64,000 bases of DNA from Chloranthus sessilifolius (taxonomy: Eukaryota > Streptophyta > Magnoliopsida > Chloranthales > Chloranthaceae), in contig CM037590.1 in the NCBI GenBank assembly GCA_021018995.1, forward strand, positions 39,744,287 through 39,808,286. The letters are read 5' to 3'. The translations under genes and the position numbers were made by a program. Below, piece by piece: positions 1 through 64,000 of this stretch. How positions within the stretch are numbered: position 1 is the stretch's first letter; each line of letters begins with the position of its first letter. The notes below the pieces were generated by a model, which worked only from the letters and a program-made list of their open reading frames with translations, did not search any database and was not told the origin of the DNA.

Positions 1-239
1 ATGTGACACCAAAACACAGTTCTGGTTACCACGTAGAGTTCCACATGAAACTTGGAGGACGCCCACCATCCTCCATCGGAGGATGGAATCGAGGTCTTAT
101 ATATAGAGAGCTGGGAAAGTACTCCAATGGAGTACCTTCAGCTTACACCAAGGTCCACATGGAGTAAGGTAGTAGTGTTACTTTTATGCTCTATATTGTA
201 AAATGAGGAGAATAGATCTCATAAGGTGGAAGGCAACCC

Positions 240-243
<4 letters not shown>

Positions 244-290
<47 letters not shown>
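244..290. repeat. (AG)n microsatellite
   Basis: About 23 uninterrupted AG dinucleotides in intron sequence. A related but shorter GA run occurs in the similar element near 37283, which suggests the run belongs to the repeat unit. Confidence 0.97.
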
Positions 291-294
<4 letters not shown>

Positions 295-359
295 TAAGTG
301 TTAGGAAGCAAACCCCCTATTTATAGGGTTTGGGGAAGTAAAAAAAAAATCCCCAACGG

Positions 360-534
360 TCATAAATATGACCATTGGAAACAGTATGCGATCGCATATG
401 CTGTCGCATATGCCATAGTATGCAATCAAATACAAGAGTATGCGATCGCATATGTCATCATGGCATATGCGATCCCACCCATCCCAATTGCATATGCGAT
501 CACATAATGGCATATGTGATTGCATATGACAACA
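360..534. repeat. GCATATG/CGATCG palindrome array (copy a)
   Basis: Repeated, degenerate GCGATCGCATATG units on both strands over about 150 bp. The upstream flank (295-375, with a 'ccctatttataggg' palindrome and 'aacggtcataaatat') is the same as the flank before the array at 37682. AACAGTA appears on both sides of the array and may be a target duplication. It could be a DNA element or an LTR interior. Confidence 0.7.
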
Positions 535-1091
535 GTACTTGTAATGATGTCCAAGGATTATGTGAACAGTTTATATCACCAAGATATTTTCAGTGACAGG
601 ATGAGACATGAGCTTATGTTTCTACAAAATCGAAACTAGTTGTTTAGGTGTTGTACCCGTTAACAAAGCAAGAAACATTTGTTAGGATTGTATATACATT
701 GACTTAAATAATTAAAAATCTGTGCCCCTGTGAACTTAAGGGCTGACAAGACCATCATAAGAAATGAGAATAAGCTAGAAACAAAAATATATAATATATG
801 CTAATAATCAAATGAGTCAGCAGTGACACATAACCAACTATGTAATCAATCAAATATAGGACGTAAAATAGATTTTAACTCCAAATGACAACAATATCCG
901 GGCTAGAACATGTGTGCTCTAGATCATAACAGAATAACTTATCAAAGAGAATTTAGTAAATGGGGCACCACGGATTGCCTCACAAGTTCAGTTAACAGTA
1001 TGTAGTAAAAGTTCTAATTAACCAATAAGAAAGTAATAAATTATAAATAGCCTCATCTACTTTCCATAATTTATCTAGAAGAATAAAGTAC
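535..1091. other. Intron sequence, nothing recognised
   Basis: AT-rich. I see no coding similarity, including to the expected last PheRS-beta exon. Confidence 0.6.
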
Positions 1092-1175
1092 CTCTGGATG
1101 AACAATGCCAAAGGTGCCAATGCGCTTCCCTTTGCAAATGATATTAGCTTGTCTACCCGGGAAAAATTCTGGTTC
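1092..1175 (-). CDS. FARSB: PheRS-beta exon (FFPGRQANI / GTFGIVHPE)
   Basis: 84 bp, 28 codons: [20 protein letters not shown] then TFGIVHPE, ending before GTACTT. FxPGRQAxI and GxxGxVHPE are C-terminal signatures. The last exon (family ending VLxxFDIPDPCS and about 10 more residues) is not visible in 1-1091 and presumably lies upstream of the window start. The preceding intron is 99 bp. Confidence 0.96.
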
Positions 1176-4100
1176 CTACAGCAGCCAGTCAGGATGGTTA
1201 CATATCATTAAATTAAGTGTCTGAATATATAACAACTTTAAGAAAGCTACAAAATTTCCTGATAGAATCCTTACTTGTGAGGGGCTTATATAATAGCCTG
1301 AATTATCCCCACTTGCAACAAGAGATATTCCAACAACTTCCATAATTCTGTCGACCAGACCATGAATTACCTACAAAATTGGAATTTGGAGATTCAGAAA
1401 GCAACTTGCAGTAAACTATCTCTGGAATGACTAAGTTAAATTTAATATGGGCTAATGGCTCCTGAAAGACGTTTAAACACCAATAAACGATGTACCACCA
1501 CTAGATTAGAATTTTTGTTATCTCACACCATTGAAGTGTGTTTTCCTAATATGCCATGGGGCATCAATTTATGATCAATCTAAATGGTTCAGGCGGCAAT
1601 CCATCATTGAAAAATGTTTTAGCCAAATAATCATGTCCATAAGTGAATGTGAACCATCCAATTCGTGAGTTTGAATATCAGCCATTAAAACTAAACACAA
1701 CGATTGGTATTAGAGTGCACAGATCGGATGGTTAAAACCTCTCAAAAAATATGATTTTTGGTCCCACTACCTTTTAACTTATGATCTATCACTTTGACAG
1801 TGTGGATTACCCACACCTCGAGCCCATTTTGGTGCTCAAATGACAGTCAGGAGAGTCGTGCCCAATATAAATTATGCCACTAAATTTCTATGCTGATGTC
1901 AGCAAGGTAGGATGTAGCACCAAGGTATTGACACGGGTCCCGCTTTGATACCAAGAAGACGATTAGGGTTGTGGAGATGAGTGCATGGATCAAAATTTCG
2001 GCTGAAATGTTTCGGTTACGGGCCTACCCGAAACGAAAATAAGGACAAATTCGGCTAAGGGCCAAAATTTTGAAAATATCGGCCGAAATTCCAAATTATC
2101 GACCAATAATTTGAAATTTTCAGCCGATCATCCGAAATTTTCAAAATTTTGGCCGAAAATTTGGAATGTCACTTTAATTTTTTTTTTTAATATGGTCTTT
2201 TGCATCGAATTTTTTTTTGTTCCCATACATTTACCCGAGTTTCATTCCTTTACACTTAGTATATTTTTTATTTTTCTCCTCTCCTCTCTCCTTCCATAGC
2301 TTGGCGAAATTTCGCCGAATATTGTCGGATCTTGACGAAATCTCATCGAATCGTACCGTAATTTACCAAATCTCGTCATATTTCGCCAAAAGTTGCCGGG
2401 TTCTCGCTGGATTTTGATAGATTCTCTTCCAAAATTACCGTAACTTACCGAATATAGTCGGATTTCTCTGTATCTAGTCGTATCTTGCCGAATCTTCCCA
2501 GATTTAGCTGGATCTTATCGAATCATACCTGATTTCGTCAGATATTGCTGATATCTTACCGGCTTTAGTCTCAATAGGTCAGATACGTTTTCTAATAATG
2601 TGAAAGAGTTACAAAAACAAAGTTCGGCAAAGTTCGGAGCAAATTTTTCGAAAATTACAGAAAATTACCAAAAATTGACCAAATTATGGTGCAGGTGATG
2701 AACGAAACTGAAATCGAGATTTTGATCCATGGATGAGCTGTTTAGATTAGTGGTATAAGCTAACTGTCAGTAGGACAAGGATTTACAAACCCGCTCTTTT
2801 TTAAAACTATTACACCACACCAATTTACCAAACATATATCATTCCCATTGTTCTTCTATGTATGTTTTTACTAATTTCCTCTTTCAAATATATTTTTTTA
2901 TAAAATACATATTTTTAAAAATATTTACTAAATTACCAAGTTGGATTGAGTCGAGTTTTCCAAGTTTTCAAGTTAACTCGACCAGGTTGATTTCGATGGA
3001 AGGGGGGGTACTACTTATACTTGGTCTAGTCTACAAAATTCCCCTACTTTATGTAGGCTGGATAGATTCATATGCTCCAATGAATGGATGAATTCGTGTC
3101 TGGAATCTCTGGATGCTATTTCTAAAGGGCTGGCTAGACCCACATTTGAGCATACCCACGTTTGACCATAGATTTTAGAGGGTTTGCGGAGGAAGACAAA
3201 ATGAATAAAGGAAAATTCTGACGAATGGGTCGCTTTCGAAAGAAATCAAAGAATTTCTTGGGAGCCCTACAAGATCAATTCCTTATTTTTTCTCTAACAA
3301 ATGGTCAGAATTTCATTCGGGTTCAAATCCTACTGAGAGGTCCACTAGAGATCAAAACAAATAAGCTTTAGCTAATGTAATAAGGATACCAATTGTTCCA
3401 AAGACTCCACCTGTTTTATTTATTCTGAAAAGTTTCAAAATTAGAAATTATCACAGGTATCAATTGACCCATCGATTGGATCATTGGAGTTATCATGTCA
3501 TTGGCCTAGGATTTAAACTAAAGTTTTGGCTAACTGTTGGTGCATCATCTCTAGTAATCAAGGAGCTTTTATTTAAGGGAGGCAGCTACTGGATGTGGTA
3601 CTTACAGCTCATGAAGCGGTGGAATCTGTTTATAAAAGTAATAATAGTGGGATTATATGGAAGGTTGATATGGAGAAAGCTTACGATAAGTTGACTGGGA
3701 TTTGCTAAGTTATATGATGAGAAGGATGGGATTCGAAGAGCGATGGAAGCATTGGATGGCAGATTTTATATCCTTTGCTTGGTTTTCGATATTGGTTAAT
3801 GGATCACCTAAAGGATTCTTTCAAAGTTCGAGAGGCCTTAGGCAATGAGATCCTCTTTCTCCTATGTTGTTTAACATAGAAGCTGAGTTTCTCCACAATG
3901 AGAAACACGCCAATGGTTTCCCATTTGCAATATGCAGACAATACTATAGTCTTCTATAATAATAGTCAAGATGATCTTCAGAAAGTGATGGATGTTCTGT
4001 TTACCTATGAGCTGGTGTCTGGCCAAAAAGTGAATTTACAGAAGTATAAGTTGTCTGACATCAAAGTGGACGAGGATGTGCTGAAAGGGTATGCAAATAC

Positions 4101-7100
4101 AATTGGGTGCTAGATTGAAAACTTACCTACTCGTTATCTAGGGCTCCCTTCTGGAGTGGGCAAGCCGAGAAGTAAGATATGGGACCTGGTCATTAGTAGG
4201 TTTGAGTAAAGGTTGGCTATTTGGAAAAGTAAGATGCTTAGCAGTGGGGGAAGATTGATGCTCATCCAATCTTCTCTTTTGTCTCTCCCAATTTCATATT
4301 TGTCTTTGTTTAGAGCCCGGTTGTTGTGGTTAAAAGAACGGAAAAAATCATACGAGATTTCCTCTGGGAAGGTGCTAAGGAGATGAAGAAATTTCATCTA
4401 ATAAATTGGGATACTTGTTGTCTATCCAAAAAAGGTGGGCTGGGTATTCGTTAATTGGGATATACTAATATGGCTCTGTTAAGAAAGTGGTTATGGAGGC
4501 TTGGTGATGAAAAGGAAATCATAATTTGTGGCGGCAAGTCATGGAACTAAATATGGTCACTTTTTTGCAAGGCAGAACTTCAAAGGTGCTGCTACTAGAG
4601 GTTCTGTTTTTTATAAGAGTATTGTCTCAGTCATCCTGGAATTTCGCATAGGCTGCAAATTTAGCTGAGGGAGAGGGGATAAATAGATTTTGGAATGACG
4701 TGGGTTGGTGATGAGATTTTAACAACCAGATTCCCAGAAATTTATAGCTTAGCAGTGCCCCGGAGGCTAAGGTGGAGAAAATTTTGAATCGATTAACAAG
4801 GCTGTTGTGTGGAATCAGCAATTAAAATAGCGGTTTCATTTTCGGGCATGACCGAACTGAAAATTTGAATTTCAGCTGATAATTTCCCCTCCATATATAT
4901 TTGGACCGAAATTTAGGTTCAAATTATCATTTCGGTGGGGACCGAAAGCAAAACGATTCGGCCGATTACTTGAGTTATCACCGAAATTTTGAACCATGGT
5001 GTGGAATGTTAAGGTTCGTAGAAATCTCAACAAAGAGGAGGAGATGGAGTATTTGTCACTGCTTCATATTCTTAATTCTGTTGATCAGAATATGGTAGCA
5101 AGGGACTTGCGGATTTGGTATCTGAGTAAGAAAGGTGTTTTTTCGGTAAGCTCCTTCTATTCTTTTATTTCTCAAACTCAAGGTGAGAACGGATCATGGG
5201 CTAAATTATGGAAATTAAAGATTCCATCCAAAATTAAATTTTTTGGTTGGAATGTTGGATGAGGGCGTATTTTAACCATTGATCGGCTGAACAAAAGGGG
5301 AATGAGACTTGAAAACAAATGTATGATGTGTCTTCAGGAGGAAGAGACTATCAATCATCTTCGCCATTGTTGTGTAGCCAAAGAAATATGGAATGTGGTG
5401 CTGCAGCTTGTCAATATGTGTTGGGTGTTTTCGGATTCAACCAGTGGTTTGCTAGCTGCTTGGGACAGAGTTTATTTGGAGCAATGTTCTGAAAATCGCA
5501 CGGGTGGTTCAGACCCTTGGGCGCCTCGATTTACGCCTGGGTGGACTCCGGGGCGGACCCCAGTCCCCAATTTTTTTATTTTTTTTATCTCCTATGTTTT
5601 TCTTCTTCGTAGTTTTTTTCTTCTTCTTCCTCAGTTTTTTATGATCTTGCACAACACTTTTTTTGTTCTTTTCCTTTTTTTCTTCCTCCTATTCTGGAAA
5701 GTGGCACACACACATAGCGGCCGCCCAGATTTTGGGGCGCCCGCCCTGGCGTTGCCAGCGATTTCCCCCCGAACATCCCCCCGACCGTCTGAACCCACCC
5801 AATGATTTTAAGAACACTAATTCGGAGGATGATTGAAGTTTGTTTTGGAATTTACATGGCTCTTGTAGTTATGTGGGCTCTGTGGAATGAAAGGAACAAC
5901 TAAGTGTTTAATCGTGTTCGGACACCTTCTAGTATGATTATGAAGAATATCGGGGATTTGGCAATTAGCTGGATCAGATGGGTACTAATTGTTCTCCTGA
6001 TAGAGACTATGTGGCTGATTGGTATAACCTCACAAAGTAACCTCTTTTCCTCTCGCGTTTGGGGGCTCTATCCATGGTTTTGTGTGTTTATTTTGGCTCG
6101 GGGGTGAGGATTATTTGTGGTAGTTAGTTGATTAGGTTTTCCAGCACCTTGCTGGTTTTTGTTTCTTTTTTCAGTTTTGTATTCCTTTTCCTTTCTTAAT
6201 ATATTCGTTCTTTACCGATAAAAAAAGGATGATTTTCGGGTCAACAAAGAAAGTTAAATCCCTCTTTGAACTCACAAGAAAAGACACAAAATATTAAACT
6301 AATAGTTAAAAAGTAACTGAACACCACAAAAATGTTCTATATGGTTAAGCTTCAAATTAACTAGTTCACCAAGAGATAAACAAGGGCTATCTTACCTACC
6401 CCTTTGGTAGGCCAGAGTTTCGAACAACATTTCCTTCAAAGTTCGATTTTAAATATTCAATTACGGATATTTTTGTTGGCTGCAACAGTTTGCTATTTTC
6501 CTTATGCCACTCTCCACTAATGCTCTTGAAAGTTCTCATCAATCTTCATGTCTTAACAGAAAATATATTGGAAATATTGATGATCATAGACAAGTGAATG
6601 ATAAAGAACTTCACCCTCTCAGATAACCCCCCTTCTCTGCTATAGCGCAAGAATATTTCTTTCCTCCCAAAATTTTATTCACTTTGAATCCAAAGTCTGC
6701 AAATCTCAACTTCTTAGATTGAAAACTTTAGTCCTATATAACTGATCCTAAACTTTTAAAATAATAAATAACACATACAAAGCAAAAAAAAGACAAAGAA
6801 AAAGAAAAGAAGTCAAACTTGCATTAATAGTGTTTATGGCCTTAAGAAAAACACAAGGGTAAGGGATTTCAACTAATCATCATCATTCGCTTATCCCATA
6901 AATTTAGGGTCAGCTTTGTGAGTCTTATTTATCCATTCATTTCTATTCATGGGCTAAACACTTATATCACTCCACAATCCTTCACGTGGCTTCTCATTGC
7001 TTCCTCCAAATCTTCATCAGTCTTCCTTTTCGTGCACTTCTTTGTGCCTGTATTATCTGAATTCTTTGTAGGGGCTGTTTCTGGCCTTCGACGGGCATGT

Positions 7101-10100
7101 CTAACCATCTCAAATGATATTCTGTAATTTTCTCCTTTTATAAGAGCCACCAATATTATTATTATTTTTATGTACTCGCTCCTAATTTTATCCTTTCTAG
7201 CTACTCCACTAATACATCTTAGCAGCATACACATTTCAGTCACATGTTTATCTTCTACCACTATCTTAAAAACGCTCCTTCAATCAAAGAGGAACACTTG
7301 GATCGTACAATACCCCACTTGCATAACTCCATATCACCCAGCCTGCATGATCCTATTTGAGATGTCCTCATCAAACCCACAATCTTATTGGATTTCAACT
7401 AATAAGAACCCAAAATTTACGAAGCATGGCTATCCAAAGGTCTAGCTATCCATATGCAGATGGGAGAGCTAAACATATTGATGCCAATTTGCCAAGTAGG
7501 AGGCCTACAAATGCATCACAACGTGGTTTAGATGCCAAGGCGGGAAGACATGATTTCTCCATTCGAACACTAAAGATTCGTTTTATCACTATAAGATACT
7601 AGGAGAATCTCTACATCCAAAAGGGGGGTTGGAGATAACTCCTACTTATTGAAAAGTAAGCCTTGTCTATAGAACTTCTGCTTTGACTAATGGATAAAAG
7701 AAATAAAGATACAAGCATCATGAAAGATACATAAAGTACACAACCACCTTGGATTGCTATATTTTACTATCAAAATTAAGCTTTAAGACAATTTAAAGAA
7801 GATAAATGATCTCATGGGCCCTACGGGTCATCTGAACTCTTAAAATAGCCCCTTCCTCCCAAAGTTAAGTTGTTTTATAAAAACACCCAAATAAAGAATA
7901 GGAAAGAGAATAGATCTACTTCCAATTATGTTCATAATACTCTTGAATGCATCTATGATCTACATTGCCTCACCGAAATAATTCTGTAATTCTCCATCCA
8001 AATTATCCCCAAACTGGAGGAAGAGAGTACAACGAATCAACCACAAAAGAAATAATCATTCAACTCATGCTCTCTAAGTTACCAAAAAAATACGATTAAA
8101 AAACAAAGTTACCAAAAAAATCAATGATTGAAATACATTGTTCCAATAGTCTCTCCTATTGCGGCTCCAGCCAACATGTGCCGAGCAAAAAATCATAACC
8201 AAAAGCACTGCACAGTATTTTTTCTTCTCATAGTCTGGGTATCCAGGCCTCTTAGAGCACCCGCCTAATCCTAGGGGCACATGCGCACCCCAAATTCAGC
8301 ACATGCCGGGTCAGCACAGGATATAAATCCCTAGGGTGGCCTCAAGGGGGGAGAGGGGATTCGAACTCAGATCTCCTGCTTTTGGAAGCAGGTACCTGGT
8401 CAGCTCACCTAACCCCTTGAGGTTACTGCACAGTATTTTTCCATTCACTTTTAATTGAAACCTTTGCATTGCAATCATAGGATTGGAGATATCAAGCAGA
8501 ACGACACAAAGAAAGTTATGAAATTACAGCTTATTTGGATTTAGGACCAAAACGGAACCCCCATCCTCTGCTATGTTCACACTAAAAAGTGGCAATTGAG
8601 TGCATCTTAGAAATAAATGCCCAACCAAGCAAAGCCATGAATCTGAAATCTACCAGTTTTCAAATTGATCGAAGGGAATGCACTCCCCTTCCCCACTCTA
8701 TCGTTAGGGTCAATATGAAACAAAGGACGTATTAATGCCATTAATAGCAAGCATCAATTTGAAAAAAGTGCACTGCATTACTACGAAGAAGATAAATTCA
8801 ATGATATATAGAATCCAATAAACTCTCAACACACCAGGAAAAATTAAGTTTCTATATTCAACAGTTTCAAAATTATATTTGTTCTGTATTGAGTTTCTTA
8901 CGAAGTACACACTAGAAAATTGCTATGATTATATCCAATAAAGAAGCCATATCCGAAGTGAAACTGTGCCAAAAAAAGTTTAAATGCATAGAGGGTGAAA
9001 TTGGACGGTTGACCTGTCTGGCTTAAGCTCAAGAGGATTATTATTATTATCACTCATGTGAAAGTCAGGTAAAGATTATATATATTCATTATGAATGCCT
9101 CAGGAAAGTTATACCTCAAATCCCGAGTTAATATTGCAATACAATGCTGCCAGTTGGCGACGATTTGCTGCACCCACATCTTGCGCCTCATCCAGTACCA
9201 CTATATCGCCCACTTCAAATATCTACAACCAATTAATTAAAAATAAATCCGAAGATGCACCTTTACAATTCAGCATATCAATTCCACAATTTTTTCAGAA
9301 GTAAAAATAATGGAAAATTGAAGTACAACATATTACAAATCAAATCCCGTAGATAGAGAAATAAAGAAACTATCCTAGTATAGCAAAAGAAACAGTAAGA
9401 TTTCTTTCAAGTTAATAAAATATAAAAATGGAAACTATAAGGCGTGGACAGGAGTCCTCCATCAATTGCGAAACCAACTTTGGTGATTATAAAAAAAGTA
9501 AGCCATAAAAAAAACCCCTCATGAAGCGATGCAGAGTACGACTAAATCAACTTCATTTGGAGTTCGAATAAACATAGTCACCATATCGGGGTTCGGCAAT
9601 AATTCAGTGAGGTTAAAATTCAGAAAAAATCCAGAAAATCCAAGAAAATATTCAGAGGAAAAATTCGTGAGAAAAAATTTAATTAAAAGTCAAAGCTTGA
9701 CCTTGAAGTCAACCTTTGACCCCTAAAATTTTGATAATATATTACTAACTTACAACTTATTATCATGTTTCAGTAGTCAAAGTTTGATCAAAAGTCAAAA
9801 CTTTATATAGCTTATAAATCCAGTTAAAGTTTGATTAAAATTCAAACTTTGACCAAAGTCAAATATTAGCTGAAAAGAGTATGATGTAGGTAATGCGGTG
9901 GTCATAGTGATCGTGTTGGTATGATGGTCATAGAAATGAAAGCTACTTTTTAAAAGTCAAAAGATAATTTTTTTGCTTTTAGGTTTTTACAAGTAACTTT
10001 AGATTTGAAATGACAAAAAAATTATTATTTTGTTAGTGGGAAACTCAATTTCAGCCACTTAGAGGGTTGAAATGGTTTCCTCCTAAAATGATTTGGCGTG

Positions 10101-13100
10101 TGAAAATTCAATTTCCATGCGGGGCCGACTTAATTTCATTTCCATCTCCTTACATAGCTATCAAAAAACAACAATTGGAAGCTAAATTTCATTTCCACCT
10201 ATGAAATTACATTTCCATGTTATCAAACAAGGCCTAAGAGTAAAGCTTCTTTTATCAATTATTGAACAAGAGATTTCTACACAAATTTAGTGCCTGCAGA
10301 ATCATTCACAAGTGCCCAGATAAGATAGTTCCTGCAAAATGCTAAAATGTAAGTGCATAGTAGAAGAGGTCCATGATAGATACTTCATCTTATGTCACAA
10401 CCAATGTCCCAATTTGCACAATATTATGGCCTGAAAGAAATGGCTTCATGATGGTAAAAATTATTAGAAGTTGACATTGGTCAAATTCCTGGTAGGGATG
10501 AATATTCCTTCCCACCATCAAAAAGTTCATACCCTCTTGCTGTCAAAATGCCTACCTTTCTAGTAGGGAGAATATCACTTCCTCATATTACCATAAGAAA
10601 CATTTGCCAAATTCCTGGGTAGGGATGATCCATATATTCCTTCCCACTGTCAACAAGTTCATACTTTCTTGCTGTCTACTTCTTTTCATGAATTAAAGCA
10701 GAAAATTACGACTTTTAAAAAGCATTAATATTTATGCACTAATGTTGATCTTATATTGGCTATTTTATTATTATTTTCTTTCACTTTAATTTCGCAAGCA
10801 GCAATCACTAATTCACCACTCATCAGCATTCAAATTGTTGATGATGGTAATAAACAGCATGTGCACCAGAGCGAGAGGCGTAATGCACAACTATCAGACT
10901 GGAGTAAATTTAGCAATGAAAATAGGAAGTGCAGCTCCCAACACGAAGAGCACACTCCCATAAGTTCTGGACAATGGGCATGAGTCACCACCTTGAATTT
11001 TTTTTTGAAATGAGTCAAATAAAGGATAACGCGATCATGAAATTTTTTTTCTCACAAAAAATTTTAGTTGGCTCTAAAACCAAGAAATCTAAGCTTCAGT
11101 CACAGATTGGGAAAGTGTGAGGCATCCAATCAAAGTGACAAAAGGCGGCTTTTTTGTTGAAAATTACTCATTTAATATGCATTTGTCTTTACTATGGCAT
11201 TAGATCTTGCAATAAATGCGCATTTTTTTAAAAAACACGTTTTTTTTCATTAACACACATTTTTCGTGTTTGAACACGAAGAATGAGTTTCTAAAGACTT
11301 TTAATAAAACTCTAAAAATAATAATAATAAGTTTTTGAAACCTTTCAGAAACTTTTTATAACTTCTTTAAAAAATATTCATTTTAAGTCACGAGCCCCTT
11401 ACTCTCTTTAACATATGGACACCCACAATCAGCTCTCCCTTACTTTTCTCTCATCAAAACAGAAGCCCAAATCCCCAAGCCCCCTATTCTCGATGAACCC
11501 CTAAGAGTGAAAAAAGGAATGAAAGGTGGGGTGGGGGTCGGGGGGACCATGAGCCCCTCTTCCAACTTTTTTTTTTCTAAGAGCTTCCGATTTTTTCCCC
11601 TTTTCCCGATTTTTCTGTTTTTTGCTGTTTTTTCAAAAGTTTTCCCTCGCCGTTTAAAACGTCTTTGTTACTTTGCCTCCAATACACCTGTCTTTCCTGA
11701 CTCAACTCCTTGATCTAGATTCAGGATCTTATGACTGATTTCCTTTCAGTTTCTAACGCATTGCCTTACCAAATAAATTATTTCATTGCTGACATTAAGA
11801 ATCTGTTTCCCATTAACGTGTAAAGATTGATTAGGCAACACTGACACTCTCATAGTTCCCTTCAGTCTCCCATTTAAACTTTCAGCTATAACTTTTTGTG
11901 GACTCCCCCAATGTGAATGATCAGGTGAAAATCACTATCCTGGGTAGCATCCCTACATCTTGTAGCCTTTCCAAGAATAAACCACCTTTCATCAATTAAA
12001 TAAAAAGGGATTACCAAAGGAATTCAGCATTTGTAGAATCATTAAATGTATGGAAATAAGATGGAGTTTCTGCAAAATGCTAAAATGCAGGTACAAAGTT
12101 GAAATGATCCATGATACAAAACAATGATATAAGCTTCATCTTATGTCACGAATAATGTACCAATTTGCATGATATTATGACCTGAGGAAAATCTCTTTAT
12201 GATGGCAGACATGTCTTAGCTTTGCATTTATTTGTTTTCCATGCTGCATACCTTGCCTTTTTTTATGGGTAACAGAAATTTATTAAAGAGAAAAAATAGG
12301 TACATAGAAAGCAGCGAGACACTGCAGAAAACCCATCCCTCACAGACGGAAAGCACCCCCCAAAACTGCAAAATGACCCAGAGAGACAGCCCAAAGGACT
12401 CCCCTCTCGCAGAAGGAAGTTTGGTTAAAAGCAGGCTATCCCATGGGGTGTCGTTTGGGCTGTCTTTCTGGGTCATTCTGCGGTTATCCCAAAGGATTCC
12501 CCTCTCGCAGAAGGAAGTTTGGTTAAAAGCAGGTTATCCCATTCCTCATAAGCATTAAGACCCTCCCTGTTCCAATTCTTATGAGCTAAACTCACCCAGT
12601 GAGTGGCCAGATCCTTGACATGCTTCATGATCATCTTAATTGGTATTCGGATCTTTCTAAAGATCATATTGTTCCTTTCCAACCAAACCGCCCAAACCAC
12701 CTCAAAAACAACAATGTCCCAGGGATCACCTTTATTATCCTCCAGATTCACTCCAGCCCATTCAACAAACATAGTACCGTTAATTTCAGGGAACACCCAA
12801 CATATATTCAACATCCTGAGAATTTTCCATCAAATTTCTTTTACAACCCAACAGTTGATGAAGAGATGATTGATGCTTTCTTTCTCTTGCATACACATTA
12901 CACATCTATCCCCCAATTTGATATTTCTCTTCCTTAGCTGATCTAAAGTTAGGATTTGGCCCAAAGACACGTTCCAACCAAAGAATTTGATTTTCGGAGG
13001 GATCCGCACCTTCCAGATATTCATCCAAATGTATCTCTTCAAGGGTTGTCTACAAAGGTAAGAATAAGAGGATCTCACCGTGAATACACCCTTTTATGTA

Positions 13101-16100
13101 AATGGCCAAATATGAAGATCCATGTTCCTATTATTCCTTCTTCTCCCACTAAGAAACAATAGGCGTCTACCAAATTCCTCACTTTCCTCTTCCCTTAAAG
13201 TTCTTTCTCATACTGATGTTCCACACCACCTCATCAATCTGAATCTCCATAACATCTCCAATTTTGCATCACGATTCCTAGCAATCTGAAAAAGAGTAGG
13301 GAACTCTTCCATGAGGCTCCAATCACTAACCCACCTATCATTCCTGAAGCTAATTCTATCCCTACTGCCTCATCCGTATCAAAAGCTGTCCTTAAAGATT
13401 GGTGCTATCGCTCTCACCCCCTGCCACCAGACAGAAGGCCTTCTACAACTAATTTTGACTCCCCAATCATTCTCTTCTCTACCATATTTACTGGATACCA
13501 CTGCCACCACAGTTTATTTCTCTCCTCGCCATCTCCCAACGTCTACATCCACTTTCCTAACAAAACTCCATTCAACTGCCCCAATCCTAATCCCCAACCC
13601 TCCATCCTTTTTTCAAAAGCAAACCTCTTAGTTAACCAAGTGAAACTTTCTACCTTGACTACCCCTTTCCCAGAGGATATCTCTAACTATTTTCTCAAAT
13701 TGGTTGATTACCTTAACCGAGGGCTGAAACATGGATAAATAGTAAATGGGAATGGTGGAGAAAGTCGACTGTACCTACATTGTTGAGCAGCTTACTCTTC
13801 TAAACCGCCACCCTCTTAAGAAATCTATGCACAATTGAGTCCTTGATGGGGACATCAAACGCTACAAGGTGTATAAGAAGTGCAAGAAGATTCAAAGCTC
13901 CGGAACACCTCGAAGACTCATGTGTACGCATGCGACGTGTGAGACGACCCAATGCTTGGAAGGTATGCACGTGGGAGCAAAGGAAAGAGATAATAAATCG
14001 TTATATGACGAACTTCCGTGCCCAAGGCATGGACTTCTGTAAAATAAAGGCGTTATGGAAATTAAGGCAAGGACATCTGTGATCAAGGACGCCGGTGATT
14101 TTAGACAACATTCTGTTTTGTGAACATCGTTGAGGACAGACGTCTGTGACCTTCGGACGGACATCCGTAAGTCTCGTCCGCAAATTGGCAGCTAGATGAG
14201 TTTTGAGGCAGAACTTGATGTTTTAGAGTTTTATTTGTTTTAAGACTTTCTAATTTTGAATTTATTGTTGAGTTAGGGTTTATTTGCTTATATAAAAGGC
14301 CATGTAAAAGACAATTAATTAGTTAACAGTTAATGAATATTGTTTTTGCAAATTGAGAGTTTTTTATTGAAATTTTCTTCGAGGGTGCAATTCTCTCAAA
14401 ACTTGGAAGAGCTGTGCACGATTTAGTGTGATGGCAACTATTTCCTTGGTGTAAAGCCTTGGAACTTCTATCCCTTTTCTATTTATCTTTTGATTATCGT
14501 TAGGTATTTATTTAGTTATTTCTTTTACTAAAATAAACGACAAACCTATATATTTTTTCTCTCAGTTACTATTGTTGGGATTTTGATCTTTAATTTCATA
14601 CCCTAATCCGTTGATTTTCCCTTAAATGATTTAAACCCTTTGGGCCTAAATTATTCAAACCCTAGCAAGGAGTCAAAAGGCAACATCGAGATTGTTGCTT
14701 GATGCCCTAAACTATATCGAAACTAGAATCTATCTTTAGACCTATTTTCTAGATCGAAAAGTTCATATGCTAACGGATGCTAAATCAAACCAATTAAATT
14801 GCCCTAATAAAGTTATTAAATATTTTACGTGTTTTGGGATTAATTTCTATATCTCCGCTGCTCAATTAAATCTCAAATTGATTTTAAAATTGCATAACTA
14901 GGATTTTAGCGTTTTTACTGCATCAAATTAGTAACAGAGAACAGTTCTAGTTTAGGGTGTTTGCATTAGGATTTTATTTTGTTTGCATCTTACGTCAAAT
15001 AGGCGTTCATATTTGGTTTTGCATTCTTGATTTTTGAATTTTGTATTAGATTATGTGTTTGTGTCAATCATCATGCGTGATTTTATTGAGAATAGTCGAG
15101 AGTTACTTATTCTTATTGAACGAGAACGAAAAGAAAGAGAAACCCATAACACTAGAGACCATAGTCGAATTTCCAATGGTCTGGATCGAAATAGAGTTAA
15201 GGGATACCCTCATCATGAACCCGAGTACGACCCTGCCGAGAAGTTTCTAAAATATATTCAGGATGCAGTGCCAAATTTTGAAGGATGGATAGACCTTGAA
15301 ACCTTCGTGGAGTGGTTGTCTAGTATAGAAAAGTATTTTGATTGGTATGGCGTACCGGATGAGTACAAAATTAGGTTAGTTAACACGAAGATGGAAGGTA
15401 ACGCCAAAATTTTTTGGACCCATATAGAATGTCGCATTGAATTTCATCAAAGAAAACTCATCTCCACATGAGAGGACATGAAGGTGAGACTTATTGAAAA
15501 GTATCTTCCTTTCACACACCGTCACCTTCTAGGGAGTATGAAAACCAAGACGGATAAGTGTCATGATTGTTCTAAACGTCAAGGGTTTGGACATTTTGCT
15601 TATCAATGTCCCATGAAAATTCCCGTTCAAAATTTATTCATTAAGGATGAAAGAAAATAACGAGCACGGAAAATTTAAAAAAAAAGAAGAGGAAGTGTAT
15701 GAACCCACTACCGTGATGAGTGAGGAGGAAATAGAAGAGATAAAAACAAGCCTAATTTGTGTTGAAGAAACCTCTATTTCCGTTATGAATGATTGTTCCG
15801 TGTTGGTCGCATATGAGTCGTTAGTGTTAGTAGAGTCGATTATACATGTGTCGTTAGTGTCACCTACACATGAGGATATAGAGTCCGTAGATGCACGTAC
15901 ACCTTATATTCTCGAGTTGCATACTGATTCACGTTCTGAGTCTTGTTGTGAATCAAATTTTGAGCCACATTCTGCATTGCATTGTGAGTTACCGTTTGAG
16001 TTTCATTTTGAGTTGCATGAAATTAATGATAAGATTATATTGAGTAATAAAAGTATCAAAAATTTTTCTAACTCACAAAATTTGTTTAATGAATTGAAGG

Positions 16101-19100
16101 ATAGTGATTTTGTTTTGGTTCAATTTAGACCCAAGCAAATCCTGCAAGAAATTGTTGAGGGTTTGTTCAACTACTATATTAGAAAGTTCCCGATCTTTAA
16201 AATGAGTCATTGTGATGGTCCAGATTTTCCTCTAGACAGGGTACTAACGCAATGATTATGTTGGAGGATGCTACACCTTTTTTAGGTCCAACAATAAAAC
16301 CTTCAGACTCATTCCTTGATGCCCATCTACCTGAGCCCAATCTTATCTACCCATTGATTTCCAAATATATGCCTGAACAATATGTGAAAATGTCAGATGG
16401 AAAAGATTTGGGAGATTCATGTTTTGTTACAAGGGTAAAGACATACCAAACGTATTAAGAGTATCTTCTTAGGTGGAAAGGTAAATCGAAAATTGACAAC
16501 ACTTGGACTACAAGGAGAAAGCAATCTGGGGAACATCAAGCATATCTTTTCCAGTGGAAGGGTAAGCTGAATACTAAAGGTACATGGATAATAACAAGTA
16601 TGTGTACCGAAAAGCGTCAACAGTACCTTATCAAGTGGAAAGGCAAACCAAAGGTTAAGAGTACATCGGTTGTAATGAGTAGACCACCTAACTCATCGGA
16701 GATAAGTTTCTCCAACTCGAGGAGAATTGATGGGGATATCAAATGCTGCAAGGTATATAAGAAGGACAAGAGGAAGATTCAAAGCTCCGGAACACCTCGA
16801 AGACTCATGTGTGCGCATGTGACGTGGGAGAAGACCCAATACTTGGAAGGCATGCACGTGGGAGCAAAGGAAAGAGAAAAAAATCGTCATATGACGACCT
16901 TCTGTACCCAAGGCATGGAATTCCGTAAAATAAAGGTGTGATGGAAATTAAGGCGAGGACATCTATAACCAAGGACATTCATGACCAAGGGCGTCTGTGA
17001 CCGACATCCGTGATTTAGACACCATTCTGTTTTTGTGCACATCGTCTTGGACGGACGTCCGTAACCTTCGGATGGACTCCGTGAGTCTTGTCGGCAAATT
17101 GGCGGCTAAACGAGTTTTGAGGCAAAACTTGCCATTTTAGAGTTTTAGGACTTTCTTTTTTCGATTTTTTTGTTGAGCCTATATAAAGGTCATGTAAAGA
17201 CAATCAATTAGTTAATGGTTAATGAATATTTTTTTTGCAAATTGAGAGCTTTTTATTGAAGTTTTCTTCGGGAGTGCGATTCTATCAAAACTTAGAAGAG
17301 CGATTCTTCTTTCTACGCGCGGTTTGGTGTGACCGTGTGAGGCCAACTATCTCCTTGGTGTAAAGCCTTGGAACTTCTATCCATTTTCTATTTATCTTTT
17401 GATTATCGTCGAGTATTTATTTAGTTGTTTCTTTTACAAAAAAAACAAACCTAAATATATTTTCTCTTAGTTATTGTTGTTACTTGTTAGGATTTTAATC
17501 TCTAATTTCATACCCTAATTCGTTGTTTTTTCCTTTGAACGATTTAAATTCAAACCCTAGAAAGGAGTCAAGAGACAACATCGAGATTGTCTCTTGGTGA
17601 CCTAAACTAGATCGAAACTAGAGTCTATCTTTAGAATTATTTTCTAGATCGGGAAGTTCATATGCTATGAGATTAATTTCTATATCTTCACTGCTCAATT
17701 AAATCTCAAATTGATTTTAAACTAGCATAACTATGGTTTTAGTGCATCAGTCCATATCCTCACTTTCAACTTTCCAACCCCTAACGGAAGGCCCATATAC
17801 AACATAGGAAGATCTTTAGTCATGCAGCCAAATTTCAGCCATCCTTTGCACTGTCGTGTCGTCCACTCTGATACCAGTAAGTTTAGACTTATGAAGGTTT
17901 ACCGTTTGTCCTCAAACTGCTCTAAACACAGAGCATTCCTAATAGCCTCCACCTGAACCTCCTTAGCTTCGCAACCCAGTAGTGTCATCTGCATACTTTG
18001 CTAGTAGGAGAAGATCACATTCCACATTCTATAAGAAACATCCTGAATAGGGATGATCTGTATATTCCTTCTCACTGTAAAAAAGTTCACACTTTCTTGT
18101 CGTCTAATTCTTTCATGTATTAAAGCAGCATGCACTAGAATTTATTGCATTGTTCTTGATCCTATGTTGTTTATTTATTTATTTCCTCAATTATTCTAGC
18201 AAGCAGCAATCACCAATTCACTATTCTTCAACATTCATATTTCGCATCATGGTAACAAACAGCATGTGCAGCAAAGTGTGGGGTGTAATGCGCAACTACA
18301 AGAAGAGTAAATTTTGGCAATGAAAATAGGTGTTAGCTTGTAAGCTCAAAAATGTGTCGCTCCTACCATGAAGAGCACAATACACTGCCAGCAGTCGCCA
18401 CATCAATTTCTTTTGGAATGAGTCAAAACAAGGATAACCTGATCAACAGTTTTTTTTCCTCACAAAAAATCTTAATTGGCACTTGATCCAAGAAATCTAA
18501 GCTTCAATTTCAAATTAGGAAAGTGTGAAGCATTCACCTACATTGACATCCTTAACCAATGTTACCTGATTCGCTGGGTTCGGAATTCCCGGTTCGCTAG
18601 AGCCGAGCGAACCCGGTTCACTAGGGGTAGGATGAGTTTTCTCTTATATAGCCTTCATTACAAATAAGGTGGCTTTAGAGCAGCTGGTTTAAGCAGCGTC
18701 GCCGTTCTCGTACGTCTGAAGATCGATTGCCTTTTGACCTTTATTATATACAAACCAGAAAAACTGAAGGAGCGGTACTCCGGTTCGCCTACTAGCAGCG
18801 AATCGAACCGAACCGAACTACGAACTGGTTCGCAATTCGGTACCACCTGTACCGAATTAGGTAACCCTGGTCTTAACTCCATAATCTAGTGGAGGCGCTC
18901 TCCTTCAAGATTCTCAATGGTCTAGATTAGGTAAGGGTGTCAACGGGCCGGGCTGGGTTTTCACCCGGCCCGTTTAAAAAAAAAACAAAAAAAATATTTG
19001 GGCCCAGCTCGGCCCGTTTAGCTAATCGGGTCGGGCTGGGCTGAGCCCGTTAATGAAATCCATAGCCCGAACCCGGCCCGGTTAGCTATTCGGGCTGGGC

Positions 19101-22100
19101 TTATAGCTTTTTAAAGGGCATTTTAAAAAAAATATATTATTTAAGCTAAGCGGGCTGGGCCGGGTTCGGACACTTTGCAGCCCGAGCCCGGCCCGATTCT
19201 TACTCGGGCTTGGCCCGGCCCAGCCCGTTTAGCTGAAATACAAAAAGAGGAACAATTGTGCAGCATAAATACTATAATTCCACTATCAAGCATCTCCATC
19301 AACACGTCAAAAGTGGAATGTTTATCAACCAATTGAACTTACAAATTGCAAGCCATGCCAATGATTCAAAGTATGAGCCTCCTCATGTTGGGAAGATGAT
19401 GATCAGAGTCTATTCATTATGCTATCAACCTCACCCATAGTAAGCATTGGGAACAAAGGTTTTAACTCTTAGTACCAAAAGCTCCCTTTAGGCCAATGTT
19501 AATGCCAAAAATAAATAAATAATAATAAAGCAAAAGAATTAAGAGATTTAGTAAAGCATCTTTGCTCATCAGCAATATCTCTGGTATTGACGGAGATTGG
19601 CTGATATCTACTGATACTAGTAAGTATTGGCCAATACTTTGGGGGCACAAATACATGCTTATCAGAATCAACTTGTCCAAAAACCAACATGTATCGCCGA
19701 TGAGTATCGATACTAACCAAATTTTTGAAACCGCGATGGGAATGTCCCCTACAGTGCACTTCCTTGAGTTGAACACTATAATGTAGATCTTGGACTGATA
19801 TAGGCTAAGGAGACCTAAGAAACAAAAATGTTTGAATTTCCCCCTACCCATCTAACAAACATCACAGGCAAAAATACAATCCTCGATAGCATCCGTGAAC
19901 TTTGGGAATAAAGTTATGAAGGAAGAATTAAAAAACCAAACCACAGTTTTATGATAGCAATAATCCATCTTACAGATTACCTTACCTAAATCTCCCTTAA
20001 GGGAATCCCAACATTCTTGAAAAAAAAAAAATTCATAAATTTTTGGGTGAAACATTTATTCCAATTTAGTATGATTGCACAACTATTAAACAAAACTTGT
20101 AGTACTAACCAATAAATAACCAACTTGATTGGTAAGTTCATAAAGGCAGAACATTAGTGATATTAACCATTACTTGCTATTCAGAAAGAGGAACAATTAT
20201 GCAGCATAAATACTATAATTCCACTATCAAGCATCTCCATCAACACGTCAAAAGTGTAATGTTTATTAACCAATTGAACTTACAAATTGCAAGCCATGCC
20301 AATGATTCAAAGTATGAGCCTCCTCATGTTGGGAAGATGATGATCAGAGTCTATTCATTATGCTATCAACCTCACCCATAGTAAGCATTGGGAACAAAGG
20401 TTTTAACTCTCAGTACCAAAAGTCCCCTTTAGGCCAATGTTAATGCCATAAATAAATAAATAATAAAAAAGCAAAAGAATTAAGAGATTTAGAAAAGCAT
20501 CTTTGCTCATCAGCAATATCTCTGGTACTGACGGAGATTGGCTGATATCTACTGATACTAGTAGGTATTGGCCAATACTTTGGGGGCACAAGTACATGTT
20601 TATCAGAATCAACTTGTCCAAAAACCAACATGTATCGCCGATGAGTATCGATACTAGCCAAATTTTTGAAACCGCGATGGGAATGTCCCCTACAGTGCAC
20701 TTCCTTGAGTTGAACACTATAATGTAGATCTTGGACTGATATAAGCTAAGGAGACCTAAGAAACAAAAATGTTTGCATTTCCCCCGACCCATCTAACAAA
20801 CATCTGGTATGCATGCAACCTAGCCGGAGAAAGTTAGATAGGTAAGCACCGCTAAAGTATACAAAAAGAAAATGCAAAAGATCAGGACTTTAGTAAATAA
20901 TTATAAAGCAAGGCCAGCCAAATTCCCAACAATGTCAAAATTATTATCATGAGCTCTCAAACCAGGAAAGCCTAGTCCAGACGCATACACAGTCTAAAAA
21001 GAGTCACAAATCAGAAGGTAGTTTCATGAAGATCTTATTAAAACTCAAAGAAGATTTATAATACAAGAGACAAATGCAAGGATAAAAAATGCAGTTTCTT
21101 GCTAAGCAATGACAAATTGCTCTCACAGTTAAAGACATAGCTGAAGATTTATAAAGCTATATCACAATCTACACATTATATATGATGAAAGAAATCCATA
21201 TAAGTTTCAAATAATAAGGAACAACCATCATCCTACAATAACAACAGCTAAGAAAAGTAGTATAGAATACCTTTATGGGTCTTGGATGGTCTTTATTGTG
21301 TCCAACAGTTTTTAATAAGCCTGGCATGAGGCTTGTTCTAACAACCTGTCAAAAATTCGGATCTAATTGAGCTATCACAACCTAGATGCATAGAGTAAAA
21401 CCATAGGATCAAAACAATCAAATAAATTAGAAAAAAGAACGAGCAATATTTCTATTCGAGAGTTGAAATTTATATATTTTCTAGTGTAACAGCTCCTGTG
21501 CAAAGGATTGACGCGTTACAAGCACAAGGAAATATAAAGCATTTAATCTTATAAACGCAAAAGATAAATCAAACCAGAACAAAAACACTTGTTAAATATT
21601 TATGTTCAGGACAAGATACTTGGCATACAAGAACAATTTTTTTTTTGGGAGAGAACAAGTAAAACATTTGGTAAATAAATCAGCGCAGTGGCTATTAACT
21701 TTCCTGATAGCAGTCTCCTCCCTGAAAGTAAAAAAAATCACACATTGTGGAATGTAAACTAATCATCAAGATAGTAGTTCTGCTGTGAAGAAACTGAGAC
21801 AACACTTATCTTTTGACTTGTATCAAAACCTTTCATAGGCAAATGAATGCAAATAAAGAAGAGCTGCAAGAAGTGATCAAAGGAAGAAGAATGGAAAGCA
21901 GTTTTCTTGAACGAAAAGCATGTAGCAAGGTGGAATATGGAGTTAATATTTCGGTGCAAAATTAAGATCACAAACTTTTTTCCTCTGATATTTAATGAAG
22001 TTTAGAGAACGACATGCGCATCAGTTCAAAGTTAAATCCCAATAATGGGTAGAAGAGTAAACCAACCTCAAAATCGGATGAACGAGGATTTCCAATGATT

Positions 22101-25100
22101 ACTGCTGTTTTTGTGTTATCCTCGCGATTTAACATTGAGAAATTTTCTTTGTAAGAGCACAAAATCCAAGTTAAAACCTCTGTAAACCCAGTCATAGCAA
22201 TCTACAGGGAAAAGGGCATAATTTAAAGTTACAACAATGTAATAAGCGTAGGAAACATTTAGATATTCACACATGCAAAGAAAAAAAAATATAGATGCTT
22301 TCTTAGTTTAACCATGAAAAAGTAACCACTCACAATCAAGCTTTACTTAATTAACTCATTCAGAGAACAAACAGAATAATATTGTCTTGAATTAATCATT
22401 ATTAATGAAGCTAGGAATTATATGAAAGGCTTCACAACAATTTCAAGTCAAACAGAAGCATCCAAGAATGTTCCAAAATCAATAGACTTAAATGACACTT
22501 CACAGATGAATTCAGTGCACATCTAGGAGAAAAATTGCAAATTATTCACGAAGGTGGTGTGCTCATCAGGTTTGCAGTTTCAACTCAAATTAAGACATCT
22601 CTTAAACTAAGCCAGATAAAAAAACAGTTCCTCATTCAGGCTTAAATGACACTTTGCAGATGAATTCAGTGCACATCTAGGAGAAAAAATTGCAAATTAT
22701 TCACGAAGGTGGTGTGCTCATCAGGTTTGCAGTTTCAACTCAAATTAAGACCTCTCTTAAACTAAGCCAGATAAAAAATCAGTGCCTCGTTCAAGTTGTT
22801 ACACTAAAAAAAAAGTCAGATAAATTAGAGGAAAGTACAAATATATTTTGTAATAGGGATAATGGCTCCAGTCCTGACCGACATTCAATTGATGATATAT
22901 CACTTTGACGGTTGGATTTCCAAGATCATAAGCCAATAAATGGTGTAAGATTGCTTAAACAGCATTTGGTGTTTAAATGACGGACAGGAGAGTAGGTCCC
23001 TTTATAATAATATCAGATAATTGAACAGGTAGTTCCTCATAAATTGGACACTAAGTAGACAGATGCCATATGTGAAAGCAAACACCAAAATAAACAGCTG
23101 CACTGCAATGCGAATTCCATTACCAAAAGAAAAATGGTAAGGTCCTTTTCCAAAGCATTTTTAATCTTCACATTGACTTGTCTAATAATCCTCACAAGAA
23201 ATAATTGTCACAATAGACTTGTTGAAACCAAAAAATTCTTACTAGGAAAAGAATGTTCCTTTCTTAATAATGAAAGAAATTTTAGATAAAATATATTTCC
23301 TCCAGCGGGATCCTCTATCACAAACAGTAGATTTTAGATAAAGATAACTATTGAAAGCTTAAATGAATCCAGGGACATCTCTTTCAACGATGAGAAGAAG
23401 TCTTCTGGTACGCATCTCGCTTTGATGTGTCTGGGGCACCCTTGCCAAATTTTATAGGTTACACCCATTTGACTAGCATAGCACAAACCAAGTAACCTGA
23501 AAATTTACTTTGGTTCGTCAATTGTGAAGAATAGAGATAAATTCAGTTTGTGGCTTCAAGTCTGGTATCATTCGTTTCCATTTTCATAAAATAATCTATT
23601 TAATCATTTTCAATATTAACTATAACTATCCAAAGATTTCTGTTCACTTCAATATGCATGAGCCCATGTCTTGAAGGACTTGCACTCAGCCACGAGTAAA
23701 GATGGTTTACAACATCCTAGTTCCACATAACCAGCCAAACAAGATGCCAGACCCACAATTTTGCATTATCAGTTGAACATTAGCATTTGCATAACATTAT
23801 CACTAATGCTGATACCATCCTAACCCCTTTTTATCTTACATCAACTTGTATACATGTTCATCCAGATCAAAACTCTGGCAAGTTTGATAACAATTGAATA
23901 TATATCCCTTAAGCCAAAACACATGATTCCCTACATTCACACCACTCTATTGGTAACAGAATAAAAAAATTACAGTCGCAGTTCCACACAACTGCCTAGA
24001 TAATATTAAAAAAAGCTGCATCTCCTGTATTAACAAACAGTTATGAAAATAAAAGATTATAGTGATCCTTCCGTATCTAGCATACCAATTAGGAAGATAA
24101 TTCACATATGAACGCAGATAGTAAATACTTGACGCTACAAATTGATAATATGAAGCCTGATTAATAAATCAAAGCAAAGTAGGTTCTCTTCAGTACCTCC
24201 AATCTAACAAGATCAGTGACTTGGTTCAATGGCTGCTGTCGTCCTTGTGTCAAGGATGCTGGCTTCGTTTTTGGTATTTTGTTAAACCCATAAGCAATGG
24301 CAACATCCTTAAAAGAAACAAATGCAAAATTACTATAACAATCAAAAATTACTATAACACACAAGAACTTCAATGAACGATCAACAGAAATAACACACTC
24401 ACTAATGAGAGAGAGCTAAAGCTAATACCTCCATCACGTCACAAGCATGAAGAATATCACTTCTGGTTGGTGGCACAGATACAATGATACTGGATTGGCC
24501 ATCCTTCGAAACAGAATGTACGGAATGCAATTGCATTTTGTTCAACAAACTTGTTACCTGGAAGATTCATTTGTAAGTACATGACCAGAAAATCAAATGC
24601 ATCAAATATATATTCGAAGTATAGAAAAACATGGTTCTCAATATCTTACGATACACGATACTGATGGGGACATCAAGATCAATGGCGTCGAATTTGGGCC
24701 GCAACAAATTCCCCAGCGTCGGAAGAAACTGGAGCATTGGGTGTATTGAGATCAATCGATTGATCCCAAAGAATCGATCGATCGATTGAGGCTAGGGGCC
24801 TCAGAACTTTTGGCGAAATTCTTTTCCCAGTCGATCGATCGAGTCTTAAATCGAAAGTAAACAAAGAGTTCACGCGATTTATAACTTCATAAATCGATTT
24901 GTTGCGTGAGTTAGTTCCATTAAAAGACGAGATTTAGTTTTTCGGGGTAAACTTGTCTTTTGTTTTATTATTATTTATTTGTTTTAGAGTTTTCTTTTTT
25001 GTGGCTTACTATATAAGGTCTTTATAACTTTGTAATAGACAATGATTATTGAATGAAAATTTGAGAGCTTGCTTTGTGCAAACCCTAGAAGACTTGTGAA

Positions 25101-28100
25101 GAGTTTTCACTCGAAAAAGCGAATCTTTCAAAACCTGAGTGATTCTTCATTTCTCGTGCGACTTTGTGCGAAGCCGATGTACAGCCTTGGTGTGAAGCCT
25201 TGGATCTATCCTTCTATTTTATCTTTTTTTTTTTTACTATTGTCTGGTAATATCTCCCCTATTTGCTTTGATAAAATCCTAAACCTCAAATTTAAAAATT
25301 TGCATCTCTGATCTACCCCTTTTGTTTAATTTAATTCTTCGAGCCTTTATTTCCAAACCCTAGAGGAGTTGAAAGACGATCTCGTAATTGTCGCTTGGTG
25401 CCCTAACTAGATCAAAACTCGAGTCCTTCGGATCCATTTTTCGAGATTGGGAAATTTAATGCATGCAACGCTAAAATGGAATTATATTCTAGTTGATTTC
25501 GAAGATTTCCATTATTCAATTTCATTTGTGGTTAATCCCAAATTCGCATCATTTAAGGTTTAGCGTTTGTCTCGTATCAGATTTGGTATCAAAGCACAGT
25601 TTTAGTTTAGGATTGTCGGTGTTTATACAGGTTCTAGGGTTTATTTCTTTTTATTGTTTTGTCCTACATTACTTCAGATTTGTCTTTTATTATTTCAGGT
25701 TTTTTTTGCATCATTTAATTTTGAGTTGCATCGTCATGGCTCCAGGTAGGATAGAAGCCCCTTATTAATGAACTTGCGACCAAGTTGACCACGAGTCAGG
25801 CGGATCTCCAAGCCCAAATGCAAGCTCAGTATGAGGCTTTAAAAACCCGTTTTACTCAAAACCATAGTCGGACTTCCAACGGCTTCTTTGGAAAAAGAGT
25901 TAAGGGACACTCCCATCATTGTGAGCCCGAATATGATCTCGATAGAAAATCCCTAAGGTCAATTCAAACCGAAGTGCCAGATTTTGAGGATATGACGAAC
26001 TCTAAAACCTTTGTGGGATGGTTGACTAGCGTAGGGGAGTATTTTGAAACTCATCGACCAATATGTTCCTTTCACGCACCATCACCTCCTACGGTTTTGG
26101 AAGCTAAGGTGGATAAGTGTCATAAACACACCCAACTTGAGTCAATGAGCACCTACACTAAAGAGAGCTCTAAATTCTAGGTTTCACCATCGAAACTCAT
26201 GATTACTCCTCCGAATCCCCATATTGCTAAAGCGGGAGGAGCAAGTGTTGAGAGCCCTAAGCCTTGTGGTCGAAACAAGTGCTATAAATGCCAAGGACTT
26301 GGGAACTTTGCATATCAATGCCCCACAAAATTTCCCACTCCGAATTTATTGACTAAAAGAGAGAATCCTAAGGAGCCAGAAAATAGGAAAGTGGAAAAAC
26401 TTGTGTATGACCCTAGTACCGTTATGAGTGAAGAGGAGATAGAAGAAGTTGAAGAACGTATAGTTTGTGTTAAAGAGACTTCTATTTCCCTTGTGAGTAG
26501 TGATGTTGAGTCGCCCACACGTGAGTCAACCGAGTCACCCACGCGCGATTCGACCGAGTCACGTACGCACAACTTGTTGGTGCCCGTTGAGTCGAGTACA
26601 CGTGAGTCCCTCAAACTAGGTACACAAGAATCATAGTGTCAATTGAATCAAGTACCCCAAAGTCTTTGGTTATGGTTGAAGCGAGTACGCACGAGTTGCT
26701 AGAGTCGGTAGGAACGTGTCAACATTCTAACTTGCATGGGATTAACAATCAGATTTTATTGAATGATGAGGATACGCAAAATGTCACTAAGACAATAAAT
26801 TTGTTTAATGAATTTAATAACAATAATTTTGCGTGAAACTTTTCCCGACCTTGAAAAGAGGTAATGATGGAAGTCTAGAATTTCCTCTAGACATGGGTAT
26901 TCATCCGATAGTTGCGGTGGAAAATCTTACACCTATTCTGTCCTACAACTATGCCTTTTGACCCATTCCTTGTTTTTTTTTTTTAAGATATCCGTGGGTG
27001 TTCGGGCCAGCTTGCGCGCACCTCGACTAATCTCATGGGGCCCTGGAGCTAACGACCGGGTAATACTCCAGTGGCCCTAAGGGGACTCGCACTAGTGACC
27101 ATTGGGGAGTAAACCCAAGGCTTGAATAACTGAGCTAACCCTCTAGGTTGATCCATTCCTTGTTACCCAAACAATTGAGCCAAGCCCACTTAATCAATTC
27201 ATAACCCGTACCCTACCTGTGCAATATGTGAAATGGTTGACTGAGGAAGTTTTGAAGTTTTCAAACCTCACTACCAATGAGAGTACACATAGGAGTATCT
27301 CACAACATGGAAGGGGCAAGTTGGGCACCCAAAGCGTACAATACATGAGCTCTACAACTCATCGGAGATGAGTTCTCCCACTCGAGGAGAATTGATGGGA
27401 ACATCAAGATCAAGGGCATTGAATTTCGGCCGCAATAGATTCCCCAACGTCAGATGAAGCAGAAGAGAAGTCAGATTTAAAGAATTGGAAGAAACTGGAG
27501 CATTTGGGCGTATTGAGATCGAACGATTGAGACCAGGGGCCTCAGGACTTTTGGCGAAATTCTTTTCCTAGTCGATCGATCGCGTCTTAATTTTTGATCG
27601 ATCGATTTGTTGCGTGAGTTAGTTCCGCCAAAAGGCGGGATTTGGTTTTTCGGGGCAAACTTGTCTTTTATTATTATTATTATTATTATTTATTTGTTTT
27701 AGAGTTTTCTTTTTTGTGGCCTACTATATAAGGTCTTTATAACTTTGTAATAGACTGATTATTCAATGAAAATTTGAGAGCTTGTTTTGTGCAAACCCTA
27801 GAAGACTTGTAAAGAGTTTTCACTCGAAAGAGTGAATCTTTCAAAACATGAGTGATTCTTCATTTCTCGTGCGACTTGGTGCAAAGTTGACGTACAGCCT
27901 TGGATCTATCCTTCTATTTTATCTTATTTTACTGTTGTCTAGTAATATCTCCCCTATTTGCTTTGATAAAATCCTAAACCCCAAATCTAAAAATTTACAT
28001 CTTTGATCTACCCCTTTTGTTTAATTTAATTCTTCGAGCCTTTATTTCCAAACCCTAGAGGAGTCAAGAGATGATCCTGCAATTGTCACTTGATACCCTA

Positions 28101-31100
28101 AACTAGATCGATACTCAAGTCCTTCATCGGATCCATTTTTCTAGATCGGGGAATTTAATGCATGCAATGCTAAAATGGAATTATTCTAATTGTTTTAATT
28201 AAATTCATTAAATTATTTTATGTGTGAGCTGATTTCGAAGATTTCCATTATTCAATTTAATCTGTGGTTAATCCCAAATTCGCATCATTTAAGGTTTAGC
28301 GTTTGTCCAGCATCAGATATGATATGCGATATGATGCCCAATACTAGAGAAAATGATATGTATCTATGATGTACATCTTTTTTAACTGTAACTTACGATA
28401 CAGGATACGATACAATATTATACACTTCAATACATGATATGAGCAATACGTGTGGTTTCAATTATAACTAGTTTCATGTTAAAAATTTATCACTTATTTA
28501 CCCAACTCTAATCTCAAAAAACTTACCCAAAAAAAAATTGACAAGAATAAAGAAAGAAGAGGTATATGTCTACAAGGAGGAAGAGAAATAATAACTGGTA
28601 ATGTCAAGAAACAAGTATATCATTTTTTTAGTAGAAGATGGAACTTGAATGACACATCATATAATATATAGCATTTTTTCTATAGGTTTTTTTTTCTACG
28701 TAGTGGAAAATTGAAAAGTTTATGATTTTATGTGATTGTATTTTTATCTCCACTTATAAATCTATCCAATAAAATGTTTTGTTTTGTTTTGTTCAATTTA
28801 TTTAATTCAAATTCTAATTTCTAATGTGACATATGATGGAATGAGTGTCGTTAACACTTAGTAGTTCAAAAATGATCATAGATTGTTATAAATGTATATA
28901 TTCTTTTCTTGTTTTCAGTGTTTTGGTATATATGTATATGTTTTCCCTATATAACTAAAACAATCTAAGTGTATCTTACGATACTCGATACAAAAATTCT
29001 TGGTTAGGATACACGATTTGACAGCCTTGTTGAAACACACATAGAAGGGAATTATATATAACATGGATTCGTTATCAGGATTGTGTCTCTAACTTCCCAA
29101 GGGAAAATGGAATGTATCATCCAATAAAAACGTGTAACAGTTTGTATGGAATGATACATTGTGAAACATATGGCCAACAACGGCTACATCAAGTAAATTA
29201 ACTTAATATGTAGTTCCTAATACAGAAAAAAAAAAAAAAAATACAAAATATATTGGATTAGAAAATATTTCAATCCATTAGAAGTAGGGGAGAGAGCTCT
29301 ACTTTGAATTGACATGACAGCCTAAACATTAAACAAAACACAAAAATTAGGTTGGGCCTGTAGCTCAACTGGATGGTTGACAACAATGCAACTTTGTGGT
29401 TGTAGGTTCAATCCCAGCTTATCGATCAGAGAGAGAGAGACAGAGAGAGAGAGAGAAAGAAGGGAATGCAATCATCATCATCATCATCACCACCACCACC
29501 ACCACCATCATCATCATCACAGCCTTTTCCCCTCTATTTGGGGTCAATTGGTGGAGATTCGGGCAAAAGACTAGATATAAATAATATATAATTGGAGTTA
29601 CACAGTGAATACAAGCCATTAAGAAGAAAATTTATGGATGTCCACGCCACTCCAAATGGCTAAGGGAGTACTAGCAGACAGGGAGCGGTAAAAACTGAAG
29701 TGCTCATTCTTGGTCCACCCAATTGATGCCATAAGAATCGTAGGAAAAAATGTTGCTCAGAGGTGAATTGCAGCATTCCCTAGGAGCAGCTCAAGTTAAT
29801 AGATACTACTATACTAATAAAGGCAGCAAGAAGATTTAAGGGACCTCAAGCCCCGAGTGAGTCTAAACAAAGGATGAGTTAATCAAAACAAAGAGATTCG
29901 ATCTGGGGCTTGGGCCTGTAGGTTGAAATTATTGCAACCTCAAGGTCGTAGGTTCGAGCCCAACTTACCTATAAAAAGAAAAAGAGAATTGATCTTGTGT
30001 AAGGGTCCAGAATGAAAATGATTTTGCAACTCAATAAAGACTTTATGCTTGGCAAAGTCTTCCTTGACATTTCCTGCAGCGTTTTTAAAACTGGACCAGC
30101 CTGGCAGTTAGGTTCGCCTGAGGTCCGATCAGGACCACTCCTGCCTACGGTACTGTCCGGTCCAGTATACTTGTTGTCTGATGCACAGAACCCCTGAATA
30201 AGCTGGTGCAGCCAATAAACTGGCAGACTGGTCAGTTTCAAAGTTAGCAAGTGGTTTGTGCACCTACTGTTTCAAGCGCAAGCTAACTTGGCAAAAAAAT
30301 TCACAACCCACTATTTAAGGGATCAAGAGATTATTTTAGGGATTTAAAGCTTTTTTCTTATAAATCTGCCAAATCTGGCAATTCTGAGGCCAGATCCGAA
30401 GTTTCCAAGTGTTCTAAGTTTGAATCCAACCTCCATGTGTCATGTAAGGCCTTTCTTTTACAATTTACTCATATATTGCTGCATTTGCCAGGGTTTTTTT
30501 TTATATATTTAGAGAGGATGTTTCTTAAATATTTATGGATTATTGGTCTGTCTGTGTGTTTTTTCAAGTGTTAAGCTATTAATCTTCACTATTTTGGGTT
30601 TGATGCATTCAGTCCAAAAGGGCAATCATTTCCAATTTTTTCATATTTGTCTAAAGGGAACTAAAACTTGCACACGAGATTTGTACCGTGGCACATGGCT
30701 AAAAAGAAAGACTCCGTTATTTTTTAGATCTCTGCTACATGGAACACCATTTAAGCCGTTTGATTTGAAGACTGTGATGTAAAGATATTTGAGCCCAAAA
30801 ATTGGCACGAAACATGATCTCTCTCATCTGATTTGCCAAAGTCAACCAGTGAATCAGATGATGGCCTTTAACTGTAATTGATCAGATGATAGAGATAGCA
30901 TTTCGTGCCAATCTCTGGCCTCAAAGATCTTTTCGTCATGGTCTTCAAATCAGACGGCTTAGATGGTGTTCCATGTGGCACAAAACCCAAAAATAATAAA
31001 GACTTTCTTTTTCATCATGTGCCACGGTAGAAATTTCCTCTGCAAGTTTTCGCACCCTTTTGTAAAATGTTTACCTTTTTTTTTTAATTTTCACTTTTTT

Positions 31101-34100
31101 ATATTTTTAATTTAAATCATTTATATTGTTACGAAGTGACCAGCAGGCATACTGCAGTAGCACCACTTTTTTATTTTGTTTTGAGTTTCATAGTAGGGCC
31201 TTTCTATCAAATAAAAATTAGTAAACCAAAGTTAGGGCTGTCAATGGGTTGGGACAGATCAAAATTTTGGCTGCCCAACAGGTAAAGGGCATATGCCCAA
31301 CCCGATGGGTCAAGGGTATATATGCCTGAAGAGGGTCAGGTTGGACGCTTCATGCACGATCCAACCTGATGGGTCAAGTTTATGTGCCCAACATGGTAAC
31401 CAATCCGGGTCAGGCGGATTGGGTATTGGGCCAACAGACCCATTGACAACCCTAACCAAAGCACCCATGAAAACGATGTGGATTGACTGTGATAACTCAC
31501 TATGTATTATTTTCTCGCTTTGGTCTTTTCACTGCATAGTGATTTATTAAAACAAAAAGGAAAGAAATGGAGGTGGGACAACTCCCCTCCTCGTGCCCAA
31601 AATATTGAGAAAATGCCTATATACAATCTAGTCCAAAAGGAAAACAAAACACACACACAGACACACTAATCATGATGACGACCTAAGGTCCTCGTTTGAT
31701 CAACGTTTCTACACTTTCTTTACCTTCTATTCGGATTGAGTGAACTTATTTTAACAAACCTCAGCTCTCTCAATAACTGAATAAATCCCACTCGGCAATT
31801 TATGATTATCTAAAGATGATGGAAAATTTTCAATACATTCGCTTGTGTTTGTGTTTTTTTTGTTGTTTGGGGGGGGGAGTATCACTGTGAACAATGTATC
31901 TTCCAAAACCAATGGAGTGTTTCAGAACAGTTTGAGAACTAAAGAGAGGATACCAGTTAGTTGATTGGGAGGTCATCTTCCAGGGAGATGACTTGAGTGG
32001 ATAGGGGAAGAAAGGGAATGTTTCGGTGCCAACTTTTAATGGAAAAAAATGGTTACAGCAGAGGAAAGGGAAGTGTTCCGATGCCAACTTTCAATGGAAA
32101 AATATGGTTACAGCAATTGGATTTGGGAAATCGAAGTCCATCTATGGGTATGAGGTTTAGTTTTTGGAGCTCTGCTTGTTGGATCAAGGAGCTATCTGGT
32201 ATAAGGTGGGTGTGGACGTGGATAATAGGATTGGGTTATACGAAAGTTTATAATGTGGTGACTGCTGAGAGTCCTGATACATTTTATTGTCTGTTGTATA
32301 AGTCAGTAGTGCCCTAGATTTTTTTGTTTTGTTCATTGGATATGTCCAAAAAATCTATATCTGAGTTTTGTAGTAAGACATTTACCCGTCTGGATGAATC
32401 TAAAGGATGAAACTTTTGTTGCCATGTCACGCTTTTCAGTACATTGGAATCCATCAATGTGTCCGGGGTAAGTCTGGATTCTAGAATTAAGGCTTTGCAA
32501 CAGTCCAAAATTTTCTCAATAAAACTTTGTGGTTTTCTTAAAATTTCCTTCCTGATGATTCCCTGGAGGGGATATGGAACTTTAAAGCTCCCTCAATTGT
32601 TTATAGCCTTCTCTTTGATGGCAGCTTTGAATAAGATACTTACTGTGGACCACTCACAGCATCAAAAAAATTGAAGTTTAAATAAAATATCTTAATGTGG
32701 CCAGGTTGAGGAGAGAGTTGACCATCTCTTCATCCACTATCACATCTCTTGCCAAATCAGGGATCACATATTTCATTGATCTTGTGGTTTTGTGACTTAT
32801 GCCTTTGCCAATTCGTGGATCCTGGAGTCCATGGTCAGCTTGACCTTTTAAAGTGAAGGTAAGAATCCTTTAAGAAATAGTCCCTTTGACATCATCTCTA
32901 GCATTTGGAAAGAGAATTCAATGGAATTTTCAGGACAAAGTTAACAGATTGCGAACACCTATGAATCATATCTAACATGGTCCTGGCCGCGTAAGGAGCC
33001 AATACCCATGCTGTAGAACCACAACAATATCAATATTTAGTGAAAATGGACAAGTGGAAATTGTGGAATAGAGAATGGCTCAGGCATTTGGCTCCCTCAA
33101 GTACAATTTCAATAGTAGTTCATTTGGCAAGCTGGATCCAGCATGAGAAATATTTCCGTACTTGGTTACTTGGACACCATGCTCCTCATGTTCTCTGGTC
33201 TATTGGCATAAGTAACTCCAACGAACTGAAATCATGTAGTCGTTTGTGCTTAATTTGTTCAACCTATGTGGTTCCACTGATCATGGAAGGAGATTCTCAG
33301 AACATGAATACATGATTGTATGGACGAGTAAGAATGGAGATTGGTTCATTGGGTCGAGAAAAAAAATATATGTGCGGGGAGCTTTGTAACTCTTTCCAGT
33401 ATGTGCATAATGAAGAGAATTTTGTGGTGAACTCTTTCACTATAGTAAGAAGGGACAGGAAGTGACACTTGTGACGAAGAATTCTATCCCCATCGTATAG
33501 CACTCTCAATGTTATTTTATTCCTTCTTTTGTTTTTGTTTTTTTCCTCTAGTTTTTGCATCCATTCTGCTTGGTATGTCTTTCTTTTTTCTAAATAAATT
33601 TGATTTATTGGAGAGTGATACCAAACTCAATTTCGAAGACAATTCTATGGGAAATCTCGGCATCTTCGAGACTATAAGAGGTTTCCACAATCATCAAAGA
33701 ATAGTCGTAGAAAGCATAAAGGGAAATCATAATCAAAATTCAAATACGGAAGAATTAGAGCAGTTCAGGAAGAATGATCTCAAAGAGAACCGATCCATTT
33801 TTTGGAATGGAACTCTAGAAACATGGTTTGGTCAATATCCTAGAGATATCATCGTCCTTAGATGTTTTCCTTACTCCTTGATGTGGCATTTGACTTCGTG
33901 GGTTTTGAAAACTTGTTTAAAGGCACTAGGAGATGCATAGTGTGGTAGCCTCTTCATTTAGAGACAAGTTCCAACTTCTGAATGTATCTCTCTGTGTTGG
34001 GGATAGTTTGCTCCTCCCTCCACTTTCCATTTTTATTTCTTTATATTTTCCTCTTCGTAGTTTTGGATTTCTTTATGTAAAGGATCTGTAAATGAGAGAT

Positions 34101-37100
34101 CTAAATCACACAAAAGCCGATGGCCCGACAAGCATGAAACTAGAAAGAGAGCACATCGTGCCAATCCTTCAGCAATCTATAAGCCTAGTTGCTTTTTCAT
34201 CCATAAACTACATAGATTGCCACAACATAGTATAAGAATTGTGCCCTGAAACCAATCATATAGACATGGTCCTTCCTAGATTGCTTTAAACCTTGAAAGT
34301 CTCTCTACCCCCATCAAAAGCCTTCAAATAACATGCGGACTCACATCAAGACGGGCTGATTTTCTACATAACTCTTCAAGATGCTAAAATCAAAATGACA
34401 AAGTAGCTTTACTGGGGGAAAAGAGAATACAAGTCAACTACTATGCAAATTTGCTTTTTCATAAACTACGTAGAATACCAGAATTTAGTATTAGAATTGT
34501 GCCCTGAAACCAATCATGTAGACAATGGCCGTTCCAAGTTCGGTTTAAGCCTTGAAAAGTCTCTTTACCCCCATCAAAAGCCTAGAAATAACTTGTGGAC
34601 TCACATCAAGACAGACTGATTTTCAACATAGCTACTAAAGATGCTAAAATCAAAATCATAGTTATGGCCTTTATGGGGAAGAAGAGAATACAAGTCAAAC
34701 GGCAACCAAAAACTTAAAACAAAACATTAAACATGAAATCATAGTAGGTCAAATAACCAACAAAGGATGCCCTACATTATTAAGGGGTGCATGGGGTCTT
34801 CATTAAACAAGTATCATCACTTTGTATGAAACATATAAATAGCCAAACATTGATAATACCTCATTTGCTTCCAATGAAGCACCAATTGAACGGGTGATGT
34901 AGGAAAAAGGAACCTCCATATTGAAGACTGACAAATCAGGATAAATGCTTGTCTTGCCATTGGAGTATACCACTTCAACCAGTTCAACCTCATATTTTCT
35001 TTCACAATACACTGAAAACATGGTTACCTTAGGGAGCACAAGAAAAGTCGGTTAGGAAGATATAAGATAATATGGTGAGGACGAACAACTTTGAAAACTT
35101 ATAGTTGTAACTGAAACTTATGTCTTGCCTACCATTGTGTTTAAAACAATTTTGGCCTTCGTTAAATCAGTGGCTGTACATTCAATGAACACATTCTTTG
35201 TCTTCACACTGATTGCTGAATGTGCACCATTGATAATAGGGGGTAGAGACAAAACAGTTCTGCAGAAAACAGAGAGAGTTAGATTGTGGTTTAACTGACC
35301 AACTTTCCTGTTCAACTATATCTAAGCTTCCACATTAATTAAGAGAAAAATATAAACATTACAAAATCTCTACTTTCTAGGAAAGTATGCAGGTTCCTAG
35401 CATGTAAGGGCAGAAAAACTGCAACCAATACTGCAAAACAAGTGATACAATAATGGTCAACAAGTTTGACTTTTTAATCAATCGCAAATTAATCGCGATT
35501 TTTTGTCATTATCATCACAGCCTTACCCCAAATATTTGGGGTGAGCTTCACAAGTCTTGTTTTTTCACTCGTTTCTGATCAGCACTAAGCTCTTTGTAAC
35601 TTCTCAATCCTTCATGTCTCTTCTCATTGCTTCCCTCCAGGTCATCACTGGTCTTCTGCTTCTCCTAGTTCCGTGTGCTTGTAGCATGTCAACCCTTCGT
35701 ACAAGATCTATTTCTGGCCTCCAAGAACATGCCCAAGCATCTAAAGTGGCATTCCATAGTCTTTTCTTTTATAGGTGTCACTCTCAAATCTCCTCTTATG
35801 TACTCGTTTCGAATTTTATCCTTTCTTGTCATTCTACACATCCATCTTAAACATACACATCTTAGTCATGACTACTCTATCTTATTGTCATTTTTTCATA
35901 GACCAACATTCTGCATTATATAATATGTGGCAGGTCTAACCGCCATATTATAAAATTGTCCCTTCAATCTAAGTGGAACTCTTGGTCGCACAGTACTCTG
36001 GTTGTTTATTTCCACTTCATCCAACCTGCATTAATCTTATTTGAGACGTTCTCTTCAAAACCATCATTTAATTGTAAGGTAGAGCCAAAATAGCAAAATC
36101 TATGACCATGTGACACTAGACAATTTTCTATTTTAACTAAATCCTCATCCAGACTAGCATGGTTACTAAATTTGCACTCCATGCATTCTCTCATTTCAAG
36201 ACTTTTCTCCATAATTCCAGCTTATCATTTATTGTTTTCCTTATTTGGACAATTAGTATCACATCATCCGCAAGTAACATGCACAATCGTTATATTTTGG
36301 TCATATGATTTAATCGCGAATAAATCATGACATTTTCAAAAAATAAATCATGACATATTTAAAAGTCACAAACTAAATGCGAGTTTCACGATATTTTTGG
36401 AAAAAAGGGACGTGTAATTTCTTTACAAAACAAAAGAATGAATAACTGCAATTTTAAATACATAGGGGCTATTTAAAACCCCTTAGCGTATATGTCCACG
36501 AGCTAACCCTTTCGTACAACCCAAATTTTATTTGAACAGAAAAAACGATAACCCGGCCATAAGAAGAAGACAAGTAACCTTTTTGAAAAGAATAATAATA
36601 ATAAAAGAAGAAGAGAAATGCTCATTGTTTACTCAAAGTGCTTCACGAAGTTCACCACGATCTTTAAACTTCGTGTCTCGTGAAGCACAGTGAACTTAGT
36701 GAAGCATTTCTTTCTCTTTATTATAATTCAGTTTTATTTTTCCTGTTTTGATGGTGTTTCCCCCTTCATATTTCTGTGCCCCACAACAGCAAAAAAAGAA
36801 ACAAGTTGTATTTCTTTATTTTAGTGCACCCACAATAATACAATGATCTTTTTTTTTCCTTCTAACTTTATTTGCTCACCGTGCTTTACACACACTAAAC
36901 AAGGTATTATGCTGTTGAGTTTAGTCCCACATCGGACATTCGTAAACCTTGTCTCTCAAGCAAATATTGTTAAAGGGCATATGCAGTTGTATGCCATGGC
37001 CTGACTCATTACATATGCGGATTGCATATGCGATCGTGCCATGGTATACTTCTTTTTGTTAAAAAAAAAAAAAAAAAATCCCAAAAAAATCCTAACATTA

Positions 37101-40100
37101 GAAACCACATCGGACATTAGATCCGCATATGTAATGAGTCAGGCCATGGCATACTTCTTTTTGTTAAAAAACTAAAAAAAAAATCCCAAATAAATCCTAA
37201 CATTAGAAACCACTATAGTTTTGTTAAACCTTACTACCTTAGTTAGCTACAAAATATAAAACAAATGTTATCAGCAAAGATTTGAGAGAGAGAGATTATT
37301 AAACTCAAAAAGAGAGTATGAGACACAAAACATACCTTCAAGAGTTGTGGTAAGTGTTAAGAAGAGAACCCCTTTATTTATAGGGTTTGGGGAAGCCAAA
37401 AAAGAAAAAAGAAACAAAAATGAAATCTTTAACGGTCATAAATATAACCCATTGGAGACAGTATGACCATGGATCAAAATTTTGTCCGATACCGATACGT
37501 ATCGGACGATACGTATCGGTATTGGAGCTTAACGATACGGTACATTCAATGTACCGTATCGTCCAATTGTATGGCGGGTACCGAATGATACATTCAATGT
37601 ATCGGACGATACCGATACGTATCGTTTTGGAGCTCGGACGATACGTATCGGTAACCCGAGATTTTGACCCATGAGTATGACATCGCATTCAATGTATGTG
37701 TGAGCACATTGTCGCATATGCCACAATATGCGATCGCATACAAAAAAGTAGGTGATGGCATACTTTACTGGATCGCATATCCCATCATGGCATATGCATA
37801 TGCGATACCACCCTTAAAACTGGCACATGTGATCGCATATGACAACACTTCTCTTGACTTATAAAATCCAGGGCCTCTCCACTCGTAGCCAGTTTGATTT
37901 ATCATGGAATCAGAGCAGGTCTTTCTCCACTCCACATCACTCAATTTATTTCTCCACGTGCTTTGGCTTGTGTCCCCAATACGTGTGGGGGCGTATTTAG
38001 TTTAGTCCCACATCGGACATTCATAAACCTTGTCTCTCAACTTATAAGATCCAGGGCCTCTCCACTCATTGCCAATTGGTTTTGAGATGGATGTCCAAAT
38101 TTATCAATTGCTTGTTTATTTTTTTCCAGTTTTCTTCTGTTTTCATTTTTCTTTTTTTAAGGGTTTTCATTTTTCTTTTTTCATGGGGTTCAGGCTTTCA
38201 CTTAGTTCATGGCTTCATGCTACCTTTGAAGTTTCTGGATTAGGACATCAATAGTTCAGTACCATAAGGGACTTGTGCCTGTAGCACAATACAAGGTTGA
38301 CAAATTGCAACCTTAAGGTCGCAGATTCGAGCCCAGCTTACCTATTAAAAAAAAAAATCAGTACCAGACTATCAGCTCAGTCATCTCTGCACTGGGAATT
38401 GTATTTCCAGATTGACATTATCAGGCATATCTCCTCAATATGTAACGCTATTAACTGTTTTAGTATTTATTTTAATGAGATATATCCAATATTCTTTTTA
38501 TTTATGTAATGTAGTGATCTAAATTTCAATGAGACTGATTATTCTCTTATTTTATATAATTTTCATAATTTTTATCTTATTCTTCTAATTTTTAAAAAAA
38601 ATATCATATTTTTTCCAGTAGTTTCTGATTTTTGCGAAAAAAATTTCAAATTTTCTCATTGCCGCCTTATGCCTAACTCTGACTAGGTGAAACATAAAGC
38701 AAACTATCTTAATCTTAAAACTGGAAAACAAATAAGGAAAACAGACAGCATCATAGGATAGGTAAACAAATAATCAAGCAAGTCAAAGTCCTTGAATAAG
38801 TGAAACATAGAAGTTCTTTCATATGGAAAGCCATCATACCTGTTGCTATCATATATGACGGGAAATACTGGGGAGTTCTCAATGATGTGCAAGAACTTCT
38901 TCAGTTTCATATCTGACTGCAAAAAATGTTGATTTTACATCAATGGATAAGAATTGATGACTTCCAATCTTGATCAGAAAAGAGAAAAAGTAACTGTTGC
39001 TGTCCAAGCTTTAATATAGCAAGAGTAAAGAATACCCTAACATGGAAACAGCAAAATTCTGTTTAAATAAAGGTCATGGAACTGACATTTTCCTACCCTC
39101 TTAAATAGCATACTTAGTGTCCATTTAATGTGGTCATTTGAGGTTAAAAGTAAACAGCAAGGAAAAAGGCATAAATAGTGTTGGGCTCAGACTTACTTTG
39201 TAAAATTCCATTAATTCGTCAGCCCTGAAGCTTTTTGCCTGCAAAAAAGACCAAGTTACAACAGAAGGCAAAATTTAGTGTTCTTATTTTTTAAAACATA
39301 GATTTGAAAAAAGAATTTAGGAAAATAATAATAATACAAAGAAGAGGAATATTACAGGATACACCGATTAAAAAAAAAAAAGGAATATTACAGGATATAG
39401 GAATGATCTTAATAACACGGAGGTCCTAAACGATTGCAACAAAATATGTGAAGGGAATCACATTGAGAAACACAAAAGCACCTATGAGAAGAAAAGCATA
39501 TAATACACATTGTAAGAAACAGGAAAGCAGAAGAGTCAAAAGGGGAAATAAATAAATAAATAAACACATAACTCAGTTAAGCAATGTTGTTACAAAGTGT
39601 GAAATGGTAATAGGCTTGGGCTTTCAAGCATGAGAATGCGGGTTCGAGACAAGAAAGCAGCCACTTTGTGCGTAAAAAGCCAGAGGTTAGGTTTGTATCC
39701 CGTCCACCCCTCCCACCACCCCATATATATGGGACCAGCACCGTGTAATGGGCTTTAATGCTGTTACAAAGTGGAAGCCTCGAAGAATCCAGAATTGTGC
39801 ATTAATTTTTATTTCATTAAGGTCTCCTATATTTCAGCTTCTAAAAGGCAATCTAAACCACCAAAGTTCTGCATTACTTTTCTTCAATCACTTATCCTGC
39901 TCCCACATGATGAACATCTGATAGAAGATATAACAGGAAGAGATAAGAATGTCCAAAAATACAAATTTGGTTTGAATATTTCCAGTCTGGCTCACTCATC
40001 CACATCTGAAGCCTGGCTTCAAGAGGGGCGCACACAGACAATAGAACGGTTGTGGCGGGGACGCCGAGTACGTGGACATCGGTTTTGGACCACATCGCTC

Positions 40101-43100
40101 CTACCGGCGTCAGAAGAAACGAAGAGGAAGCCAGAGTACTACAGCTTCAGGGGAGAAAAGGAGACATAAAGACACAAAACCGTCATCCAATGATAGACGC
40201 CCGTGAACAATGACTGTGAACAGTGACAAACGTCCGTGATTGTGAGCCCTCAATGTCCCTAGGCGATGGACGTCCGTGGATATCTCCGCCCCAGCGACAT
40301 AAATTTTTATTTTTGCGAAAAAAACTTGCTTTTAGTCTTTAATTGTTTGAAGACTCTTTATTTCGTGTTATTATTTGGTTGTCTATATAAAGAGGCATGT
40401 AAACACAATTATTTAGTTTTTTGAATATTATTGAATGAGCTTTTGTTTAGTGGAGAGATATTCTTCTTCTCCGTGATGGGTTTGGTGTGAGGCCAAGGGA
40501 GTGATTCCCAAAGTTATCTTTTATCTTTTTTATTCCCTATCTTTGTTTTTCCCTATTATCTTAAAATTTATCCCATATTCCGAAGCCCTAATTCAACCCT
40601 AAAACCCTAGTTTTCATCTGAGCCATCAAATCAACCCAATCCCACAGCTCTAGTGAAAACTAGTGAACTTACATCGGGTAGACGACGAACGCCCAAGCCT
40701 GGAAAAGCTAGAGTTCTATCTCTAAGCCCGATCCCGCCATAAATCTAACGGGACTTGCGTATCGGACTGGAAGAGGAAGCCAGAGTACCACAGCTTCAGT
40801 GGAGAAAATGAGACATAATGACACAAAACCGTCATCCAATGACAGACGTGCGTGAACAATGACGGACGTCCGTGATTGTGAACCCTCAATGTCCCTAGGC
40901 GGCGGACGTCCATGGATATCTCCGCTCTAGCGACAGAATTTTCTATTTTTTCGAAAAAAACTTGTTTTTAGTCTTTTAATTGTTTTAAGACTCTTTATTT
41001 CGTGTTATTATTTGGTTGCCTATATAAGGAGGCTTGTAAACACAATTATTTAGTTTCATGAATATTATTGAATAAGTTTTTGCTTAGTGGAGAGAGATTC
41101 TTTTTCTCCATGATGGGTTTGGTGTGAGGCCAATGGAGTGATTCCCAAAGTTATCTTTTCATCTTTTTTATTCCCTATCTTTGTTTTCCCCTATTATCTT
41201 ACCTAAATTTTATCCCATATTCCGAAGCCCTAATTCAACCCTAAAACCCTAGTTTTCATCTGAGCCATCAAATCAACCCAATCCCACAACCCTAGTGAAA
41301 ACTAGTGAACTTACATCGGATAGACGACGAATGCCCAAGCCTAGAAAAGCTAGAGTTCTATCTCTAAACTCGATCTCGCCATAAATCTAACGAGACTTGC
41401 GCATCGGACTGGACCCTAGCTGGATCTCGCGTGATCTACCTATTTGAATTCTCATAACCCGAACGTATCATGATAATTTTGTGATTAAACTTGAATTAAT
41501 TGTATTTAATTTCGGAAAATTTGAATTAAATCATTATTCACGCATTTTAGGGTTCCTGTCCCACGTAGTTTTGGTATCAGAGATAGGTTTCTAGGTTACG
41601 ACATCTTTGCTTGTCATATTTATTATGTTGCATTATGTTTTTTGTGAGTCTATATTGCATTTCATATTAGAACCCTAATAGACATATGTGCTCACCATGA
41701 CTTCAAATGAGATTCTCGATACTCTTAGAGCTCTGCGAGAAGAGTTGGGTGCACTTAATGCACGACTAAATACCATAGAGCAAGCCTAGACAACTCTAAG
41801 AACTTCTAATGATAGCGTGATCGAATCAACCAGTTAGATGGGTTTGATGAGCACCATGATCAGCACCAATAGAGTGAAGGTCCACGCTTTGAACGTAATG
41901 GTCGCCAAGATGATCGGAATCGGAATCATAGGGACCATCGTAGAGATGACTACAACCCCGAAGTGCAACTCCTCAAGAATGTCCGAGTTGACATTCCAAC
42001 CTTCGATGGAAGAACGGACCCTGCAGTCTTCCTTGATTGGCTTTCCGACATAAACCAACATTTTGATTGGTATGGTATGAATGATGACCGTTGTGTTAGG
42101 CTCGCAAAAATGAAATTAATTGGGCAAGTTCGATTTTCTGGGTCAATGCTGAGCGCATAAGGGTGAATGCGGGTTATCCTCCCATTACCCGTTGGGACCA
42201 CATGAAGGAAAAACTTACTGAGAAGTATATTCCTTTATCATACCACCAACGCCTCTTCGACCAGTGGTAAAATTTACGCCAAGGTAGTATGCTCGTGACC
42301 ATGGGTCAAAATACCGGAAAACCGATACGTATCGTCCTAACCTCCAGGACAATGCGTATCGTCCGATACATTTAATGTATCGGCGATACATTGAATGTAT
42401 CGGTTCAATACATTTGTTTTTTTTTCAAAAAATCAAAAAATTCAAATTATCGTCCGTATCGGACGATACGGGCGATACGTATCGTTCGTATCATTCGATA
42501 TGTATCGTGTATCGTTCGATACGCATCGCGTATCGGTGATACATTGAATGTATCGTTTTGAAACATTTTTTTTTTTTTTCAAAAAATTAAAAACCAAATT
42601 ATCGAACGATAATTTGAAATTATCGCCCGATAATTTCAAAGTATCGTCCGTATCGTCCGATACGGGCGATACATTGCCCGTATCAGACGATAATTACCCT
42701 ATTTTTAAGGGGGTACGATACATAGGCAATGTATCGTACCGCCCAGGTCCAAAATCGATACGTATCGGGCAATACGTATCGGTATTGGACGATTTTTTAA
42801 CCCATGCTCGTGACCGAGTACATTGGCAAATTTGAAGAGTTCATGATGAGGGCCAAGGTATCGGAAGACACTGAAATCACTCTCTCTAGATTCTGCACCG
42901 GATGGCGACTTGAGTTGCAAAAAAAGTTGATTTCTCACCCCATGATAACACTTGAAAGATGTTATGCCGTTGTTCAAGATCTTAAACGGTATTTGAAAAC
43001 ATCGATGGTGAAGCAAAGTGAGCCACAACATTGATCCTCGTTCCAGAGAGGAACGATTTAGCGTCGGAAACCAGCCTCCCAAACCTACACAATCTGTCCC

Positions 43101-46100
43101 TACCAATGCGAGGTTTGAAAAGGGAAAAGGTGTAGTCGGAGAATCCTCAAGGGGTAGCGCTCAAGTTAAATGCTATAAATGTCACGTGATGAGATACTTT
43201 GCCGCCAAATGCCTTACAAAAGACCCCCAAAGGTATCTCTTCAATGAGGGAGAGGAGGATGAAGGTGATATAGTGGTTGAAGAGGAAGTGTTTGAGCCGG
43301 ACAACACACCCAGTGATGAGGAGGGTAATGCTAGTGACCATACTTTAGTTGTGAGGTGTGCCCTTGCACAACCTCAACTGGATGAGAAGGATGACTGGCG
43401 AAGGGAGAACATCTTCCACACCTTTGCCAGATTGGGTGAAAAGAGTTGTAAGGTCATCGTGGATAGCGGTAGTTGCACCAGTGTAGTATCAACTCACACA
43501 ATATGCCGCTTGGGGCTTACACCTGAAGCCCACCCGAGACCCTATAAAGTTGTGTGGGTTGACTCTTCATCCATTCCCGTGTCGAAAATGCGCCGTGTAC
43601 CAATTTGAATGTATCGAACGATACATTCAATGTATCGTCCGATACAGACCGGTACCATTACGTATCGTCCGATACGTATCGGTATCGGACGATATTTTGA
43701 TCCATGCTCCCAAAACACCATCGACCAACAAAGTCGAGAAGGGCGAAACATCTAAATCCATCAATATTATGAGTCCTTCAAAATTTGAAAAGGCTTCTTT
43801 GGATGAGAACGTAGTCTACATTGTCATCACTGTTGAGAGTGCTCCTGAGTCGGTGAGCGAGAACCCTAAGGAGGTTGAGTCGATCATGAACGAATTTACG
43901 GATGTCTTCCCAGAAGACTTACCCAATGAACTTCCTCCCATGCGTGACATCCAACACGCAATCGACTTACTTCCCAGATCCACCTTACCGAACCTGCCCC
44001 ACTACAAGTTAAATTTGGTTGAGCACGCCAAGTTGCTCGGCAAGTCAATGAGCTCCTTCAAAAGGGGTTCATCTAAGAGAGTCTGAGCCCGTGTGTCATA
44101 CCTGCCCTAGTCACTCCTAAGAAAGATGGTACATGACGCATGTGTGTGGATAACCATGCAATCAATAAAATTACGGTAAAGTATTAGTTTCCCAGACTGA
44201 GGGTCGATGACATGCCCAATATGATGGTTGGTGCCACTATCTTTTCAAAGATAGACCTCAAAATTGGCTATCATCAAGTTCGAATACACCCCAGTGATGA
44301 GTGAAAAACTGCCTTTAAGGCCATGGATGATCTTTATGAGTGGACGGTCATGCCATTTGGGCTTTTTAATGCCCCGAGTACTTTCATAAGACTCATAACC
44401 CAAGTGTTGACGCCGTTTCTAGGCAAGTTCCTTGTTGTGTATTTCGATGGCATCCTGATTTATAGTCATGAAAATGAACAACACTTGAACCACCTTAGGT
44501 TGGTTTGTGAAACCCTCAAGGGAGAGAAGTTTGCAAATCTCAAGAAGTGCACCTTCATACAACGTTCCGTTGTCTTCTTGGGATTTATTATCTCGGCCGA
44601 TGGAATGGTCGTGGACCCCGAAAAGGTTAAAGCCATTGTGGAGTGGCCCGAACCTAAGAACATACACGATGTTCGCAGCTTCCATGGCTTGGCTACTTTC
44701 TATCGTCGCTTCATCGGAAGCTTTAGCACCATCATAGCCCCCATCATTGATTGCATGAAAAAGGGGCAAAGCCGCGTGCACCCGTCATGCGCTTGCCAGA
44801 CTTTTTCCAAAGTCTTCGAAGTCGCATGTGACACATCGGGTGTGGGGGTATAGGAGTGTTTAGCCAAAAGGGTCACCCAATGGCCTATTTTAGTGAAAAA
44901 CTTCATGAGGCGAAGCAAAAATACTCCACCTATGATAAGGAGTTCTATGCGGTCGTCCGTTCCTTATGGTATTGGAAACATTACCTTAGGCAGCAAGAAT
45001 TTGTGTTGTTCTCTGGCCATGAAGCTTTACACTTCTCAGCTTCTCAAAAGAAGTTAAGTCCAAGGCACGCGAAATGGGTTGAATACCTCTAGGGGTTCAC
45101 TTTCGTGTTGAAGCATAAGGCCGGTGTTGAAAACAGGGCTGCTATTGCGCTTAGTCGTCGGGTGACAACTTTGCACTCTATATACACCGAGGTCATCGAG
45201 TTCAAACGATTAAAGTAAGAGTACCCCGAGTGCCCAGATTTTGGGGTAGAGTACACTGCTCTCCTTAGTGACCCGACCAGCACACACTCCGCGTACACCA
45301 TCAAGGATGGGTACATGTTCAGGGGCAATCGCCTTTGCATCCCTCGCACTTCACTGCGTGACTTCCTTATTTGGGAGTTACATGCCGGAGGATTAGCCGG
45401 GCATTTCGGACATAATAAGATTGTTGCACTCATAGAGGATAGGTTCTTTTGGCATAGTCTAATGAGAGATGTTGCTTGGGTTGTCAAACATTGTCGTACT
45501 TACCAAGTGTCGAAACAGAGTAAGAAAAGTACCGGCTTGTACACCAGGTTACCCGTGCCACACAAACTGTGGCAAGACCTCTCAATGGATTTCGTGCTCA
45601 GACTTCCCAAAACCCTACGGAAGCACGATTCTATCTTTATTGTGGTGGACCGATTTTCCAAAATGACCCACTTCATACCTTGTTCTAAGACCTCCGATGC
45701 GTCCCATATTGCTAAGTTTTTTTTCACTGAGGTCATGGGACTTCTTGGGTTGCCCAAAACCATTGTGTCTAATAGGGATGTCAAGTTCACTAGCTATTTT
45801 TAGAAGACACTTTGGCACATAATGGGCACACTGCTCCAATTTTCGACGGCCTATCACCCTCAAACATATGGCCAAACCGAAAGCACCAATAGGAGTCTTG
45901 GGAATCTCCTTCGTAGTCTTGTCGGTGATCATGTTAGGACCTGGGATACAATTAGTCCATAGCTGAGTTTGCCTATAATAATTTTTTCAATAGGTCCATA
46001 GGCATGAGTCCCTTTGATGTTGTACATGGTCATAGGCCTAGGACACCTTTAGATTTGACCCCCATGTCAGCTTCGCATAGAGTGTCTGAGTCTGCAATTC

Positions 46101-49100
46101 ATTTGCACAACACATTAATAGCTTGCATGTCGAAATTAAACAAAAGATTAATTCAAGCAACAATCAATATAAATTATCTAATGATGCTCACAGGCGTTTT
46201 AAGGAATATCAGGTGGGTGATCAAGTGATGGTCCGAATTAGCCTGAGCGATTCCCATTGGGATCTGCAAAGAAGCTGTAATCCCAATGCACTGAACCTTT
46301 TAGAATTTTGGATAGGAGTGGTCCTAATGCATTTGTACTTGAGCTTCCTCCAAGTACGGGGGTTAGTTCGGCATCCAATGTGGAGGACCTGGTTCCTTAC
46401 CTGAGTTCAACCTCACCTCCTGCAAATCCTTTCCGGCCCTCTCCTAGTCCCAACGTTACCCAAACCTTGAACCTGGTGTGTCTCCCTTCTCCAAGAAAGT
46501 AGCGACTGGATGTGATTGAGGATATCTTAAATGATCATGTTGTATCCACACGCGACGGAGGCTTTCAAAAATACATGGTTAAATGGGTCGGAAAACCGGA
46601 GTCTAAAAACACATGAATTCATGAGAATGAGGTGCGTTGATTGGACCCCGACTTGCAAGATAGCTACCATGAACGTGTTTCATCGGTGATGAAACCCATT
46701 TGATCCGGGGGATTTGACGGGAACGTCGAGTACGTGGACATCGGTTTTCGACCACATCGCTTCTACCGGCATCGGAAGAAACAAAGGGGAAGCCCGAGTA
46801 CCACAACTTCAGGGGAGAAAAGGAGACACAAAGACACAAATCCGTCATCCAATGACGGACGTCCGTGAACAGTGACGGACGTCCGTGATTGTGAGCCCTC
46901 ATTGTCCCTGGGCGACGGACGTTTGTGGATATCTCCTCCCCAGCGACGGAAATTTCTATTTTTTCGAAAAAATTTGCTTTAAGTCTTTTAATTGTTTTAG
47001 GACTCTTTATTTCGTGTCATTATTTAGTTGCCTATATAAGGAAGCTTGTAAACACAATTATTTAGTTTTATGAATATTATTGAATGAGAATTTTCTTAGT
47101 GGAGAGAGATTCTTCTTCCCTGTGATGGGTTTGGTGTGAGGCCAACGGAGTGACTCCCAAAGTTATCTTTTTATCTTTTCTATTCCCTATTATCTTACCT
47201 AAATTTGATCTCATATTTTGAAGTTGTAATTCAACCCTAAAACCCTAGTTTTCATCTGAGCCATCAAATCAACCCAATCCCACAGCCCTAATGAAAACTA
47301 GTGAACCTTCGCCTAAGCCTGGAAAAGCTAGAGTTCTATCTCTAAGCCCGATCCCGCCATAAATCTAACGGGACTTGCGTATCGGCCTGGACCCTAGCCG
47401 GATCTTGCGTGATCTACCTATTTGAATTCTCAGAACCCGAAGGTATCGTGATAATTTTGCGATTAAACTTGAATTAATTTTATTTAATTTCAATAAAATT
47501 GCATTAAATCACTATTCACACATTTTAGGATTCACATCCCGCGTCAGGTTGACTATTTACCTTCATGTCACGATACCTTGTTGATAGGCCATACAAAGGC
47601 ATATTGCACACTAGCCTTGTCAGAGAGGGGCACTATTATTGGCTAGGATGCTGAGTATAATGCTCAAGTGTATGTGAAGACTTCCCTAATATCGTCCCAT
47701 CAAGAAACCATTGAAAGAACAAGCCCATGGGTATCTTGGAAAACTTTTCCACGCTTACAATACTGTGGGAGCATGTTTCTTGTATCTTGTTTGGCAAAAG
47801 TAGGGGATGTTAGATCCATTCTCTCTAGTGGTGGAAAGATTTACCAGGTATGCAACATTCATCCAAGCACAATTAAATTGCATTGCGGAGGAGGGTGCAT
47901 TTTGTTGAAGACTTCTTTATGGGCCATAATTGTTTGTCGCCCTCAAACCAAAAGTGCATAGTGAACCTTGAGGAACATTTGAGGCAGTTTGTCAATTCCA
48001 ACTAGGAATTGTGCACAATTGCTTAATGCAACATTCAAATAACCAAAAGAGTACGACAAAAAAAAAAACCGTACGAGTTATTAAAAGGACTACAACTGCT
48101 CATACCCCACACCATTAAAAATAAGTACACAGGGAATGCCCCTTCGCTTCCCATCAAGGTTTAAATCCCAGTTCGTATGGAACTGTACTGCTAGGTGTAT
48201 TCTGGTAGAGTACTGGCAACAGCCATGAACAGTACTAGTAAACTGAAATTTTAAGCCTTGCCTACCACCCACTTACTTGAAAGTTGGGAACATAGTGCAA
48301 ACAAAGCTTGATCCCACCCAACTCAAGTTCTTCAGGAAGGCGCACAAAGGACTTAACCAAAAGTATGAAAATTTGTTCCCTGTCGTCAATAGTGGACAGG
48401 TATCAATTAAATTGCAATTTCCATTATGGTTGAAGATCCATTCGATGTCCCAGGCAAGTTTCTTAAAGCCACATCACAAAAACAATAAAAGGGTTCAACA
48501 AGGAGTTCTCGACTGGTATTGCTCTCAATGCCATCTTGTTACTAATACTAGCGTTAGGATGAGTTTAGACCTAAGTCTTTGTGATTTCCCACTAGGCCTA
48601 ACCCTAGATCAGCCCATTGCTACCCTATTACTAAAAATGGGTTGAGAGCATCTCGACTCATCAAAGGAGCAATTGGGCAATTTCCAACAAATTGAGTACC
48701 TTGTGAAGTGGAGAGGACTTCCATAAGCAGAGGCTACGTGGGAGACATCCATTCTTGACGAGAAAAAATCAATTACATGTAATGTAAGTCAACAAGGTCA
48801 TCAATGAAAATCAAATGGGGGTAATTGTCATGGTCTTCTCATCCAATAACCGTTTCATGACCTATGATTGTGGCCACATTGCCTATTTTGTATGCACAGT
48901 ATAGCCATATCGTATGCCCATCCTAGCCTCATTGTATGGGTTCAGTAGTATGTCTATTCCAGACCTTTTATGCTCTCTCCTACTATTTTATAAGGATCAA
49001 CTCCAAAACCACATAGATCCAAGGAGTTGGCTGGAAATTGAAACGATTGTGTAGTGCTAGTTGTTGAGGCCATTTTCACTCAATGGCTCCTAGTAGTGAA

Positions 49101-52100
49101 TCCTTTGTATTTGTATTTGTATTTGTACCATTTGTCCATTCAATATGCGAATCTTTTCTCTAGGTCCCTTAAGTGATTGTGTGGTTTTGTATGCTACATG
49201 CTAGCAACATAAATTGTATCCCACACATGGGGATATTCCGTGTATTGGTATCTCCCGTTGGCACTGAATTTGTTATTTTTATATCAGTAGCAGTGAAATT
49301 GTTCAGAAGGGCCTTGTGTGGCCTAAATGCAATGTCAATAAGGGCCTGTTTGGATAGAACCTGGTAAAATGGAGTAAAGTTATCGACCTTTTACTTCATT
49401 TTACCACGCATTCCTAACTTGCAGGAATACGCAGTAATATGCAGGAATCCTATGTTTTACTGCACTTATCACTGTTTGGAACTTTGGATAGCAATTTGTC
49501 TGTGTGAGAAATGCAGGAATATTCAAAATCCAATGTTTGGATATAAGCCTGGAAAACACCATAAAATGGAATAAAAATGATATTCAAATCACTTTTGGGG
49601 ATGTGTGCTATGTGGAATCAACATCTAACCGTTTGAAAGGCGGGTCATGATCATGGATCAAAATCTCGGAAAAATGATACATATTGTCCAGCCCCAAAAC
49701 CGATACGTATCAGTTCCGGACGATACATTCCAATGTATCATCCGGTATTTTGAATTTTTTTATGGGAGGCACCGATACGGTACCTTGAATGTACCGTATC
49801 GGTGAGGTCCAAAACCGATACGTATCGGTATCGGACGATACGTATCGGACAATACGTATCCTAAGATCTACAGTGGGTAGATTGGATTAAAAAAATCTCC
49901 ATCCTCTGATTCAAATCAGTCAATGTCCATCAAAAACTGTGTGGTACTTGCTCCGAAAACCGGTGAAAATAGTGTACCCATTTCGAAATCACTAGAGAGA
50001 GAAGGAATTGTTTTGGGAAGAGTACATCTCTGAGATGGATTCTTCATAGCAAAGGAAGGAACGATTTTGGATAGAGTCCATCTTTGAGATGGACTCTACT
50101 AAGAAAAAAAGTAGGTTTCTCTTATTTGCAACCTGCCAAACAGGCTTAGCGTAGGGAAGGTATATAATTTTATTTTATATATATAAATCAAAGTTGAGTG
50201 TAGGCATCTGCCTACACTCGCCCACACCTGGCTACATCCCTGATTATATCCCCCACCTAAGAAAATTGGGGCTTTACAAAAAATGATGTGAGAGAGAGCT
50301 AGAAGAGAGGGAGATGAACCAGCCCCTGCCCATCTAAAAAATAAAATTGCAGCATAGCTGCGATGGAGAGAAAGAGAGAGAGAGAGGGAGATTTACCACT
50401 TCATTCTAGGGGGGGTCGCAATCTATTTTGGAGTTTTGTGGTAAAGAGGGGTAATCTATCTACCACCCTTAAAAAATACCCAAACCAATGAATTTACGGT
50501 AAAATGTTTTACCATACCACGCTTCCCTATATCCAAACAGGCCCTAAAGGGCATGGCCAAGTACTGAATTGCAAAGAAAACAAGTTTACCATGCACCAAG
50601 CATCGAATACCTTAAAAAAACGAAGGACAATATAAAGGTAGATCTATATATATCATTAGAAGTCGCACGAGTACAATCTATGAATGACTAAATGAATGTT
50701 CAACGAGGCTGCCAGAGTTGGAAAAATAGGTCTTTTAGAGAGACTTGAAGGTGGCCTCAAATATATTTATGAAGAATCCAGCTTCAGCAGTGCATGCCCC
50801 AAATAGACACACATGTTTCTTATTGTTACTAATAAGGAATTTATTAATAAATGACAAGACAGGAAATCATCAAGTCATGGATGTCAATCATGCAGAATGA
50901 CAGCAATTTCCATATCTTCAAATGCAATATCTAAGCTCAATCTTAGCACCAAACCTAAAGTCGCGTCTCAAAACAGGAAAATACGACCAAAGAAACAAGG
51001 TATGGACGGCACGATGAATCAAAACATGGCCAAGTACTGAATTGCAAAGAAAACAAGTTTACCATGCTCCAAGCATCAAACACCTTAAAAAAACGAAGGA
51101 CAATATAAAGGTAGATCTATATATATCATTAGAAGTCGCACGAGTACAATCTATGAACGACTAAATGAGCGTTCAACAAGGCTGCCAGAGTTGGAAAAAT
51201 ATGTCTTTCAGAGAGACTTGAAGTTGGCCTCAAATATATTTATGAAGCATCCAGCTTCAGCGGTGCATGCCCCAAATAGACACACATGTTTCTTATTGTT
51301 ACTAATAAGGAATTTATTAATAAATGACAAGACAGGAATTCATCAAGTCATGGATGCCCATCATGCAGAACGACAGCAATTTCCATATCTTCAAATGAAA
51401 TATCTAAGCTCAATTTTAGCACCAAACCTAAAGTCGCGTCTCAAAACAGGAAAATACGACCAAAGAAACAAGGTATGGACTGCACGATGAATCAAAACAT
51501 AAATTGCGATTCAAATAAATATAAAAGAGAAAAGTTGCAGGTAAAAGGACTCTTGCAAGAAAAAAAAACTCATTCGAATAATAGATTCGGACAACATTCA
51601 CACTTATGGTGCATTTTTACAAGCCAAAAGCAAATTCTTACCTGTTTTAGTGGCACGAAGTTTATCTCTGAAGGTGACAGGGCCTGGAAATAAGAAAAAC
51701 ATGTTGTAAGTATTAACTTATCAAGTCAAACATTATTCAAGTATCAAAGACTAGGGACCATTTGACAACACCTAAAACATGATGGCCTCAATTTCTAACT
51801 CCGGCCATCCATGTTTGATAACTGATCAGGTCTGGATGAAAAAAAAAAAGTTGTAATTAATAATTTACGAAGTTTAAACCTTATTCAAGTATTAGAGATA
51901 TTTGGACAACACCTAAAACGTGGATGGTCCCAATTTTTAAAAGAGGTCATCCATGTTTTATAAATGATCATGTTTGGACAATATCATTGGGAGAAAAACC
52001 AGCATGGCAATTGGCCTCACGAAAATATCCTTGATAGCCACATTTATATAAAAATAAATAAATAAAATCATTCTGAAACGCAATCCCCTTTCATTTGTTG

Positions 52101-55100
52101 GAAAATAAGATGTTTTTATTTTAATTGAAACACTTTTAAGTACCATATCCCAAAGGTCTCTTGCAAATCAATAATGCAGAAACAAAGGAAAACGCAGGTT
52201 GTTGTTTTACTAAGTTAAGTCGTCTGCACTGCCTATAAAATGGCCGCTAGGGCTGCTGTGCTAAAGTTTCCCTTCAGGATATCTCCTTTAAAATTTGGTT
52301 TTTAAAATGTCTTGTAATCAGGAGTAGTCTTAATCTCTATTCTTCATTTATCACCATTGAAGTGGGTTACGGAGGTACACTACTTTGACGTTAAAAGTCG
52401 GCTGATTAAGTGTTTCTGATAGTAACTTGTAACCTTTGAAGTGAAAAGATTTAATGATAAGTTCAGTTTGTTGAAAACTACCGATCTTACATTTGGTCTT
52501 GATCTTAGATTATAGAAGTCACTTCTGATAATAGAATGCAGATTACATAGCATTGCTTTAAAAAAAAAATTATTTCCAATCTGTATCTAATAACTTGCTG
52601 TACATGAACCCTTTTATGAGAACATTATATTAGTTTTTAGAGAACGCTAGAATGCATGACATGAAACTTACAATGCACTTAGATCTTACAATTTGATAGC
52701 AATACAAGTGTTTCAATCTGAACATTAACCACCTAGAACAGTATTTCCTCTTTGCTCGTTAAATTTTTTCAGAACCCTAAAAGCAGTTGAAACAGACATT
52801 CAAAATCCAGTCAATGGCAAGAGTTTGTGATTTCTTCCCAGTAGGTCTGGGTGTGGGAAAATCAAAAATCAAATATTAGTAGGTCTAAGGTGGACATTGT
52901 CATTATTAGTCACTATGTGCATCTGCTCTAGCTCACCCTCAGTGGAAAGTAGCAATGCTTGAAGAAATGGATACCCTTCAGAGGAATCATAGATGGGATA
53001 TGATACCTCTCCCCCGAGGGAAGACTGTTGTGGGATGTATATGTGTGTTTGTTGTAAAGCATCATCCTGATGGTAAGGTTACTAGATGTAAAGCTGGTCT
53101 GGTTGTTAGGGATTTACTCAGACATCTAGTATTGATTGTGATGCTACAATTGCTTGTTTACTCAAGCTTACTTCTGTCCGCTTTCTCTTATCTATTGCAG
53201 CCAACTAGAGTTGGCCCCTTTTTCGACTAGATATGAAGAATGTTTTTTCAATGGGTATCTCCATGAAGAAGTATATATGAAACCTCCTCCTAGGCTCCTG
53301 CTTCTGGAGGAATCCTCTCATAATGTATGTTGCCTTCACAAATCTATCCATGGATTGAAGCAGTCTCTGAGTGCTTGGTTTCATTGTCTTAGTGGTGTTA
53401 TTCTTGAGATAGGATTATAAAGGTGTCAGTCAGAGCATACCATATTTGTTCACATCGGTCCAGGGGGTTGTATTATCTTACTTGTCTATGTGGATAGCAT
53501 CATTCTCACAAGAGATGATTTTGAGTATATCTCCTACGTTAAAACTGAACTTGGCAGAAACTTTGAAGTAAATGATTTGGGGACCTTGAAGTACTTTATG
53601 GGTTTAGAGGTTGCTTGGTCGAGGAAATACATATTTCTATCTTAGAGAAATATGCTTTAGATATTCTCAAGGACATTAGTATGTTGGATTGTAATCTTGT
53701 CTCATCTCCTATGGACCCAAAACTCTCCTTACATGAAAAGGGGGGGGGGGGGGGGCTTCTCTTGAATCCACATAAGTATCAAAGACTTGTAGGTTGACTA
53801 ATTTACATTGCTCTAACTCGTCCAGATCTTACATTTACTATCAGCCTCATTAATCAGTTTATGCATGCTCCAGGTGTTTCTCATACGGTTGCTGCTCATC
53901 AGATTTTGAGATATCTCAAACCCGATCCATGATGGAGAATTCTTTTCACTCTCATGTCCGTCTTCACATATTTGGATATACATATGCAGGCTGGGCTTGT
54001 TGTTACTGAAACGCCTAGGTATTGTGCATTTCTTGAAGGTAATCTTGTGGCTTGGAAGAGCAAGAAGCAACTTATGGTTTCTCGCTCTAGTGCGGAGGCA
54101 GGGTGTTGTGCTACTGCTCATGGTGCATGTGAGATGTTGTGGCTGCGATTTCTCACGACTGAGCTTGGATTCTTTATTTCAGGTTTTAAGCCTTTCATTG
54201 CAATAAGGAAGGTGCATAAAAAATAGCCTTTGACAAAGTGTTACATGAGAGGACAAAGCACATAGAGGTGGACATTCATTTTGTACAAAAAGTGTGTGAT
54301 CAGTCCTTGGAACTTGTTGACGTTGCATCTTCCTAACAACTTAATCATGTCTTCGCCAAGCATCTAAGTTCTACGGTTCTACAGGATATTATGGTAAAGC
54401 TGGACATGCATGATATGCATGCTCCAACTTGAAGGGGAGTGGCAACATTATTGATGTACATGGGTTATTCATTTTGGAGTGTGTTACAGATTATTGGGCA
54501 CTTATGTAATAGAGTTGATAATTAATATAAAGGCTAGGGAGGAAAATTACATCCTCACTAGGTCATTTCCTCTATTTTCTTCTTCTTTCTATCTCCTCTT
54601 TTTTCTCTAACCCCAATCCTAAACCTTATGTCTATAAAACTAAACTAAACCCTAACTCCATCTCCCCTACCTCGTACTTCTTGTCTAACCCTAATATTCT
54701 ACTAACCCAAATACCTAACACAACCTTCAGTCTCAAGTCTCAACTGTGACAACCAACCATCCTAATCCTTGAAATCCATCTTTAACAATATTATCATTAG
54801 CACGAAAAACAATTTAAAAATGGCTGAATTTTTACAAAATGACCCAAAACAAGTCATTTTTTAGGAAATGCCCAAACAGCATTTGACGGTAGACCCTCCA
54901 GCAACTCTATAAGTTTCTGGAATGTCTAGAGATGAATGGCTAATTTTAATAGTGGAGGATAAAAATGCCCTCAACTTATTGTACCATGCTGAATTATAAG
55001 TTGTGGGAAAATCCACCAACTAATGCCAATTTTAGGCTACATAAAATTAACCTATCTTGGGTCATTTTTGAAAAAAAAAAAAAAACATCCCTTTTCTATA

Positions 55101-58100
55101 ACTTTCCATTATTATTATTATCATTATAATTTGTGAAATTTCATTAGAGAAAAAAGATAAAAGTTATTATATACAGAAGCTGAGAGAGATACTCAGTAAA
55201 AACAAAAGGAAGCAATAACAGTAAAAAATTGGAAGAACAGGAAAAAGATTTTAGGAGGAGGTAGTAAGCACGTCAGGTCCGTGAACATCATCTTTAGTAG
55301 AAGTGGTAATTCATAAAATTACTCCGTGTTTAAATTTATTATTTACTTGATACAAAGGTAAGATTACTCTATATTCTCTAATTAGATTTGCATTTTAGGA
55401 TTACATGTCATTCTAGAATTGTTATTATCACTATCCTTGTTAATAATAGATGTAGGTAAGATAACTCCATGTTTAAAATTAGAATTTTGATGCATAAAGA
55501 TCATATTACTCTATGGTCTCTTATTATATTGGCATACTACATGGTGAAGTTTAAGTATCCACTGAGTGTCATTAAGAAACTTAAAGAATTGAGAGGGATT
55601 GTTCACGGGATGGGAGGGAGGAATCCAAAAGGTTTCACTCTGTCAATTGGGATGTGGTGAGGTTTTCTTTTGGGGAAGGAGGTTTGGGTATCCGGCGGAT
55701 CAAAGAGATAAATGAGAAACTATTGGGAAAATGGCTCTGAAGGGTGCACGAAGGAGGGCACTGTGAAGACCCAGATCCGCATGCCACAATATTGTCCGGT
55801 TCTGGGCTTAGATCCCCGCCCTGGTTTTGTTTCTGGCATGGGCTTAAGTCCCCACTCAGAACGCGTCATGACACGTAGTGTCCGCAATCACATATAGCCC
55901 AGGGTCAAGACTTTTCTCTATCCAATGTGGGACTATTACAGGCACTCTTCATATGCTTATCACAAAATATGGGAAATGCAAGAAATGGTTGGAAAATTGG
56001 CCGACGTATGCTCCACCAAGATTGCGTTCAATAAGTGCATTTGCTACGTGAGGTCCTTTGAACCTCTCTACAAGCCTTGCTACAGTTTTAAAATGTTTAG
56101 TTATGGATGTTTCTAATAATATTCGACTGGCTGCATTTGGGATATACAGCTTAAGACAGAATTTCATAGACAATGAGAATGATCTCCATGGTGACCTTTT
56201 GGGATTGTTGGAAAATACGTCCCCCAACATGAATATCCAGCTCACTGGATTCTTTTTGCACAGTTTGTTTTTTATTTAGGTAAGCTAAGCTCAAACCTGC
56301 GACCTTGTGGTTGCAATATTGTCAACCTTCCATTGTGCTACAGGCCCAAGCACATTGTACAGTTTCTTGCTGCTTTTAGTATATTTTTATTACTAACATG
56401 TATATATAATATATATACATATATTATATATATATATATAAGTTTGGACTGTAATGGGAGCAAATGGATTGAATTGGTTCACTAAACTATTCAATAAGAT
56501 ACTAAAACACAGAAAATGTATGATGAATGGAGGAAGAGCATTGTGGTTCCTTTTATAAGACCAAATGAGACATCCAAAATTGTGCCAACTATCGAGGTAT
56601 TAAAATTATAGACCAGACTATGAAATTCTAGGAGATAATAGCAGAAGAACTAAGATAAGAATCGAGTGTATTAGAGAACAAGTTTGGATTTATGTTAGGA
56701 AGATTAACAACGGAAGCTATTTTCCTACTGAGGCAAATAATGGAGAAATTCAGAGAGGGAAGGAAGAACTTGCATATGGTTTTTATTGATTTGGAGAAGG
56801 CTTATGATTGTGTTTAGACAGATAATTTGGTGGAAACTGAGGAAGAAATGTCATCCTGATCTTAGATACTAACATTTATTAAAGTGTTGTAACTAGTATA
56901 AAAACGAGGAGTGGAGAGACGAGGGAGTTCCCCATCGGAGTTGTGTTGCATTAAGGAATTTCCTTGAGCCCTTATTTGTTTGTCATGATCATGAATGTGT
57001 TAACCATAAACATAAAGATGAGATTACATTGTGCATATTATTTGCGGATGAAACTAATTGCCTAAACAAGGAAATAAATAAGTGGTATACTAGAATTATA
57101 GAGAAAAGCCTTAAGAGTAGAGAGGTTTGGAAATTAATAGATTAAATATGGAATAGAGGGAATGCAAATAGAATAGGCGGAAATTAATAGATTAGTGAAC
57201 ATGACAGCCTGGAAGAGGATGTAAATAGAATAGAAAATCATCTTGTACCCCATTATCATAGATTTTGTTATTTAGGCTCTACTTTAAAATCCTATAGTGG
57301 CTTCTAAGAGGACATCTCAAATAGGATTGATACAACTTGGATGAAATGGAGACAAGCAAGCAGAGAATTATATATCCCAAGAGTTTGAATTAGATTGAAG
57401 GACCGATTTTATAAGATGGCGGTTAGACCTGCCATATTACATAGTGTAAATTGTTGGGTTATGAACATGTGACAAGAAGATGAGAGTACATGTGGCTGAG
57501 ATGATGTTTGGAGTAACAAGAAAGGATAAAATTTGAAACGATTACATAAGAAATTTGAGGGTGGGACCTATAAAAGAAAAAATTATGGAATGTCACTTGA
57601 GATGATTAAGACAGGTGCATTGGCGGTTTGAAAAAGATCTTGTATGAAGGATTGAAACGCTACAAGTACAAGGAAATAGGAGAAGAGGAAGACCAATGAA
57701 GATCCGGAAGGAAGCAATGAGAATGGACATGAAGGATTACAAAGTTACAAAGAGCTTAGCATTAACCAGAAACTGAGGGAGAAAGCTGGCCCCAAATAGA
57801 TAGGATAAGACTGATGAAGAGGATTATAATGATGATGACACACACACACTAGAGTTGGATGACCCAGAACTTGTTTGTTATGATCCAAGGATTGGACACG
57901 AAGGGCCTTAAAATTATTACTGGTTCTTTCAAATGGGATAAATTAGGGCACTGGAGCTGATTGGCCAGAACTTACATGTGTGATAAAATATTTGGCACTC
58001 TCCTATAAAATACTTCATGATGTTAATTTGATTTTCTGTCATCATTCATCTTCTGTAATCATACTTGTTTAAGGAAATTTATATCATCATTCTTTTTTAA

Positions 58101-61100
58101 TAGGTTATATTATGTCAGCATACAAATGCACAGTTTATAGTGGGTGAAGTTTCCTGAAAGCTTAGGGCACTGGAGCTGATTGGCCAGAACTTACATGTGT
58201 GATAAAATATTTGGCACTCTCCTATAAAATACTTCATGATGTTAATTTGATTTTCTGTCATCATTCATCTTCTGTAATCATACTTGTTTAAGGAAATTTA
58301 TATCATCATTCTTTTTTAATAGGTTATATTATGTCAGCATACAAATGCTTCACCCATAAAGGGAAAGATCTAACTAATTAAGCTTGTGATAAAATTTGAT
58401 ACATGGAATCCTGTACCATACTTCCAAAAAAGAAATAACCTTATTGCAGTAAAGCTGCTACCATCCTTTGCCGATTAGGGAATGTCATTAGCAGGGAAAA
58501 ATTTTGCACAATGTTTATTTTGCTGATTTTATGAATTGTCTGCTTAAGCCACAAACACGCCACTCACAATAGAAAAATCACACACATATAAAAGTGAAGC
58601 CGTCTATGCTTCAATCAATGGGCATCGCCAAGTACATGAATGCCAGTTAGAAAGTGCTTGGTAAAAGCAGCAAATGAGAGATATTTCTTCATCAAACAAA
58701 AATATCCATCTTACAAAGCAAAAAAATCAATATGCATTACATCTCAAGTCATGCAAAGATGGTATGCTATATAAAGTGATCATTTACCTCATACGAAAAA
58801 GGACCTTGTATTGTGTCCAAATCATGAGTCCCAATAGCAACTAGAGTTCTCCTCCTAACATAAGAAAGGAAAATATGCATTCATGCCAAAAAGAACAAAA
58901 TTATACATTCCCAGACGCACAGACCATGAAAATATCCAAAATGATAGGTGTGCAGGTATAATCCAAAGCCCCAACAATGCAATTATGAATCCTCAAAATG
59001 AAATATAGACAAACAATGCATACACATGCACAATAGCAAATGAATCATGAGAGTGTGTAATACTGATATCATCTCGCCATTTCCTCAAAGCCATCTGAAA
59101 AGAAAGGAAGACTTCCCCTTTTTGACATTTTACAACTGCCAACTTTACTTAGCTTGTAACTAGTGATAGAGGATTTCTCTGTTAACACAAGTCGATAGGA
59201 TTGAAGAAGCAAGGGAGCTTTGCAGGAGACCTCGATATCATTTGTCGGTGTACCTCACAAAGCCAACACCATTGCCAACTCACTAGTGAGAACAGGCATC
59301 AGGAAAGCATTCCTAAAAATTGGTGAATAAATTCCCATGCAGTTTTTCTTTGAGGGCTCCGGGGTAATTTTCCTTTTATTTATGGCATCTTTAAGTACCT
59401 AGGTTCAGGCCTTTTTTGCTCCTGCCTTTCTTTCATTTAAAAAAAGAATGTGTTGTCAATCAGAAAATAAATAAGCAACAATAAGCCTAGTCAGAGCCTG
59501 ATCATATCTCAGATAAAAAAACTAAGGCTTTGTATCTCATGCCTTCCAGAAAAGGCCTAGCCGTCTGCCAATATCTGAAAATGGTCAGGGCTCAAAAGCC
59601 AATTCAACTGAAACGGTTATGTGCAATAATTTTGCCAATTAAGGAATTGGCTTTGCTAAAAATAATCACATACTAACAAGGAATTAATAATAAATATTTA
59701 AATTGTCACGTGCTGATGAGACATCATGCAATGTCAAAGGAATATAAAAATTTAAACAGACATGACTAGGAATTATCCAAAATCTCAGATGTAGAAGTCC
59801 ACATGTTATTCAATGCATGTGTACTTCCAGAAAGTGTATGGAATGGGTGCAGATAGTTGGCACTAAGCAATAGCATATAGGCACAAAAAGTATAAGATGT
59901 GGATTAAAAAGTCCTTCCCTAGCTATCTATAAAAAAAAAGTACTACTCTAGCTCCAAACTGGTGTTAAACGTATATGTGTATTGTTTTTTGTCATCATCA
60001 TATATGTATCATACTGCATCTAAAAGGACTCGTTTGACTGATAGATACAACCAGATATCATTGGTTTACAAATCACAAGATTGAAAACCACAATGAATAA
60101 ACCAACACTCCCCCGACTTAGACATTCGGCAAGTTGAACTAATAGAAAGGGGTTTTGGGGATTGACATTAGAAAGGAAACTTTAAGAATTAAGGAATCTG
60201 AAACTAAATGCGAGACATTATTAAGTTAAATGAATGAGAAGGAGAAGGGAAGAATAAGAAGGAAAGACAGAGGAAGAGATAAGACAGACACAGTGGACCA
60301 TAAAAAGGCTACATTGCTTCTAACTTGGATACCTTGCAAGAGTGACATAAGCCCTTTCTGGAGAGGGGAACATAGGACAAAAAGTTACTCCTAACGGGTG
60401 AAGGACTAAACGCAACACAATAACGCTCTACTCACTAACACTGTTAACACAGTATACTCTCATATTACATGATAATATATCTTACTGCATATATCCAACA
60501 ATGAATTTCGAGGTATAACTATCCAACATCTTGAGAGAGATTGGAAGACAGTGATGGTAGTGAGGCCCACGAAGATGAGCAATCAAAATACCAAATGTAA
60601 TCTTGATTTACGCCCTATTAACAAACAAGGATCGGCAGGTTTTGATGGGTGGTATTACAGACTAATGAAGAAGTTATCAACACCTTTTCAGGATCTATTG
60701 GTGTTAAAGATTCAAATGAAGCGTTAAGTGTGAGCTCTTTTAGAAGGTATTCAGTTAATAAAAGCTAGCATTCAGAACCGATATTATTGGTGGGGTGTTC
60801 TAGATATGTAATTGGAAGCATGTGTAAGAATTCCATCGGCTCTCACTGTTTACGTTCACTTATTGATGAATTATTCGATCTTATCATAAATTTAGACATC
60901 CCGTTCAGGTAGATAAGAAGAGAGGCAAATGAGGTAATGGATTCTTTAGAGAGACGGTGTAACTTGTTTCTCTCTCTTTGTATCCAGGATGTTTCTACTT
61001 TTTGAAAGATAAGATAATTAATTTTATTTATTAAAAAGAGAGAGCACCAAACACAAATCACCCAACCAAATACAATATAATCTCCCCAACATGTTAACCA

Positions 61101-63254
61101 TGGCCAACGGCAGAATCCATATGCCTACACAAGATGGTTGATGTTCCCCTCTACTACTCAAAAATGGACTCCATGACCATACATATTCTGAGGAAGCTTG
61201 GGGATTTGCATGTCAGTGTTGTATTATTATTCTTGCCTACGTGTCCTGGGAGGATAAAGAGAGAACGTGTGTGTGTGTGTGTGTAGACCTTACCTCCTCC
61301 ACTTGGGCACATAGGTCATTGGGGTACCATCCGCACTCAAGAACGGTGTCGGGCTTGCCAAGCAAGTTGGCATTATGCAAAAAAGTGGGTGCTTCGCATT
61401 GGAAAAAAGTAGAATTACATTTTTCAACCTTGGTCAGGGCATGCAATATAAATATGAAAGCAATCTCTGAGCTGCAACGTATGTTTTTGCATTATTAGAT
61501 CAGCTACTCTGACTTTCGATCTCTCATCCATATAGCACATGGAATCCATATACTCATCCATATCCCAAACAAAGTTCTCTACCATATCCCAAAGAAAGCT
61601 ATCTAGTTCTTATGCCTCACGGGAGCAATAAAAAAATAGACAACCCTCCCCAACCCTAAATAGAAACTCAACCACTCAAACAAGAATATGCAATGCTTCT
61701 AAATTCTAATTGGTGAAAATCAGGACATTCGTTTGTATTTTTTTTATAATAAAGTTTGCACTAAATATACCCAAAAATTATTTACAAACAAGAGTATATA
61801 CATGTAGAGTCCCAACAGAACAGAGTTCCCAATTTGGGGTGATGGAGACCCGACATGCTTGTGAGAAGGCCCTTAATCAAGAAACACTGGACGAATATCC
61901 GGAAATCGGTGGCTCCAATCAAAGCAAAATTTTGTATGTGGAAGATAGCATTGAGTATGATTCTAACCTGCGTTCAGTAATGCAAAATGGGAAGGCCCTT
62001 TTCGTGGATTATGTGAGGAAAATTTAGAGCATTTGTTCCTCATATGTCAGTTTGCAAGTTGTATATGGATAATTTCCTACTAAGCTTCGGGGTTAGTGGT
62101 TGGATGTATGAATCTTGAGCGACGGTACTGGCAGAATCGCGGGTTGGTCAAAGGACCCTTCTATGGCAATAAGTGCATCTCTAGAGGGCGCTGCCAACAG
62201 CGATTTTTTGGGGAATTTTGAAGGAAAGGAATCTTAGGATTTTCAAAAAGAGGTTTGATACATGCAATGATACCAAGGCTTTATTCTCCAGGATCTGACT
62301 GAGAGGTGCTAGGCATCTCCTCTTGCTCCGCTCCCACTGTCGAGGAAGTTTTTAGGGATTGGGATCAGCTGAGGCTCTCATAGTAGTCGATTCGTGCTAC
62401 TCGCTCTCTGAGCATCTCTTTGAGCACTCACTTTTTCTTTTTATCTTTTTTCACGTGTTTCTTTATTTTCTCTGCTTTTGCCTTCTTTTTTGTTTTTATT
62501 TGGAAAAGCATGTCACTGCACCCCTTTGGATATGCTGTACTTTTGTCTTAATTAATGAAATTTTGGTGTTGCACCAATTTAAAAAAAAAAAAAGATTATA
62601 TTTACAAAAAATCATTTAACATTCAAGTTTATGATATAGTTTTAAATATATTAGATAAGAAAAATCTGAAGAAATCTTGTAGATGTAAAAGATTTCGAAT
62701 TGACATATTTTGAACGTATCACAAACAGGAAGCATAACTTCTATACTATAAGAGAGCACACAAACACGCCTATGCTATTGTATAGAATTAATATAAAAGC
62801 TCATAAAAAAACCTTCCATTTATGGGATGAAGTAACATGAATGAGTGAAAAAAAAAAACAGTAAGTTGGAGGCTTTACCGACAGATGTTCTGATGGAGCC
62901 TATCTTGAAGATCAATGAAGCTATTATACCTCGCTTCGTCAAAGGTTATTCCTCGTAAAACAGCACAAACAATGAAGGGGCGAATGGAAGAGGTCTGTAA
63001 AAACAATTCTACTTCAAATTGCATGGATAAAAATCACAATAAAATATTCTCAAATAAATTTTTTTAAAAGTAACTAACGTATTAACTCTCCATAAGCAAC
63101 TCAAAAAATTAAAAAAGTTACTACCTCTGGTTTTACATGCATCTTAAGCATGCATTTGACAGGAATGCCAGACATGGTGTAAATGGGTATCTCATCTTTA
63201 CCAACAAAAATGCGGAGGGCTTGTACAAGCCCTTCGAGACATAGTAAATCATAT
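1092..63254 (-). CDS. FARSB: Cytosolic phenylalanine--tRNA ligase beta subunit gene (partial, 15 internal exons)
   Basis: The beta subunit of the alpha2-beta2 class II enzyme charges tRNA-Phe with phenylalanine in the cytosol; this subunit carries the B3/B4 editing domain, the B5 domain and a catalytic-like core. Join, in transcript order: 63254-63125, 62994-62879, 58854-58788, 51683-51642, 39238-39197, 38916-38840, 35259-35133, 35027-34860, 24557-24429, 24307-24197, 22201-22067, 21345-21271, 9222-9115, 1370-1275, 1175-1092. That is 1507 bp, about 502 codons. All junctions are GT-AG and phases agree. The spliced order matches plant and human PheRS-beta with no missing block, covering about residues 72-573 of roughly 595. 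The N-terminal exon(s) and the last exon are outside the window. No frameshift or stop occurs in the exons, so the gene looks functional although it spans at least 62 kb. Identification is from family knowledge, not a search. Confidence 0.96.
1275..1370 (-). CDS. FARSB: PheRS-beta exon ([10 protein letters not shown])
   Basis: 96 bp, 32 codons, after TTGTAG. It begins [15 protein letters not shown] and ends GYYISPSQ before GTAAGG. [13 protein letters not shown] is the conserved segment before the final sheet of the core domain. Confidence 0.95.
1449..1868. mobile_element. MITE-like element (GGCTCCTGA / TCAGGAGAG ends)
   Basis: The 5' end reads 'gggctaatggctcctga' and the 3' end 'gtcaggagagtcgtgccc', an imperfect inverted repeat. 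The inner ends 'tttaaacacca' and 'ggtgctcaaatga' also pair. A shorter relative lies at 22853-23009. There is no coding capacity. The class is unclear. Confidence 0.5.
1984..2731. mobile_element. Palindrome-array DNA element, TTCGG type
   Basis: It begins CATGGATCAAAATTTCGG and ends in the near inverse 'gagattttgatccatg'. Flanks are GATGAGTG (1976-1983) and GATGAGCT (2732-2739), an imperfect 8-bp target duplication. The 748-bp interior is built of short variants of TTCGGCCGAAAT, CCGAAAT and TCGCCGAAT. No ORF of interest. The size and target-site length would fit a non-autonomous hAT-like element; the class assignment is inference. Confidence 0.72.
4816..4998. mobile_element. Palindrome-array DNA element, TTCGG type, inside the LINE
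   Basis: Interior variants of TTCGGTCC/GGACCGAAA/CCGAAATT. The 3' end 'ccgaaattttgaaccatg' is the inverse of the family end; the 5' end is weaker ('cagcaattaaaatagcgg'). Flanked by the identical 9-bp GTGTGGAAT at 4807-4815 and 4999-5007. The LINE reading frame resumes after the second copy, so this is a clear insertion. Confidence 0.8.
5490..5815. mobile_element. GC-rich TIR element inside the LINE
   Basis: The ends read 'gggtggttcagac' and 'gtctgaacccaccca', inverted. The terminal 60-80 bp hold GGGCGCC-type palindromes and the middle is T-rich. LINE coding continues on both sides. I could not settle the target duplication. It resembles the palindrome-array elements in design, with a third motif. 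Confidence 0.55.
6872..7455 (-). mobile_element. RTE-type LINE 3' remnant
   Basis: Minus strand. It encodes pieces of the plant RTE (BovB-like) C-terminal region: DISNRIxAGW near 7350, then [10 protein letters not shown] (about 7180), and [11 protein letters not shown] near 7080. It ends in a (ATG)n-type 3' tail, 'atcatcatcatt' on the plus strand at 6877-6890. Broken by stops. Confidence 0.8.
7460..8206. other. Intron, nothing recognised
   Basis: No coding similarity or clear repeat structure seen. Confidence 0.5.
8223..8424 (-). mobile_element. tRNA-derived SINE with target duplication
   Basis: Minus strand. The head carries box A (TTAGGTGAGCTGACCAGG) and box B (GAGTTCGAATCCC). Direct repeats ACTGCACAGTATTTTT flank it at 8207-8222 and 8425-8440, and the element's A-rich 3' end abuts the 8207 copy. 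About 200 bp, no ORF. Confidence 0.85.
9115..9222 (-). CDS. FARSB: PheRS-beta exon (IFEVGDIV / NRRQLAALY)
   Basis: 108 bp, 36 codons, after TTGTAG. It encodes [20 protein letters not shown], then [10 protein letters not shown] and SGFE, ending before GTATAA. IFEVxDxV and NRRxLAALY are core-domain motifs. It is isolated between introns of 12.0 and 7.7 kb. Confidence 0.96.
9223..10250. other. Intron with degenerate repeats
   Basis: Contains 'caaactttgac'-type direct and inverted repeats (9690-9870). A 3' edge reads 'ttatcaaacaaggcct' (10218-10233), which resembles a TIR end, but no matching 5' end was found. Confidence 0.4.
10250..11125. repeat. Intronic tandem duplication, copy 1
   Basis: The order 'gcagaatcatt', 'gcaaaatgctaaaatg', 'cttcatcttatgtcac', 'caatttgca', 'attcctggtaggga', 'gcaagcagcaatcac', 'aagaaatctaagcttc' recurs at 11985-12243 and 18002-18535. 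The second copy is split by an L1 insertion. A short sub-duplication of the 'aattcctgg-tagggatga' piece lies inside copy 1 (10480-10660). Confidence 0.8.
11126..11984. other. Intron, nothing recognised
   Basis: T-rich and C-rich stretches (11380-11700). No recognisable product. Confidence 0.5.
11985..12243. repeat. Intronic tandem duplication, copy 2, left part
   Basis: Matches 10255-10455 of copy 1 in order and spacing. It ends at the L1 target site. Confidence 0.78.
12372..12543. repeat. Hairpin and direct repeat in the L1 3' region
   Basis: 'atgacccagagagacagccc' (12371 on) is inverted at 12455-12476 ('gggctgtctttctgggtcat'). A direct repeat 'cccctctcgcagaaggaag' with 'tttggttaaaagcagg' appears at 12401 and 12499. 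It is a local rearrangement of the LINE tail. Confidence 0.75.
13844..14925 (+). repeat. 5' LTR of the gag-only element
   Basis: 1082 bp, TGATGGGGACATCAA...CTGCATCA. It matches the 3' LTR over its whole length with scattered differences and small indels. Both contain the 'tatataaaaggccatgtaaa' promoter-like segment (14288-14310). Confidence 0.88.
15061..16258 (+). pseudogene. Retrotransposon gag / nucleocapsid and acidic linker, broken
   Basis: Retrotrans_gag-like stretch: [20 protein letters not shown] and [17 protein letters not shown] near 15270-15380, then W-T-HIE. A stop near 15471 is followed by the same frame ([13 protein letters not shown]). A zinc-knuckle relative [17 protein letters not shown] is at 15559-15610, where the C-to-H spacing is enlarged. 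After a shift, an acidic linker ([15 protein letters not shown]) continues to about 16255. It is the same lineage as the gag of the 40053 gypsy element. Confidence 0.82.
16459..16700 (+). pseudogene. Three tandem chromodomain-like motifs
   Basis: One reading frame contains YLLRWKGK (16462), YLFQWKGK (16543) and YLIKWKGK (16624), each followed by a K/D-rich turn and T-W or T-S. They are spaced exactly 81 bp (27 codons) apart. The motif is the core of the chromodomain found at the end of Ty3/gypsy chromovirus integrase. Here it follows a gag linker directly, without integrase. A stop lies just before the first unit. Confidence 0.75.
16728..17749 (+). repeat. 3' LTR of the gag-only element
   Basis: 1022 bp, TGATGGGGATATCAA...GTGCATCA, preceded by the purine-rich 'ctcgaggagaat'. 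It is shorter than the 5' LTR by several small deletions. Confidence 0.87.
18002..18535. repeat. Intronic tandem duplication, copy 2, right part
   Basis: Continues copy 1 from about 10558 to 11125 ('tagtaggagaa', 'gtatattccttc', 'gcaagcagcaatcacc', 'aagaaatctaagcttc'). With 11985-12243 it restores the duplicated order around the L1 insertion. Confidence 0.8.
18556..18870. mobile_element. Palindrome-array element, CGGTTCG/CGAACCG type
   Basis: The ends 'ccaatgttacctgattcg' and 'cgaattaggtaaccctgg' are inverted. Short CGGTTCG and CGAACCG units fill the outer thirds. The flanks CCTTAA/TCTTAA are at most a weak target duplication. Same design as the TTCGG elements. Confidence 0.6.
18932..19236. 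repeat. GGGCCGGGC/GCCCGGCCC array element
   Basis: GC-rich palindromic array in AT-rich surroundings, starting 'taagggtgtcaacgggccgg' and ending '-ggcccagcccgtttagct'. The TRAGGG-TGTCAA start resembles the hAT-like MITE at 31233. The 3' terminal repeat is not clear. Confidence 0.6.
19246..19856. repeat. 0.6-kb direct duplication, copy 1
   Basis: Nearly identical to 20187-20802, from 'aaagaggaacaattgtgcag' to 'cccatctaacaaacat'. It includes a CGATAC/GATATC-rich core (19565-19737) ending 'aatttttgaaaccgcg', which looks like another palindrome-array element. Confidence 0.92.
20187..20802. repeat. 0.6-kb direct duplication, copy 2
   Basis: Second copy, period about 941 bp. Only scattered substitutions and 1-3 bp indels from copy 1, so the event is young compared with the nearby LINE decay. 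No coding capacity recognised. Confidence 0.92.
20803..21270. other. Intron next to exon 21271, nothing recognised
   Basis: AT-rich, single-copy looking. It is the distal part of the 12.0-kb intron. Confidence 0.5.
21271..21345 (-). CDS. FARSB: PheRS-beta exon ([12 protein letters not shown])
   Basis: 75 bp, 25 codons: [20 protein letters not shown] then PRPIK, between GACAG and GTATTC. It matches the family motif [15 protein letters not shown]. It is followed by a 12.0-kb intron with nested insertions. Confidence 0.96.
22067..22201 (-). CDS. FARSB: PheRS-beta exon (core domain, [12 protein letters not shown])
   Basis: 135 bp, 45 codons, after CTGTAG. It encodes [26 protein letters not shown] and GNPRSSDFE, ending before GTTGGT. 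These are conserved core-domain motifs of the class II-like beta subunit. Confidence 0.97.
22487..22797. repeat. Two-copy tandem repeat, period 154 bp
   Basis: 'cttaaatgacact...gcagatgaattcagtgc' begins at 22487 and 22641. Each copy ends near 'cagataaaaaa-cagt-cctc-ttca'. It lies in the 2.0-kb intron. Confidence 0.9.
22853..23009. mobile_element. MITE-like element, relative of 1449-1868
   Basis: The ends 'tagggataatggctccagtc' and 'gacaggagagtaggtccct' are imperfect inverted repeats. The core shares 'tatcactttgac' and 'ggtgtttaaatga' with the element at 1449. Confidence 0.5.
23010..24196. other. Intron, nothing recognised
   Basis: AT-rich, no repeat or coding signal that I can support. Confidence 0.5.
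24197..24307 (-). CDS. FARSB: PheRS-beta exon (DVAIAYGFN block)
   Basis: 111 bp, 37 codons. It starts [19 protein letters not shown] and ends VTDLVRLE before GTACTG. It closes the B5 domain and leads into the catalytic-like core. The preceding intron is 121 bp. Confidence 0.96.
24429..24557 (-). CDS. FARSB: PheRS-beta exon (B5 domain)
   Basis: 129 bp, 43 codons, between TTCCAG and GTATTA. It encodes [10 protein letters not shown] and, at the end, [16 protein letters not shown]. The VPPxRxDILHxCDVxED sequence is the B5-domain signature of PheRS-beta. It follows a 10.3-kb intron that holds a gag-only LTR element. Confidence 0.96.
24662..25579 (+). repeat. 5' LTR of the second gag-only element
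   Basis: 918 bp. It contains GATCGATCGATC palindromes (24776-24787, 24833-24842) and a 'ctatataaggtctttata' promoter-like segment (25010-25027). Confidence 0.88.
25785..26836 (+). pseudogene. Shortened gag with zinc knuckle and S/T/E-rich linker
   Basis: [19 protein letters not shown] opens a gag N-terminus. [17 protein letters not shown] then jumps to [13 protein letters not shown], so most of the Retrotrans_gag core seen in the first element is deleted. The zinc knuckle [14 protein letters not shown] (26281-26322) has Asn where His is expected. The linker repeats S-P-T-R-E/D-S-T-E (26505-26570). Frames break at 25767, 26178 and 26634. Confidence 0.8.
26973..27147 (-). mobile_element. tRNA-derived SINE in the gag-only element
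   Basis: Minus strand. Box A-like TTAGCTCAGTTATTCAAG, box B-like GTGCGAGTCCCC. The 3' region has the 'gattagtcgaggtgcgcg' and 'aagctggcccgaacacc' block widespread in plant SINEs, then an A tail. Direct repeats TTGACCCATTCCTTG (from 26959) and TTGATCCATTCCTTG (from 27148). Confidence 0.85.
27393..28315 (+). repeat. 3' LTR of the second gag-only element
   Basis: 923 bp. Compared with the 5' LTR it has an extra 'gatgaagcagaagagaagtc' stretch, a (TTA)n expansion (27667-27690) and small deletions. Confidence 0.88.
28316..29350. other. Intron with CGATAC/GATATG-rich element remnant
   Basis: 'cttacgatacaggatacgatac' (28393 on) and 'cttacgatactcgatac' (28976 on) echo 'cttacgatacacgatac' left of the LTR element at 24645. 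The LTR element probably landed inside one CGATAC-type element whose far edge is near 29020 ('gatttgacagcc'). Confidence 0.5.
29352..29460 (+). mobile_element. Small tRNA-like SINE, copy
   Basis: TGGGCCTGTAGCTCAACTGG (box A TAGCTCAACTGG) and box B GGTTCAATCCC at 29404-29414, followed by a GA microsatellite. Same family as 29905, 38265 and 56267. Confidence 0.7.
29461..29560 (-). mobile_element. RTE LINE 3'-end fragment with (CAT)n/(CAC)n microsatellite
   Basis: A long (ATC)n-(ACC)n-(ATC)n run is followed by 'cacagccttttcccc' and 'tttggggtcaa', the 3' end signature of the RTE LINEs at 6872 and 35505. Too short for coding. Confidence 0.65.
29905..29990 (+). mobile_element. Small tRNA-like SINE, copy
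   Basis: GGCTTGGGCCTGTAGGTTGA, then box B AGGTTCGAGCCCAAC and 'ttacctataaaaag'. Box A is degenerate. No clear target duplication. Confidence 0.6.
30080..30240. repeat. GGACC/GGTCC-rich element, possible palindrome-array member
   Basis: 'tttttaaaactggaccagcc' at the left and 'aaactggcagactggtcagt' at the right enclose AGGTCCGATCAGGACC and GTCCGGTCCAG units. Ends and target duplication are unclear. Confidence 0.4.
30653..31060. mobile_element. Foldback element with long inverted arms
   Basis: Arms of roughly 190 bp. AAAGGGAACTAAAACTTGCA and 'taccgtggcacatgg' (30653-30699) pair with 'catgtgccacggta' and 'tgcaagttttcgcaccct' (31015-31060). 'ggcacgaaa' and 'tttcgtgcc' pair near the centre. No ORF. 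The size and long arms suggest a MULE- or foldback-type non-autonomous element. Confidence 0.75.
31233..31454. mobile_element. hAT-like MITE
   Basis: Terminal repeats TAGGGCTGTCAATGGGT and its near inverse ACCCATTGACAACCCTA. Flanks ACCAAAGT (31225-31232) and ACCAAAGC (31455-31462) give a 7/8 target duplication. The TAGGG start and 8-bp duplication fit hAT. The interior repeats CCCAACCYGATGGGTCA-type units. Confidence 0.75.
31466..34185. other. Intron, mostly unrecognised
   Basis: At 32004-32110 a near-direct repeat, 'ggtgccaacttt-aatggaaaa' and 'gatgccaactttcaatggaaaa'. Weak open stretches (31997-32317, 33040-33315, 33509-33940) read like decayed protein, but I do not recognise them. 33509-33940 is open for 143 codons with no family motif that I know. 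Confidence 0.4.
34186..34705. repeat. Two-copy tandem repeat, period about 262 bp
   Basis: 'gctttttcatccataaactac' (34191) and 'gctttttcataaactac' (34452) begin copies that share 'attgtgccctgaaaccaatca' split by small changes and end 'agagaatacaagtcaa'. It lies just downstream (in gene sense) of exon 34860-35027. Confidence 0.88.
34860..35027 (-). CDS. FARSB: PheRS-beta exon (end of editing region, IYPDL block)
   Basis: 168 bp, 56 codons, phase 0. It begins [20 protein letters not shown], contains [18 protein letters not shown] and ends GASLEANE before GTATTA. The order matches the family. It is the longest exon in the window. Confidence 0.96.
35133..35259 (-). CDS. FARSB: PheRS-beta exon ([14 protein letters not shown])
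   Basis: 127 bp. The first base completes Arg, then [40 protein letters not shown] and M, ending before GTAGGC. LPPIINGxHSxI is the signature of the editing-domain core. The preceding intron is about 3.6 kb and the following one 105 bp. Confidence 0.97.
35505..36260 (-). mobile_element. RTE-type LINE 3' remnant
   Basis: Minus strand. [20 protein letters not shown] and AGWMKW (36010-36100) are the RTE C-terminal pattern. The 3' end at 35505-35560 has 'atcatcacagcc' and the perfect palindrome CCCCAAATATTTGGGG. Broken frames. Confidence 0.8.
36613..36712. mobile_element. 100-bp hairpin MITE
   Basis: 'gaaatgctcattgtttact' and 'agtgcttcacgaag' (36615-36650) pair with 'cttcgtgtctcgtgaagcac' and 'gtgaagcatttc' (36669-36710), an almost complete foldback with a short loop. 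No coding. Confidence 0.7.
37468..37673. mobile_element. Palindrome-array DNA element, CGATACG type, with 8-bp target duplication
   Basis: CATGGATCAAAATTTT at the left and its near inverse GAGATTTTGACCCATG at the right. Exact 8-bp repeats AGTATGAC at 37460-37467 and 37674-37681. The 206-bp interior is nearly all CGATACGTATCG and ATTCAATGTATCG variants on both strands. It is nested in the GCATATG-type array: copy a at 360 lacks it. Confidence 0.85.
37682..37850. repeat. GCATATG/CGATCG palindrome array (copy b)
   Basis: Degenerate GCGATCGCATATG units as at 360-534, with the same upstream flank. The two copies are about 37 kb apart in the same gene. Confidence 0.7.
38265..38357 (+). mobile_element. 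Small tRNA-like SINE with target duplication
   Basis: 93 bp. Box A TAGCACAATACAAGG, box B AGATTCGAGCCC, A tail. Flanked by TCAGTACCA at 38256-38264 and 38358-38366. There is practically nothing beyond the tRNA-like part and the tail. Confidence 0.85.
38367..38839. other. Intron edge, nothing recognised
   Basis: AT-rich sequence next to exon 38840-38916. Confidence 0.5.
38840..38916 (-). CDS. FARSB: PheRS-beta exon (editing-domain segment)
   Basis: 77 bp after TTTGCAG. It encodes [20 protein letters not shown] then IYDSN, and ends with two bases (AG) of a split Arg codon before GTATGA. It is a conserved B3/B4-domain segment. The 280-bp intron separating it from the previous exon carries no insertion that I can see. 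Confidence 0.96.
39197..39238 (-). CDS. FARSB: PheRS-beta 42-bp exon
   Basis: Fourteen complete codons, [14 protein letters not shown], between TTTGCAG and GTAAGT. It matches the family segment [14 protein letters not shown]. Phase 0 at both ends. It lies after the 12.4-kb intron that holds the full-length gypsy element. Confidence 0.95.
39600..39761 (+). mobile_element. SINE with target duplication
   Basis: Box A-like TGGTAATAGGCTTGGG, box B GGTTCGAGAC. Flanked by TGTTACAAAGTG at 39588-39599 and 39762-39773. 162 bp. Confidence 0.78.
40053..41567 (+). repeat. 5' LTR with internal 649-bp tandem duplication
   Basis: 1515 bp against 832 bp for the 3' LTR. The segment beginning 'gaagaggaagccagagta' at 40121 starts again at 40770 and runs to the LTR end. 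Each unit has its own 'tatataa-gaggc-tgtaaac' promoter-like block (40384, 41022) and the tandem decamers 'gacggacgtccgtga'. Confidence 0.9.
41698..43250 (+). pseudogene. gypsy gag and nucleocapsid, interrupted
   Basis: Starts [20 protein letters not shown] at 41698, then [20 protein letters not shown] and [19 protein letters not shown] (41985-42115), a Retrotrans_gag pattern. A CGATACG element at 42300-42806 splits it; the frame resumes with [14 protein letters not shown] (42817). The zinc-knuckle relative [14 protein letters not shown] (43172-43213) has lost the Gly and His. In-frame stops and shifts occur. Confidence 0.85.
42300..42806. mobile_element. Palindrome-array DNA element, CGATACG type, inside gag
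   Basis: CATGGGTCAAAATACCGG at the left and the inverse-like 'gattttttaacccatg' at the right. Exact 8-bp repeats CTCGTGAC at 42292-42299 and 42807-42814. The 507-bp interior is CGATACGTATCG, GATACATTGAATGTATCG and short A/T spacers. The gag flanks are colinear across it. Confidence 0.88.
43420..43605 (+). pseudogene. gypsy aspartic protease region
   Basis: [15 protein letters not shown] (43447-43491) is the retropepsin active site in its D-S-G form, followed by [10 protein letters not shown]. The downstream end is replaced by a palindrome-array fragment at about 43595-43706. Confidence 0.82.
43595..43706. mobile_element. CGATACG palindrome-array element, truncated
   Basis: GAATGTATCGAACGATACAT and similar units, ending 'ggacgatattttgatccatg', the family 3' end. 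The 5' terminal repeat is missing and no target duplication is seen. It sits between protease and RT of the gypsy element. Confidence 0.75.
43880..44790 (+). pseudogene. gypsy reverse transcriptase, catalytic Asp lost
   Basis: [20 protein letters not shown] opens the RT region (43906 on). A decayed stretch (44090-44320) still shows [18 protein letters not shown] in changing frames. [20 protein letters not shown] is intact at 44350. The catalytic box reads [11 protein letters not shown] at 44434-44466, Gly in place of the second Asp of the usual Y-x-D-D, which alone would abolish polymerase activity. Then [11 protein letters not shown] and [12 protein letters not shown]. Confidence 0.9.
44810..45180 (+). 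pseudogene. gypsy RNase H region
   Basis: [12 protein letters not shown] (44816-44851), then a frameshift, then [20 protein letters not shown] and [19 protein letters not shown] (44871-44984). The later HxxADxLSR region is degraded ([11 protein letters not shown]). Confidence 0.88.
45310..46100 (+). pseudogene. gypsy integrase
   Basis: Zinc-binding part: [20 protein letters not shown] to HCRTYQVSK (45375-45515), where the second Cys pair is damaged (C-R-T-Y). The DDE core has [10 protein letters not shown] (45583), [12 protein letters not shown] then a stop (45765-45803), and [19 protein letters not shown] (45857 on), so all three acidic positions remain. The C-terminal [18 protein letters not shown] follows at 46004. 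Confidence 0.9.
46500..46714 (+). pseudogene. gypsy chromodomain-like 3' end
   Basis: [20 protein letters not shown] continuing WVGKPESKN, then a stop, then IHENEVR. The YxVKWxGKPE core is the chromovirus chromodomain pattern. It ends just before the 3' LTR. Confidence 0.7.
46715..47546 (+). repeat. 3' LTR of the gypsy element
   Basis: 832 bp, TGACGGGAACGTCGAG...CCCGCGTCA. It lacks the 649-bp duplication of the 5' LTR. Confidence 0.92.
47552..48825 (+). pseudogene. Chromovirus integrase to chromodomain remnant
   Basis: A different gypsy lineage from the element to its left. In alternating frames: [13 protein letters not shown] (47572), [13 protein letters not shown] (47657), [11 protein letters not shown] (47968), [10 protein letters not shown] (48330), [17 protein letters not shown] (48433) and [10 protein letters not shown] with AEATWE (48693-48745). 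These are integrase HHCC, core end, the post-integrase region and the chromodomain. The left edge coincides with the target site of the 7.5-kb element. Many stops. Confidence 0.8.
48826..49265 (+). repeat. Probable LTR of the chromovirus remnant
   Basis: It starts TGTCATGGTC directly after a purine tract ('caaatgggggtaat') and the chromodomain end. It includes a (TTTGTA)n run (49107-49132). The right edge is uncertain and no partner LTR is in the window. Confidence 0.55.
49342..50544. mobile_element. PIF/Harbinger-like non-autonomous DNA transposon
   Basis: Terminal repeats GGGCCTGTTTGGATA and TATCCAAACAGGCCC, flanked by TAA at 49339-49341 and 50545-50547, which fits the PIF/Harbinger target preference. 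About 1.2 kb. It contains a CGATACG palindrome element (49652-49861) and GA-rich patches. No transposase is recognisable. Confidence 0.8.
49652..49861. mobile_element. CGATACG palindrome-array element inside the PIF-like element
   Basis: It starts CATGGATCAAAATCTCGG. Interior CGATACGTATCR and 'gataccgtatcggt' units. The right end stops at 'caatacgtatcc' without the terminal repeat, so no target duplication can be shown. Confidence 0.75.
50552..51500. repeat. Two-copy tandem duplication, period 473 bp
   Basis: 'catggccaagtactgaattg' begins at 50552 and again at 51025. The copies are nearly identical to 'gcacgatgaatcaaaacat'. It lies about 140 bp from exon 51642-51683, on its downstream side in gene sense. 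No coding recognised despite a 99-codon open stretch in copy 2. Confidence 0.93.
51642..51683 (-). CDS. FARSB: PheRS-beta 42-bp exon
   Basis: Fourteen complete codons, [14 protein letters not shown], between a CCAG acceptor and a GTAAGAA donor. It matches the family segment that ends in NFVPLKQ. Phase 0 at both ends. It is a very small exon between introns of about 7.1 and 12.4 kb. Confidence 0.94.
51747..52914. other. Intron, nothing recognised
   Basis: A short direct repeat, 'ttattcaagtat-a-agac/t' with 'acaacacctaaaac' (51728-51780 and 51882-51920), is all I see. Confidence 0.5.
52915..54720 (+). mobile_element. Ty1/copia remnant (RT, RNase H, 3' LTR)
   Basis: RT starts [15 protein letters not shown] (52944) with [20 protein letters not shown]; then [13 protein letters not shown] (53248), [11 protein letters not shown] and [10 protein letters not shown] (53482-53513; Ser replaces the second Asp of the usual Y-V-D-D). 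RNase [21 protein letters not shown] (54047 on), then 'acatagaggtggacattcat'. A purine tract 'ttgaaggggagtgg' precedes a probable 3' LTR, 54452-54720 (TG...ACCTAACA). A G16 run sits at about 53740. The 5' half is missing. Antisense to the host gene. Confidence 0.88.
54721..55590. other. Intron, nothing recognised
   Basis: AT-rich, no element edges seen. Confidence 0.5.
55595..55756 (+). pseudogene. L1 RT fragment ([19 protein letters not shown])
   Basis: A short LINE piece: '[20 protein letters not shown]' continuing [11 protein letters not shown], a pattern typical of plant L1 RT after the fingers and palm. It ends abruptly. Confidence 0.7.
55757..55935. repeat. LTR- or TE-edge fragment (TATTGTCCG ... 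CAATGTGGGAC)
   Basis: 'atattgtccggttctgggct', 'aacgcgtcatga' and 'ccaatgtgggac' occur in this order in a widespread plant repeat. Only a fragment is here; the class is not certain. Confidence 0.45.
56267..56354 (-). mobile_element. Small tRNA-like SINE with target duplication
   Basis: Minus strand, 88 bp. GGGCCTGTAGCACAATGG (box A TAGCACAATGG) and box B AGGTTTGAGC. Flanks TTGCACAGTTT (56256-56266) and TTGTACAGTTT (56355-56365). Confidence 0.83.
56398..56442. repeat. AT microsatellite
   Basis: Interrupted (TA)n of about 45 bp next to the RTE element start. Confidence 0.9.
56443..57852 (+). mobile_element. RTE-type LINE, RT region to 3' end
   Basis: Plus strand. Broken frames with [15 protein letters not shown] (56528), CANYRGIKI (56583), [20 protein letters not shown] then [20 protein letters not shown] ending YDCV (56687-56815), LFADETNC (57040), VTRKDKI (57515) and the 3' GRRRGRPM region (57678). 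It ends in a (GATGAT)-(AC)n tail at 57825-57852. Stops and indels throughout. Confidence 0.88.
57944..58348. repeat. Two-copy tandem duplication, 186 bp each
   Basis: 57944-58129 and 58163-58348 are virtually identical, from 'ttagggcactggagctgatt' to 'gtcagcatacaaatgc', separated by 33 bp that contain 'agtttcctgaaag'. It is one of the youngest-looking duplications in the window. Confidence 0.95.
58788..58854 (-). CDS. FARSB: PheRS-beta exon ([14 protein letters not shown] block)
   Basis: 67 bp. It supplies the last base of the split Arg codon, then [19 protein letters not shown] and SYE, ending before GTAAAT. The [10 protein letters not shown] motif is highly conserved in archaeal and eukaryotic PheRS-beta. 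The preceding intron is about 4.0 kb and the following one about 7.1 kb. Confidence 0.95.
58855..60585. other. Intron, nothing recognised
   Basis: AT-rich with no recognisable coding or element ends. Confidence 0.5.
60590..61050 (+). pseudogene. L1 LINE RNase H domain and 3' end remnant
   Basis: Frames read QGSAGFDG (60627 on), [20 protein letters not shown] (60665-60724) and, later, [14 protein letters not shown] followed by [13 protein letters not shown] (60866-60955). This is the RVT_3-type RNase H found at the end of some plant L1 elements, followed by a LINE-like 3' tail. Degenerate. Confidence 0.7.
61060..61790. other. Intron with (GT)n, nothing recognised
   Basis: A (GT)n run at 61267-61284. 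Open stretches on both strands at 61237-61498 match nothing that I know. Confidence 0.5.
61800..62594 (+). mobile_element. L1 LINE 3' end (zf-RVT) with poly-A
   Basis: [13 protein letters not shown] and [13 protein letters not shown] (about 61880-61960) with the later L-E-H-L-F-L-x-C region (62025-62060) are the LINE zf-RVT tail. The 3' UTR ends in A13 at 62581-62593. Stops throughout. Confidence 0.78.
62879..62994 (-). CDS. FARSB: PheRS-beta exon, start of the B3/B4 domain
   Basis: 116 bp after a TTACAG acceptor. It encodes [18 protein letters not shown] and, further on, [15 protein letters not shown], and ends with two bases of an Arg codon (CG) before GTAAAG. The RPFxVCAVLRG motif opens the B3/B4 (editing) domain in this family. 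It is separated from the previous exon by a 130-bp intron. Confidence 0.96.
63125..63254 (-). CDS. FARSB: PheRS-beta exon, about residues 72-114
   Basis: 130 bp. It begins with the last base of an Arg codon after a CAG acceptor and ends in a complete Glu codon before GTAGTA. It encodes [16 protein letters not shown] followed by a KDEIPIY stretch and ends in HVKPE, the conserved N-terminal block of eukaryotic PheRS-beta. The upstream part (about 71 residues, ending near PAN-R) was not found in 63255-64000. Confidence 0.96.
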
Positions 63255-64000
63255 CTGTTCATGATTACAAGAAATGCAGGACTGGGATTAGGCATAATTG
63301 ATAGTTAGAATTAATTATAGTACTTCTTAGTTGAACAGTCTATTTATTGCAATGAAATCTTTCATAATTGGATTCCAAATTAGCAACTTCTATTTATTTT
63401 TCGTTCCTTTCTTCTTTTTTAATCACTATTTTTGAATAAAGCTTCCAAGTGTGGAGTGTAGAAGTTCTCAGACAAGCAATAGTAGCATGGTTCAAGGGAT
63501 CACCAAAATTATAGAGTAGAACATCTCTCAATTCTCACCAATTAATATAACAAAATTGGTATCTCTAGATGTGAGTTGAGATCATTTCAAAAATATAGAG
63601 TTGCTTCAACAAAATCCTGAGATCATAATTTTTTTTATAGGACAATGAGACATGTATTTTTATGAAACTCTCCTCAAAACGCAACCACTAACAATTCAAC
63701 TACTCTGGGAACTAATATGGTTAGTCATGCCTAGTTTAGTAATTTAGAAAAACTAGGTCTGACATCATTGTTGTAAAAAGGCACGACTCATCATAAAAGC
63801 TTATATGATGCCAAGATTTATGATGTCAGCGCAGTTTTTGCAAGTTGCAACCAACCACGACGTACCTGAGCCTTTTTAAATTCAGGCTGATGAATTTATC
63901 TAACTTTATTAGTCCACTATGCATGAATCAGATACTGAACCTACCAATCAAGTCTTTGCAACCCTAAAATAGGAACTCAATTGACTAACTTCAGGTGATA
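63255..64000. other. Intron upstream (gene sense) of exon 63125-63254
   Basis: AT-rich. No exon for the missing PheRS-beta N-terminus (a segment rich in acidic residues is expected) was found. Confidence 0.6.

Follow-up and report, generated by a model that had tools for sequence, protein, structure and literature searches.

The CATGG-ended elements of Chloranthus sessilifolius belong to the hAT superfamily, to which an exact 8-bp target-site duplication (TSD), their target preference and a transposase gene behind the same ends assign them. They are very probably hAT MITEs that are mobilised in trans by the DUF659-type transposase of same-ended elements of about 5 kb, the palindromes in their interior being putative binding sites of this enzyme.

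Copies in the window

The window, which is the whole 64-kb stretch of DNA analysed, contains all four copies that a sequence-only reading had named (Table 1). Two of them, at 37468 and 42300, are complete and carry the perfect 8-bp TSDs claimed for them; the other two, at 43597-43706 and 49652-49860, proved to be truncated. The 42300 copy is 60% dyad by the dyad measure of this analysis, and its right end (42794-42806) shows the end pattern with 2 mismatches. The fragment at 43597-43706 is matched by the profile about equally on both strands, and to judge from translations of the flanks the adjoining Ty3/gypsy coding sequence is perhaps partly missing too. Two class C relatives had been overlooked; in the window copies the array motif of class A is CGATAC/GTATCG, that of class C TTTCGG/CCGAAA. 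The class C copy at 1984-2731 has a TSD of GATGAGTG/GATGAGCT (6/8) and a largely unique interior, and it matches locus L030:61-837 at 79% over 746 bp.

With ≤2 mismatches allowed, the dyad CGATACGTATCG occurs 19 times in the window (0.48 expected), and 17 of these 19 matches lie inside the four named copies. The end pattern is less telling alone than this dyad: at ≤2 mismatches it has 16 matches, 7 of them exact, vs 8.1 expected, and no shuffle reached 16. An Rfam search gave 0 matches. The window also holds recent-looking tandem duplications at 57943-58348 (219 bp, 100%), 50552-51500 (473 bp, 96%) and 22487-22793 (155 bp, 95%).

Table 1. Features of the CATGG-ended family and of its host site in the window.
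Feature	Position	Strand	Length	Details
Class C copy, overlooked by the earlier reading	1984..2731	+	748 bp	Exact ends, TTTCGG/CCGAAA array
Class C fragment, overlooked by the earlier reading	~4831..4998	-		Ends in CATGGTTCAAAAT (minus strand)
Left TSD of 37468 copy	37460..37467	.		AGTATGAC
Class A copy	37468..37673	+	206 bp	Ordered palindromes, 58% dyad; TSD 8/8, alignment, tree
Labile 14-bp palindrome unit	37493..37506	+	14 bp	CGATACGTATCGGA; present in 37468 copy, alignment columns 27-40
Right TSD of 37468 copy	37674..37681	.		AGTATGAC
Left TSD of 42300 copy	42292..42299	.		CTCGTGAC
Class B copy, CATGG-ended hAT MITE family	42300..42806	.	507 bp	TSD 8/8
Right TSD of 42300 copy	42807..42814	.		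CTCGTGAC
Ty3/gypsy-type retrotransposon remnants	42815..45803	+		Host of two insertions; aspartyl protease-like, RVT_1, Integrase_H2C2
Class A fragment	43597..43706	.		Right end intact (exact end 43694-43706), left part missing
Class A fragment	49652..49860	-		End at 49652 intact, other end truncated

Flank translations place the 42300 copy within the gag-like gene of the Ty3/gypsy host, whose gag-like part was also found left of 42292; the aspartyl protease-like match to the right of the insertion is below the Pfam cut-off. When the flanks were joined without the element and one TSD, one frame ran across the junction, with a stop upstream. Since the flanks read in one frame, TSD and empty site can be recognised clearly.

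Family size and sampled loci

The family is real, as had been proposed: in the genome its CATGGRTCAAAAT ends lie far above the reversed control, and in the sampled loci partner ends mostly come with a TSD. At ≤1 mismatch the 2.169-Gb genome (32 contigs) contains 39,749 + 39,650 = 79,399 matches to CATGGRTCAAAAT, compared with 2,236 + 2,165 = 4,401 for the reversed control; the excess of ~75,000 is a number of ends, not of complete copies. A sample of 80 loci was taken around listed exact plus-strand ends; all of them lie within 6.3 Mb of the start of contig C1, which makes the sample local, and it is biased to well-kept ends. The targeted end had a TSD-supported partner end in 57 of the 80 loci, a figure that scores L025 as a miss although two listed L025 ends pair. 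Most of the other 22 non-paired loci also begin with family array sequence, as seen by eye.

The overlapping loci L001-L008 were excluded from the element counts, and three paired rows were dropped, two as alternative ends of elements counted once (L013 301, L030 94) and one with no array (L011 5496-6142). The sampled loci and the window together yielded 75 accepted elements with lengths of 60-1678 (median 219); 61 of them are ≤299 bp. By motif count 63 of the 75 are class A, the longer B type included. The elements have the hallmarks of MITEs, being mostly short, with TIR and TSD, a high end count and a longer coding partner.

Several loci show unusual arrangements. At L051:61-577 a class A element is fused to class B sequence within one 8/8 TSD (GGCGTAAG), the inner A end being still recognisable. 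The 60-bp element at L025:733-792 consists of two ends and little beyond one palindrome, in a perfect 8-bp TSD (CCTGTGAT). In the class C elements at L013:285-360 and L030:53-115 the first ~27 bp are tandemly repeated along with neighbouring bases of the target site (41 and 33 bp), as though one end had stayed in place or had re-inserted beside itself.

Target-site duplications and superfamily

Among the 75 accepted elements the TSD agrees at 8/8 positions in 45, at 7/8 in 24 and at 6/8 in 6, figures in which TSD agreement is itself part of acceptance. For this reason we additionally chose convergent end pairs blind to their flanks and used 28 of 29, one having no flank. Here 18 pairs showed 8/8, 3 showed 7/8, 4 showed 6/8 and 3 fewer matches. 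The family claim had depended on target duplications in most copies, and 21 of the 28 blind pairs have one at ≥7/8; their shuffled partners gave 0 at ≥7/8 and 2.3% at 6/8. Identity in the blind pairs was 0.90 at 8 bp vs a background of 0.21-0.28 at 5-7 and 9-12 bp, and these other TSD lengths were rejected. Mutator-like elements have TSDs of 9-11 bp, and an assignment to them was rejected since 8 bp is the only length above background. A satellite array was rejected as well, given that the copies are dispersed and TSD-bounded and that an empty site could be read in a coding gene.

The hAT TIR consensus begins YARNG, which the CATGG tip fits at positions 1, 2 and 5 and from which it departs at position 3. 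In the 69 TSDs with ≥7/8 agreement (both orientations counted) the consensus has T2 and A7 at 52% each, the flank background being A 33% and T 28%, and Y3 and R6 are enriched. The TSDs lean to nTnnnnAn, matching the preference of Hermes-type hAT elements: Hermes is reported to favour 8-bp targets of this form (PMC10368747).

Transposase-bearing partner

A partner with the same ends and a transposase gene had been predicted, and it was found in the L026 family, a copy of which on contig C6 has both ends. The end at locus L026 (C1:1423002-1433001) is CATGGATCAAAAT; palindromes follow at 29.5 bp (1 mismatch) and 56.5 bp (3 mismatches), and behind this array lies a decayed gene on the opposite strand with matches to PF04937 (DUF659, E 1.5e-33) and PF05699 (Dimer_Tnp_hAT, E 5.9e-7). 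DUF659 is described as a domain of hAT transposases that occurs chiefly in Viridiplantae (PMC3985635). When the genome was searched with L026:290-1800, there were 3,465 first-look candidates, and in 34 of the 40 non-self copies scored (the best 40 of the 3,465) homology starts ≤8 bp from the L026 tip. With L026:1700-3700 there were 4,163 first-look candidates; among the 39 non-self copies listed, homology to L026 runs from ~1700 to ~3160-3244 in 38 and continues to 3700 in one. At the L026 locus the other end was not found, and 301-5174 was rejected as a complete element, its distant 'end' being AT-rich with 5 mismatches. Nested in the locus is a very common, unrelated repeat of ~870 bp (L026:3706-4575), for which there were 6,641 first-look candidates, the scored copies being 87-91% identical. 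Close to its end it contains GGTTCGGTTTCGG and CCGATAGTTATCGG repeats, and it may be a further hAT family that has a repeat array of its own.

The C6 copy (C6:80539294-80544239, 4,946 bp) has both ends, CATAGGTCAAAAT and CATGGGTCAAAAT, and a TSD of TTCGTGAT/TCCGTGAT (7/8); it is the sole transposase-bearing copy seen with both ends and TSD. The stretch C6:80541537-80543964 has DNA homology to the DUF659/hAT-dimer gene of L026, the middle of the copy being placed by homology and not read. BED-like letters, namely a CxxC and a GGGITRLKxHL piece, were noticed by eye in two different frames, and two N-terminal pieces gave no Pfam match to a BED domain. The 3' end of the C6 copy matches the start of the 42300 copy in the window at 90% over 50 bp, that of a transposase-bearing copy on C9 at 88.9% over 54 bp. 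In the 5' end of the C6 copy a dyad has its centre at 56.5 bp, and a TTATCG/CGATAA array there matches class B interiors, 42300 included, over 43-52 bp. Between the 594-bp copy L020 and L026 the likeness is 69% over 191 columns, which extend past the array. From these shared 3' and 5' sequences and the likeness of L020, class B elements look like internal-deletion derivatives of the partner, and class A looks like the shortest form; in the short copies an internal deletion would then have joined the two terminal arrays.

Four other PF05699 matches, picked by profile range from 150 scored and not scanned for DUF659, had a CATGG end with array in none (0/4) of their 2.2-kb 3' flanks. The dimer domain shares 23-26% identity with that of L026 in three of them, and the fourth is a 9-residue match only. 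A protein-homologue search with the L026 DUF659 ORF returned 2 uninformative matches. For class C elements a transposase of their own was not identified. One class C-like CATGG element (L095:1-1723, C9:104501400-104503122) is apparently nested in a copy of the DUF659-hAT partner.

Ordered and phased palindromes in the interior

The interior had been described as having no unique sequence, only degenerate units; strictly taken this is wrong, for the units keep their order and their spacing. We found that 34 short class A copies align end to end, with the palindromes in a fixed series. Four large dyads, whose arms measure 20, 18, 13 and 14 bp, follow one another in a set order in the consensus, so that the interior is ordered and can be compared copy by copy. 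This alignment (A1) comprises 34 of the 63 class A elements, namely most of the best-scoring ones, minus L073 (longer) and L012, plus two lower-scoring ones. The two lengths of 206 and 507 bp, earlier taken for one array that lengthens, mainly reflect a difference between subfamilies, class A vs class B.

Dyads, defined by perfect arms of ≥6 and a loop of ≤8, cover on average 32% of the bases in class A (range 0-71%) vs 5.8% in shuffled sequence and 5.0% in flanks, and 22% in class C vs 7.2% and 7.9%, respectively. For the CpG observed/expected ratio we obtained 2.05 (class A) and 1.58 (class C), the flanks giving 0.64. At 124 ends, palindrome centres (≤2 mismatches) lie 29.5 bp (49), 31.5 bp (50), 45.5 bp (24) and 55.5 bp (38) from the tip, and 16 centres lie at other distances. 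Of the 62 elements with a length of ≥150 bp, 43 combine a 29.5-type end with a 31.5-type end and 0 combine two ends of one type; a single end could be recognised in 17, and neither end in 2. Type I (29.5) ends carry a second palindrome at 55.5 in 38 of 51 cases, type II (31.5) ends at 45.5 in 27 of 52. The TTTCGG/CCGAAA dyads of class C are found at other, less regular distances from the tips. Changes in the palindrome arms of single copies are mostly one-sided, the pattern that decay following insertion should leave. Double-sided changes amount to 44 cells vs 23.5 ± 3.8 in shuffles, which do not remove relatedness, and 22 of the 44 fall at few column pairs (70/109, 71/107, 157/179).

Hermes is reported to need ~220 bp at each end, where BED fingers bind subterminal repeats and two of the fingers cooperate on one quasi-palindromic pair; it is critical that the repeats keep exact phase with the TIR, and the left end is unlike the right (PMC10368747). 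The elements studied here resemble Hermes, as far as that account goes, in nTnnnnAn 8-bp targets, palindromic subterminal sites, a set phase and unlike ends. They differ from it in that the palindrome is dominant and fills the short elements, whereas Hermes is described with two palindromic pairs among many single repeats (PMC10368747). Since palindromic sites, set phase and unlike ends are as in Hermes, we infer that the arrays are transposase sites, the palindromes being putative subterminal binding sites of the enzyme. Paired DNA-binding domains would bind such palindromes with two-fold symmetry, as in Hermes. The anatomy suggests that the end arrays may also work in the Hermes manner.

The palindromes might also be host transcription-factor sites or passengers that were kept by chance in master copies and have no role in transposition. 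Plant MITEs are indeed reported to carry amplified transcription-factor motifs (PMC12595863), and in Hermes the inner putative sites appear dispensable: when the putative BED sites that lie past the first 50 bp at the left end were mutated, ~70% activity was retained, which means that inner sites need not be used, although the same DNA, when scrambled, gave no or little mobility (PMC10368747). We nevertheless regard a passenger role as unlikely in view of the mostly fixed tip distances at both ends, which are seen in transposase-bearing elements too, and of the different dyads in different subfamilies with the same ends. On the preferred reading as transposase-binding sites, it is conceivable, if somewhat doubtful, that the short elements are operator arrays, i.e. 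two phased sets of palindromic sites and little else, whose dyad has been replaced wholesale in same-tipped subfamilies. The dyads of these subfamilies are CGATACGTATCG, TTATCGnnCGATAA and TTTCGGCCGAAA.

Instability of one array unit

The proposal that the array expands and contracts stood for one 14-bp unit (CGATACGTATCGGA); it did not stand for the array as a whole, whose other tested traits follow descent. On a tree of the 34 copies, built without the columns of the traits tested and with only 7 of 31 branches starred, presence of the 14-bp unit requires 11 state changes vs 11.2 ± 1.4 with shuffled labels; two of the 15 rows scored as 'absent' (L019, L054) are larger deletions. A second unit requires 6 changes vs 10.0 and the centre base of the second dyad 6 vs 13.8, values as low being reached in 0 of 300 shuffles in either case. 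Close pairs can be unlike in the 14-bp unit, as in L016/L024 and in the 37468 copy of the window and L067, which is its nearest copy (95% identity in tree columns) and is without the unit. These data support repeated gain or loss of the 14-bp palindrome irrespective of descent, and inheritance of the other tested traits; local array instability is therefore supported for this unit only. A direct repeat nearly identical to the labile unit adjoins it; slippage therefore suffices and hairpins are not needed. Gain and loss would accordingly proceed by slippage between adjacent near-identical repeats, possibly assisted by hairpins. Inversion of a palindrome, as considered from its C/G centre base, is a weak candidate, the base following descent.

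The emphasis of the sequence-only reading was on the array as a self-propagating hairpin or satellite-like structure, in which the repeats and not a transposase explain the form of the elements. The behaviour of the 14-bp unit, both on the tree and in the two close pairs, speaks for such an array. We consider it improbable all the same, as 34 copies keep the array in the same order and spacing, the second unit and the centre base follow descent, the copies sit in 8-bp TSDs with hAT-type ends and the direct repeat adjoining the labile unit makes hairpins unnecessary.

Relation to known elements and significance

Mobilisation by a hAT transposase, our preferred reading, places the family close to the DUF659 (PF04937) group of plant hAT elements, with which it shares the 8-bp TSD, the short TIR and a partner with RNase-H-like DUF659 and hAT dimerisation domains. 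The phased CpG-rich palindrome array at the ends sets it apart from that group as described. BniHAT of Brassica nigra is reported likewise as a set of hAT-type MITEs of high copy number (PMC7385995); the strings 'palindrom' and 'subterminal' are absent from the text of that paper. An element of foldback type or of another superfamily (Mutator, P, CACTA) is extremely unlikely, for the exact 8-bp TSD with nTnnnnAn bias and the DUF659/hAT-dimer gene behind the same ends stand against it, even if long, internally repetitive ends recall Galileo/Foldback and Galileo repeats are reported to hold transposase sites (PMC3688188). Galileo, for which multiple transposase-binding sites are described, is a P superfamily element with long TIRs (PMC3688188), in contrast to the hAT elements found here with near-exact ends of ~13 bp and local dyads. 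No earlier description of these ends or of this array was found in the open-access literature, the field covered by our search.

Transposons of the hAT type require long stretches at their ends, and what Hermes needs beyond its first 50 bp is described as not yet identified (PMC10368747). By end counts, the Chloranthus family offers tens of thousands of natural variants of a palindromic array with set phasing and two end types, in the same genome as a candidate transposase lineage. Statistics over these variants could show which sites, spacings and unit numbers transposition has tolerated. The labile 14-bp palindrome is a clean system for asking if palindromy speeds repeat loss, and if the short elements are indeed operator arrays, one unit would be a fast copy-number switch. 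Should each dyad match the specificity of the transposase lineage that belongs to it, these tens of thousands of copies would be a record of how a DNA-binding domain and its site co-evolved.
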